A DNA stretch of 64,000 nucleotides, from contig NC_049991.1 in NCBI RefSeq assembly GCF_000003815.2, positions 6,535,254 to 6,599,253 of the forward strand, in the 5' to 3' direction. This document shows positions 1 through 64,000 of this stretch, piece by piece. The notes below the pieces were generated by a model that ran no database searches, was not told the origin of the DNA, and was given only the letters and a program-made list of their open reading frames with translations. Within the stretch, counting starts at the first letter, position 1, and each line of letters opens with the position of its first letter. This stretch comes from Branchiostoma floridae. Lineage: Eukaryota > Chordata > Leptocardii > Amphioxiformes > Branchiostomatidae. Both the position numbers and the translations under genes were made by a program.

Positions 1-657
1 CCCCACTTCTATGCAAGCTTGGTTGATAACGTGCGTGTCCTGCTATGCAATTTGAAATAGGCGTGTTACTCCCATTTTATTGTGAGTTTGAGCACCCATA
101 TAATTCCGTATTACGGGTAACCCGTTCGTATCACGCAACTAAAGTTAAACACTCAAACAAAACCCGCCCGCCTACACCCACATTACAACGGATGATGGCA
201 TGACGATTTAAACAACATACGTGACATTTGGAAAGCTATACCGTATTTTCTCGAATTTTTCTCTTAAAACTTTCCAAATTATAAAGGTGCTGCAAATTGT
301 TGCCAAAGTTAATTGGGATGCGTACTTTGTTTGAGGTCTTCTTGCATGGGTCAATGCATGCACTTCTAGGAAGGATACAAAAGTATACATATTGCTTTTG
401 TGTACAAAGTTTTGGCTATTCTAACTGGTTTTATAACTTAAAGTAGACGATTTATAAGTTTGTAAATATCATGATGACGATGGTTTATGCATAATTGGCT
501 GGGAAAAATAAAAAGAAAGCATAATAAATATGAATGTATCCCGTCCAAGATGTATTCAAGATTTGTGAAGAAGGGATGCGTATCTAATTTTAGTTTTTCC
601 ATTTTACCTTTCAGTCTCGCATCTAGGGTGCGTATTTCAATTGGGGTGCGTACGTAC
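1..657. other. No gene recognised
   Basis: Only short unsupported open frames are present. I see no splice-bounded exon, signal peptide or domain. The stretch is AT-rich flank to the left of an inverted-repeat element. Confidence 0.4.
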
Positions 658-1200
658 TTAAGGCCACAGCAAGTAAATTTTATGGATGACATCAGCGCGC
701 ACATTAATTTTCGCCTGATTTCAGAAAAAAACCCAATAATTTTTCTTCTGCAGGGATGGTCAACATGACGATAAAGTATCAAAATGAGCAAATATGTTGT
801 GTTGTAGCCTAATAGTGGTACTTGTAGAAGTGACACTTGCGAGGTACCCAGGACTATAGTTGTAGAAATGGAACTTATTTGATAGTTGTAAAACTGACAC
901 CAATATGGAAGCTATGAGTGTGGTTACCAACTTTGTTGGTCTGATACCAGTCTACCACACTTGTGTCACTTTTACCACACCAGTACATGTCTTAAATACA
1001 GGAATAAATGCCTTGTTGGCTCTGATACCACGTTTTGTCCCTTTAATTCTTTTTACAACAGTCATCACAAATTTATGGCGCCTATTCTTGAAAATGTAAC
1101 CATCTTATTTTTTTCACCCATCTTGTTTTTTTCGCCCTATCGCACTATTTTCGCAGTCTGCAAAGGATGTCATCCATAAAATTTACTTGCTGTGGCCTAA
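658..1200. mobile_element. Fold-back (MITE-like) element, about 540 bp
   Basis: Bases 661-693 are repeated in inverse orientation at 1166-1198, matching over 33 bases. The outer edges read TTAAGGCC on the left and GGCCTAA on the right. No transposase frame lies between them, so this looks like a non-autonomous inverted-repeat element. The superfamily is not clear from the ends. Confidence 0.6.
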
Positions 1201-1305
1201 TTCAAGAAGATAGTTAACTGTGAAGGCTTTTCTAAAATATATATAAAGTTAGATGTATCTGACTGACATGTGATGATTTTGGTCCATGCACAGGTTTGAA
1301 TCAGC

Positions 1306-4300
1306 ATGGCGCCATGTTGCCTAGCAACGGTAAGCCTGGTTTTCACACTCCTCCTCCCAAACGGCGAAGGACAGCCTCATCTGCGTACTCCAGGTGACGT
1401 CATCATCCCTGCCCTCATCCCCGTCCATCCCGCCGGCCACGTGCCCTTCACGTGCGGTGATGTCATACCCCCTACTAGTCTCCAATTGGTCGAGGCCTTC
1501 CTCTTCGCACTTGACGTCATCAACCGTGACTCCGCCCTACTACCTGGGGTCACGTTGGGTGGGGTTGTGATTGACAGCTGCAATAGTCCCGAAATAGCAG
1601 CTCTAGAGGTGACCAACTTCTTAAGTGGGGGCACTGGATATCTTAGCGACGACAAGGACAAAGTTGCTGGATTTATCAGCGGGGAGTCCGATCAAGTTAC
1701 CGCCGCGATAGCAAGTGTTCTAGCCTCGACGCAGACTCCTCAAATCAGCTACACGACATCGAGCGCAACACTGAATGACGATTTGTTGTATCCCTACTTA
1801 TTTCGATCCCTACCGAGTGAAAAGACACATGGAGCCGTCTTAGCCGAGATTGTGAAAGCTCTCAAATGGACATACGTGTCGGTAGTCGTTTCAGACGACG
1901 TTTACGGATTGACAAATCAGAAAGCCTTCCGAAGGATCGCGGGAAATGATGACGTATGCATTTCATCTACACAGTATGTACGTCAGAACAGCACGGACGC
2001 TGACCTTGACTACGTCATTTCCGTTCTGAGAAGCAAGCAAGGGGCCAAGGGCGTGGTGTTGCTTCTTCAAACGGAGGGTATTCAGAGGGTTTTCGAGGCA
2101 GCCACACGAGCTGGGGTTTCTGCACAGTTTCAATGGTTGGGTTTTGGTATGAAGGACATTATTGAACAAAATAATTTCGACTCAGTAGCAAAAGGGTCAA
2201 TGTCACTCGAAACAGAAACAAGACAAATCAACACATTCAAAGATTATCTAAAAACTTTAAATCCCGCAAACTATACCCGTAACCCTTCTTTCCGAATATT
2301 CTGGGAACAATATTTTCACTGCGACCTCTCCCCTCAAAATGGCACTTTTGGACAGAACTGCGCTGGGAACGAGGTTTTGGACGGAGACTCTGGGTTCGAG
2401 CAGGATCCGTTGGTTCTACCGGTCTTCAACGCCGTGTACTCGTTCGCGCATGCGCTGGAAGCAGTGCTGTCTGGAGGCTGTCTGGGCCCCGTCAGCGCAT
2501 GCGTGATGGGAAAAGGGGTGCGGTTTTTTGAGAGATTGAAGAGTCTGAGTTTTCAGTCCGTCAGTGGGAGTAACTTCAGATTCACTCCAGACCGGTTTGC
2601 CGATCCAGTGTTCGATGTACTGAACTACAAGAGGATACCAGGCGGTGCCTTTGAAATGACCAAGGTATGTCATCAACCACTGTTTTTTTGTGTGTGCAGA
2701 ATTACGGATTAATATTGGGACACATAGTGCCATTCCTTAGGTGGCGTCGAATGGCCTAAGGTGGCATCTCACTGCACTTGGGGCACCGGTGCAGCACTGC
2801 GGGGTTCGTAGATGACTCAAGGAATTTCAGAGATAAAGAACGAATTTTCTTACGCGCTGTGTATTTTGTAGTCTTCTAAGTAATACTTTTACGTATCACG
2901 CAATATCTAAATTATAAAAAAAAAGATTGGCGAAAATAGCAGCGGCGCAGTGAACGAACCCCGCAGTGCCGCACTGGTGCCCCACGCACGTGCAGTGACC
3001 TCTAGTGGCTATGAGGTCTCACCTTCGATTTCTGGCAAACCTGATTAGACGATGTGTCCTTGGAAGAGACACAACTTTCCTCAACCCGAACATGTGTAAA
3101 AATGGTTACCCGACCTAGGTTTATAGGTTGCATGGTACAAGGTGGTGGATGGGTTCAACTTTCTTTTACCGTGCCCAGACACAGTGGATAACAACCCACT
3201 GTACCTAAAAAAGCCTACTTGTGTGTTAATACCTTTACATTTTATGTATCTTATCTTTAATTGCTATAATTTTCCCATTTCTGTGACAGGTTGGCCGGTA
3301 TGCAGGTGGCACACTACAGCTGAATCCATCAGATGTCTCCGCCTATAACGACCAGAACATGCCTGTGGCGTCCACATCCTACTGCGTGGGCACCTGTCAC
3401 GAATGCGCACGTTCGGACTACGTCATCTACATCCCCGGTGACGTAATCATACCTGCCGTCTTCCCCATCCACTCCAGCCAATCGTCGTCTCCGTTCGCCT
3501 GTGGCGCCTTGCGATCCAAAGCGGTAGTGCAAGAAGTGGAAGCGCTCTTGTACGCCTTGGATAAAGTCAACGCTGACAGAGAGTTACTCCCCACGATCAG
3601 GCTAGGAACTGTCATAATAGACTCGTGTTCGAGTGGAGTAAAAGCTGTCAGAGACGCTTCGAATCTACACAGCACGGGAAAAACTCCAAGAGGAGACCTA
3701 GTTTCGCCAATAGCCGGTTACATTGGATCATCAATGGCGGACGAGTCGCAACAACTGGCACCTTTTTTGGATGGTTTACAAATACCGGAAATAGGCACCT
3801 GCCAAAACAATCGACTTTTAACCGACAGATCTAGATACCCGAACTTTCTAAACACTGTTTCGTCGGAAAAACAAAAAGTGAACGTCACAACCGCAATTCT
3901 GAGAAGGTTGGGATTTAGTTATGTCTCCGTTGTCAACAGTGAAGACAAAATGTTTAGGATGTTGAAAAATGACTTCGTGTCTGCCGCCAACCGGCAGGGG
4001 ATGTGTATTGCGACAGAAGTGGAGGTGAAGAAGTTTCACGAGAGTGGGGATTACGACAGAACGATTGCGGCACTAAAAGAACACGCGGAAAAGGGAGCAG
4101 AGGCGGTCGTGCTGTTTCTATCTTCTGCGCAAGCGCGCAGCCTTATTGGCGCCGCCTCGCGAGGCGATGCCGTTGGCCTCTTCACCTGGGTCTCCGCTTT
4201 TGGCCTTGGAGACGACAACGCCTTCTTCTCGTCAAACGTGACCTTGAAACATGCCACAAGGGGAGCGTTAAGGCTGGAAACAGAAATAGGAAAATCTCAG

Positions 4301-6249
4301 ACTTTTGAAAACTACGTGTCATCTCTAACACCAGGACAGAACAAGCGAAACCCCTGGTTCAAACCCTTCTGGCAATATCTCTTTCAATGTGACCTCCCCG
4401 GGACCATAGCCAAATATGGTAGGCAGTGCGGGAGTGATTCGCGCGTGGTGAACTTTGACTTCTTGGACGACGGCTGCGCACTGAGCACCATCAACGCGGT
4501 TGTTTCCATGGCAACAGGTATACACCAGTATTGGAGAGAAACGTGCTCAACTCCCGGTTTGTGCGACTCATACTGGAGTTCGGTGGGAAGACTGCAAGAA
4601 ATCGTGGACAAAATCAGCGCAGTTTCGTATACGGACGAGAGCGGAGGGATATTCAAATTCACGCCCAGTGGTGATGCGTCGGCGCGGATGAAGATTCTCA
4701 ACTACCAGCGGCAAAGCGGGGGATCCTACGGCTACAAAGAAGTAGGTCCAAACGTCAAATGAGTCATGCAGTGATTTCATTTTTTCACGGCTTTATATGT
4801 GATATCAATGTTATCATTCCAATGAGCAAACATATGCATATACTCTTAAAAAACTGATACCATATTAAAGATTTTTTTCCCTTTAAAACATGACGAAAAT
4901 CAACAAGTATGGGTTAAAAATATCGACATTGGCGACGCATGGTTTTACGTCATAATGATTCTGGCTCGAAGTTTAGAATAAATGTTTAAAAAAGCTTCAT
5001 TTGCAGATTTTGATTATATTCCCTGTTAGTATTACGGTAAGTTAGGAGTGTGGTTCCCTGTCATCGTGGTTACTTAGTTTATGTTTATGAAAATCCAAAC
5101 CGACGTTTCTTTGTTTTTGTTGTTGTTTTTCTACAGGTAGGGACGTGGACGGACAACACTCTCCAGTTGACGCCGTGGACAGTTCGCGCCTACAGCGCCG
5201 AGGGTATCGAACGTCGTCCGACTTCCGCGTGCAAGGATACGTCCTTCTGTCCACAGTGTAACAACGTTCCCTCCTCAAAACCCACCGGTATCAACGCAAC
5301 CAGAAACGTATTCGCGCCAATCACCGATCTGGAGAGTTTGTGGGGGCTGCTAGTCGTCGTAGCGGCGGGGCTAGGGGTCACCATCATGACGATATTCACC
5401 TGTTACGTCACCGTTACGCTACAGAGCATTCAAACAAAGCGATCGTCAACCGCATTAGGTTACCTGTTATTGGTTGGTATCCTACTGATGTTCGTAACGG
5501 TGGTGTTCTTCGTCATCGAGCCGACGGACGCCGTGTGCGGGCTGCGCCGGGTGGGTCTCGCACTGGCGTACGCGGTCTGCTTTGCCGCCATGTTGGCCAA
5601 AATCGCGCGTACGGGGATGGCGCGTCCCCCTAGCAGCCCTGTTATGTTCGTCATTGCTATTTTACTCATAGCAGTACAAGTAGCCGTGTCGATCGAATGG
5701 CTGATTCTTGTGCCCCCAAAAGCCGTCTATACAGCGGTAACCAACGACAACACAGTCAAGTACATCTTCCAGTGCGCCGTCAGAAAAGAATCCCTCATCC
5801 AATCCCTCACTTATGTCATGTTCTTAGGACTTCTAACCCTTATCTTTGCCATAGCGAAAAGCACTCGTAGAGAGCGGACTTCTGAGATTGTTTGTATCAG
5901 TAATAGTGCTTGGTTGACTGGTTTCATCCTGGTTGCTTGGACCATAATGCATACGCTAGGAGCTACGTCGCTGAAGAAGGAAGACTGGCGCGATCCGGCT
6001 GTTTGTACAGGGCTGGTTATAACGGGTTGGATTCTGTTGTTGTTTATGTTTATACCAAAGTTGTGGACGCTAGCACGTCTGAAGAGAAGGCACCATCTGA
6101 GGAAGGTGAACGCAGAGAACCAACGCCGCGCGCGCGCCGTCAGCCACCCGCCTCGTCAAAATATCGTCAATGGCAACGCAACGTCCCGGTCACGGGGCAG
6201 CGACAACAGCAGACCCTCCCAACCGCCTCTGTACGGGGACGTGGCCTAG
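1306..6249 (+). CDS. GPRC5-like class C GPCR with two tandem Venus-flytrap domains
   Basis: The exons are 1306-2664, 3290-4741 and 5137-6249. All introns are phase 0 and the product is 1307 aa. Seen: a hydrophobic signal peptide (residues 1-23); a first ligand-binding (Venus-flytrap) domain in exon 1, about residues 28-445; a short linker with CVGTCHEC; a second flytrap domain, about 500-930; a second short linker (SACKDTSFCPQC); seven hydrophobic helices, about 1003-1250; and a basic tail ending near a PPLY motif (PPxY type, a possible WW-domain ligand). The flytraps resemble mGluR ones (ISYTTSSATL and WTYVSVV in the first). The seven-helix part carries CGLRR, EWLIL and W-x-DP followed by GW, which from memory match vertebrate GPRC5 rather than mGluRs. 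The 9-Cys domain of mGluRs is reduced to a short linker. Exon 2 repeats the plan linker + flytrap and exon 3 starts with the same linker, so exon 2 looks like an internal duplication. It is tail-to-tail with IQCK. An amino-acid or peptide sensing role at the cell surface is inference. Confidence 0.85.
2749..3035. mobile_element. Fold-back element in intron 1 of the receptor gene
   Basis: The sequence around 2770-2812 (ending GCACTGCGGGGTTCGT) returns inverted at about 2950-3000. The arms are imperfect and the loop is AT-rich. No coding capacity is seen. Just downstream, at about 3140-3200, lies a fragment resembling the tail of the SINE family found at 45.5 kb. Confidence 0.5.
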
Positions 6250-7021
6250 CCGGGTCCACCAGGAGCGCCCCCTGTCTATTACTACAGGTTCTGCCACCGC
6301 CAGGCCAAATCAAAGTACTCAGGTGGTCGGGAGGATCTGCTCTTCCAGTGGTGACGAGTGTCGTCTGTTCTACATATTTCAATCAAATCACTAACAAAAT
6401 TTCTTCTACCACATCTACTGACATCTAACGTCGTACCCATTGTGAATTGTAATATCATTTTCTATTAGTTAACCTACATGTTCAATGCTAATTACATTAT
6501 AACTGCATTTCCAGACCTCTGGCCCAATGGGCCAAAGGATGTTGGAAGTCGATATCGACCCCCGTCCTTCAGAGAAATAATAATGCAAATGTTGACGGCT
6601 ACTAATAATCTAAACTTTGACATCGTCACCACTTCTAACATTTTGCACAAAATGCTAAACTATAACAAAGTATATAAAACAACACGCATATCTTAAGTTT
6701 TGTTTCGTTTTGCTATTAACATCATTCTGTTCATTGGTGTTTCATTCTTTCACCTCGGACGTTGCCGTTGCCATCGATGTTTTGATGATAACTTTGCTTG
6801 TATTTTGATTAAAAAGAATACTTATGATATCGATATAGTGTTTGTACAATGTATTATAAAGATAATGTTCCTAGTTCGGGAATAGTGGGGAAAATCGCGG
6901 TACATTATTTGTACTGAAAAACTGTTTTAAGAGGTTTGATTTGAAGTTAGAAATTATCAACATCCGTATAGTCACTAAGTATCCATATTCTTTGTACATA
7001 ACCAAACGGTTCATTCAACTA
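6250..7021. other. 3' flank of the receptor gene, no further gene seen
   Basis: AT-rich sequence between the receptor stop codon and a fold-back element. It should contain the receptor 3' UTR. I could not choose a polyadenylation signal with confidence. Confidence 0.4.
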
Positions 7022-7293
7022 ACGTTTCGGTGGCCATCTGTCACCTTCTTTAGGGCAACTCTGATTGGTTCACAGTGTACTGCAGTATAGGCGTCGCTGC
7101 TTCCCCGTGCGATCCCAAACGTAGAAATTTACATATCTGAAAATATAAACATTGTAAACAGCGCATTATCTCTGTATGCATATATATGTAAATACGTTTG
7201 GGACCGCATCTGTAAGCAGCGACACCTATGCTGCAGTGCAATGGAACCAGTTAGAACTGCTCTGAGGAAGGTGGTGGTTGATCACTGAAACGT
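7022..7293. mobile_element. Fold-back element, about 270 bp
   Basis: The arms at about 7022-7130 and 7191-7293 are inverted copies at roughly 80 percent identity by eye. They share TCGCTGCTT and ACGTTTC at matching places. There is no open frame of note. A partial relative occurs at about 49890-49970. Confidence 0.55.
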
Positions 7294-7871
7294 AATTAAC
7301 ATTGGATGAGTAAAAACACGTAACTCTTAGAAATTGCACATATTATACTCAAAGTAATATATGCATCGTAGCGTGACTATTACGATTATAACGTGATATT
7401 TTTGTACCAAATTAATGACTTTCATTTCCAAGACAAATTTTCCTTAGAAAACCCTCTTTACCTCCTTGTTCTCAATGTCTAAGTGAAGTGTTAAAAATGA
7501 TATCATTTATATTTCAAAAGGAACAACTCTGATAAATACATGACAAATTATTTACATTATGAAAAATTATTAATAGCGATGTGGCTTTAAAAATGCAAAA
7601 CACATTAGTCAAGAAGGGTAAAATGCAAAAGAAAACTCCGTAGTGCATTCAATGGGTCTAGAAACTAACTCAGACTGAATAAAGTTGGAAGGTAAAAATT
7701 TGTTCCTCTAATAGGCTGCTTTTGCTGTTTTTTTCTTTCAAAGTTTCAATTAGAAAAAATAGTTAATCCCTTAGCCTATGAAGCATATAACCACACAGAT
7801 GCACACACATACACACAATACACACACCTACATACATGTGAACAATCACACCACCAAGACATACATATAAT

Positions 7872-7923
<52 letters not shown>

Positions 7924-8521
7924 ACATGTACACATACACACACAATGCATACATGCACAAGCATATGTACACCATGACACCAAAAAAAGGACAAACAGAA
8001 CTTTAAATGTTATCTACACTACTTTTCATTGCTGTCTCAAAACAATTCTTCAACAAAACTAGATACAGTCCCCATGTAGTTTGGATTCACCACATTAGAA
8101 ATCACTACAACAATGACTTTGGTAAAAATTATTATATTATTAATTGTTTCTTCCATTTCAAGTCACAAACATAGAAACTCAATACATATATACAAGCACA
8201 GATTCAAGTCATTAAAATGAAAGGTTTTCACCAATGAAAATTTACAATGGAAAGTGCATATTTTGATATATCAAACATCATTCTAGCTTGAACTCCCTTT
8301 ACTCTCCGTTTTAAATATAATGTAAATTTCATATTCACACAATGATGCACAAAACTTTTCAAAATATTTACAATAACATCAATTGTGTGCAATTTATCCC
8401 TTTCCAGACTTGTATTTATAGGATTTCAAACCATTCTATAGTAATACACTTTTTACAGGAAAGGGGGGTAGAAATTCTCAAAGTTGGTTGCATCTTACAT
8501 CAAATTTCTTTCTCCTGTGTT
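7294..8521. other. Intergenic spacer between convergent receptor and IQCK genes
   Basis: The spacer holds a CA-rich microsatellite and otherwise AT-rich sequence. The IQCK 3' UTR must begin at its right edge. I see no exon in it. Confidence 0.4.
7789..7960. repeat. (CA)n microsatellite
   Basis: A pure CA run covers about 7876-7918, flanked on both sides by degenerate CA/TA-rich sequence. The open frames on the - strand here are translations of this repeat. Confidence 0.95.
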
Positions 8522-11500
8522 TCACACATCCGGACTCTGTGGGGGTTGTGGGGAGGGGGGCTCTATACTGATCGACACTTCTGAAGTCACAGCAGAAATC
8601 CCAGAAGACGCCCTCTGTTTTTTAAAACCCCTGGGACTGCCTGAACTTGAGGTCTTGTGGGTTCCCTTCGGAGAGGCCTTTTGCGTGGGATCGTGGCCCT
8701 CCTCCGAGGGCTCGTGTTTTCTCCAGAACTCCTCGACCTTGATGGAGATGTCCTCTCCTTCCTCCCGCAGTTCACGCTGCCACTGACGCAGCTCCTGAAC
8801 CTCAGGGTCTCTTCTTGTCTGTGTAAGAACATAGGTATGAGACCAGTCTTCAAATCATCAATTACAAATACTTTGTAAAATGTTGAATTAACTTAAAATA
8901 TCTCAAATTAAATTGTTTTCTACTTAGGCCAGACAAATATATTAATTGGTTCTTGTAATCAACCACACTTTCTATTCCAGACATTAATTGCACCATGGTA
9001 TTACTATAAATTCATTCATTCTTGAAATAGTTGAACTGTAATTTCCAACACCAAAATTGGACTCACCCAAATTTTCGACTGTACAGCATCAGTCTTTGTC
9101 AAGGAATGAACAATCCACTGCTGTTGTGCATTGTTGAAATTCATTCAAGAAGTTTCCAGTACAGTGCTTTTATAACCTCATAAACAAAGTGGGTTGGATT
9201 CTCCTGATGCAAAGTGGGTATATGTTCGTATATGTTGCACTTACCAGGTATCCCCTGAAGAATGATTGGATGATGGTGGCAGCTTCTTCATCAGACAACA
9301 GTAAGGATAAAGGCAATGGGGGCCGGGGGCTAAAGGAGTTTGAAGAAAAAAAAATCATAATCAGTATTGTCTCATGAAGATTTAAAAAAGTACATGACTT
9401 AACTTGAAAGTTCACCTGTGTTGGTAGAAGTCATTATTGAACTAGTTTAACTGTAATATCCAACACAAAATTGGGCTCACCCAAATTTTAGACTGAACAG
9501 CACCCGTCTTTGTCATGGTATGCCATAGACTTCCTGCAAACTGCTTACTGAGTCACGTGTTCTATCTACATAAAGTGATGTCACAACAGCAGTGGATTGT
9601 TCATTCCTTGACAAAGACTGGTGCTGTTTAGTTGAAAATTTGGGTGAGTCCAATTTTTGTGTTCAGTTAGATATTACAGTAAAACTAGTTAAACTAAAAA
9701 AAGTACATGACTTTGTTGTAACTTGTGTCTCTTGACCTAATTGGCAAATGACAAATGAAATTGAAATGCAAGAATTCAAATGGTCCTGTGCTAAAAAAAG
9801 GTTTTGATCTTATTTGGGCTACAACTTACAATGTAAACTTATTCTTGACTTACCAGAGTACACTTAAGCTAAAGCTAAAGCTAAGCTAAAATCTAAAAAA
9901 GGATTTTTCAGGCTTATTAATCAATTTCACAACGGTTGAAAGAAACTGAATAAACTTACTGTTCCTCCAACCAGCTCTTGACAAACGGAATTTCAAACAG
10001 TGTGATGTCATCTCTGTCTCCCGCAAATTTAGGATTCATCCTATAAAAAGCAAAGGAGCAAAGAGATAAGACATTAAAGGAAGGATCTTATTTACTGTAA
10101 TGTACGTTGATGAAGATTAGACAGAAGATATGCCAAAAAGCAATTACTCAAGCCACTGGATTTGATTTTGGAAACGTCCAGACGTTTCAGATAGCATCTA
10201 CTAAAATAGTACTATCTTTCGTCAGTGACACAGAAGTGATCTGGAAGAAACTAAATTTTATACCCTAAGTTTGAATGAAGACAATTTTGGAGGTCCAACA
10301 TGAAAACAAGGTAAGACATGTCATGTAATTCTATAGACTACAAATAGATGATGCTCTGGATTGTACAGTAATCTGTACCCCTGCTTAGGCATCTAAACGT
10401 AAGCAGGTAAAAGACATCCAAAAGACAAGGCTGTGTAAATGAAAACTCCAATATCCCTTGTTCTAGCGACCTTATGAAATTAAAAGTCAAAATTCATATT
10501 GTAAACATGAACTAACTTGTAGAGCCACTCTGTGAGGAAGTCACAGGCGTTAAACTTGGTTCTCTTCCTCTCAAAGCACCTCTGGTTCTTGGCTTCCCTC
10601 AGCATCTCCACCATCCCTGGCAGCAGGACTGGGAAGATGTAATGTTCCAGGTACTCTCTGGGTGCACCTGGGGAATAAAATCATCACACCGTAAATCTCC
10701 AAATGTTCACAGTACTGGGAAGATGTAATGTTCCAGGTACTCTCTGGGTGCACCTGGCGAATAAAATCATCACACCGTAAATCTCAAAATGTTCACAGGA
10801 CGGGGAAGATGTAATGTTCCAGGTACTCTCTGGGTGCACCTGGGGAATAAAATCATCACACCGTAAATCTCAAAATGTTCACAGTACTGGGAAGATGTAA
10901 TGTTCCAGGTACTCTCTGGGTGCACCTGGCGAATAAAATCATCACACCGTAAATCTCAAAATGTTCACAGGACGGGGAAGATGTAATGTTCCAGGTACTC
11001 TCTGGGTGCACCTGGGGAATAAAATCATCACACCGTAAATCTCAAAATGTTCACAGGACTGGGAAGATGTAATGTTCCAGGTACTCTCTGGGTGCACCTG
11101 GGGAATAAAATCATCACACCGTAAATCTCAAAATGTTCACAGGACAGGGAAGATGTAGTGTTCCAGGTACTCTCTGGGTGCACCTGGGGAATAAAATCAT
11201 CACAATGTAAATCTCAAAATATTCATATAGTGTTTTCATTTTATTCAGACATTTATGGAAGGCTTTTATAATCAAATCAATATGGTCTTAACCTCCCTCT
11301 AAGACCATATTGATTTGATTATATGGGTGACATTTGCACACACATCAGTTTTTGTCCATTTTCAACAAAAGTTTTCAACCATACTGCAGCTGCAAAATGA
11401 GCAAATGTATGCCATGAATTGCAAAAAAAAAAAAAATACTATAAAAACAGCTACTTACTAAATGTCATAGCATACCAATGTTCTGTATACCCGTTCTTAT

Positions 11501-12687
11501 GTCTTTGGTATACCTTATTATTCTGTGTGTATAGTCATATTTTCAACCACTTCGATATCATAATGAAGGTAATTTTTTTACAAACTTTCTTTCACACGCT
11601 CATATTAGTTTAGGGTTCCCAGGGGATGTCATCTATATAATCCAACAGGGCTTTCTGGAGAATTAGTTTCCCTCCCAATATTTGGTTGAAGAAAAACAAA
11701 GACCTACATAGCCTAGGATCAGGCAGCGGTGTGCTGGGAGGACTCGGTGGTGGCGGAGGTTTCTCCACGAGAGAATACCCGACGCACGCGGGGTGAGAGG
11801 TGGACGGGTCAAACGACTCGAAGGGATCGCTGTCCGCGGGAACCTTGGCGAACATCCGCCCGTAGAAGACGGGATTGTGCTTGGTGGCGTCATATTGAAT
11901 GACATCAGTTTTCACAGATGATGCGTCATCTTCTGGAGGCTCAAAAGGGGGTCTTGTGGCTGCCACTTCTGTAAAATAAAACATTTAACACATAAATGTT
12001 GGTGAATGTTATAAACCTAAAATTTTTAGTAATGAAATAAGAGTCTATATAAGAGATTATTTTTATATTGGCCTTCACTAGATTTTTAGATGTCAGAAGT
12101 TAAATAAGGGTTGAAAACACCAAGGGCAGTGCGTACACCAAACAGGGCTCGAAATACCATATTTCTGTTTTGGGTTCTATGTGGTTCACGATAACTTCTC
12201 TGCAATATAATTTTTCCTTGCAAATTCCATATGGGAATTTGCTTGTGAACGTTTAATTTAGTGACCTAAGAAAGCTTGCAGCCGACCGATGATGACCTAC
12301 ATAATGTTACCTCGTTTATGTCGTTACCACATCCAGGAGAGAAGGCTTCAGTTACCTATAAAAACTATGTTATGTATCATACCATTTTCGACAATAAACT
12401 AGAACAACGAAGCCGACACTGTTACGAAAAGAAAACTTAAAGGCGCAAGAATTCCTAAAGAAACGACATTTTTGGAAAAGTATTTTGATTTGAAGCTGTA
12501 AACAAGGTTTTATGGCTAAAGTTTTTGCGTTAAACAGTTTAATGCCAGTAAATAATGAATGTTTAGACATCTAAGATGTTTATTCTGTATTTCTACATGT
12601 AAAAATTGACTTCAATTCGTTCGTACCTGCACATATTTGGTCCCAAAGACTGATCTCTTTCTTTTCTCCAATAACTTTCGCCGCCAT
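8522..12687 (-). CDS. IQCK: IQ motif-containing protein K (IQCK) orthologue
   Basis: Six exons on the - strand, in order: 12627-12687, 11708-11968, 10517-10667, 9960-10040, 9245-9329 and 8522-8818. They join in frame to 311 aa. From memory human IQCK is about 290 aa with the same layout. Diagnostic stretches are LWDQICAE (exon 1/2), APREYLE then FPVLLPGM then CFERKRTKF then CDFLTEWLY (exon 3), IPFV (exon 4), PRPPLPLSLLLSDEEAA followed by the IQ motif IIQSFFRGYL (exon 5, about residues 202-213), and DPEVQELRQWQ (exon 6). Exon 6 adds a serine/proline-rich tail. The IQ motif would bind calmodulin; the cellular role is poorly known. The ATG lies inside AAGATGGCGGC, a YY1-type initiator motif. The exon 3 acceptor sits in an 86-bp tandem array. 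Confidence 0.93.
9038..9130. mobile_element. Partial copy of a fold-back family, IQCK intron
   Basis: Shares TTGGACTCACCCAAATTTTC and the segment ending AATGAACAATCCACTG with the complete fold-back element a few hundred bases away, in inverted orientation to its right arm. Confidence 0.5.
9440..9690. mobile_element. MITE with about 80-base terminal inverted repeats, IQCK intron
   Basis: The left arm starts AACTAGTTTAACTGTAATAT. The right arm ends with the inverse, AACTAGTT at 9683-9690. The middle contains a segment also found at 21145-21245 inside an esterase intron, showing that the family is dispersed. No coding capacity. Confidence 0.65.
10633..11234 (-). repeat. 86-bp minisatellite, 7 copies, containing the IQCK exon 3 acceptor
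   Basis: The marker GAAGATGT recurs at 10633, 10719, 10805, 10891, 10977, 11063 and 11149, exactly 86 bases apart. Read on the - strand, each unit contains the pyrimidine tract, the CCCCAG acceptor and the first bases of IQCK exon 3 (to ATCTTCCCAGTCCTG), then jumps back to intron. Only the copy nearest the gene's 3' side (10517-10667) continues into the complete exon. Units 2-3 and 4-5 share paired variants (GGCGAAT versus GGGGAAT), which suggests a 172-bp dimer step. Confidence 0.92.
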
Positions 12688-13699
12688 CTTGAATCTTTGT
12701 TGATGCCTTACAACTAACTGGTAACATCACAAAACCATCCGCTTAAAGAAAAAAAAATCCTCAAAAAAATTGAGCTTAGCGATCAATGCAGAATAATAAG
12801 AGGAAGGTATAATTTGCTTTGAGTAGATATATTACTTTAGCAACTTAAATTTGCAAATGATGTAAAAAGAATGCTTTTAAAGGCAATTCCACACTACGCG
12901 GAAGGATAACTTTCAAAGTTGCCATGGCGACATCTTTTGCCCAAGTAGCCAGGTCAAGGGTTGCCAAGTGTGGCAAGGCAGCGAAATACCACAAAAAAAT
13001 AATATGATAGAACTAAAGACATCTGTCATTTGAATATACAATAAAAATCAACTTGAAATTACAAAAGATATATTTTTGTCTCCAATCCTTTTTCAAAATA
13101 TGTTTGAAACATTCTATCGTATTTTCCTTCTCCAATTCCAAGTTACAGTACCTTTGGTCATTTTTGTCGCCCTCACAGCATGTGTAACACTGTGTGTGCG
13201 TGGTGGTATGTGCAAACTTTTGAAGCCAATTTTTATAAATCAGAAAGGAGTCTGATAGTGTACCAAGGTATCATTACAAAGTAGAAGACAAGCGCAAATC
13301 ACAGGCGAAAATTTTGACCTCCAGCTGCAGAAGACTTCAGTGAGGGGTGAGTTTTGTTTGTACAGAACAAAGTCGAACATGTTGTGCCCCCCTCCCCCAT
13401 GTTGTGCGCATCGCATATGTTGTCGCTTTTTCTCTTAGAATCTAGCACAATGTACTATTAGCTAAGTCCACTGATTATAGCTTTAATTTGAAGGGCTGCA
13501 ATCCCTACACTAGCATGCAAAGAAAGATTGGAAATTAAACTTGTAGCTAGAGTGACAATTAATGTGATCCTGTGATTAATTTTTATGTGATCCTGACCAT
13601 GTGATTACCCACTGTATGACCATGTAACGTTACGTAACGTTACCACTGCTACCCATTTTTACTCGAATTTGAAGTGCCTGTCTAATTCTAAAGAACAAA

Positions 13700-13790
13700 A
13701 ATATCTTGCCAGGAACGGAACCTGCGAGGCTGTGACTTATCGATATGGTATCAGCTAGCCTAACCACTTTGCCATAGGATGTCATTAGTA
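13700..13790 (-). repeat. tRNA-derived SINE fragment (degenerate)
   Basis: On the - strand a box A-like TGGCAAAGTGGTTAGG is followed at tRNA-like spacing by a box B-like GGTTCCGTTCCTGG. It cannot be folded as an intact tRNA, so I call it a SINE head. Confidence 0.4.
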
Positions 13791-13814
13791 TACGGCATAG
13801 TTGAACTTCTGTAA

Positions 13815-13935
13815 ATTGTTGGTTGTTGGAATCCATCTGTCTCCAAAGACAATGGTAAACAGACAGTTACTCGCTGTCGTACGCCTGCACGTGACTTTTT
13901 AAGGTGAAGGAGGTGTCTCACAGTCATAGGGACAA
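13815..13935 (+). repeat. Interspersed repeat, second copy at 51304-51500
   Basis: Starts TTGTTGG and continues through CCATCTGTCTC, CAGACAATG, GTTACTCGCTGTC and GGTGAAGGAGGTGT. The same ordered blocks occur at 51304-51500. Confidence 0.55.
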
Positions 13936-14049
13936 GAACTTCATGCCTTGTGTAAGACAGCCCCAGCAGAAATTAATTGTACCTAGAACTGAAAGGTTTT
14001 TCACCAACAACTAACCAAAATTTTCTTTTTCCTTTTGTTACAGGTTAGG

Positions 14050-16515
14050 ATGGGGAAGAAGAAGAAAGTTGAACATCAAGACGGTGAAATGAAAGTCTCC
14101 AAAAAGGAAAAGAAGGCAAAACAAGTAGTTGTAGTTGAAATTGACAATGAGGCAGAAACTGTAGCACAGAAAAGTGACAAAAAGTTGAAAAAGAAAAAGG
14201 AAAAGAAAGAAGTATTGCCTACACAAGATGACCAAAAAGATGGTGCCAAGAAAGAGAAAAAGTCCAAGAAGAAGAAGACAGTAAAGGATGTAATTGTCAT
14301 CGAAGATGAAGACAAGAAAAATTCCAAGAAGAAGAAAAAGAAGCAAGATATGCCAATAGAAGCTGCCTCATCTGATAAAGCGGACAGTTCTTATAATGAG
14401 GAAATCAAACCGAAAAAGTCTAAAAAGAGGAAAGCTACTGAGGAGGTCATTGTTATAGATGATACAGTACCAAATGAGAATCTTACAAAGAAGGAAAAAA
14501 GAAAAGAGAAGAACAAAGAGAAGTCATCTGCAACTTCTGACAGCACCGCTGATGAAAGAAGTGAAAATAAGATGTCCAAAAAGTCTGCTAAGAAGAAAGC
14601 GAATAAAAAGGATGCTGTTCTTGTAGAAAAAGATGAAACAAGATCAAGTCCAAAGGAGGGAGAAACAGTTGTAGTTGAATCTTCAAAAACACCTGACAGC
14701 GTCCAAAATGGCAGTGATGCCAAGACAAAGAAGTCAAGAAAGAGAAAATCAACCAAAGACAAAGCTGAGGGTGCCCAAGTGGAAAGTGAATCCCAAGAGA
14801 CAAGTACAAAGAAACGAAAGAAAGAAAAATTGGCTTCGTCGGAGGCTGGCACCAGTGAAGAATCCGGGAAATCAAAGAAAAAGAAGAAAGAAAAGAAACA
14901 AAAAGACGAAAAACATCAGAGTACAAGTGATGTTGATGATTCGGACAAAACAAAAAGTAAAAAACAAAAAGGAAAGGATCTCAAGAAGTCAGAAAACACT
15001 CCTGAAGTTGACATGAAAAAAACTAAAAAGGAGAAGAAAAAAAAGATTTCCGATTCCTCAGCGAAAAAGCATGGAAAATCTGACAAGAAAGACACAACAG
15101 TTGATTGTGGTTCTAGCCCCAAAACAGACGTCAAGTCTGAAAAGAAGGCAAAGAAGAGGAAGCATAAAGAAATAGAAGAAGCAAAAGAAGAGAAGCAGGA
15201 ACCGTCTTCAACAGAACCTAAAACTAAGAAGGGAAAAAAGAAGGACAAGAAAAAATCCAAAGACAAGGCCGAAAACAAGGATCAGTCAGACCATGTTAGC
15301 AGTACAGCATCCGTAAAAGCAGTGAAAGTTGAACAGAATGAAGGAGCAAGTCCCTCCAAAAGAAAACGAAAGACTTCAGAAAGTTGGGACTATGGCATGT
15401 ACACGGTCAATGGCAAGACTAAATCGTACCGTTCTGAGGAATACACAAACGTGGGGTTTAACTATGACAATGACAATGACACTGTCACAGTTGTAAGTGT
15501 GAAAGAGGGGAACCCGGATGGGTTGGGAGAACAGGAGAGAGAGAAGAGAAGACAGCTTCAGAAAGAGATGGAAACTGTCACAGGAAAGAGGGAAGATGTA
15601 CAGACACAGAAGGAGACAGTGAAGGGAGCAGAGGTGAGTATATTATATGTATATGGGTCTAATTGTGCTACTGTAAATGCAAAGATATTTGCATTGGTTT
15701 TATGTTTGCAGTTTTTGCATTGACAGATTCACTGCAAACTCAAACCCACCACAAAACTCCATATTACCCCTACGGCCCTACCACAAAATTAACTCCTGGT
15801 AAACTTTTTTAGCACAGAAAAAAAGATTTGTAAGCATCAACCAATCCTTTGCTTGCTTTCAAGGTTGCTTGGAATGTAGAATAAAATCTTAAAAATGAGC
15901 ACTTGTGCAAAGTAATTCTCCAAGCAGATGTCGGGTTAGTCAGAGTCAGTTCAAGTCAGTCAGTAAAGCATTGCAATTTTCTACCCTGAGATGTACTTGA
16001 ATACTAGTAAAAAAGTCTTTGATAGAAATTAAAATTCAACTTAGTTTAGGTCAATGTTTGTGCTTACTAAATGTTAAATCTTCTTCTTTTTCTTTCAGTC
16101 ACCCACACCCATTGTCAAGGCCGGCCAATGGGGCACAGCCTCTCTTGGTAGTATAGAGAGGCAGCAGAAGTTCTTCAGGCTTATGGGAGGCATGAAGAGC
16201 ACCCCCGACAAGAACAACCAATCAAGTGCCAGCAAAAAAACTGCATTAGGAAACAGCCAATCACCTTTCAACTTCAAGAAAGCAAGCAGCCAATCAGAGT
16301 TCACTTCAGGTTCACCCCATTCCAGGATGGCCATGGATAAGTCCCAGGAGTCTAGCGTGAACAATTTGCTGGCATCTCAGTTTGAAACAGCTATGTATAG
16401 GAAAATGACTGAAGGAAAAGTGTCAGGACTTGGTTACAAGGAAGCCCAAGACCCCAAAAATAAGACATTCTTTATTGATAAGAGTGCAACGAAATCTTTG
16501 AAATTTGATGATTGA
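14050..16515 (+). CDS. KNOP1: Lysine-rich nucleolar protein, KNOP1-like (SMAP-type C terminus)
   Basis: Coding exons are 14050-15633 and 16099-16515, joined in phase 0, for 666 aa. Residues 1 to about 440 are almost entirely Lys, Glu, Ser and Asp, with many KKxKKxK clusters typical of nucleolar targeting and a disordered scaffold. The conserved end is in exon 2: a W at about residue 538, then RQQKFFRLMGG, and the terminal stretch FFIDKSATKSLKFDD. From memory this matches the end of vertebrate KNOP1 and the SMAP (small acidic protein) domain. I chose the ATG at 14050 because the upstream part of the frame crosses a splice acceptor at 14043. AATAAA at 16734 is a likely polyadenylation signal. 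It is the divergent neighbour of IQCK. The name depends on the short C-terminal match and synteny, since the basic part aligns to many proteins. Confidence 0.82.
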
Positions 16516-18136
16516 AATCTTAATGTTGCTAAAAATTACCCAAAAAATCATGTCAAATATACTTATACATTGTAAGGTGGGTCAGGAAATGTCAAGAGTT
16601 TTCTTGCATTACTATAACTGAACATTATGCGATTTGTAAATCTTTTACAAAATTTGTGCCTTATCCTATTTTCATTGTTCAGTGAAAACTTGAAGGATAG
16701 GCAATATTATTGAAACCTGTCTTGTAATGTTACAATAAAGGTGCATGTATAGGACAGCAAAATGATCATTTAATTGACTGCATGGAAAAAAAATAGTGAA
16801 AAAACAAAGTTGTGCTTTTTAGAATCAATTTTGTTATGTATTATATTGAATCTGTTTATTCACGTACAATGCATTAGAAGTAGAACTGCTCTGAATATTA
16901 TGCTCTGAATATTATGATAATTTGATACTAGTAATAGTATATGTCTCTTTTCTTCACCCACATGGAGTTAACATAAATGTTTAAGTTAGGATTTTGTTCT
17001 ACAATACATATAAAAGAACAATGCACAATGTCTAGTCTGAAACAGTCATAATTGTTCAATTTTTTTATTGTCATAATTGTTAATAAATGAGTTTCCCATT
17101 GTAGTCTAAGAGTTGTTTATAAATGGAAAACAAAAACTAAAAATTTCAATCAGTGATGACAAACTTTACCTCCATGGTGGCAAATTTTACCCCTTTCATA
17201 CATCCACGGTGCTTGTCTTTTTGTCTAAAAAATTATGTAATGAAAATTAGGGTTCCATAATTGTATCTTACTATTAACATTGGCCATTGCATGCACAATG
17301 TTGTTTAATTGGCTTACACAGAAATCAACTTTACAGATTTATACAGTGCCAACTTCAGTTTGATTTTCATTTTTGAATGATTCAGTAAATGCATATATTA
17401 TGTTAAATGTAACTAGACACACACCACACAGACAAATCAAAGACAATACTTTACTCCCTATATAGAGTTCAAACAAAAACTCTTATACATTTCTCTACGT
17501 ACACTAGTATTAACCCTTTCTAACATATCGAAAAATTTCAATTACCTTTGACATCAAGAATTACCTGTACTTAGATATATGAAAGCCATTCATTTGCAGC
17601 TGGTAAAGTACATGATAACATGATACAAAGATACTTACAGACAGACTAAGACAGAATGCTACATTTCTTACGGCTAGTACTACGGCCACATTTGCAACGT
17701 TGTCGGTAGGAGTTGGAGCCGTCTCTGAAGCCTCAAATTTGTCCCTGTGAACTGCTGGATTCCATTGGATATCCTTCGGTGTTTTCACCACTGTTATCAA
17801 GTTCCGGCAATTTTTTGGTCGCCGGGTCCTACGTTGATGCGACTGAAGCATATTCGGGGGGCCCGACCGTACCCCCAAAATAACCCAGTTAAAGCCAAAG
17901 GATGTTACACGGGGCCACTTAGGGCTTACGCCCGAAAGCAACAACAACAACAACAAAACTTTGCATACATCTACCAACAACAAATATTTACATCTCAAAG
18001 TAGTTTTGGTCGCAGATGAATTAGGAATTATACTGGTAATCAATATACTTGTACTGTATATTTTATATAGAATATCAATGGAAGCGAAACACTTTAAAGT
18101 TGCAGCTCATAAAGTATGTGTACAAAGTGTCGAATT
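16516..18136. other. Intergenic stretch, AT-rich, no gene seen
   Basis: After the KNOP1-like 3' UTR (AATAAA at 16734) there is about 1.3 kb with no exon-like frame. At about 17780-17965 lies a GC-richer segment ending GGGCTTACGCCCGAAAGC and then (CAA)n, which looks like the 3' end of a retroposed element. Confidence 0.4.
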
Positions 18137-21100
18137 TCAAAGTTCATCTTTCTTCTCAGCAGCTAGTTTGGGGATGACCTCGTTCCAAAGTTTGGCTTTC
18201 TCCGGCTTGAGCCCAACGCCAGTGTTCGGCACCACGTCCAGCTTCATGTAGACCGGGTTGTCAGGTGTGTACTGAGGCCAGGTCGGCAGGGAGGGGCTGT
18301 CAGTGGGGCCGCCGGTGGAGTCGGACGGGTCCCTGAAACAGATCATACCATATTATATTAACTTCCGAAGTGGATTTAGATATTGTAAGAATGTATTAAG
18401 GATATGTGCAATAGATCGTTATTGGTAGTATATGTCAATCTTTAACTTTATGTTAGTCAGATCTGTGAATCTATGAAATGAAGACAAGAAACTGAAGATA
18501 GATATTTACAGTTTTCGTGTACGTCTTAACGTCATAGTCCCAGCCTTCACAAATATGTTAGTGATTCTCCCCTTCCCTTCTCACCTTAATCGATCCTATC
18601 TAAACCTATACTGCTACCTCCCTCCCAAAAGGGGATCGTTGGCCTCCCCCTCCTTTGGCGATAGGCTGATCAGCTGTCAATGGACGATGCCACACTATAT
18701 ATCTGTATCTATATATTAGTAGCCGGTATATCCGCCGTTCGGCGTGACACACCAGCTTCGCAGGCACGCGGCGCGGCAGCAGCTGGTTATATTATACCGA
18801 ACGACCCGTCACACCGTCAGGAAGGGGGTGTCGACCTGTAATGGTCTAGTACATGCAGATACTGCTAGGGGCACAAAATCACTATGGGACCATCACCCGC
18901 TGAGGTACGTCGATGAAGGTTAGACAATAATCTAGGTAACAAGATAGGCCAAATAGCATTACTCAAGCAACTGGATATGATTTTGACAACTGTCAGATGT
19001 CAGTGACACGGATGTGTAGTGGGATGGTCCCTTGTTTTGACGATTACTGCGCCAATTTGTTGCCGGGTCCAGGGCTGAGTTTTATCAAATTAAAAAAAAA
19101 ACGGGGCCTGGTGCTTGAATACCCTGTAGCCGTCTGATATCGCCACATTTGCTTAGTCTTACCCAGTTCTTGCGAAGTTTGCCCAGTACGCCATCAGACT
19201 CAAGCTGACTTCCCTGTCTTCTCTTGAGTACTCTATCTCCGGCAAGTCAACGAACGGGAGTCCTGAGATCATGAAGAAGTCGTCGGAATGGTCACACCCC
19301 ACCCAGTCGGGTCTGTTCGGGTGGATGGAAGGTCGGTACTGGTTCTCGTAGACAAATACACGCCCTCCAGCGGCTGGAAAGATAACGACAATTGTTGATG
19401 AAGATACTACAAATAACATGCATGTGATTGTCCAAGTGTACGTCCATATTTATTCGAATATTGTAGAGTGACAGCAAGGTTTAATCTGGATACTCGGTAT
19501 ATAATTGGTGTATTTGGATACTCGGAGACTTGGAAGTGTTGTTTGGCGCGGGTTCAAAGTTGTAATTGAGGTCCAGGCGTTTAAAAAATCTTATCTTCAT
19601 ATAAACAACGCTAACTGCGTATGTGCGTTTGACCGTAGAAACTTGATGAAAATAACTATAACCTCTTCTTTATTCTCCTGTTATTCTATTGGACAGGTAA
19701 GCCCCAAAACGTGTGGACGCTTACTGATAAAATGTGTTCATTTTCTAGTAACAGGTCCCAAAATCTGGACCACTGAGTCAAATTTTATAGTGCAAGAGGA
19801 AAAAACGGTTTTGTTCCTGTACTGGTCCCCACCCCTACACAGAACCGATGTCAAATGCATATAGAAATCTAAAGAAGTATATCTAAACTCTCACCGGCAT
19901 GGTGATCGGCCACCAGAACAGTGGGTCCCACGAACGTGTAATCCCCGTGTACGTGTGAGAACTGGTGCTGAATCGCCATCGGGTCGTCGGGTGTTGTCGG
20001 GTGCCGATACTCGGCGACGATCGCATCCACCATTTTGTCCACGTTTGGATTGTCCTGTATGAACACAAGCAAAATGAATACAATAATGAAACCACCTCAT
20101 CCGCTTCGCTCACTCGTTGGTTTTAGTCGGTAGTTATGGCAAAGAAAATGGGAAAAAGGATAAAACCACCTCATCCGCTTCGCTCACTCATTTGTTTAAT
20201 TCGGTGGTTATATAGCAAAGAAAATGGAGAAAAGAATAAAAACCATCTTGTCCGCGTCGCTCACCCGTTGGTTTTAGTCGGTATTTATAGCAAAGAAAAT
20301 AGAGAAAAGAATAAAACCACCTCGTCCGCTACGCTCACTCGTTGGTTTTAGTCGGTAGTTATAGCAAAGAAACAAGCCTTATGACACCTTATACACCTAG
20401 GGTGGATAATTTACCTCTAATACAATAGCTATTCCCTCTTTCTTGGTATGGCTCAGAAACATATTGTTAACACTTGTATATTTACCGTGTGCTCATACGC
20501 CAGCAGTCCTCNNNNNNNNNNNNNNNNNNNNNNNNNNNNNNNNNNNNNNNNNNNNNNNNNNNNNNNNNNNNNNNNNNNNNNNNNNNNNNNNNNNNNNNNN
20601 NNNNNNNNNNNACGTCTCCTTGATTTATATACGGCAGCATCAGCCAATCGAACTCGTGGTTCGTCACTCCAAGAAGATAATCCACTGTCTTGGCTTCTCC
20701 TTCCTTCATCAACTTCATTGGATCAGTGGTTATAAATGTCCCGTCCACAACCGGAGTAAAATATAGTCCAGCACTTAGTTGTAAGGCGTACTGTTTCTCC
20801 AATAGCTCTTCAGCAGACTTCTCTTTCAGACAGGCCGTTAGAGTTGCCGTGTCCTCCGTCTCGCATCCGACCTCACCTGCGATCATCTGGGCAAGTGGCA
20901 GCGGCTGCGGGGTGACTGGAAAGGTTTTCCAGGTACCGCTCTGTGAGATGGCTCTCTGGAACAGACCATTACTGAGGGGTGACAGAAGATGGTAGGAGAT
21001 ACTGATGCCGCCTGCCGACTCTCCAAATATGGTGACTCTTTCTGGGTCTCCACCGAAGTTTCGGATGTTCTCCTTCACCCATTCCATGGCACGGACCTGT

Positions 21101-22306
21101 GTTGTAAAGACATACATGATAGCTTTACAAACGCCCCTGAACAGACGGTGGGCGCCATAGACTTCCTGCAATCTATGATCCACTACTTACTGAGTCACGT
21201 GTTCTATCTGCATAACGTGACAGCAGTGGATTGTTCATTCCTTGACGAAGATTGGTGCTGTTCAGTCGAACCAATTATCCCTAATGTTGCGCTGAAAATA
21301 AATCTAACTTTCTCTGTGGCTTCGTTCTTTTGTTACGTTTGTGAAAGAATCACTAACCTGGTCCAGGAATCCGTAGTTTCCTGGAATGTTCTCGTCTCCC
21401 GTACTGAGGAAACCCAAGGCACCGACACGGTAGTTAAAAGAGACCACAACGACGTCTTGGTGAGCAGCAAGAGACTCCCAACCGGGAGGAGATCCCATCC
21501 CCATAACAAAGCCACCTCCAAAAATCCATAGAAGCACCTGCAAACGATAAACACAGATTCAACATTAATTAAAAGATTCTTCCTTTTTAAGTCTTACATG
21601 CAAAAATTAACTGCAAAACAAATGTAACCCAAAAATACTACCTCTCCATGAAAAGTAGCCTCTTCCATTGACCCTGTGACCTGGACCGTGTGTCATGTCT
21701 GATAATCGACAAGTTCTACCATCTTTTAACTCTACTTTCTGTCACGTTTGACATCACCTTCTCACTTTCTTCCACTCTAATTTCTTCTACGTGACTTTCT
21801 TCCAATCTACTGTCAATACAAAAACAAGCAGATATGCGTACACCGGGAAAAAATGCCCACACAAGGACGTAATCAATACGCCATTAAAACAAGTAAGGTA
21901 TCAGTGCTATTGATCGTTCGTGCTATGATATTAAATATTTCACGATGCATTTTAATCAGTCTCACCGGTAAACTGGCGTCTGCTGCTACAGTCGGAGTGA
22001 AAACGTTGACTGTCAGACAGTCCTCGCTCATGGGCAAGTTCACGTCGATCTTGAGAGGGTGGTCCATTTCGTTAGCCTCTGAGATATTTTGCGGACAGTA
22101 AGGACCATATTCCACGGCCTCCCTGACCCCCTCCCACGGGAGGGCAGGCTGGGGCGGGCGGTACCGGAGGTCTCCAACAGGGGGCGCTGCGAACGGGATG
22201 CCCAGGAAAGTGTAGATCGGTTTGTCGGGAAGGTCTGTTGCGTGTGTGATAGTTCCTCGGACTTGTCCGGTTACCGTGGACACTACTGGACCTTCACCCT
22301 CGCCTG
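18137..22306 (-). CDS. Type-B carboxylesterase, module I, KDEL-terminated (signal exon not found; gap in one exon)
   Basis: Exons on -: 21966-22306, 21358-21537, 21096 down into the gap at 20512-20611, 19895-20054, 19163-19373 and 18137-18332. This is an alpha/beta-hydrolase esterase. Seen: the N-terminal [13 protein letters not shown] core, an oxyanion-hole segment written FGGG instead of HGGG, the nucleophile elbow GESAGG, the acid in TNHEFDW, the catalytic His in GCDHSDDFF, and a C terminus of KKDEL, an ER-retrieval signal. The first exon listed starts with a phase-1 acceptor, so an upstream exon must supply the start. I find none between 22.3 and 29 kb. A LINE fragment lies directly upstream. 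The end of exon 4 is lost in the assembly gap, and the sequence just past the gap (20487-20511) does not align cleanly with the other copies. Confidence 0.85.
18690..18850 (-). mobile_element. LINE 3'-end fragment
   Basis: Matches 22329-22449 almost base for base through the segment GCGGCGCGGCAGCAGCTGG. On the - strand it ends in a GATACA-like tail. Lies in an intron of esterase module I. Confidence 0.6.
20091..20375. repeat. Tandem repeat, four units of about 74-77 bp
   Basis: The block ACCACCTC (or variant) followed by TCCGC, CGCTCAC, TTGGTTTTAGTCGGT and AGCAAAGAAAAT recurs at 20091, 20165, 20242 and 20316. It lies in an intron of esterase module I, next to the assembly gap. Confidence 0.85.
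20512..20611. other. Assembly gap of 100 N
   Basis: Runs of N of exactly 100 usually mark a gap of unknown size. It removes the 3' end of exon 4 of esterase module I. Confidence 0.99.
21145..21260. mobile_element. Fragment of the fold-back family seen in IQCK introns
   Basis: GCCATAGACTTCCTGCAA, ACTGAGTCACGTGTTCTATC and GTGGATTGTTCATTCCTTGA occur here in the same order as at 9520-9620. Confidence 0.6.
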
Positions 22307-22328
22307 CTATGCACCCTGTCGATATAAA

Positions 22329-22676
22329 GAATATCTGTCTGTATCTGTATCTATATAGCCGGTATAACCGCCGTTCGGCGTAACACACCAGCTTCGCAGG
22401 CACGCGGCGCGGCAGCAGCTGGTTATATTACACCGAACAACCTGTCACACTTAACTTTAGCACATCTATCTGCAAGCGTTCTTTAAAACTACCGAGAGAA
22501 GATGCCCCTACTGTGCTTGGTGATAACAAATTCCACTCTACGATAGTTCTGGGAAAATACGAATTTTTGAACACATCAATCCTAGGTTGGTAACTCTGGT
22601 ACTTGAAGTCATGGCTGTTTCTTGTTCTTTTTTGAGCTGGTATGATATAATTATCAGTCGGTACGAATACAAACAA
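22329..22676 (-). mobile_element. Non-LTR retrotransposon (CR1-like) 3' fragment with end of its reverse transcriptase frame
   Basis: On the - strand, bases 22676 to about 22460 encode a typical end of a LINE polyprotein, with NSHDFKYQSY, NSYFPRTIVEWN, LP-like spacing and SFKERL. It is followed by a 3' UTR and a GATACA-type tail. It is inserted just upstream of the first recognisable exon of esterase module I, on the same strand. Confidence 0.7.
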
Positions 22677-22679
22677 TAT

Positions 22680-23878
22680 AACGTCTAAAATGATACTGAT
22701 AAGTACCAGTTAACTAGTTTGAGTTTCTCTTTGATTGGCGAAGGGGATTAGATCATACGTTTCAAGATGGTGGACCAATGACGCCAGAATTCATATGGCG
22801 GCGCCCTAGGGACAGAAGGTAAAACCATGGAGGTTATATTCAGACCTCCTTGGTAAAACAAAGTAGTTTTTTTTGCTATTGCAAAACCTGTAACAATCTT
22901 ATGCGTCTGTTATGGCTGCTTATACTGTGAATATGATAACCTTTCTTGGGCAATCATTCGGGTTGCATTTTGAACAGCCTTAGAATAATGAACAATATGC
23001 GTCGAATAGTCTAATAATTTGCTGCACTGCGTTTTGCTGTACACAAAGGTTTCATAAACAAATAACAATAATTGATGTTGTAAATACGTGCTCTAAAGCA
23101 TTTATATTTGCTGTTCTACCTTACTTTGTTCTGGTCATATTTTGTTCATTATCTTTAATTGATGCCTAGTCTTTTGCTCGGTTTATTTGTATGGACATAT
23201 GAGTTTGTATTACTTTCTTATACTATGGCTAAATGCCTGTGTAAACCTGACAGGGCTCAGTAACACATAGATCTGTAGCAGGGTATATTTTATAGGATAG
23301 TCCTTCCCCTTTTAACGTGTTCGAGGTAGGTCCCCATTTTACGTCCCTTCATAAAGACGGTGCAGCCGCTGTATCCTAGCCCCGTTACCGGTTGAGCCAC
23401 AGAGACACCTTACAACACTGTGGCTATTAATAACTAATAATGGGGTAGCTCCCTGCGAGTGTCGCCAAAAAACGCTATGAGCCTTGTGCACCTGTCGACC
23501 TTTGACCTTACCATACGTACACACCGTTCCACCCCATTCAATCAGTTAGGTCACGCAAACAGCAATCCATTGTATTAGAACACCTCGCGTTACAGGCTTA
23601 GTACGTGAGCATAGGGTAATTTTGTGACTGTATTGGAGTTTGTGGGGGGCTAACTTTTAGTCAAATGAAGGAAGGCACTAGCCACGAATTATCATATTAT
23701 TATGCAAATGAGGCTACGCTTTACGCTGACTTCGGGCGTCTGATCTACACTTAAACACTGTAAGCTGGCATGTCGAACTATAGGGCAGTGACTACGAATC
23801 AAGTAACGTTAATTAGCATAACAATAGCTAATTGATTTGGTTCTGCGAAAAGGAAGCAATCCTCAAATAGCAACGCTT
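22680..23878. other. Intergenic stretch, nothing recognised
   Basis: No splice-bounded exons, signal peptides or clear repeats on either strand. Confidence 0.35.
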
Positions 23879-24037
23879 ATGATGGTGCTATTTGTTGTGT
23901 TGTCTTTTCTTTCCCCTATCGTGGTGCTGGGCACACCGTGCAAGTGGCCTACATACGATCCCGGGGAGATATGCCGCACCAAAACAAGTGGCCACATGCA
24001 TGTTAAATGGTACTATAAATCCACAAACACTTACTGA
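23879..24037 (+). CDS. Possible small secreted peptide, 52 aa (speculative)
   Basis: Starts with two consecutive ATGs. The first 18 residues (MMVLFVVLSFLSPIVVLG) are a convincing signal peptide, followed by TPCKWPTYDPGEICRTKT and a basic/aromatic tail, with two cysteines nine residues apart. I recognise no family. It could equally be the first exon of a longer gene or a chance frame. It stands alone on + between esterase module I and the fibrinogen-domain gene. Confidence 0.3.
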   Translation: MMVLFVVLSFLSPIVVLGTPCKWPTYDPGEICRTKTSGHMHVKWYYKSTNTY

Positions 24038-25252
24038 AACAGCACACAAACACCAGTAGGCCTGTCATAGCTTGCCAGGTACAGATCTGTGAAGCCATGT
24101 TTGTAGCTGGCTAGGTCCGGACCCGGTGGTACACCCTTTTGTAATGCGACCTTTAGGGGTGGTCTCCTTCGCGACCTGTAGGTCAACAAATAATAGACCC
24201 AACCAAGTACTTCCGGTTTCTCCATCATTCAATGTAATCTCCAAGCAGATCCGACGGTAGCTGGTTTACGGAAAAGGCTGGGCTGTTTACCTGGGCTGTC
24301 TACCTAGGCCAGCTATCACGTCAGGCTACTTGGACCTACGAAAGCCCATTGGGACAAAAGCTGTTTCTAGTAGTAGGGGTTGTTTTTGCTCAGTGAAGAA
24401 GTTTTTGGCCTAATGTACTTTGTAAAATATTCTTTCGCAATTCTTAAAGAACTAAGTTACCTACGTAATTACTACAGACTTGTACCTTGACGAACACATG
24501 ATTCGGATTTTTTTCTTCTTTATTCGATTCATAACATTTTTGCACGGATTGACAAAACAGGTGATTAACACATACAACAAGTGACTATCACATGTTTAAA
24601 ATGTCAACCCAGAGACCGGACTTTAAGTTTTGAGCCACTCACGCCAGGATGGACCCCGATTATTTTTTACATTCGCCAAAGGACATGTTTTCGGTAACTC
24701 GTCTCTTGTGGTGAGAGAGTCATGTTGCTGTTGGAACTCAGCTTTCTAGTAGTCAACATGTACATACGGGAACATCCTTGCATCGGTGCAATTGTTTACG
24801 AGCGTATCCAGGTCAAAAATAGAAAAAAATGCCTTTTTGCTGCGTTCAGATATGCTCAAGGTTAAGTATGATGTAATATCCTTTGACTTCTATTTCGGTT
24901 GCTGGCCCTTGTCAGTTTGAGAACTTCGCCATCTGTCACAAGGGTGAACGGAACTCTTGATAATAAAAAATAAGTTTCACTTTTGCTACGACATCTGTTT
25001 TTAGGGGGGGGGGGGTAATTTTCACTCACAGGAACTTTTAACATCTTGCAGAAAGGGGAGAATAGAAAAAAGACAACAGCAAGGATGAATATCGATGTCA
25101 GTGAATCATTATCATTGATGACTCGCACTTCTATTTATTAGTGAAAGTTTGCGCAAGTACACACTCCAACCTCCCCTTTATCATTTTGGAACATTCAATA
25201 ATGATTATCACGTATGTAATCTACAAATGACGACATACACTTTGGAGACAAT
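24038..25252. other. Intergenic stretch with transposon fragment
   Basis: 24255-24345 is related to the ends of the hAT-like element at 58.4 kb: it contains AAGGCTGGGCTG and TATCACGTCAGGCTACT. The rest shows no gene. Confidence 0.4.
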
Positions 25253-25260
25253 GTATATAT
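25253..25260 (+). promoter_or_regulatory. TATA box of the fibrinogen-domain gene
   Basis: TATATATAAG lies about 80 bases before the ATG at 25339. That spacing fits a transcription start near 25285 and a short 5' UTR. Confidence 0.55.
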
Positions 25261-25338
25261 AAGCTATTTCCAGCTTGAAATCTCCATACGTGGTGTTGCG
25301 CGGGCCAGTTGCGAGCGTCCAATCTAAAGACGTGTAAG

Positions 25339-28191
25339 ATGTTGTCCATCCATTTGTTGGTGCTGACCACAGCTCTACAGTGGTCAGTGGTGACCGGAGA
25401 AGGCCGAACTGACCAGTTGACTCTCTCGCTTTGCACGGTGTTGGAGGAGTGTACAAGGGCAGGTGAATACAAATGGCAATGTGCTTTATATATGCACCAT
25501 ATGGAACACAACCTCTGCAGCTGTGCGCAGAAATTATACTGATACATGTATGAAGTATAGAGTTGATTTTTTGTTGTTGTTATTTCTTATTCCAGACGTT
25601 GTAGATGATGTTGTACACGCTGAGCTTGGCACGGATCGGGCAATCTGTGGCGATTTTCTGGAGATGTTGGAGAAGCATGGCGTGGACTGCGGTAAGTAGA
25701 AGCACCCATGGCAGGTAGTTGGTAAATCTGCTAAGTTAAGGGCACAACCCGCCGTATGTGCAAATACGTGCTGTCTACGTACCAAAACGTGGGCAATTTT
25801 TTTGGATCCGTAAGTGGTAAGTACCGCCTCCGTACGAACTCGTAGGGAATCCGACGGATTTGGGAGCATGCAGATACGTGTCGTAAAACGTTACGTGCAG
25901 GCAAAACTTTGTGTGCCATCGGGCTGCGGATTCACCCTCCTGTGAGCCAGTACGGACGACGCGCCTGCCCTGTACAGCCAATGCGAGTGTGTAATGAAAC
26001 CGCACTTACGTGTTTGTACTGTCTGCATATGGTAACGTGGCAATCGCACAGATACCGTACGTACAACTCACTTACCACCTGCGCAACGTACGATGCACGC
26101 AACTGCTCACAGCACGGTTACACCTGCGCAACCGTTCGAGTGACGTGCGTTGAGACGTACTTCCTCCCTGCTCTTGCCATTCATTCACCGCGTTTTCAGA
26201 AAAACGTGGCTGACGTGCCCTCCTCAAAAAACGTACGGACAAAGAACACATTCGGTGGGTTGTGCCCATGGCTTTAGGTACAAGCTACTTGCAGGAGTGA
26301 CATTGTTGTCAACAAATAGTTATTTTACAACTAACATGGGTTTGGCCCAGTACATAAGTCCTTGGGTCGAATTCTGTCATGCTACAGATCTTGTGCTTTT
26401 GGTGGAGGCACTTTACAAGATTTTCCTTACTCCACTCATGTGTACACATGGGTACCCTGCTATTTGGAGGGGGGCATGATGGAAGGAGAGGGATGGAGTC
26501 GTTGCTTTCATTATATAATATAAGTTGCAAAGAAGGTTAAACAAATGACTACAACAAATGGTATAAAAAAATGGTACAGAGTACTATTGCTACTGTCAGC
26601 CAGTCTATGCAAACTATATGACACTACGCAAGTGAACTAGAACGTCAGTGGAGACTAACGTTACAAAAAAAATAAAAATAAAAACAAGACAGTAGAAAAT
26701 TTGGGTCTTTCACATCTTTTTTCTAACTTGACTTTGAAATCAACTTTGACATTAGTATTCGTTTTCCGAAATCGCTTCAAAGCTAATTTTGCAGCAGCAT
26801 AGTATTTACAGTATAGCGGAAAACCTTTTTTTTGAAACGTACGAAAATCGATACACTTGCGGATGTCATATCGAACCAACATGACCTTAGCGTCTAAAAG
26901 TGTATGCAGAAGAGTCTTATATGTCAAAATTCTTCCGCAGAACCATTGAAGGTCACGGGAGGGAACACAGCTGGTGTTCAATGGACACCGGTCTCACAGG
27001 AACTAGAATCGGCCGACGAGAAGCCTGAACAGGGTAAACCACATGCACAGTTGTTACAAAATACACCAGATATATATAATTTTGCTTGAACTCCTACCCC
27101 TCCTACTCCGATTCTGAGTTAATGTTATCAAGTTTTTCATTTATTGAAATAGCCATTTTGTTGTATGGATAGGAGCACATGTTGATTCATTTTATTTTAC
27201 TTGACTGATTTTCAGTTCACCCTACGTTTGGCACACGGCCCTAGCTTATGTTTAAAACGTTATTTTGTTTGTGCCATCATTAAGCTTGGAGATGAATTTG
27301 TGACAAAATTCACGTACCATTTCAGGAACTGTAGTGACATCAGACGACGGCGTAGATGACAAGACGAACAGCGGAGAAGTCAGCAATAAGCATCGCTTTA
27401 GTGTCAACCTAAGAAGTCCACCTAAGACCAAGGTTCTCAGGCAAACGCACGTCCTTAAAGACTGCGCTGAGATCTTTGTGTCTCATTCCATATTTGGTCA
27501 CACACACAGTGGGTTGTACTCAATCGAGCCTGATCACTTTCGTGGCCCTGTTTCTGCATACTGTGATCAGACCACAGATGGGGGAGGGTGGACGGTCATA
27601 CAGAGGAGGTTTGACGGGTCCCTCGAGTTTTTCCGTGGTATGCAACCGTACGAAACCGGTTTTGGTGACGCTAGTGGGGAGTATTGGTTGGGGTTAGGCT
27701 ACATCAGTAGCATCACGACCCAGAACCCGCAAGAGTTGTACATTGAGCTTGAGACCTGGGACGGTAATGTGACATACGCTAGGTACTCCACTTTCGTCGG
27801 TGGTAACACACTAAGCATAGGGGGGTACAGTGGTACGGCCGGGGATGCCTTCTTGACAGCGCACCATGATCAGACAGTCGAGCCATTTGTGTTCCGTGCT
27901 CGCCATATAGCGCCCCCTAGCCCCTCGGGTGCTGACGGCCCACCGAACGCAATGGTCGAAACATACGGTAGTGGCTGGTGGTACGTCCCGTTTGGTTCCT
28001 TATGCAACCTCAACGGGCCATACTTCAGAGATCCTGCTGATTTCACCCGCGAAAATGGTCATGGCGTTTATTGGATAAGACCTTCTGATGGCCCCTCATC
28101 AGCCTATGAAAACCCCTTCTATTCCTTGAAGAAAACCAAAATGATGATCCGTCCCACCAACTTTGGTTCTAGAGTCTTGAACTTGCACTGA
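25339..28191 (+). CDS. Secreted fibrinogen-related protein (FReD lectin)
   Basis: Exons 25339-25462, 25596-25691, 26941-27033 and 27326-28191, all joined in phase 1, for 392 aa. Exon 1 gives a signal peptide (first 20 residues), then a Cys-containing helix-like region shared with exon 2. Exon 3 is a short acidic spacer. Exon 4 carries the fibrinogen C-terminal domain: DCAEIF, CDQTTDGGGWTVIQRRFDGS, FFRGMQPYETGFGDASGEYWLG, then GSGWWY and LCNLNGPY. In this family the domain binds acetylated sugars and similar ligands outside the cell, often in innate defence. Odd: the usual calcium loop with its NCA motif before GWWY is absent (the region reads AHHDQTVEPFVFRARH), so a Cys partner and the calcium site seem lost. 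Intron 2 is occupied by an inverted-repeat transposon. Confidence 0.9.
25740..26267. mobile_element. Non-autonomous inverted-repeat transposon, 528 bp, in the fibrinogen-domain gene intron
   Basis: The left end GGGCACAACCCGCCGTATGT is mirrored at the right end by GGTGGGTTGTGCCC. The interior is rich in ACGT and contains only incidental open frames. No clear target duplication. Confidence 0.6.
26345..26500 (+). repeat. SINE body fragment
   Basis: TCGAATTCTGTCATG, GATCTTGTGC and GGCACTTTACAAGA follow the same order as in the better preserved SINE at 45.5 kb. Confidence 0.45.
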
Positions 28192-29476
28192 GAGAGGAAG
28201 TAAAACTTAACAACGTATCACGCTTGGCAAGCCCATGCGTTTAGCAACTTCTGAAGGTGGCATTTTAAGGAAAAGTGTTGAACTCTCTCACACATATATT
28301 AAAAGCTTCTGCATGCATTCATTTGATTTGAATATTTCTTTCATAACGACATAGTTTCATATAAGGCTTAGGTGATAATGTTTTGGGGTTCAAACCTTAT
28401 TTGTAACAAAACAATTCTCTATATGGCAGATTCATTATGATTCCAGCACATACCATTTCTTCCACGTGAATGTTCGATTAAAACGTAAACGTCATAAACT
28501 AGCAATACCTCCCGATACTGCCAAGCCTAAACCACATATATCGGGAAAGAAAAAACAAACAAGATGTTGCTATCTTGCAAAAGGAACTTGTGGCATTGTA
28601 GAGCTATGGGAAAAACGCACTGATGTTAGCAAAAATTTCGTGGACACTTAAAACTAAGGGAAATTGGATTCAAAGATCTAAAGCATGTCCTTTTTCCGGG
28701 GGGGGGGGGGGCGTTAATAAGATAACTTAATTCCAGGGTTAAAGTTCACTGACCGAAAGTGATATCATACACGCACATGAAAAATGCGGGGGAAGTCGAA
28801 GCACGGTGTACGAGGTCACCCTTGCATCATGCATATTTGTAAAGAAACTAATTTACTTTGCTTTCATCTAGTTCGAGAATCGAATCGTGCGTTATACTTG
28901 TGACTAGGTTATGATAAAACTGATGACAAAATGACTCGTGACAAGAATGACCGCTGTAAGTTTTCATTACTTTGCTCTACCTTGCACTAAACATAACTAG
29001 AAACATCAAACCTACAAACTTTAAGGTTCACGATTTTAAAGTATTACCCAAAGTCGACTTCTGGAATGTTAATTACTGGCTAATAACAACTTTCTTGAGT
29101 GACAAACGTTGATCATACTAACTATGCTATCTCTGGCGTTTCATTTAATCTTGTGCGGCGTAAGATCGCAAATCTAGTCTATACTGAATGTCTCGATGGC
29201 ACACAAGCATTAATTTTGCGTTCATCTAAAAAACGATAAACTAGCAACTTCTAAGAATTGTCAAAAATTGCATAAAAGTATTAAACTCCTAAAAGAAGTA
29301 CTGATTAAACGACACTTTGTCGATATAAAACGTCAATATCAAATGATTCAAAATTATCTATGATTTTTGTGGCATTTGCCATAATAGACAAGTTGATAAA
29401 TCATAAGAAACAGAATTTTACTTAACATTTGGTAAAATAGCGGCAAAAATCAATTAATCTTTTTTATGCATAAATT
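28192..29476. other. Spacer between lectin and esterase II; right part duplicated at 38.9-39.5 kb
   Basis: From about 28900 on, the sequence parallels the 3' flank of esterase module III. Both contain AAGGTTCACGATTT, CGACTTCTGGAATGTTAATT and TTTGGTAAAATAGC in order. This is the 3' side of a segmental duplication that created modules II and III. No gene seen. Confidence 0.6.
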
Positions 29477-32400
29477 TTAAAGTTCATCTTTCTGCATAGA
29501 AGCAATTTTGGGGATGACCTCGTTCCAAAATTTCATCTTCTCCAGTTTCAACCCCGTACCAGTGGTGGGCACCACGTCCAGCTTCATGTAGACCGGGTTG
29601 TCAGGTGTGTACTGAGGCCAGGTCGGCAGGGAGGAGCTGTCAGTGGGGCCGCCGGTGGAGTCGGACGGGTCGCTGGAACAAACCAACAAACATGAAAACT
29701 GAATGTTCCAAGAACCTATAGTGAACGTCTGTTTAAAAACATATCCAATTAATGGTTAACTGCTTTCTTATTACTTGGATGTCTAACCGTCATTGATGTA
29801 TACCTTAACGTCCTGTCTAAAATGCAACAGTTTACCACTATGTCTAGCTGTGGTTTTGTCCACTATGAAGTGGTTACTTCTTACCCAGTTCTTGCGAAGT
29901 TTGCCCAGTACGCCATCATGATCAAACTGACATGCTCGTCAGTTTTAGAGTAGGTTACGTTGGTGGAGCCATGGTCGTCTATGAACGGCATCCCCAAAGT
30001 CATGTAGATATCATCTCCATGGTCACACCCCACCCAGTCTGGTCGGTGGGCATTGATAGAGGGTCGGTACTGGTTCTCGTAGAAGAAGACACGACCACCG
30101 GCGCCTATTGGGATAGAGGAAGGAGGAGACCTTTATTACTATACGCGACAATTGTACCAGGTACAATTTATGGCAATATGTATATACATGGGAGTTGAAC
30201 TATGTACTATTGCAAGAGTTTGATTAGTATAATCTCTAAAGAAAATAAACAGGACTTCGGAGACCTCATACATCAATGAAATGTCTAACGCTTTATGAAA
30301 ACAAATATGCAAATTGTCTTCAACATATGCATAATCCATGCGTGGTTACGTTCAGTAACTTGCAAATGTGACAAGTATGAAACTCCAATCATTTATCACT
30401 TTTGTATCACGGCATTTATCAATGAAATTCGGTTTAACATGTTGACATGTCATTGATGTAACATGTAATGCAGTATTGTTATGGAAAACACCGAAATTAT
30501 AGGAATACCTAAGTGGTTATGCAAAGTTGCACAAATTATGTCTATGATTCTATCAAAATTTTATTGACTATAAATGTCACATGTTTGAATAGCCCTATTA
30601 TAGAACACATTGTAATTCTATTGTAAGTAGATAGAAACCGTAATACACAGTTAGTGTGAGGTAGGTATTACCTTTTGTGCATCAATAACCCTACCAAATG
30701 AAGAAACAGAATCTTAACGCATGCTTTAATGTGTGCTTAACTATTGTTTCTTGAATGCAGGGTAATCTAACATCAGATACAGATGCATAGCTTGTATGTG
30801 AATCGCCGTATATAGATACAATATACATATAACGACGCGTGAACAATCGGAAAATCTCACCTGCATGTTTATCTGCCACCATAACAGTAGGGCTGACGAA
30901 GAGGAGATCCCCATACAGGTGGGAGAACTGGTACTGGATCGCCATTGGGTCGTCAGATTCGAGTGAGTACTCAGCCACGATAGCGTCCTCAATTTTGTCT
31001 ATATTTGGATTGTCCTTGTAGTGTGGAAGAGAAAAAAACAGCATTGAAATTATCATTTCGATAAGAAGATACTATAAATAATGTAACACTAATGGCAAAC
31101 GCCTTCATGTGTTCAACAGATTTTTGATCAACTTCTTACGTCATCACACGTCCGGACAGTCATTACAGTGAATCAGACATCTGATTAAGGTCAAAGAGAT
31201 CGTAATGAGTGTTTCTTTGTGTTGAAACAAAGGTCATACTCAACAACTATAATGGCTTCTACCATCATAACTTTCTTTTTTACTTATCATATGCAATTAT
31301 GGAAAACATAACTGTTCAGGAAAACGTTATAAGCCTTTGTGTACTGTGCTTCAAACTTTTAGCACGTTAAGAAATATGCTATAAAATATCAAAAGTGTAC
31401 TATGCTTACCCGGTAAACCATTGACGCGACTGCCTTCGTTAATCTGACAAAGTCCTCTTGGGATATCCCAGCTAGAGGGTCCCCTTGGATTGCAAATGGT
31501 AGCATCAGCCACCCAAACTCGTGGTTATTGACTCCCAGAAGATAATCAGCCGTGTTGACGTCTCCTGCTTGCATCAGGTCCATGGGTTGAGAGGTAAGGA
31601 ACGTCCCATCCACCACTGGTGAGAAAGAGACCTGGCCGATCTTGAGTTGTAAGGATTGGACTTTTTCCAAAAGCTCCTCAGATGACTTCTCTTTCAGGCA
31701 GGCCGTTAGGATTTCCGTGTCCTCCGTCTCGCATCCGGCTTCTTCCGCAAGCATCTTGGTCAGGGGAAGTGGCTGTGGGTTGACCGGAATGCTTTTCCAG
31801 GTACCGCTCTGTGAGATGGCTCTTTGGAACAGACCTTTACTGAGGGGCGACAGAAGATGGTAAGACACGCTTACGCCGCCGGCAGACTCTCCAAATATGG
31901 TGACCCTTTCTGGATCTCCGCCGAAGTTTCGGATGTTGTCCTTCACCCAGACCATGGCACGGACCTACACATGACGACAAGTATGCTGATGTCACCATGC
32001 GATCTGGGCAAATTCTACCAGTCTACTAAATACATATTTCAAATTGATCATGAAGTTGCTTTTTAAAGAATCAAGTGTCAGTCACTAACCTGATCCAGGA
32101 ATCCGTAGTTTCCTGGCATGTTCTCGTCCCCCGTACTGAGGAAACCCAGCACACCGAGACGGTAGTTGATGGAGACCACCACGACGTCTTGGTGAGCAGC
32201 AAGAGACTCCAGTCCAGGAAAAGCCCCCATGCCCATGGAGAGACTGCCTCCATGGATCCAGAAAAGGACCTGGGAGTAGTTGTTGAATGGTAACTGTTTA
32301 TATGGTTACATGTACCTACCACGGATGTCTTTCTCAACACACTCTGTTTACTTTGAACATGTGTATGAATGAAGTATCATATAAACATAAATATCTCAAA

Positions 32401-34472
32401 TCTTAAAGTTGAAGCTTTAATTTGCGAATCTTAATACATAGCTAGTCTATGTTGAATTTCCTATTTTGTAAAATCTTACCGGTAAGGCGGCATCCACTGC
32501 GACAGTTGGGGTAAAGACAGAGAGCGTCAGACAGTCCTCGCTCATGGTCATGTTCTCTCCTTGTTTGAAAGCCATGTCTAGCGAGTTTAGGAATTCAAGA
32601 TTTTGCGGACAGTAAGATCCTGGTTCCACGGCCTCCCTGACCCCCTCCCACGGGAGGGCAGGCTGGGGCGGGCGGTACCGGAGGTCTCCAACAGGGGGCG
32701 CTGCGTAAGGGATAGCGAGGTACGCGTAGATCGGCTTGTCTGGGAGATCCTTGGCGTGCGCAACTGTGCCCTTCACCTGCCCAGTCTCTGTCGATACGAC
32801 TGGACACTCCGCCATACCTGAAAACAAGGTACGCGTACGCATGTATCGAATTACTGTAGACTAGGATCACTAAAAACAAACTGCAGCATGGACTGATTGT
32901 CAGTTGTAATCTGCAAAAAATATATCTATATGATTCCAAATATAATTTGACAATAATATTGTTCCACAGTTGTAAAAAAATAATGTACCAGAAAATCTAG
33001 CGTCTTTTTACTCGATTTATGTTTTCTGATATGATTACCACTTCATACCATAACATATATTCGAAAAACGCTTTGAACATGGGATCGTTCCCTAATCTTT
33101 GACTAGCATCCAGCTGTAGTGTTTTCACAGCTGTCAGTGGGGCCGCCGGTGGAGTCGGAAGGATCGCTGAAAATTAATCATCAAATTAAGATGAAATTCT
33201 TATTGTACCAGAACCCTTCAAAATAGCACGCTGTATGAAAAAAAAAAACTTAATTCCAATCGTCTTATAGATACTGATTTGTCTGTTATAAGCTACAGAA
33301 TTAAATAGCCGTAAAAGTACACACGTCCGATTTTTTCTGTTACAGACTTGTTGAACATTGTTTTTTTACACAGTTGCCACTTGCAAATAAAACCTCTAGC
33401 AGCCCTTCCACTGGTCAAACCCCATAGAAAATTAATGGTTCGCACCCCTAAGGCTTAGGTCCCATTTTCAAACCGGGACCCGGCCGGAATGCATGCGGAA
33501 ACGAAAAAGGAATATACACAAATTATGCTCATAACAATTTTTCCACGCTCCATGCGTGTTTTGTGGCCTTGTATATCATATTTTTCTTTTCCGAAAGCTA
33601 CCCGGCCCGGCCCCGGGTTAGGAATTGGGACCTAAGCCTAAGTCGGGAGATTCGTAAAAATCGGAATCCTGTTTATTAATGCATATGTGCTGACAATTAT
33701 GGCTCAATTATTGCGAGTCTGAAAACTGCTTGGTGCCATGGTGTTCGAGCTGCCATGTTTGGTTTTCATAGTGACAGAGAATCCTGATCTACTATTGGGT
33801 GGGTATTTGTAGAATTAAAGAGGTCCAAAAAAGCGAAAAACGCACACACCTTGTTGTCCAACCTGTCGATCTACTCAGTAAATGTGACCGGGACCTCAGT
33901 GGGTGCCGCCTAGGGTCATATTACGTGGCTGAACAATGCCTCCATTCATATTGGTATTCGTGTCCAAAATAACTCTTACACAAAAGCCATCTTGCCAATT
34001 CTTGCTGTAACTCTTAGCGAGAAAACAACATGATACAGCAGGGCTCGAAACAGTGGATGCATCTACACTTCTAGACACAAATGCATGGAGCTGTTGACTT
34101 AAAACTGTGAGTGAACCAGTGCACCGAGGTATTTCTGTAGGGTTTGCTAGCCGTCTGCTTTCTTATAAATGTTTTGCACCCAAAACTTGGTCGTGCACCC
34201 ATGGCTCTATAGATTTAGGTGCACCTCAAAATATGAATATCGAGTCCTGCGCAGTGGCGTATGAAAAACTTTACAAAAAGGGAGTTCATGCGTAAAAAAA
34301 ACAGCCTCCTGCCTTTACCAGCTTTAAAGTCGTTTTCAAAAAGACACTGATATCCAAAACACATTTTAGCCGATACTATCCATGCAGATACACCCCCCTC
34401 CCCAACCATAAACTTACCGAATTAACAGAGGAACAGTAGTGTGACGATCGCGGCGAGAACCCGAGGCGCCAT
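29477..34472 (-). CDS. Type-B carboxylesterase II, KDEL-terminated; signal exon carries an in-frame stop
   Basis: Exons on -: 34418-34472 (signal), 32480-32817, 32090-32269, 31410-31964, 30861-31014, 29885-30104 and 29477-29672. Modules II and III have identical exon lengths. The triad is intact: GESAGG, NNHEFGW and GCDHGDD. HGGS forms the oxyanion segment, and the protein ends MQKDEL for ER retrieval. The candidate signal exon is clearly homologous to the one at 60111-60162 (MA-R-V then hydrophobic, phase-1 donor) but reads TAA at codon 17. An in-frame ATG opens the next exon (32813-32815), which would give a protein without signal peptide. A truncated copy of exon 7 (33129-33167) lies in the first intron. 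So this is either a gene with another first exon, a leaderless enzyme, or a recent pseudogene with an otherwise open frame. Confidence 0.8.
33129..33167 (-). pseudogene. Relic of an esterase last exon (exon 7) in intron 1 of esterase II
   Basis: On -, an acceptor TTTTCAG is followed by the codons for [12 protein letters not shown]. The match then stops abruptly where other copies continue with PSLPTW. The sequence between this relic and the next exon resembles the intron joining modules IV and III (shared TTCGAAAAACG and GAACATGGG). It marks a lost upstream module. Confidence 0.8.
33450..33645. mobile_element. Short palindromic MITE
   Basis: Left arm CTTAGGTCCCATTTTC then ACCCGGCCGG; right arm CCCGGCCCGG then GGGACCTAAGCC. 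About 195 bp, in intron 1 of esterase II. Confidence 0.6.
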
Positions 34473-34620
34473 GTTTGTTGCCTTACTACACATGAGTGAC
34501 GCTGTTATTGACAGCAGCTCTAGCCACGACGATGGCCTTGAGGCTCGGGTCATCTCCATGGTAACTAAACGTCCTGTCGGTCACTGACATTGTTGACTCA
34601 ATGACGGGCAGCGCACAGGT
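34473..34620 (-). promoter_or_regulatory. Duplicated esterase promoter region (copy at 60163-60300)
   Basis: The sequence upstream of both signal exons is conserved: TCCATGGTAACTAAACGTCC here versus TCCATAGTAACCAATCGTCC there, then TGTCGGTCAC in both. Conservation outside the coding exon fits a shared promoter carried along by the duplication. No TATA box is obvious. Confidence 0.5.
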
Positions 34621-34774
34621 GCAATCAGTATCGTGTTGAATTCACAAGCAGGATAAGGACAGAACTACCTACAGACAACAAGACAAGGGTAGACTTCACA
34701 GTTGCGTTGTGCACTAGAAGGCATAACATGGGAATACGATTAAAGTTCCAATTGAAAGCCTTGAAAATTATTTC

Positions 34775-34862
34775 TTCTTTCTTTCTTTCTTTCTTTCTCT
34801 CTTTCTTTTCTTCCTTCCTCATTTCTTTCTTTCTTTCATTTTTTCTTTCTTTCTTCCTACAT
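34775..34862. repeat. (TTTC)n polypyrimidine microsatellite
   Basis: Runs of TTTC and CTTT with interruptions. Confidence 0.9.
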
Positions 34863-35318
34863 TCTTTTCCTTTTTTGTATTAGTTGCATAACATTAGCAT
34901 GTGTCCTTGGCAACCGGGTACCATTTGCAATATTTCGAGTTATTTGCTTTTAATGCAATAACATAGGAGGTCGAATCGGCCAATAATATCAATTTATGAA
35001 CAAGAGTTCGTAGACCTCAGGCCTGCATGAAATGTATTGGGTGTCTGTAGACCTATTGTGTATTTTTTTCCCTTTTTGTCCGTGTTTGCGTGGTTGGAAA
35101 ATGTGCACCATGCAAAAGTCTGAAATTCCATTTTCGCAATGTGTAAGTTTGGGCATGGATGAACATTACTTATTTTGGATTTCTTAACCATGTAACCAAC
35201 CACAGTACCTTGAATTTGTTGAGACGACTTTTCCTACCTTTTTTTGTCTCAGATGGCCCTTGAAGTTATTCTGTCACATATGATATATTCAGTACTGATA
35301 TCTTCCTATTTCAATTCA
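34863..35318. other. Intergenic stretch, nothing recognised
   Basis: AT-rich, no exon or repeat identified. Confidence 0.35.
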
Positions 35319-37060
35319 GGGGCGGATCCAGGATTTTGCAAAGGGGGGGCGCATATGCTGTTGCACCTCAAGTCGTGGCCGAAGGCCACGAATGCGCAGC
35401 GTAGCTGCGCGGGGGGAGAGCACGAGAGGGGGGTTTCCCCCCTCTCGTTGGGGGGCCTCCCCCGAGAACTTTTTAAAATAAAGAGGCTCTCTGGTGCATT
35501 TTAGAGCCATTTTTGTGCAAAAATAACCAACGAATCAACACTGACTTTTAGGGCTGAACAAATATAATAAACGAACGAACACTGTTTTTTATAGTTAGCA
35601 ATCTCACATTCAACAATCATATTTTTGGCCTGGGAAAACGGCCATCGAAACATGTCTTGAGCCGAGGGGAGGGCCATCGAAAAAGGGGCCTTAAAAATAC
35701 AAGCAAAATGTGCCCCTGAAATGCAGGAAATGAAGTTTCAGGTGGTCAAGATTTCAATTTTTCTCTGGACGTCCCTGACGACGACTTGCGCCTCCGGCGC
35801 CCACGACGCTCCGGTGCTCGTCGCCATCAAAAATCTTTTCCCCTGACAGAAATGTCATTACATTTAGCATTGTCTACCAGCAAAGTTTATCCCTCAAAGT
35901 GCAGAAAATCCTGTTTCAGAGGGTTCAAATTTCAACATTTTTCTCCAGACCTACCTTGCGACGACTCGTGCGCTCGAAGTTGTGAAAATACGTTGGGGGG
36001 TCGTCGCCCTCAATAATATAAGCTAAAATCCCTATAGCTACCAGAAAGGCTATTAAACTTAGCTTAGTCTGCCAGCAAATCTGTCCATCAAAAGTTAGGA
36101 AAGATCGTTTCAGATAGTCAAGATTTCAAAATTTTCCCGGGAGAGCATGCCCCGAACCGCCTAGGATTACGTCAATATTGTTCGCCCTCCCCATAAGAAA
36201 TTTGCTGCAGCCGCCTCTGTCGTGTAATTCCATGTTCGCACGAAGTTTACGAAGACTATAGAAACTAAAATTGGTATCAATATCAATCATGTGTGCACCG
36301 GTTCTTTGGAAACGGAATGGTTCACGGACGGCAACGGGATAAAACATTACGATGTTTACTTTCGTGACAGCGGGCTCTCTGCTGCGTGCATATGACATAA
36401 TCATGCATATGATGGCGCGAAAATTTTTCGGCAAGTTTGTTGGTTGGCCGAAATAACTCCCGTTTTGGAATGATTACAGCAGTATTGAAGCGGTTTTCGT
36501 CACGATATCGCTAAAATGTACCCAAGTCTCTTCCAAGTAGAACATTAATCTAGTTTCTTTTGTGTAAATATCGTACATGTGTAGTGGAAAAGATCGCCGT
36601 TTTTTTTTTACCTGACCCATTTTGCATCAGCCCTCCCCCCGGTAAATATCGTCAAGTCTGTCACAGTATGAATGAATGAATGTTTAATATTGTATCTTGC
36701 GTCGCTCAGTCCACATGGGCTAATAGGGCACCAAAATAACAAATATAATAACAATATTAGAGTCAGATGGAACATAAGCGAGTTCCAAAAGAGGGCGGGA
36801 GTATTGCCAACTTCCTGGTTACAGAACATTCTGGCAATGCCTGCAAAGACCGACGCAATGAGGAAGTAAAAGCGGGAGGAGTGCGCCTTGGCATTGTTGG
36901 TTAGCGGTTTTGTATTGTCGCCGCTTCGCTGAAACTTTCGCTGATTTTCTGTATTTCTTTGTGGAATTCCTTTTTTTTTTGGTGGTCCAGCCGAATTTTT
37001 TTTGGGGTCCAGCCAAAGGGGGGGCGCGCGCCGGGTGCGCCCCCCCCTAAATCCGCGCCT
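35319..37060. mobile_element. Candidate 1.7-kb element bounded by GGGGCGGATC-type ends
   Basis: The left edge is GGGGCGGATCCAGGATTTTG followed by a G run. The right edge reads a C run then CTAAATCCGCGCC, the inverse of the left. Internally there is a palindrome (CGTGGCCGAAGGCCACG, and CCCCCCTCTCG near 35440). No transposase domain was recognised. It could be two separate fragments of one family rather than one element. Confidence 0.4.
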
Positions 37061-37790
37061 GCTGACCTAATGCAGCTGCTAAATCTCCTTAGTGTGGCAA
37101 TGATATTCATTAAAGATTTATTCCTGGAGTGCTATAACACTTGACACTGGAAGGTTATTTGCATAATTTGACCAATTAAGTTTTTACAGTAGTTCCATAG
37201 ACAACATAGAATAGTGGTAGCCCCCATCCAGCAGCAACAGTTAGTCCCCAGGGTGGTATGATATTTTTATTCAACCATCCAACTAAAACCTAAACCTAAG
37301 TGACAAAATGCAACAAACGATACCAAACTTAAAATAGAACAAAGCTTCTACCACTTAACCCTGTATGTACTATAGATTAAGCAGGCCCAAAAATCAAGCG
37401 ACCATGACTAGCCCCAAACTACAAATTACCTGCATACAATACGGAAATGGCATCCCCAAAGAAACAACAAGAAACACAGGAAGATAATATACATACCTTT
37501 CTCTTACACTCAAGCTCTATACATTTCTCCTCCACTTTAGAAAGTTGTATCTTCTTCTGATTGCCAAACAGGGTAAAGGAACTTGTACCAGAACTTTAAA
37601 CTCAGTACTACACAGCTCTCAAAACACCACAAAGACTAAGAAGCAAACTCAAATTGTACCTAACAGCAACAGATACTAGTACAAACATCATCTGGCTGGA
37701 AACACTGTTGATACAAAGTAACCTGATACATTGAAGGTGGCAGAAGCCAGTGCAAAAACAGATGACGATTCTACACCTAAGCTTAAAGAC
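37061..37790. other. Intergenic stretch, nothing recognised
   Basis: No exon, signal peptide or clear repeat seen. Confidence 0.35.
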
Positions 37791-37799
37791 CTATCAATC

Positions 37800-38460
37800 A
37801 ACCCAAACCCAACCAAACCAAGCAGATATTGAGGGGATGCCCCAACCACACAAAAACAGGGTCCACCTACAGTATCAAGTTCAAGCACTAGGAGGCCCAA
37901 AATCAAACCTGACCACCAGGACACCAGCAACAACCCACGTAACAAATAGCAACACGATGGCATTTTGCGTTCCGGAGATACAGCGCATGCGCAGTGCCCG
38001 CACAAAAGGTAACCTGGAATGTCAAGTTCAAGCACCAAGGGCGTCAAAATCAAAATTGAGAATTATTCAGCCACCGCCAACACATGTGCCAAATATCATC
38101 GCGCCCGCACCAACCGTTCAGAAGATATAACTCCGGAAATACCCCTCCCGGACACAAAATTCGACCTGCCGCGTCAAGTTCAAACGCGACAAGGCCCAAA
38201 GTCAATCCTAGGTAACAGGCAACAACTTCCCACCCATGCACCAAAAAATCGTCGCAATGGTGCGTATCATTCCGGACACACAGCGCCAAAAGTGCCCCCA
38301 AAACACCCAAAATGCCACCTGCAATGTCAAGTTCAAGCGCCAGGAGGCCCAAAATCAAACCTGAGTGTCAAGCCACCACCCCCAACCCACGTACCAAAAA
38401 TCGTCGTGCTCGCACCATCCGTTCTCGAGATACAGCGCCCTAAATCCCCAGCTTCCAAAT
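37800..38460. repeat. Degenerate tandem repeat, about 150-bp period, four units
   Basis: The marker TCAAGTTCAA recurs at 37874, 38022, 38174 and 38327. Each is followed by GGCCCAAA(A/G)TCAA-like sequence and later by a C/A-rich block ending with AGATACAGCGC or variants. The long open frames on both strands come from this repeat. Confidence 0.8.
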
Positions 38461-39522
38461 TTTCCCACGCCCGTGAAAACCATACCTGCATACATGCAGG
38501 TAATAAAGAAATAAAGATCAGCCTTAGTGGTTTCTGACTGAAGCGTTATAGATTCCTATGATGAGTATGTCATAGTCATTCCCATATGAAATTTCAGGTC
38601 ACAAATTCCCTTTTATTGATCCCACGTGATATAAAAAGGGTCTGAGATAAAAGCTTGCTTACAATTGACAGGATTAGATGGGGCCAGGGATCCTTAGGTA
38701 GGAACATTTCGTCTTTCAAGAGATAGGTCGGACGTGTACGTTCTTTTGTTCTGAAAATAAAATGTGCGTATTTAACTATGAAAGCCAATGGAATAGCCTA
38801 ATAGGCGTATGACACCTCAAGGGCACCGCCATATTGACTTCTGACGTCCGCCATCTTGGAACGTACCACCTAGACCAATCATAGACTGACCTAGCCTAGT
38901 CAATCATAAGTCACATTAGATACGAGTATAACAAAACTGACACATGACAAAAAAATGCTGCAAGCTAAAGTTTTAATATGTTGTTACTATCTGGCACTAA
39001 ACAAAACTTTAAACAGTAAACATAAAAGCTACGATAAAGTTTAAGGTTCACGATTTAGTATTACCCAATTCAAATCGACTTCTGGAATGTTAATTACTAG
39101 CTAATGACAGTTTTCTTGATTTACAAACGTCGATCATACCAATCATGCAATTTTGCCAATTTCAGTTTAGTTTGTGCGTAGTATAGTTATTCTAGTCTAC
39201 ATCAATTGTATCAATGACTTATTAGCTCACACAAGCATTCATTTTGCGTCCATGTAAATAACGAAAATCTAGCACATTCAGAGATTTGTCAAAAATTGCA
39301 AAAAAATATCACCCCCCAAAGAAATGCTGACTATATATGACACGTTTTTGACACATAACGTCAATATCAAATAATTATTTCATAATTATCTATGACTTAT
39401 AAGAATTACTTTTTGGCATTTGTCATAACAGACAAGTTGATAAATCATTAAAAAAAAGAATTTTACTTGACATTTGGTAAAATAGCAGCAAAAATCTTTT
39501 CATATTTGTTTATGCATAAATC
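38461..39522. other. 3' flank of the triple-esterase gene, duplicated at 28.9-29.5 kb
   Basis: From about 38910 the sequence is the counterpart of the flank of esterase II. The 3' UTR of the triple-esterase gene should lie at its right end. No additional gene seen. Confidence 0.5.
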
Positions 39523-42500
39523 TTAAAGTTCATCTTTCTGCGCTGAAGCAATTTTTGGGAAGACCTCGTTCCAAAATTTCATTTTCTCCGACTTGAGCCC
39601 AACGTCAGTGGTCGGCACCACGTCCAGCTTCATGTAGACCGGGTTGTCAGGTGTGTACTGAGGCCAGGTCGGCAGGGAGGGGCTGTCAGTGGGGCCGCCG
39701 GTGGAGTCGGACGGGTCGCTGTAATAGATAATCAAGTTCAGGGACATTTAAAGGAGTCCTAAACTCCAGAAGGGAGTGTTATTTTCCAATACATTATGTA
39801 TCATCAATAAATCAATAATCAGCCGACTATTCGCATAACTTCACTTTTGGTGAAATAAGCAACGTGTGTTTGTACAACAACATGTGACATTCACTAAATC
39901 CATGCAGACCCTTCCAATACGTATTATTTAGACCCTTCCTTCACCATGCATATTTTCGGCATAAATGAGGGGCGATGTTCACACCAAGAAAATGAATTGT
40001 TTACAAAATATCAAAGAACGCATACCGTGACATTATATGCATTTTCAGTTCCTAGGTTTAATATCTATCGTAAAATAACACTCCTTTGAAGTGACTCATG
40101 TTATGAAAAGATGTCACCAGAAGATCCCTACTTCTAGTCTAAAACGTCACTGCTGATCTCTGACCTCTTGACCCGGCCTGCTACATCGACTTGATTTATA
40201 TTACCATGTAATTTTGTACTAAGAAGCTAGCCTACCTATACTATAGCATAAAAGCAATGGACAGTCTAGCCTCGTTTTGATGCCCTGAACCCAGATGACC
40301 ACGGAAAATCCAAAATGGCCGCCACATCTGGCAATGCATTTATTTACGTAGTGTCACAACATGCAAGATACTAAATAGCTACGAAAGGCAATGGTGGACC
40401 AACTGCTGTGGATGAAGCTGTCTGGATTGGTTCGAGCGGGAGTAAGACTTAGTGAAGAAATCTTACCCAGTTCTTGCGAAGTTTGCCCAGTACGCCATCA
40501 TGCTCAAGCTGACGTGCTCGTCTGTCTTAGTGTAGGTTACGTTGGCGGTGCCATGGTCGTCAAAGAACGGCATCCCCATAGTCATGTAGAGATCATCTCC
40601 ATGGTCACACCCCACCCAGTCTGGTCGGTGGGCATTGATAGAGGGTCGGTACTGGTTCTCGTAGAAGAAGACACGAGTGCCGGCGCCTATTGGGGTGTGG
40701 GATAGAAAAATAAACAAGAGTTCGGAGACCTCATACCTTCACGTGTAATGCTTTAGAAATTAAAGAAATGTATTCCACATGTGCATAATCCATGCATGGT
40801 GACGTTTAACATGGAATTTTTCATTGATATTGCAAATGATGACTTTATTTACGTTATTCGTTATGGAAAACATTAACACCGAAATTATAGGAATTCTTAA
40901 GTATTGTGGTGTGTGTTAGTAAGGAAGGTATTAACATGTGTGCATCCATAACCCTACCAAATAAAGAAACAGAATCTTTACGCATAATTTACTGTGTGCT
41001 TAAATATTTTTGTCTTGCATGCAGGATAAGCTAACATCAGATACACGAAAATGATACAAATACATGCATTGCTTGTATGTGAATTACCGTATATAGATGC
41101 AATATACAGGGCTCGAAATACCACCTGCATATGCAGGTTAGTGCAGGTAAATTTGAAGCTGTGCAGGTATTTCCGGTGTCTGCCTGCACCTAACCCGTAC
41201 TGTTTTTTTTTACATAAATGTCCTATGATGTAGGTGTATGTGGATTATTATTAGCAGCATTGAATGTTACCCCTATCAGGTATAAAAAAAAATTTCCGAT
41301 GGTTCCTGAACAATTTTATTATGACCCATACTTAAATTCAGAATGGTGCAGGTAAAATTTGTCTGGTGGAAATAATTTTCAATGTTACCTACACCAGTGC
41401 AGGTATGCAGAAAAATGTATTTTGATATAACGACGCGTGAATGATATTGATCGGCAAATCTCACCTGCATGTTTATCTGCCACCATAACTGTAGGGCTGA
41501 CGAAGAGGAGATCACCATACAGGTGGGAGAACTGGTACTGAATCGCCATTGGGTCGTCAGATTCGGTTGAGTACTCAGCCACAATAGCGTCCACCATTTT
41601 GTCCAGATTTGGATTGTCCTTTGAGAGTAAAAGTGGAAAAACAGCAAAGAAAATAATCATTTGGGTAAGTAGATAGTTTGAATTGTGTAACGTATAAGAA
41701 TGGCAACCACTTTCATGTGTTTATCAGATTTTTGATCAACTGCTTACGTCATAACAATTCCGGAATGTCAGCGCAGTGAATCAGACATCTGATTAAGGTC
41801 AAAGAGATCAGAATGAGTGTTTTCATTGTATTAGAACAAAGCTCAGATTTTGAAATTATGGCATCACAGATGCGTCTTCATTCGAGTGTTCAACGGTGTT
41901 TTTTTATATGATAGCTTTCTTTCTTACTTAAAATACGCAATAATGGTAAACATACTAATTTAACACAGCGTTATAAGCCTTTGTGGACTGTGATTCAAAC
42001 TTTTGGCACGTTATGAAATATACTATAAGATATCAAAAGTGTTCTGTGCTTACCCGGTAAATCATTGACGCGGCTGCCTTCGTTAATCTGACAAAGTCCT
42101 CTTGGGATATCCCAGCTAGAGGGTCCCCTTGGATTGCAAATGGTAGCATCAGCCACCCGAACTCGTGGTTGCTGACTCCCAGAAGATAATCAGCCGTGTT
42201 GACGTCTCCTGCTTGCATCAGGTCCATGGGTTGAGAGGTAAGGAACGTCCCGTCCACCGCTGGTGAGAAATAGAACGGGCCGATCTTGAGTTGTAAGTCT
42301 CTAACTTTGTCCAGAAGCTCCTCTGGTGACTTCTCTTTCAGACAGGCCGTTAGGGTTGCCGTGTCCTCCGTCTCGCATCCGGCTTCTTCCGCAAACATCT
42401 TGGTCAGGGGAAGTGGCTGTGGGTTGACCGGCATGGTTGTCCAGGTACCGCTCTGTGAGATGGCTCTCCGGAACAGACCTTTACTGAGGGGGGACAGGAG

Positions 42501-44113
42501 TTGGTAGGAGACGCTCACGCCGCCGGCTGACTCTCCAAATATGGTGACTTTTTCAGGATCTCCGCCGAAGTTTCGGATGTTGTCCCTCACCCACTCCATG
42601 GCACGGACCTGAAGATGACGAATAGTATGCTGGTGTAAATATAGCACTGGATTAGATATACATTTAACGCTAAAGAGAGCAGTACGTTTCATATCTATGG
42701 TGATGTTGTTTTTAATGAGTCAAGTGGCACTGACCTGATCCAGGAATCCGTAGTTTCCTGGAATGTTTTCGTCCCCCGTACTGAGGAAACCCAGCACACC
42801 GAGACGGTAGTTGATGGAGACCACCACGACGCCTTGATGAGCAGCAAAAGCCTCGTATCCTAACATGGAACCCATGCCCATGGAGAGCCCGCCTCCATGA
42901 ATCCAGAAAAGGACCTGGAAATAGTTAAAGGGCTGTTGTGATACTGCAATTGGCAACATGTACCTTCCGTGGATATCTTTCTTGAATATTTTGCTATGCA
43001 TCTATGATTTGTTATTGTACTATTTATTGATTTGTTATTGAACTGTTAGATAGCTTCATTCATGTTACTTCCTACATTGCCTTATTGTTGATAATCTAAT
43101 TGTTGTTACTCATTTTTCATTTGTTATCATTTGTTTCCCATTTCAATTATTTCATTCGAATTGTGTTCAGTAGTTATTAGGAGGAGGGCTCCTATAAGCC
43201 GTTTTTGGCTTCTTCCTCTCTCCCGCACGGTTTTTATGTATCATTTATCTTTACGTTGTGTATTTCCTTTTTGTATGTGCAAATAAATAAAATCAAATTA
43301 AATCAAATCAAATCTTTCTAAACAATAAAAATTGATCTTTCTGAACATAGATAAATGAACGAATTGAATAGAGCTTTTCAACAGAAGTAAAATGACAAAA
43401 ATCATTCTAATTGTAGTTTCTCAAAATAGATAAGGAAGGGCGTCGTCTTCAGCTATAGGACCCATGTACGCAGACACGCTATTTTCCGCATGTGCGACGC
43501 CACCTTTCTCTCAAACGAGACGGGGGACGGTACAAGCTTCCAACGACCTTTGACCCAGTGCTGACGTCACATGTGCGGAAAAATCACGTGTCTATATGTA
43601 TACATACAGTACTCTAGTCAGATAACTGAAGAAGACCTAGAGATTCGGCGTAATTTTTTTAGTAAAATTTCTTGAGCTGGAGAACAGCATAATTTTAATC
43701 TCATTATGCTATTCAACTATATAAGGAGGCTTGATGGCTAGTTTATGTTTAATTTTTTTTCTTAAAAAATCTCACCGGCAAGGCGGCGTCTGCCGCTACA
43801 GTCGGAGTAAAGACAGCGAGTGTCAGACAGTCCTCGCTCATGGTCATGTTCTGTCCAAGTTCGTAAGGGAAGTCCATCTCTTTCATGAATGTAAGATTTT
43901 GCGGACAGTAAACACCTGGCTCCACGGCCTCCCTGACCCCCTCCCACGGGAGGGCAGGCTGGGGCGGGCGGTACCGGAGGTCTCCAACAGGGGGCGCTGC
44001 GTACGGGATAGCGAGGTACGTGTAGATCGGCTTGTCTGGGAGGTCCTTGGCGTGCGAAATTGTCCCCTTCACCTGTCCAGTCTCTGTCGATACGACTGGA
44101 CACTCCGCCTTAC
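39523..44113 (-). CDS. Carboxylesterase module III (third domain, KDEL end)
   Basis: Exons 43776-44113, 42735-42914, 42054-42608, 41465-41618, 40467-40686 and 39523-39718. It begins at a phase-1 acceptor ([15 protein letters not shown]), with no start codon or signal peptide of its own. Oxyanion segment WIHGGGL, nucleophile GESAGG, acid SNHEFGW, histidine GCDHGDD. Cysteine pairs (YCPQN/EDCLT and AGCETE/TACLKEK) match the family's disulfides. The end AQKDEL is an ER-retrieval signal. It is closest to module II, with identical exon lengths and shared flanks. Confidence 0.9.
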
Positions 44114-47100
44114 CTGAGAACAAAGTACAAATTTAATAGATTTACTGTAAACTTCGAGCAGTCAAGGAAAACTGGTGCCATGTATTGTTATTTTCCAATG
44201 TGCAAATACAATATACGCTGATTCCGTATGGTCAAAGGCATCTGTCCTAGAAACTAAAAATTAATAATCTATCCTTTGTATCATGATTATGACAGCACAA
44301 CATCTATTCGAAAAACGTCATGAACATGGGGTGCCTAATTATTTACCTGCGGCAGCCAAGTCTGGGATGACTTCGTTCCAAAGTTTTATTTTCTCCGGCT
44401 TGAACCCAACGTCAGTTGTCGGCACCAAGTCCAGCTTCATGTAGACCGGGTTGTCAGGTGTGTACTGAGGCCAGGTCGGCAGGGAGGGACTGTCAGTGGG
44501 ACCGCCCGTAGAGTCGGAGGGATCGCTGTAACGCATCGAATAGAATTCAGTGGAAACCCAAAGTAGCAAGATCCTAAACGATAGAGGGTATGTAAAGATG
44601 TCAGCCGAACAAATAGACGAGTAAACAAAAGTTGCAAAGTTTGAACTTTGTTCCGCACAACAACAACAACCCCCATTTAAAAAAAAATTCAGTAGATCTG
44701 ACCGACCTTCACCAATGAATGATTTACTGCCCTGACGTTCCAGAAGTCGGAAGTGTGATGACGTAAGAGGCGAATCAAAAGTGGCGGGACGCCTCAGTCT
44801 TCCGAAACGTCAGCGAAGTGAATCAGACATCTGATGAAGTTCGACTTAATCGACTGAAAATTCATAGTGAGTGTTTTCGTTCTGTTGGAAGCTCAAACTG
44901 TGTAACTATGGGTTCTATCAACACAGATGGTCCCTGCTTACCCGGTTCTTGCGAAGTTTGCCCAGTACGCCATCATCTTGAGAGAGACGTCTTCGTCTTC
45001 TTTAGTGTAGTTCTGTGGTTGTACAGTTCTAGTTGCCTCGAGGAACGGGAACCCCCAAACCATATACAGGTCGTCTCCGTGCTGGCATCCCACCCAGTCG
45101 GGTATGTCCGGGTGGATGGAGGGTCGATACTGGTTCTCGTAGAAGAAAACCCGGGCACCGGCATCTGTTGAAGATGATTCAAGAATCAGTGTTAATGTCA
45201 ATACCTTGTTGTTGTGTTGCTACAAACCTCAGGTAACCATCTGAGTAATGAGGCTGTTTATGTGCACTCGAGGCACCTCCTCGCATTTGCTCCGTTTTGA
45301 CAAAAAAGGTAGCTCGGACAAATGTCATAATTTTATGTATCGACATATATAATAGTTACGTAAGTGGCAGTAAAACTGCGATTTCCAATGCTATAATTCC
45401 ATCAAGAGAAACGGCATTAACTTGATGCGAAAGTGACTTTCGAAACCAAAAGAACTGTTTAACCGTGTAGCGGAACGGCAGAGTGTTCGACTCAGAACCA
45501 AATGGTCCTGGGTTCGAATCCTGTCATGTCGCCGATCTTGTGCCATTTGGAAAGACACTTTGTATGACCTTAAGCTTCCTTTCTGCACCCAGGTGTAAAA
45601 TTGGAAATCTGACGGTAGGGAAAGGTAAAACGCTGTGGAAGTAGAAGGATGGGCTCTGCTTTCAAATACCGTGCCCAAGACGTATTTAACAGCTAACAGC
45701 TAACCCCCCACCCCCCACAACAGCCTCAAGATGGCTTTAAGACTACCTTTAACTTCTGTCTGTCATTTTTATGTGTCATTGATAAGATAAGTTGCTAACT
45801 TGAGTGCCACACATTTGGCCCTGTTTGTCTTTTATAGGGCCTTCACATTGAAACCGAGTCAGCAGGAATCAAGCAGAACCAGCCGGAATGAAGTATTTGC
45901 AAAATTCGTGCCACGTTCGGGGCCATTCGGGTGGGAATTCCAAATGGATCTTATATCCCATTCACACGAGAAGGGATGAGCCAAAAAGCCGTCAGAATGA
46001 AAGTTCTTTTCTATTCTTGTAAATTCGTAGTGTATCCTAGAAATTCTCACTGCATTCGATGCACTCCATCGAACGAGATAAGAATGTTTCGAATAATGTT
46101 GGAATGCGTAGAATGCGGTCACAGTTCAGTTAGAATAGTTAGAATAGACTTAGAATCCACTTTGAATGCCATTCGATATTTCTCCACTTCGAATGCACCT
46201 CGACAGCTTTAACATGTCAAAAACTTTCGGGCCAGCCAAAAGAACGGGCACAAATAGCTGGAATGCTGTGAGAATTTCTGGAATACACTACGAGTTACCA
46301 GGAATTGCCAGGACTAGTAAAGAATTTTCATTCTGACGGCATTCCGGGTCATTCTTGCTCTCGTGTGAAAGGGGGCTTAAGGAAATAAATAAAAAATGCC
46401 ATCAGCTGACAATGTAGCGGAGCAGAAAGGGAAATGCAACACGAAAGTGAGGCATCCATATGCTACTCACCGGCGTGGCTGTCTGCGACAAGAACTGTAG
46501 GAGCTGCGAACCAGGCATCCCCTGTGGAAAGTGTGAACTGGTACAGGATTGACAGTGGGTCGTCGGGATCAGTCGGTTTGTACTCCGCGACGACAGTATC
46601 CGCCATCTTGTCCAAGTTTGGATTGCCCTGAGTGTGATATAAAAAATGAGCATATATGAGAGAAATCACCCTCCACCCTCCACCTGCACCTGTTTTATTT
46701 ATTATTTTCGTAATATATTTAATGTAATATTTTCTTGTGGAAGTAGATAAAACAAACAAAGCTGTTGCAATACAGATATTTGCTGTTCACTAATAGAAAT
46801 TAGTAGATGCTACCGGAAACGTCTGAAAATCTCTCCAGATTCTTGAGTATTTGTATTTGTGTATCTTATTACCTGGATGTCTAACTTTCATCACAGAATG
46901 AGGGTGGCCGTTTTCTGAGATATAGAGTCAGTGCCAAGAACAAGGCAGACTGTATTGTATTTTGATTTTTGTACCCGTTTTGGTAATGGTACCATCTCCT
47001 TTCATAAGCATTTATGATCCAGACTTATAGTCATGCAGAATAAACAGACACTAGGTTTTTGCTAGTTCGTTTTTGAAGACACAACACCAGATTCACTGCT

Positions 47101-50100
47101 TGCTTTAGACACCTCCTCGAACACGGGACCCCCATATGCATTTTTCGGTCAAAATTCAAAACTGCATCTCTACTTCAAACACAGAAATAGAGCACACTGA
47201 TTTCAACGTACAATCTCAACAAGTTCTTTCGCACACAGGTTACTTCAAATACCAATACCAAATATTAAACCTATTCAGACCGGGATTTTTTTATCATCAC
47301 TGGACGGGGGGGTGGGGGTTTGATTTTATTTTGAGGCCCGCTCTTTCTGACTCCTGTAACTCTAAAATAAATTATCATATGGCCACAAAATTTTCAGAGA
47401 ATGATGTTAATATAATATCTAACAAATGAAAGAAATTTGACGTAACGATGGCGTAGTATAACGTAACTATGACGTCATCAATTTGCCTTTATTGTCTGGA
47501 ACCGTGAAAAGGGGGTATTCCCAGAAAACTTTGACGTACGCTACAAAAATGTGCTGATAGCAGAATAATTATGTTTGTTACGACGTGTGTTGCCAATAGC
47601 AATATCAATGACGTTAAAGTGACGTCATAAAATGATCTAATGCATATCTAAGATACTTGTTAGGCTCTGCCATCTTATATCCAACACCTTGAATTTTCAC
47701 AAATACATTTTTGGCGACAAATAATCGGAAAAAACAACGGTGATAGACTAAAAACGTTCATTTAAACGTTTTTTGATGCAAAAATACCAGGTATTTACAA
47801 CTTATTAGGGATAATAAGCTAGTTATTCGTCATCTGGTCATACGGTCCGCCATCTTGGATTTTGGCCCATGGCGTCATCACATTAGCATAATTTAGCGAT
47901 TTTCGTCCAAAATGCACGTCACCAAACGGTTGCCATGGCAACAAGAAAAATGGAAATTTTTTCAAACATTTGAAATTGTTGACATAAAATTTTAGGAAAA
48001 CTCACCAAGTTTGGTGGCTCTAGCGAAAGCCGTTCTGGCGTCATGCGACATGAAAGTTGGCGCGTGCCTCAAACCACCCCTCCCCCCGTCTGAATAGGGT
48101 TAAAATTGTTGCGTACTTACCTGGTGGACAAATGACATTACTGTCTTGATGACTTTAAGAAATTCCTCTTGAGACATGCCATCATGAGGGTCCCCTTCAA
48201 GAAAGCTAGAGAGCCCCATCCAGCCACCCTCGTGGTTGTTGAATCCAAGAAGATAGTCTGCTGTGTTGATTTCTCCATTCTTCATCAGATCCGAGGGGTC
48301 AGTCGTCAGAAATGTTCCATCCACCACCGGTACGAGATACGCCATTGGCCCTAAGGCCTGGAATGCATCAAGAAGCTCTTCAGGTGACTTCTCTTTCAGA
48401 CAGGCCGTTAGGCTTGCCGTGTCCTCCGTCTCGCAACCGGCACTTTCTGCAATGATTTTAGTGACTGCGAGTGGCTGGGGGTTGACTTGGAAAGTTTTCC
48501 AGGTACCGCTCTGTGAGATGGCTCTCTGGAACAGACCTTTACTGAGGGGCGACAGGAGTTGATAGGAAACGCTAATGGCGCCTGCCGACTCTCCAAATAA
48601 GGTGACTCTTTCTGGGTCTCCACCGAAGTTTCGGATGTTCTCCTTCACCCATTCCATGGCACGGACCTGTATTGATAGAATTCAGTTCATGTCTTATACA
48701 AAAGTGACGAAATAGTTCTAAAATACAATAGGAAAATAATGTTGCGTTGACTAGATCCAGGAATCCAAAGTTTCCTGGAATTTGCTCCTCTCCCGTACTG
48801 AGGAAACCCAGCACACCGAGAAGAAATTAACCAATGTTTGGTACGTAGATTCACCGTAAAGTTGGCAATATCGCCCTCAATTCAATGGAAATGTCGTTAT
48901 CTATACCATTTTCAAAGGAAAACCCACTGACCTGATCCAGGAATCCATAGTTTCCTGGCATGTTTTCGTCCCCCGTACTGAGGAAACCCAGCACACCGAG
49001 ACGATAGTTGAAGGAGACCACCACGACGTCTTGGTGAGCAGCAAGACCCTCAAATCCGGGAGGACCACCATAGAAAACCATTAGACCTCCACCGTGGATC
49101 CACAAAAGAACCTGCGAAGAATAAAACATGTTCAATGCATCAAAGGAAAGTTACTGTTTTCTTCGTATGCAACTGAAAGTATACCATTGAAAGTAAAAGG
49201 ACCCTTGGATTCGTTAAGCGCAACTTAAATGACTGCCCCAAAAAAGTCAAACAAAAAGCCTACACTAGCTTAGTCAGACCCCATCTTGAATATGTCAGTG
49301 CGGCATGGGACCCTTATCAGAAAGACCACATTTTCAAACTCGAAGCGTTCCAAAAAAGAGCGGCTAGATTTGCTTCAAATGTCCCGAACTGTCCAAATTC
49401 TCAGTCATGCGCCACTAAACTAGTCTCGGACCTGGGTTGGGATACACTCAAAAATAGAGGAACAGCCAACAGACTTACCATCCTCCAGAAATCTAGACAA
49501 AATCTCCTAGCCCTACCGGTGGATCACTACTTGCAAAGGCAATCTAGACATAACCACCCAAACTCATACAAACCCATTAAGACTAATAAAGACTGTCTCA
49601 AACATTCATATTTCCCAAGAACCACTAACGATTGGAATACTCTGCCATACTCAACCACCCTTCAAGCTAATCCCGTTTAGTTTAAGGCAGAGGTGCTGCA
49701 ACACCTGAGGAACGGTCAATAAACAGCAGCACTACACCCTGGATGGTTTGCCCCAACAAATATAAGGGGTGTTATTCAGTACGAGAACAATAATCATAAT
49801 GAAGCATTGCATGGTTAACACTCATGGAAATCATGGAATATTTAGATTATTTTCATAAGAAAGATTCTATCATGTAAGACAAAAAACCTTGATGTTTGGA
49901 ACTGCATTTGTAAGGAGCGACACCTATGCTGCAGTTATTCAGTGACTAACCAACCTTCTACTCAGGAAAGGCCTTTTAAACATTTCATGTGATGCTTTCC
50001 ATTAAAATACACAAAAGAAGGTCCTGCTGATCAAAGATTTGACTAGCACAAGCTAGTATAGATGATAGGAAGTTGGTGTATGAAGTAGTATCAGAACTTA

Positions 50101-53100
50101 CCGGTAAATAAGCATCCGGAGCTACAGTCGGAGTGTAGACGTTGATTGTCAGACAATCCTCGCTCATGGTCATGTCTTCTCCAAACGCAATAGGTGCCTC
50201 AAAGTGCTTAAGTGCGGATATGTTTTGTGGACAGTAAGAACCATACTCCACGGCCTCCCTGACCCCCTCCCATGGGAGGGCAGGCTGGGGCGGGCGGTAC
50301 CGGAGGTCTCCAACAGGGGGCGCTGCGTACGGGATGCCCAGGAAAGTGTAGATCGGTTTGTCGGGAAGGTCGGTTGTGTGTGTGATTGTTCCATGGACTT
50401 GTCCGGTCGCCGTGGACACAACTGGACCGTCACCCGTACCGGCTGTAGCGTGTAGTAGGAGTAATGGGAAAGTAGCGTGATTACAGCTTATGTAATTCAA
50501 TATAAAAATGGCATTCTATGACCTTCAACTTATGCCAGTTTGAGAAGGCAAATGTCCAAGTCAAAGATGGCGGACAGCAACGTGTAATGGTAAGAGTGTT
50601 TCCATGACGCACAGACATCACTATGGAGACAGACAAAGCTATTTGTATTCTTGGGAATGGTATGGTCGTTCAAACATATTTGGGTTTCATAGGTACATTG
50701 TAGGGTATAAAAACTAATCTTCGACCAGCTTTCGTCACTGACGAAAGTTTCTGGACTATTCGAAACGTCTGACTGTTTCTGAAATGATATCCAGTTGCTT
50801 GAATCAATGTTTTTTTTTTGGCGTATTGTTTCTTTGGTCGGGGGTTGTTACAAAACTTATATTTTTTTTTACCTGCGGCAGCCAAATCAGGAATGATCTC
50901 GTTCCAAAGTTTCGCCTTTTCTGGCTTGAGCCCAACGTCAGTGGTCGGCACCACGTCCAGCTTCATGTAGACCGGGTTGTCAGGTGTGTACTGAGGCCAG
51001 GTCGGCAGGGAGGGGCTGTCAGTGGGACCGCCGGTGGAGTCGGACGGGTCCCTAAATGGCAAAATTAAGAGGAACCTCAGAGTACAGTACCAAGAACTTT
51101 AAAGAAAGCGCGAAATGAAAAGATGTAACCAAAACATGAAGTCTAAAAAGACACCGCTTTCTTCTATTTATGTCTGTAACTGCATTTATACGTTAGTTTA
51201 GATGTTCAGCACGCATAGCCAGGGCTACCCAACTAGCCCTGCTGACAAAAACAAATGCAATAAAAATGGAATTTGACATAGGCAGAATAGTCAATAACAA
51301 TTTTTGTGGTTGTTGGTTGTTGGCGTCCATCTGTCTCAGCAGACAATGATAGGCAGACTGTTACTCGCTGTCTGCCTGATCTGCACATGGCTTTTTATGG
51401 TGAAGGAGGTGTGTGCACTTCCTTCTAAGGATGTGTGCACTTCCTTCTCCACCCTCTCCTCTACTGGCGCAATCATTCCCACAGGGACAAAAATAACAGT
51501 ATTCTAAGTAATAAAAACTATAGTATGCGTATTTATTGTAGTACTAGGAGGGGCTAAATTTTACCCGGTTCGTGCGAAGTTTGCCCAGTACGCCATCAAA
51601 GTGAGACTAAATTCCTCGTCTTCCTTCGTGTATTTTTGGGAGACTTCTTCGAGAAACGGGAGCCCCCAGATCATGAAGAGGTCGTCGGCGTGGTCACACC
51701 CCACCCAGTCGGGTCTGTCCGGGTGGATGGAAGGTCGGTATTGCATCTCGTAGAGGAAGACACGAGTACCGGCATCTGTAAAGTAAAATTCAAGAACGTT
51801 GATAGAATTTGCAGTCATGATATATCGAAGACGAGGGCAATGAGGCAAAGAGACAAAACTTATTTCTAAAATCAGCTCCGTTTCCCCCAAACACAGATTT
51901 TCACAACATAAGACCAAATAATAAATATAACTAGTGTTATGCACGGAAAGATGTAGCAATTTTGAGTAGAATGATCCCAATTTACCTTAAGAGATACATG
52001 ATAAAAACACTATAATGAAAATATTTGATGGAAATGCAGCCATCCTCTTATTGGTCGCTTTCCTATTTGTCAGGCTATCATTGGTTGAACTGCTAATAAT
52101 TGTACTTAGAATCACTAGATGTATCTTATTCAACTTGACCTGTACTTAACTTGTTAGGAAGCAAGAACGTACAATAAAGGTCTTCATTCATTTATTATAA
52201 TGGACAGTCTTCTGTTTGCCTCATTGACCTCGTTTTAGATCTGCTATTGGCGCGCGCGTGAGAAAGGTGTATGGAGACGCTAGATCGAATCGATAATCTT
52301 GTCCTTAGAAAATAACACTGGTCTTCGCGAGCATAGGTTTCTACGCTATTGATGATACGTTTTAGCAGATACATGCCCGACGCTATTGGCAAATACATCG
52401 TAGCATTCATACAAAAATATAGATAAAATGATATACCTCATTTGTATTTATTGCATGCCCGGTAAACCAAATTATAGTGTAATTATAACACACCAAGTTT
52501 GTACTGAAGAGTTATTGTTGTACTGAAAAATACAAGCTGCATATCTGACAGGTTTGAAAGATAAAATCGAACTTGAGCACAAAAAATGCAATGCATTGTA
52601 GTACTACAAAAGTAAGGTATCCATATGCTACTTACCGACATGTTTTTCTGCAACAAGCATGGTAGGACCTAGAAACATGGAATCTCCATTCATCCGTGTA
52701 AACTGGTACAGGATCGACATCGGGTCATCTGGTGTGGTCGGATGCTGATACTCAGCGACGATGGTGTCCACAATTTTGTCCACGTTTGGATTACCCTGAG
52801 TGTGATACCAAATGCAAAAATAAACACAATATCACATTCTAGAGTTGTCATAAACAGGTAGTTCAATTAAGTTTCGTCATAATACAACAGAAAGCTATCA
52901 TCGCATATCTGAATATCTTTTAGCCTTCATCAGATTCGAATGACCAGTCACGTAAAGTGCGTGACCTCAGTCTAGTGTGGCAGGAAGTTCGTAACGCCCC
53001 CCGTCTCTACTAGACATCTACCTTACGAAAGAAGTCTAAATATGGCTTTTTGTTGTGTAGAACTTTGTTCATTGATTAATAATTGGTTCACCGGACACTG

Positions 53101-56100
53101 GATGAATAGCCAATGTTGTAAGGGTCACACAGTCTTGAATGATCCCCCAAAACAGTTATTCTGACGGTAGAATTTCAATGAATGGCATACTCACGTGGTA
53201 AACCATCGATGCTCCTTTCCTCACTAGTTTGACAAATTCCTCTTGGGACATGCCAGCACGAGGGTCCCCTTCCCTGAAACTGGGCAGTGCCATCCACCCC
53301 ATCTCGTGGTTGTTGATTCCAAGAAGATAGTCTGCTGTGTTGATTTCTCCTTTCTGCATTAGCTCCATGGGGTCAGTCGCCAGAAATGTGCCTTCCACCG
53401 CCGGGAGAGGGAACATTATACCTAGGGATTCGAATGACTCCATAAGTTCCTGGGGTGACTTCTCTTTCAGACAGGCCGTCAGGGTTGCCGTGTCCTCCGT
53501 CTCGCATCCGACCTTTTCTGCTAACATTTTGGTGATTCCGAGTGGCTGGGGGTTGACGGGAAATGTTTTCCAGGTACCGCTCTGTGAGATGGCTCTCTGG
53601 AACAGACCTTTACTGAGGGGTGACAGGAGTTGGTAGGAGACACTGATACCGCCTGCTGACTCTCCAAATATGGTGACTCTTTCTGGGTCTCCACCGAAGT
53701 TTCGGATGTTCTCCTTCACCCATTCCATGGCGCGGACCTGTGTTGTAAAAGTATCATTCTTGTCAGCACGCAATAACGGCAAAATAGTATATATAAAGAT
53801 ATCATTCAGAACATAATGAATTTCTTAGTTAATAATGGCATGATCAGTGTCGTTGCTCCCACTGACTTGATCCAGGAATCTGTATCCGTAGTTTCCTGGA
53901 ATTTTCTCATCTACCGTGCTCAAGAAACCCAGCACACCGAGAATAATTTGACAAATCATCAAAATATTTGGTACGTACATAGCTCAAGCGATGGTTGTTT
54001 CAATATAAGACCTTTAATATTGCTCTCAATTCAATAACAATTGAACTGAGAGCAATATTCAGCACAGGAAAACCCACTGACCTGATCCAAGAATCCATAG
54101 TTTCCTGGCATGTTCTCGTCCCCCGTACTGAGGAAACCCAGCACACCGAGACGGTAGTTGAAGGAGACCACCACGACGTCTTGGTGAGCAGCAAGGGCCT
54201 CCCATCCGGGAGGTGACCCCATCCCTATCATTAAGGCTCCGCCATGAATCCAAAGCAAAACCTGAAAAAAAAAGTCCACAGAAATGAATCGAATTTCATT
54301 GACGGACTTCATCTTGAAGTGAAATTGTTTGACATGACATTAAACAATAACGTAGAGATAAATTCCGCCCAGATTCATATATGCTTATACTTCTGTTTAA
54401 GACGGTTTAAGGACGTTTCGTTACATTGGTAGTTTGCTGCAGTCCTTTCGCTACATAGTGAAAATCGTTTAGCTACGTGTACATGGTAGAGGTCGTTTCG
54501 AATCTACTTGCAAACATCGTTCCAATTGCAAGTTGCCTTGCTTTTAAACAAAACAACTGTTTACTTAGCCTCCATAGCAGGCTCTCTGGCGCCTTCTTTG
54601 CTCGTTATACACTTTTTGGCCATTTATTTTTGTACTGGGTCACTGATTGCCCAAAGGGGCCAGTAATCAGAGACGGCGAACAATCAGCGACCCATGGCCA
54701 GTAGAAAACGAAATGGCCAAAAAAGGACATTATGAGCACAAAAAGGCACCAGAGAGCCTATTATGGAGGCCAGGAAAACACCGCATCTTTAAGTAATGGA
54801 AATTCAGAGTATAACAATGTAAGCGTACGGTCAATATCATTATTTCATTGTCGAGACGTGACAGAAATTACCGGTAAAGCGGCATCCGCTGCTACTGTCG
54901 GGGTGAAGACGTTGACTGTGAGACAGTCCTCGCTCATGGTCATGTTCTCTCCAAACTCAATTGGAAAGTCATGCTCCTGCTCATTGAAAGAAGTAAGATT
55001 TTGCGGACAGTAAGGACCATATTCCAAGGCCTCCCTGACACCCTCCCAAGGGAGGGCAGGCTGGGGCGGGCGGTACCGGAGGTCTCCAACAGGTGGCGCT
55101 GCGTACGGGATGCCCAGGAAAGTGTAGATCGGTTTGTCGGGAAGGTCAGTTGTGTGTGTGATCGTTCCACGGACTTGTCCGGTCACCGTGGACGCAACTG
55201 GACCAGCATCCTGACCGGCTGAAGCGCCTAGTAGGGATAGATTTCAAACAGTTAGAACAAGAAACAGGGGACTGGGTACCCTCGTCATTTTTTCTGTAAA
55301 ATATTTGACGGATCGTTTTGAACATGTATAACACAAAATCCATGTCAATTTCATAAACAACACATGCTCAACCCCTACATGCTACCCCGGCTTTCTGTCG
55401 TAAACAATGGTAATATTAATGTTTCTGCATGTCTGCGGACTAATTTGGACCAGGGTCAATTCAGCCTGCATGAACAAATTTGGACCAGGGCCAGCTAGGA
55501 ACAGAGACCAACACAAACAGACCCGAGACAATAACCAACGCTAGCCTGTTGAGTTTAACTACAACTTTCATGTCGTATAGTTTTTTTATCAATGACCAAG
55601 AGCTCTGATAAAGGGTAATTTGCAGACTAGCTGTATACATTTTTCAAAAACGTGTTTGATGACAGTTGATAGAACTGTAATAGCATTTGACAGTAAGGTA
55701 TATGATTTGAAATTTGATTCTTCAGATAATGACTGCTACTTTCCTTTACTTTCTAATAGGATTACATACATTACTGGACATGGGTTATACTGCAGCAGTG
55801 TAGTGTCCCCTACACATACACTAATAGCGACAGAATAATCAGCACGTTGATTGTGGTCGCTTTAACAGGAAGAGGAAGAGGAATAATGTCCAAGTAGAAG
55901 TGAAGGCGTGTTTGGTCTCAATGTTGTACGCCATTTTTTGCGGTAAATGAGGGTCTGCATGGGGGGTCCTGACAACGATTTACGCTAAATTCAGGATGGC
56001 TGACTACGCTTTACGTTAAATACACGAAGGTTACCAACGCTTTACGAATCATCCTACTACGAATTACGTAGAATAAGGTACTGTAAATGCAAAAATGTTC

Positions 56101-58688
56101 GCGGTGGATTAATGTTCGCAGCTTTCGCGCTGATCACTTCACCGCGAACATTTTTCTATTATGGTATTAGACTGCAGTCTACTAGTATTGTGTTACCGCG
56201 AACTTAAAACCACCGCGAAAGGTCTTTATTTCCGCTTCCGCGAAATTAAATCCCGCGAACTTAAATGCATTTACAGTAGCTTCCTTACGAATTACGGGGA
56301 ATTAAAAATTTTTAAAGGCCTACCTACGCCTTGCGGATTCAAGAATGCAGACCCTCGTATATAGTTCAGTAAATGTACTTATTTCATCCTCCGCATTGTG
56401 CAAGAGGAAGGGAAAGGGAGAAAAGGAAAAAGACGCTGAACACTAGCCGCAAAAAGCGGTAGACGCATAACATACATCTGCTTGGAGAGAACGCCTCGCG
56501 ACCTTTGCTCTCCGTGCGTGACCTTTGCTAATCGTGGCCTTTGCTCACCGGGACCTTTGCTCACCGTGACCTTTGCTCACCGTGACCTTTGCTCACCGTG
56601 ACCTTTGCTCATCATGGCCTTTGCTCACCGTGACTTTTGCTCACCGTGACCTTTGCTCACCATGGCCTTTGCTCAACATGACCTTTGCTCACCGTGACTT
56701 TTGCTCACCGTGACCTTTGCTCACCGTGACCTTTGCTCACCGTGACCTTTGCTCATCATGGCCTTTGCTCACCGTGACCTGTGCTCACCGTGACCTTTGC
56801 TCACCGTGACCTTTGCTCACCGTGACTTTTGCTCACCGTGACCTTTGCTCACCGTGGCCTTTGCTCAACATGACCTTTGCTCACCGTGACTTTTGCTCAC
56901 CGTGACCTTTGCTCACCGTGACTTTGCTCACCGTGACCTTTGCTCATCATGGCCTTTGCTCACCGTGACTTTTGCTCACCGTGACCTTTGCTCAACATGA
57001 CCTTTGCTCAACATGACCTTTGCTCACCGTGACCTTTGCTCACCGTGACCTTTGCTAAACGTTTGTCTGTCCGTGACGCCTGCGCATATGCTCACGAGAG
57101 AGAGCTCAACAATAAATAACTTTTTGAACCATTCAAAATCATTTCTTGATGGAATTTCATGTGAAATCTTGTTAGTTTTGAAGTGTCTGCGGTAGGAAAT
57201 CCTATACCTGTAGAATCAGTTTTAAAAAAGACTTATGTCCAACTGTGGTTTTTTGCACGCGCGTGAGATAGTGGAATCATCAAAATGAAGTAGTTTAATG
57301 CCTATGGGAGCAATCCAAGGGCTCTGAGGTTTTTTTTTTACTCAATGGCCACCACGTAACAAGGCCTGAAGGCCACTCAAGGTTACGGGTTACATGATTG
57401 TAACTGTAACAGCAACTCTTCGCCCTAGGTCAGAAACATCATGATTGAGACCAGCCCAATTGCTCACTATGACTGAGGACTAACTGACCCAATAGGCGAA
57501 GCAGGGGTTACCAAGGCTGCTCGGGAGATTCCCTACCCCTATTTAAGTGGGTGGGGGTGTGGTGATAGCGTCTATTTTTAGGCTAGCCGTACAGAATTTG
57601 TTGCCAATGTATTTGGTGACAGGTGATACAACAGGCTACTTTTTTTAGGGTAAAATTGTTTTGTTTGAAGTTTTGATTCCTGACATAGTGACAGCCTTTT
57701 TTCTTCCTCTTTCCCGCGGCCGTAGGATGACATGCATTAACTGGGAAACGTTGTAACTTTGCTCTCGGTGATTTTTGCTCGTGTCCTTACATGACATTCT
57801 CAATGTAGGCTCCAAGCAGATGTAAAGAGCCCAGCTCCTTGTGTAACGGGTGTCTTTATAACATTTAGCATGTCTTCCTGGATGCAAGGGTTTTTAAAGA
57901 GGGCCGGGGTGTGTTGGATTGAGAACATCCCCCATCGTTTACTACCATTTACACCCACAACACCCCACCATACATACACAAACACAATCATAAAGGCGTA
58001 CACCACTCGATACTGACATCTGCTTGGAGATCTAGGGTCATCTAGCACATAACATTCCTAGGTGAACGGGTCATTGAAAGTACGTTGATCCCTAACCCAC
58101 TAGCACAGGCATTGTACGTGTGCATGGCGGTGGTGTTAAGATGGTGGTACAGAATGTAACTTTGGATGTCTGCTTCGGTAAAATTGACGTTTACACCGTA
58201 CATAGACCTAAGTGCTTATTTGTCTGTAATCACAGATTCCAAAATTTCAACGTTATGAATGAAAATATGATCACGAAAGTCAGAATCCAGTCAACATTGG
58301 ACAAAACGCTGCATGTGCATGTAGTTGAAACTCAGTATGTGAAACCTGGTTTGCCAAAGGCGTGTTTATACACGGGTTCGCTTAAAAGGCTGGGCTGTCT
58401 ACCAGGCCAGGCTACCTGGCCTGTCTACCTGGCCTGGCTATCACGTCAGGCTACTCAGATCCCCCCATTCATAGCCCCATCATATGGCATTCAGCTGAAT
58501 GACAGGCATAGTAATTGCTAATCTCCCGAGTCCCGACACTGCAAGTGACCGGAGGTTGGCCTGTCCACCACTGGCTGGGCCCTTCAGGAATGTGTCTGGG
58601 GGCCTTCCTTGCAGCGTTAGGAACACAAGTACCAGTACTGACTGTTTGTGTATGTTTGTGTGTGTGTAAATGTGTGTGTGTACATGTA

Positions 58689-58741
<53 letters not shown>

Positions 58742-60162
58742 ATGGGCTTGCCAGCAACAGAAATTATTGAATATCTATCTTCTAGAACAGAAACCATCTC
58801 AGCTCGTGCAACAAGAAGGAAGAGCATAAATCACTGTAAAGCTAAAGTTAATGTACTGACCAGGGGGGGGGGGTATAATTACATGTACCTCCTTGTTCTC
58901 TATGCTAGTATGTCATGTTGACATACACAATATCGGTAGTCACATAGCCTTTTTGAGGCTGTGGATTGTTATCCAATGTACAATTTTTTGTGTCCAGGAC
59001 AGAGCCCAATCCTCTCCTTCCACTGCCAATAATCTCTCCAACCCCTTTGTACAATTTGGAGTGGGGAAAAGTACTGTACAGCACAGATTTTGTGTCAAAG
59101 GATTTGAACCCAGGACCTCTGTTTTCTAGGTCTAAACCCTAAAGCATTTACTCAACACAGTACTCAGGTACAGTACTTGAATGTGTTCCTGACATGCTGC
59201 AAGGAAGGCCTACCAGACACATTCCCGAAGGGTCCAGCCAGTGGTGGACAGGCTAACCTCAGGTCACTTGCAGGGTTAAAGATTAGCAATTACTATGCCT
59301 GTCAATCAGCTATTTTGGCTGAATGCCATATGATGGGGCTATGAATGGGGGGATCTGAGTAGCCTGACGTGATAGCCAGGCCAGGTAGACAGGCCAGGTA
59401 GCCTGGCCTGGTAGACAGCCCAGCCTTTTAAGCGAACCCTATGTTTATAAACCGTTAACCTCATAATCGCACAACAGTGGCGGCCGGTTCACGCCACGGA
59501 GGTCATATTACGTCAAATTACGTGGCCGAACAATGCCCCGCATTCATGAGGTAACCTTGTCCAAAATAACTCTTACACATCAGCGCTCTTGCCAATGCGT
59601 GCAGTGACCCGTAGCGAGTTAACGTGTTTTCAACTTTGTTTTTGTGCATTGCAAGTAGCATCCCGCCCCCTCCCACTCTAGTACAACAGAGCTCGAAAAA
59701 GTGCCCGCATATGCACTAAGTAAGGCATCAGAAATACACCTAATCAGCTGTACACCTAATTTTTGACGGTGAGTGCACCAGTAGGGTTAGATTTGGTGCA
59801 CGTTTTCTCCAGGGTCAAGTAGAATTTTTACCATTGTCATTAATAAGAGCGTATGAAGGAAAGCTTACAGATATAGAGTACATGCGTAATAAAACAAAAA
59901 CAACATTCATTCATTCTTTCATTCATTCATTCACAATTACGTATTCAATATTTTGATCGGCTGATTTAAAAATCAAGCACTCAATGTCAGAGCCACACTA
60001 GCAACATATTAAAGACGGCTATCATGAACATATTTCGGGTGCATAGCTTCCCTATTTTTACACAGTGCTATACTATAAATGCCTATACCCCACCCCGACC
60101 ACAAACTTACCGGAGTAACAGAGGAACAGTGTGAAGATCACAGCGAACACCCGAGCTGCCAT
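39523..60162 (-). CDS. Predicted triple-domain carboxylesterase polyprotein (modules V-IV-III), signal peptide to KDEL
   Basis: Nineteen exons join in one frame (4950 nt, 1649 aa): signal exon 60111-60162, then six exons each for module V (residues about 18-560), module IV (561-1102) and module III (1103-1649). The signal exon encodes [17 protein letters not shown] and ends in phase 1. Only this exon provides a start, and I see no signal exon in the 430-bp and 233-bp gaps between modules. The last exons of V and IV end GCCGCAG at a phase-1 GT donor, exactly fitting the phase-1 acceptors of IV and III. Only III ends in KDEL. All three modules keep the esterase triad; the serines are near residues 223, 761 and 1302. 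Expected role: hydrolysis of esters in the ER lumen or secretory route, with three active sites per chain. Alternative: three transcripts, with V and IV stopping in the intron (IV gives AAAGK then stop). Exons and phases are seen; the fusion is inferred. Confidence 0.7.
41100..41415. repeat. Insert rich in GCAGGT in a module III intron
   Basis: Starts with GGGCTCGAAATACCACCTGC and ends near CCAGTGCAGG. The opening GGGCTCGAAA also appears at about 12147, and variants at 34041 and 59690, so it is probably an interspersed repeat. It has no coding capacity. Confidence 0.4.
43090..43320 (+). mobile_element. LINE 3' UTR with (AAATC)n tail
   Basis: A GGAGGAGGGCTCCTATAAGCC block is followed by AT-rich sequence, then AAATAAATAAAATC repeats. 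This is typical of a non-LTR retrotransposon 3' end. It sits in an intron of module III, antisense to the gene. Confidence 0.5.
44347..50442 (-). CDS. Carboxylesterase module IV (second domain)
   Basis: Exons 50102-50442, 48932-49111, 48121-48666, 46471-46627, 44942-45164 and 44347-44525. It starts at a phase-1 acceptor ([11 protein letters not shown] when joined to module V) and ends at a phase-1 donor after PDLAA. If that intron were retained, translation would add Gly-Lys and stop at once. HGGGL, GESAGA, NNHEGGW and GCQHGDD supply the oxyanion hole and triad. Introns hold a LINE, a piggyBac-like element, a SINE and a truncated duplicate of exon 3. Confidence 0.9.
45465..45712 (+). repeat. 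tRNA-derived SINE
   Basis: Box A-like GTAGCGGAACGGCAGAGTG and box B GGTTCGAATCC lie at tRNA spacing, followed by a body with GATCTTGTGCC, GACACTTTGT and GCACCCAGG. The body is shared with fragments at 26.3 kb and 61.4 kb. It lies in the intron between exons 6 and 5 of module IV. Confidence 0.65.
45834..46380. mobile_element. MITE-like insert with degenerate terminal repeats
   Basis: The left end GGGCCTTCACATTG resembles the inverse of the right end CGTGTGAAAGGGGGC. The interior is rich in GAAT-type words and repeats CATTCACACGAGAAGG. No coding capacity. Confidence 0.45.
47269..48099. mobile_element. Non-autonomous piggyBac-like element, 831 bp, flanked by TTAA
   Basis: The terminal inverted repeats read ACCTATTCAGACCGGG on the left and, inverted, CCCTATTCAGACGGGG on the right. 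TTAA sits immediately outside both ends (47265-47268 and 48100-48103), as expected for piggyBac. No transposase frame. It ends only about 20 bases from the exon 4 donor of module IV. Confidence 0.72.
48757..48822 (-). pseudogene. Truncated duplicate of esterase exon 3 (module IV intron)
   Basis: Encodes [20 protein letters not shown] then LDLV, the second half of exon 3, and lacks the oxyanion-hole half. The same truncation point occurs in the relic inside module V. Confidence 0.8.
49199..49680 (+). mobile_element. Non-LTR retrotransposon fragment: C-terminal part of reverse transcriptase
   Basis: The frame starting at 49200 is open without an ATG to a stop at about 49680. It carries LINE hallmarks: [37 protein letters not shown] and [15 protein letters not shown]. 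It is inserted in an intron of module IV, antisense to the esterase. Confidence 0.85.
49890..49970. mobile_element. Partial copy of the 7.0-kb fold-back family
   Basis: GTAAGGAGCGACACCTATGC then TGCAGT corresponds to one arm of the element at 7022-7293. Confidence 0.45.
50873..55227 (-). CDS. Carboxylesterase module V (first domain)
   Basis: Exons 54872-55227, 54082-54261, 53195-53737, 52636-52795, 51565-51775 and 50873-51051. The first exon's phase-1 acceptor fits the signal exon at 60111-60162, giving [17 protein letters not shown]. An alternative acceptor nine bases in (55218) is also in frame. HGGAL, GESAGG, NNHEMGW and GCDHADD provide the active site. It ends at a phase-1 donor after PDLAA and lacks KDEL. 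Past the donor the frame stays open for some 60 lysine-rich intron codons. Confidence 0.9.
51304..51500 (+). repeat. Interspersed repeat, copy of 13815-13935
   Basis: Shares TTGTTGG, CCATCTGTCTC, GACAATGATAGGCAGACTGT and GGTGAAGGAGGTGTG, then an internal duplication GTGTGCACTTCCTTCT. Confidence 0.55.
53866..53943 (-). pseudogene. Truncated duplicate of esterase exon 3 (module V intron)
   Basis: Encodes LGVLGFLST, then DEKIPGNYG, with a 6-bp insertion before FLDQV. It is truncated at the same point as the relic in module IV, so the relic predates the V/IV duplication. Confidence 0.8.
54569..54769. mobile_element. Short MITE, about 200 bp
   Basis: CCTCCATAGCAGGCTCTCTG on the left is mirrored by CAGAGAGCCTATTATGGAGG on the right, and the arms extend through GGCCATTT and AAATGGCC. 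Confidence 0.8.
55949..56356. mobile_element. Nested MITEs: one element inserted in another
   Basis: The outer ends are GAGGGTCTGCAT and ATGCAGACCCTC. Inside, 56079-56278 is a second element with TACTGTAAATGCA ends and CGCGGTGG/CCACCGCG-type arms. A half-copy of the inner type is visible near 15667 (TACTGTAAATGCAAA). Lies in intron 1 of the triple-esterase gene. Confidence 0.7.
56505..57060 (+). repeat. 16-bp minisatellite, about 35 units (TGACCTTTGCTCACCG)
   Basis: Units differ at a few positions (TGGCC, TGACTT, ATCA, AACA endings) and are almost all 16 bases. On the - strand, the sense strand of the surrounding esterase gene, about 20 units read AAAGGTCA exactly. The array lies in intron 1 of that gene, about 1.3 kb upstream of exon 2. 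Confidence 0.95.
57811..58032. mobile_element. Short element with CTCCAAGCAGATGT ends
   Basis: CTCCAAGCAGATGT at 57811 is mirrored by ACATCTGCTTGGAG ending at about 58031. Single ends of the same type appear at 15919, 24239 and 56475. Confidence 0.5.
58658..58738. repeat. (GT)n microsatellite
   Basis: A pure GT run covers 58694-58737, preceded by degenerate GT/GTAT sequence. It is inside the hAT-like element. Confidence 0.95.
59010..59150 (-). repeat. tRNA-like SINE fragment
   Basis: On the - strand, TGAGTAAATGCTTTAGGG (box A-like) is followed by GGTCCTGGGTTCAAATCC (box B-like). Lies in the loop of the hAT-like element. Confidence 0.4.
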
Positions 60163-60300
60163 GTTTCTACCCTTGGTACCACACATGACTGGCCGTGTGA
60201 CTCAGCAGTAGCAGCCAAGGATGATTGTCGTGACCCCAGGGTCGTTTCCATAGTAACCAATCGTCCTGTCGGTCACGGACATAATTGACACAATGAAGTC
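60163..60300 (-). promoter_or_regulatory. Putative promoter of the triple-esterase gene
   Basis: Conserved with the upstream region of the other signal exon (34473-34620). The downstream intron sequence is also shared (59492-59700 with 33896-34100). No TATA box found. Confidence 0.5.
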
Positions 60301-63300
60301 AGTGCAACGATATTAGGCTCTGACAGAGTAGAAGCCAAATAATTGCACACCGGATAATCGCACACTTCTGTTAATTGCACGGAGCACTAAATTCAGTGGT
60401 GGTGCGGTCCAGCCCAAGCTTTGTGGCACCATACGGATAATTACACGAGGTACGCTGGCAGTTAAACGGCGTCTACTTGTACAAGCCTTAGACAGATGTT
60501 GTTGTTTTTTTCAGTACACACACTCTGGCATCCAAATAAGTATACAGCCGTACGTTTGTGTTTACAAATTTATACCAAGCAGAATACATTGAACCGACTG
60601 CATGATGACTTATGGCCCACTGGAACCAATACTGTAACCGTTTCAGTTACTCTTTAAACAGAGGTTTATTTTGGTGACAGCTGTTTTTGACGTGATTAGG
60701 ATTTTTTGCCGGGCTTTCTATTTTGTCCGGTTTTCCTTTATCTGCCGGGGAAATGAAGAGAAGAGGGACAAGATAGAAAGCCTAAAAACATCTAAAACAC
60801 TTCAAATAGCAAAGCCAAACCTCTGCTTGGAGACTATTTATAGTATTTTACAGAGCCCAGTGTCTGGAATTTATCATCGAAATGTTCTGTTTATTTGGAA
60901 TTTCCTGCGTGGAATTTCTTTACAAATAACAAGATGCAAAGGTTACTTCTTCTCAAAGCTTTTCTTGTGCGACATGACATTTGTTTTTTATGGAATATCC
61001 CCATTAGGAAACGCTTGTAGGTTGTTATTACCTCTCAAAAACGTCACGCATATTAAAAGACATTGCGTTATTCATTTTCTATTTACTTAGTTAGCCACCG
61101 ATACTTGTGACGTGACCTACTTTAACGCTGATATTACCAAATTTGGCAACGTTTTTGGATGTCGCTACGTCTGAAAAACATCACGCATATTTAAAGCTAT
61201 TACGTAATGTTCTCAGCTGGCATCCGGAATGACGTGACCTAGATTAACGTTAACGTTACCAAATTTGGTCATGGTGTTCAAAAGCCTTGTCGGACAGCAC
61301 AAATGTTATCAGTTCGATCTGACGGCGGTTGTTCCAGTTCACTGAAAGGAAGCAGGTAGAAAGCATAGCAACATTTTATCGGTAGAGTGTTCGGATCAGA
61401 ACCAAATGGTCCCGGTTATAAATAATTCCAACTCACCGACCACACCTCGAGAACGTTAAAGAACCCACCACACTTATCGAAAAGATTAGGGGACCTTCCC
61501 GGTGTGAGTGGATCAAACCATTCCCGCCAAAATGTTATAGGGAATTCTCTAAAGCTGCCCTCGTAACCCCTGGTTTGCCTATATGAGTCACACGAGCCTG
61601 TGTAACTCTAAGATTGATGTTTCTGCCTAAGGGCGAAGAGATGCTACAGCCTGTAAGCGTAAGTTCAGTTCCTAGACGTGGTCTATGTGGCCTTGCACTG
61701 AGCAAGCTTGTTTAGGAAATAAGACATAAAGTGTTTTCAGCCTTAAATACTAGGATATTTGCAATGCGCTTTCTATCTTGAAACGAGCGCAATAACTTGA
61801 AAAAGCTGGTAAATACTTGCTGCATTCATAATTGAAAAAAATAGACAATGTATCTAAAGCACCACACAATCCCCTTGCCAATGTGCACTACGTATTAGAC
61901 CCTATCGTGGTTGTTTGTGATGTTTTGTCGTTATTTACTTTCTAAGCAGAGGTTCAGCTCCGGCTGTTTTTGACATCTTTTAGGCGTCTTCGGACTTTCT
62001 ACTTTTTATCGTTTTCTTTTCGTTTGCCAAAAATTACCTTCGTCATGATATCTAAGTGGTCAGGAAGGTTGAGCTGAACAGATATAGTATGGTTTGTCAA
62101 ACAAGAGAATCATTATTCCTGTTCTTTTACATCTTCTTTCATGACCTTGGAATGAGTTTGGACTCCTATGACATTAGTATGGTTTGTTTCAAATCTACGG
62201 CATATATCTGGCAATTTTACAGCTGTGATTTACTGTATGGTTGCAAAAGTTTTTTAAAAAGGCCCAAAATTGATGCACGCGTGGACGGCATCCATATAGT
62301 GAAATCAACATGGTCTTAGAGGAATAGAGGTCACCCAGAGGTCACCGGAGTGAGTTATCTGAGGTGACGTCAGCGGGTGATTGGATGACTGACTGACTGA
62401 TTGATTGGTTGGTTGGTTGATTGATTGATTGATTGGGCTGGAATAACTTTACGGTAACTTCTTTCTCCTTGAAAATTACTGCTGTTACAAGTTATTTCAG
62501 CAAACTTAACCGTAACCTTTAGCTGTACAGAAATGGGGAGGGGGCATGTTGGATAAAGAAAACCCCATTCAATCACTTGCTGTTTGCATTTTGTGACAGT
62601 ATGCGCTGTTCGCTGTTCGGAAACATTTTGAGCTCCAAAGAGTGCAAACACGCTTTAGAAATCAAACAAATGAGTCAGTAACTATAGGCCGCGTAGTGCA
62701 AGTGGTTTACGGTCTAATACGCAAGTTAGGGGACGCTGGGACTTCCATTATGAAATTTATTATGCGAATATCCAATAAAGAAACAGTGTTCTGGAGATAT
62801 TTTGCCCTTTAAAGCAAGGATACTTGTTATCCCGATAGTCACTAAATTTCCTCAAAATCACTGTACGTCTGCGTCAACGTTAGCAGCAAGTTTTGGGAAC
62901 TGACATTCTTTGCAAACATGTACAGGTACTACCATTGCAAACATACAACTTATTGTGTAAAGAAGGCCCTGTGTTCACATTGTATTGTACGGTACCTGTT
63001 GCAATTCGAGTTAAGTCAAAGGAAATTTCTTGGTTTTAACCCATGCCACCATATGCAAAAAAAACTTTCTACGGATAATTTGTGACAGTCTGTATTGTAA
63101 TGCATTGGATGATATTTGGCTAAATATTTTTTGGGGTACCAAAATTACAAACGCAACACTATGTCACCTTTCGAAAGGAATTTGCACGTTGGTATTGTCA
63201 CCAAGACTTTGACGAAGAAAGCAAACACGACATCAAACAAACGCCTCCGTAACTGTAGACAAAAGGTCCACATAGACATATTTAAACGGCCGCCAGGTTG

Positions 63301-63339
63301 TTTCAGACCTGTCGTACTCAGGTTGTGAAGAAAGAAAAC
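60301..63339. other. Intergenic stretch with repeat fragments
   Basis: Two related segments (about 60660-60750 and 61930-62040; both contain CAGAGGTT and GCTGTTTTTGAC) suggest a dispersed repeat. A degenerate SINE of the 45.5-kb family lies at about 61375-61540 (GTAGAGTGTTCGGATCAGAA). A (TTGA/TTGG)n microsatellite occupies 62385-62436. No exon recognised. Confidence 0.45.
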
Positions 63340-63406
63340 ATGGCGGTTGTTCGCCTTCACATGTTTTGCCTTGTTGTAGCCATCTGGGTTTGTGTTTCTT
63401 CTTGTG
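63340..63406 (+). CDS. First exon of a secreted-protein gene (signal peptide), gene continues beyond the window
   Basis: The ATG follows AAAGAAAAC. It encodes MAVVRLHMFCLVVAIWVCVS then SC, a clear signal peptide, ending TGTG at a GTAAGT donor in phase 1. The length and donor match the style of the other secreted genes here. I see no second exon before the window end, so the family is unknown. Confidence 0.55.
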
Positions 63407-64000
63407 GTAAGTCACAGTTCAGTTAAACCGTAGCTAGTATATTGTGCCTTGTTTTAAGTTACTGGTGGTTAAATATCAACTAGCTAGGGCCAATAAGTTA
63501 AGTGCCAAGGACATAACTGCCCCTACCCCCCCCCCCCCTTCCAACACAACTGGCGCAATTAATTATCATTACTGTATGTAGGGAGGGGTATAACGGTAAG
63601 CTCATGTTTCTAATATATAACGTTAGGTACCCTTTATCCGTGGGGGTAACCTATATCCGTTGTATTTAAACATAGGGTATGTTTGGATCGTCAAGTCGAA
63701 AGACTGTAGTTTCACATTGCAATATTGTGAAAATCTTTCAATTTGAAACCCACGTCTGTTAACCTGAAATCCATATATACTCTGTTTTAAAACAGCGAAT
63801 TTAGGTTACCCCACGGATAAAGGTGAACAAACGTTAGCTGCCCATTTTCTAATAGCCAATGGGTGTTGGCAGTGGTTTTGGGAAATGGTAATGTTCATTG
63901 TACAAGGTGGTATTGTCACAATGTCAGGAATATTTTGACCCAGAAGAAACCAAACACGCTTTACTCGAAATCAATCAAACGTCTCCATAAAGCCCCCTTT
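63407..64000. other. Putative intron at the right edge
   Basis: No exon recognised. Near 63910-64000 a segment (GGTATTGTCAC, AAACACGCTTTA, AATCAA) resembles 63190-63250 and 62640-62670, a locally repeated motif of unknown nature. Confidence 0.35.

What the first reader, a model, noticed from the sequence alone, without database searches (positions are those of the whole stretch)
39523..60162. One gene may encode three complete carboxylesterase domains in a row
Seen: modules V, IV and III each have six esterase exons with intact catalytic Ser, Glu and His. Only one signal exon serves all three, and it is in front of V. V and IV end at GCAG/GT donors in phase 1. IV and III begin at phase-1 acceptors only 430 and 233 bases away. 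The 19 exons sum to 4950 bases, an exact 1650 codons with no internal stop. Known: type-B esterases are normally single-domain proteins of about 550 aa. Inference: a 1649-aa secretory-pathway enzyme with three active sites. I am not aware of a described animal example.
Basis: partly seen in the sequence, partly recalled or inferred. Interest (0 to 1): 0.92.

Follow-up and report, generated by a model that had tools for sequence, protein, structure and literature searches.

The report
Three-in-one amphioxus carboxylesterase gene
A lancelet (amphioxus) gene appears to join three complete carboxylesterase enzymes into one protein kept in the endoplasmic reticulum, and two other places in the same genome look like two-enzyme versions, so fusing neighbouring esterase genes may have happened more than once.

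Summary
On the minus strand, one signal exon (60162-60111) is followed by 18 esterase exons (55218-39523) that splice without a stop into 4941 nt. Pfam finds three COesterase domains, each with Ser, Glu and His. V and IV end at CCGCAG|GTAAA phase-1 donors; only III ends KDEL-stop. Introns of 430 and 233 nt join the modules, without a usable signal exon.

I had no transcripts, so I tested by comparison. Of 53 last-exon (E6) matches in the genome, 25 end xxEL and just three carry this donor: V, IV and one on contig C5. The C5 module leads, after 748 nt without a signal exon, into a module ending KDEL: a two-domain relative. V and its C5 relative differ at dS 0.26, so the donor has lasted. On C7, in another subfamily, a last exon has both a stop-bearing tail and a phase-1 donor, 542 nt before a module without signal exon. 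dN/dS is below 0.42 in every pair computed.

Best reading: an ER-retained tandem CES with three active sites; a new variant of a known kind. RNA proof is missing.

The parts
60111..60162 (-). signal exon, [17 protein letters not shown], phase-1 donor
   Evidence: its surroundings are 74% identical to 34373-34604 in front of module II
54872..55218 (-). module V E1 (alternative acceptor gives 55227)
54082..54261 (-). module V E2, WIHGGA
53195..53737 (-). module V E3, catalytic Ser (GESAG) and Glu (NNHE)
52636..52795 (-). module V E4
51565..51775 (-). module V E5, catalytic His (GCDH)
50873..51051 (-). module V E6, ends ..PDLAAA, donor CCGCAG|gtaaaa phase 1
   Evidence: same donor in C5A
50443..50872 (-). 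inter-module intron V-IV (430 nt), no usable signal exon
50102..50442 (-). module IV E1, phase-1 acceptor
48932..49111 (-). module IV E2
48121..48666 (-). module IV E3, catalytic Ser and Glu
46471..46627 (-). module IV E4
44942..45164 (-). module IV E5, catalytic His
44347..44525 (-). module IV E6, donor CCGCAG|gtaaat phase 1; read unspliced it stops at once (..AAAGK*)
44114..44346 (-). inter-module intron IV-III (233 nt), no usable signal exon
43776..44113 (-). module III E1, phase-1 acceptor
42735..42914 (-). module III E2
42054..42608 (-). module III E3, catalytic Ser and Glu
41465..41618 (-). module III E4
40467..40686 (-). module III E5, catalytic His
39523..39718 (-). module III E6, ends AQKDEL-stop (ER retention signal)

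Best explanation
V, IV and III form one transcription unit. A single promoter and signal exon lead into 18 module exons. The last exons of V and IV have no stop or KDEL end of the usual kind; instead they carry a phase-1 splice donor that joins the next module's phase-1 first exon. The product is a single chain of about 1646 aa that enters the ER once (signal peptide at the front), is kept there once (KDEL at the end) and carries three complete type-B carboxylesterase domains, each hydrolysing esters on its own Ser-His-Glu triad. Shown: exons, phases, open frame, triads, dN/dS well below 1, and a two-domain relative with the same donor. Inferred: that splicing joins the modules in RNA, that the protein is made, and that all three sites work. 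A minority of shorter products (second rival) is compatible with this.
For: One open 4941-nt CDS over 19 exons. Three Pfam COesterase stretches, 1520.8 bits. Donors CCGCAG|GTAAA in phase 1 (scores 7.5 and 9.0) meet phase-1 acceptors. No usable signal exon in the two gaps. Of 53 E6-like exons, 25 end xxEL and 3 (V, IV, C5A) carry this donor. C5A is followed by C5B, which has no signal exon in the 748-nt gap and ends KDEL. V and C5A are sisters (91/90, below the starred level; the V, C5A, IV, VI group 97/99) and differ at dS 0.26. dN/dS is 0.23-0.41 in 21 pairs of seven modules, 0.27-0.28 among V, IV and III, and 0.28-0.37 in 15 pairs with C5A or C5B. E6 exons with a phase-1 donor scoring 7 or more (V, IV, C5A, C7X) have a same-strand E1 within 1 kb in 4 of 4 cases; the other E6 exons whose downstream flank I hold, 0 of 16 (Fisher p 2e-4). 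On C7, heads X and Z have signal exons 0.5-0.6 kb upstream of E1 and the middle module Y has none in its gap.
Against: No RNA, EST or protein evidence. An ATTAAA lies in the IV-III gap. IV read without splicing stops two codons past the donor, so a shorter V-IV product is possible. Weak signal-like exons exist in V's introns (52596, 52542, 53980) and could in principle start IV. The signal exon is 4.9 kb from V E1. The donor score comes from a consensus table written from memory. The grouping behind the Fisher test was made after seeing the data, and the flanks of C5A and C7X were fetched because of their donors. VI, sister to IV, ends in KDEL, so the donor's history needs a loss, a gain or gene conversion.
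Confidence: 0.82

Rival explanations
1. Three separate genes: IV and III have their own 5' exons that the scan missed (for example inside V's introns), or start at an unusual codon, and V and IV end by polyadenylation in the gap.
For: The 12 sister modules read, and III, II and I, end in their own stop. The signal scan is imperfect: a candidate (donor 5 or more, hydrophobicity 1.9 or more) was seen upstream of 13 of 18 head modules, those of I, II and c6c being weak and II's homologous exon carrying a stop. Weak candidates sit in V's introns. ATTAAA in the IV-III gap.
Against: Gaps of 430 and 233 nt hold no ATG exon with a phase-1 GT above -1.0. V and IV have neither an xxEL end nor a hydrophobic tail, while 45 of the 53 E6 exons have one or the other (25 xxEL by script; 20 hydrophobic by eye). 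The same donor is kept at C5.
Confidence: 0.09
2. Both forms exist: one pre-mRNA gives the full triple and also shorter V or V-IV products by intron retention and internal polyadenylation, so that secreted (no KDEL) and ER-kept forms are made. This overlaps with the best explanation.
For: IV E6 is followed in frame by a stop (..AAAGK*), and ATTAAA lies in the gap. On C7, module X has both a stop-bearing tail and a phase-1 donor.
Against: V unspliced reads through 67 further codons that resemble no E6 end seen. No AATAAA or ATTAAA in the V-IV gap.
Confidence: 0.3
3. The array is a misassembly or a decaying set of pseudogenes.
For: Module I next door has a 100-N gap, and II's homologous signal exon carries a stop.
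Against: No N in 39523-60162. All 18 module exons are open with intact triads. dN/dS among V, IV and III is 0.27-0.28. The search showed no second full copy of the junction region. The C5 locus repeats the design.
Confidence: 0.04

Closest known systems
Mammalian carboxylesterases CES1 and CES2 (best solved-structure match: mouse Ces2e, 9g73)
   Same: Type-B fold, Ser-Glu-His triad, four cysteines aligned with those of Ces2e (disulfide pairing recalled), HGGA oxyanion loop in V as in Ces2e; signal peptide and ER-retention end as in microsomal CES (recalled)
   Different: The CES chains listed are single domains of 523-567 residues; this has three domains on one chain with one signal and one KDEL
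C5 two-domain relative in the same genome (G000:C5, 1893174 to 1874686, minus)
   Same: Same E6 donor, same phase, no signal exon in the inner gap, KDEL only at the end
   Different: Two domains, a different signal exon (MAVVRLHMF.. type), an extra intron in E3 of the second module, an N run cutting the first module's E1
Read-through or conjoined genes (PMC3041646, PMC2953495: listing and start of abstract seen)
   Same: Adjacent same-strand genes joined by splicing
   Different: Here the upstream last exon itself lacks its usual end and carries the donor, so the join looks built in rather than occasional
Polymeric globins of brine shrimp (recalled, no call)
   Same: Tandem domains of one protein family in one chain
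   Different: Not esterases

Membership tests
Type-B carboxylesterase (Pfam PF00135) | Profile match over the domain | tested here: met
   Three stretches, 1520.8 bits against a cut-off of 27
Type-B carboxylesterase (Pfam PF00135) | Ser-Glu-His triad | tested here: met
   V, IV and III all intact
Type-B carboxylesterase (Pfam PF00135) | One catalytic domain per chain of about 550 aa (usual, not obligatory) | tested here: not met
   Joined model has three domains, 1646 aa
Microsomal CES (CES1/CES2-like) | Signal peptide and C-terminal xxEL | tested here: met
   Signal exon at 60162, KDEL at 39523, each once per triple; targeting itself not tested
Microsomal CES (CES1/CES2-like) | Esterase activity | not testable with these tools
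   No assay
Fused tandem gene | One transcript across modules | not testable with these tools
   No RNA data; splice sites, phases and a C5 relative only
Fused tandem gene | No own signal exon for inner modules | tested here: met
   None in the gap in front of 4 of 4 inner modules (IV, III, C5B, C7Y), against a candidate upstream of 13 of 18 heads. The comparison is uneven: gaps of 233-748 nt against 0.4-11.5 kb searched for heads, and weak candidates lie further up inside V's introns

The most novel reading that the evidence does not exclude
Lancelets have made tandem-fused esterases more than once by the same simple step: a donor arising in the last coding exon upstream of a phase-1 first exon. 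The cases would be a triple on C13 and a double on C5 (one origin), and a separate double in an anchor-tailed subfamily on C7. The triple may act as a single-chain counterpart of the trimers that mammalian CES1 forms (recalled), holding three differently tuned active sites together in the ER lumen.
Probability: 0.4. Interest if true: 0.7.

Novelty: new variant of a known kind. Interest (0 to 1): 0.6.

Why it matters
An animal carboxylesterase with three active sites on one chain would be unusual in a heavily studied detoxification and drug-metabolism family. The locus also shows gene fusion at recognisable stages: single genes with KDEL, doubles and a triple sit in one genome, so the order of stop loss, donor gain and signal-exon loss can be studied directly. 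It gives a clean case for testing whether covalent linkage of enzymes changes activity or stability.

Tried and rejected
Tried: a signal exon for IV or III (none usable in the gaps; weak candidates in V's introns); the unspliced junction as a DNA query against the whole genome, where a spliced retrocopy would show as adjacent pieces (none seen among 45 listed matches, only the best 40 candidates of 1056 being scored); a poly(A) hexamer test (uninformative). Module I was first read in a wrong frame in E1 and corrected before the dN/dS run.

Papers: ten searches, eight about esterases (two of them returned nothing) and two about gene fusion and lancelet genomes. No listed title or start of abstract describes a multi-domain animal carboxylesterase. 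Lists were cut (20 of 21; 8 of 115; 15 of 33; 10 of 15). I opened no paper, so a mention in a body text may have been missed (PMC4720363 and PMC13209539 hold the words 'carboxylesterase domains'). The library is open-licence PMC only. RefSeq gene models of amphioxus were not available; a predicted model of this protein may already exist. I did not predict a structure: the tool takes proteins that the DNA gives letter for letter, which a spliced protein is not.

Limits: donor scores use consensus frequencies recalled from memory, and the hydrophobicity cut-offs are mine and differ slightly. The tree holds 13 modules, those I assembled. The 53 E6 matches are a lower bound by the tool's own remark. 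Per-exon identities differ, so gene conversion is likely.

Full report
WHERE. The window is G000:C13:6535254-6599253 of a 513,431,437-base genome in 431 contigs. Size and content fit Branchiostoma floridae (recalled; no call names it). The window holds five minus-strand esterase modules, V to I from right to left, with the same six-exon layout. Two more, VI and VII, lie on the plus strand just beyond the right end.

THE OBSERVATION. I re-derived the exon borders and joined them. The signal exon plus 18 exons give 4941 nt, 1646 aa and no internal stop. V and IV end at CCGCAG|GTAAA donors in phase 1, and IV and III start at phase-1 acceptors after 430 and 233 nt. III ends in KDEL. Pfam calls three COesterase stretches. 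All three triads are intact.

TESTS WITHOUT RNA. (a) Ends. A search with an E6 peptide gave 53 E6-like exons in the genome, a lower bound. I read the end of each: 5 in the window, 12, 36, recounted. By script 25 end in xxEL. By eye, 20 more have a hydrophobic, anchor-like tail and 5 another stop-bearing end (c6b, c6g, c6h, L054, L061). The last 3 (V, IV, C5A) are the only ones with CCGCAG|GTAAA. Read unspliced, those three end in a 67-codon run, AAAGK* and AAAGKIKTLSNISFRK*, which look like neither tail type. One further exon, on C7, has a phase-1 donor scoring above 7 (7.9) besides a tail.

(b) A relative. The C5 exon is part of a second fused design. There is a signal exon at 1893174, then C5A (its E1 is cut by an N run), the same donor, 748 nt, C5B E1 in phase 1, and E6 with KDEL. 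No signal-like exon lies between C5A and C5B at the thresholds used. V and C5A are sisters in the tree (91/90, not among the starred forks), next to IV and VI (97/99 for the four), with dS 0.26 and dN/dS 0.29. So the donor has been kept while silent sites changed.

(c) A control and a lead. On C7, three minus-strand modules follow each other. X and Z have signal exons 0.5 to 0.6 kb upstream of E1. Y has none with a phase-1 donor in its gap (one phase-0 candidate at 1406990); instead X's last exon carries a phase-1 donor (7.9) 542 nt before Y's phase-1 acceptor. X also has a stop-bearing tail, so both outcomes may occur there. By eye X and Y keep Ser, Glu and His (X has GQSGG).

(d) Spacing. 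E6 exons with a phase-1 donor scoring 7 or more are followed by a same-strand E1 within 1 kb in 4 of 4 cases; the other E6 exons whose downstream flank I hold, in 0 of 16 (Fisher p 2e-4). I set the groups after seeing the data and fetched two of the four flanks because of the donor. Flanks were not held for the remaining 33.

(e) Selection. dN/dS is 0.23 to 0.41 in 21 pairs of seven modules, 0.27 to 0.28 among V, IV and III, and highest (0.41) for III and II. All three domains of the triple look constrained. A low ratio is an average: VII has lost the catalytic Glu and its ratios are 0.29 to 0.39.

RESULTS AGAINST. There is no transcript evidence. A signal candidate (donor 5 or more, hydrophobicity 1.9 or more) was seen upstream of 13 of 18 head modules; those of I, II and c6c are weak, II's homologous exon carries a stop, and c4b, c6b, c6f, c6g and c6h gave none. 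So absence in a gap is not proof, and the gaps are much shorter than the stretches searched for heads. At relaxed thresholds weak candidates appear in V's introns, 52596 and 52542 in intron 4 and 53980 in intron 2. ATTAAA occurs once in the IV-III gap. VI, the sister of IV, ends in KDEL, so the donor's history includes a loss, a gain or a conversion. Per-exon identities differ enough (IV and VI: 94% in E3, 86% in E6; IV and V: 83% and 89%) to suggest exchange between modules.

HOW IT MOST LIKELY WORKS. One pre-mRNA, three enzyme units in a row, one way into the ER and one KDEL to stay there. The step that made it seems small: the last coding exon of a single gene lost its stop and KDEL end and gained a donor, and the next module's first exon was already in phase 1 (inferred). 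Because V, IV and C5A share the donor, a fused ancestor before the C13-C5 split is the simplest account, with a later module addition on C13 (inferred). What the enzyme acts on is unknown; by family it should cleave esters and amides of dietary or foreign compounds and lipids (recalled).

KNOWN OR NOT. The domains are ordinary CES-like enzymes, closest among solved chains to mouse Ces2e. The joining is the news. Eight esterase searches of open-licence PMC listed no described multi-domain animal carboxylesterase in a title or abstract start (call numbers and cut lists in Tried and rejected); subscription papers, body texts and RefSeq models were not seen.

The recount bore out the 53, 25 and 3.

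Noticed in passing
window 34373-34604, minus: Promoter and signal exon in front of module II, 74% identical to V's, has an in-frame stop in the signal peptide; II may be inactive in this haplotype or start elsewhere
   Followed up: partly
G000:C6 9754574-9752068 (c6g) and 9763251-9760166 (c6h); loci L024, L025: Two esterase modules end in SKL and SKM, peroxisome-type tripeptides (recalled), and have an in-frame Met (MVVPIV) at the start of E1, with no signal candidate in the 6 kb scanned: possible retargeting from ER to peroxisome
   Followed up: no
G000:C7 1412778-1402193, minus; L067, L068, L051, L059: Possible independent two-domain fusion in an anchor-tailed esterase subfamily
   Followed up: partly
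G000:C13 6616761-6621214, plus; L014, L015: Module VII lacks the catalytic Glu (NNHV) and has FGDSAG; may be non-catalytic
   Followed up: no
window 63340, plus: A strong signal exon (MAVVRLHMFCLVVAIWVCVSSC) on the plus strand, close in sequence to the C5 gene's; may belong to module VI 11.5 kb downstream. A partial look-alike lies at C13:6602123
   Followed up: partly
window 20512-20611: 100-N assembly gap inside module I E3; module I also has WIFGG in place of WIHGG
   Followed up: no
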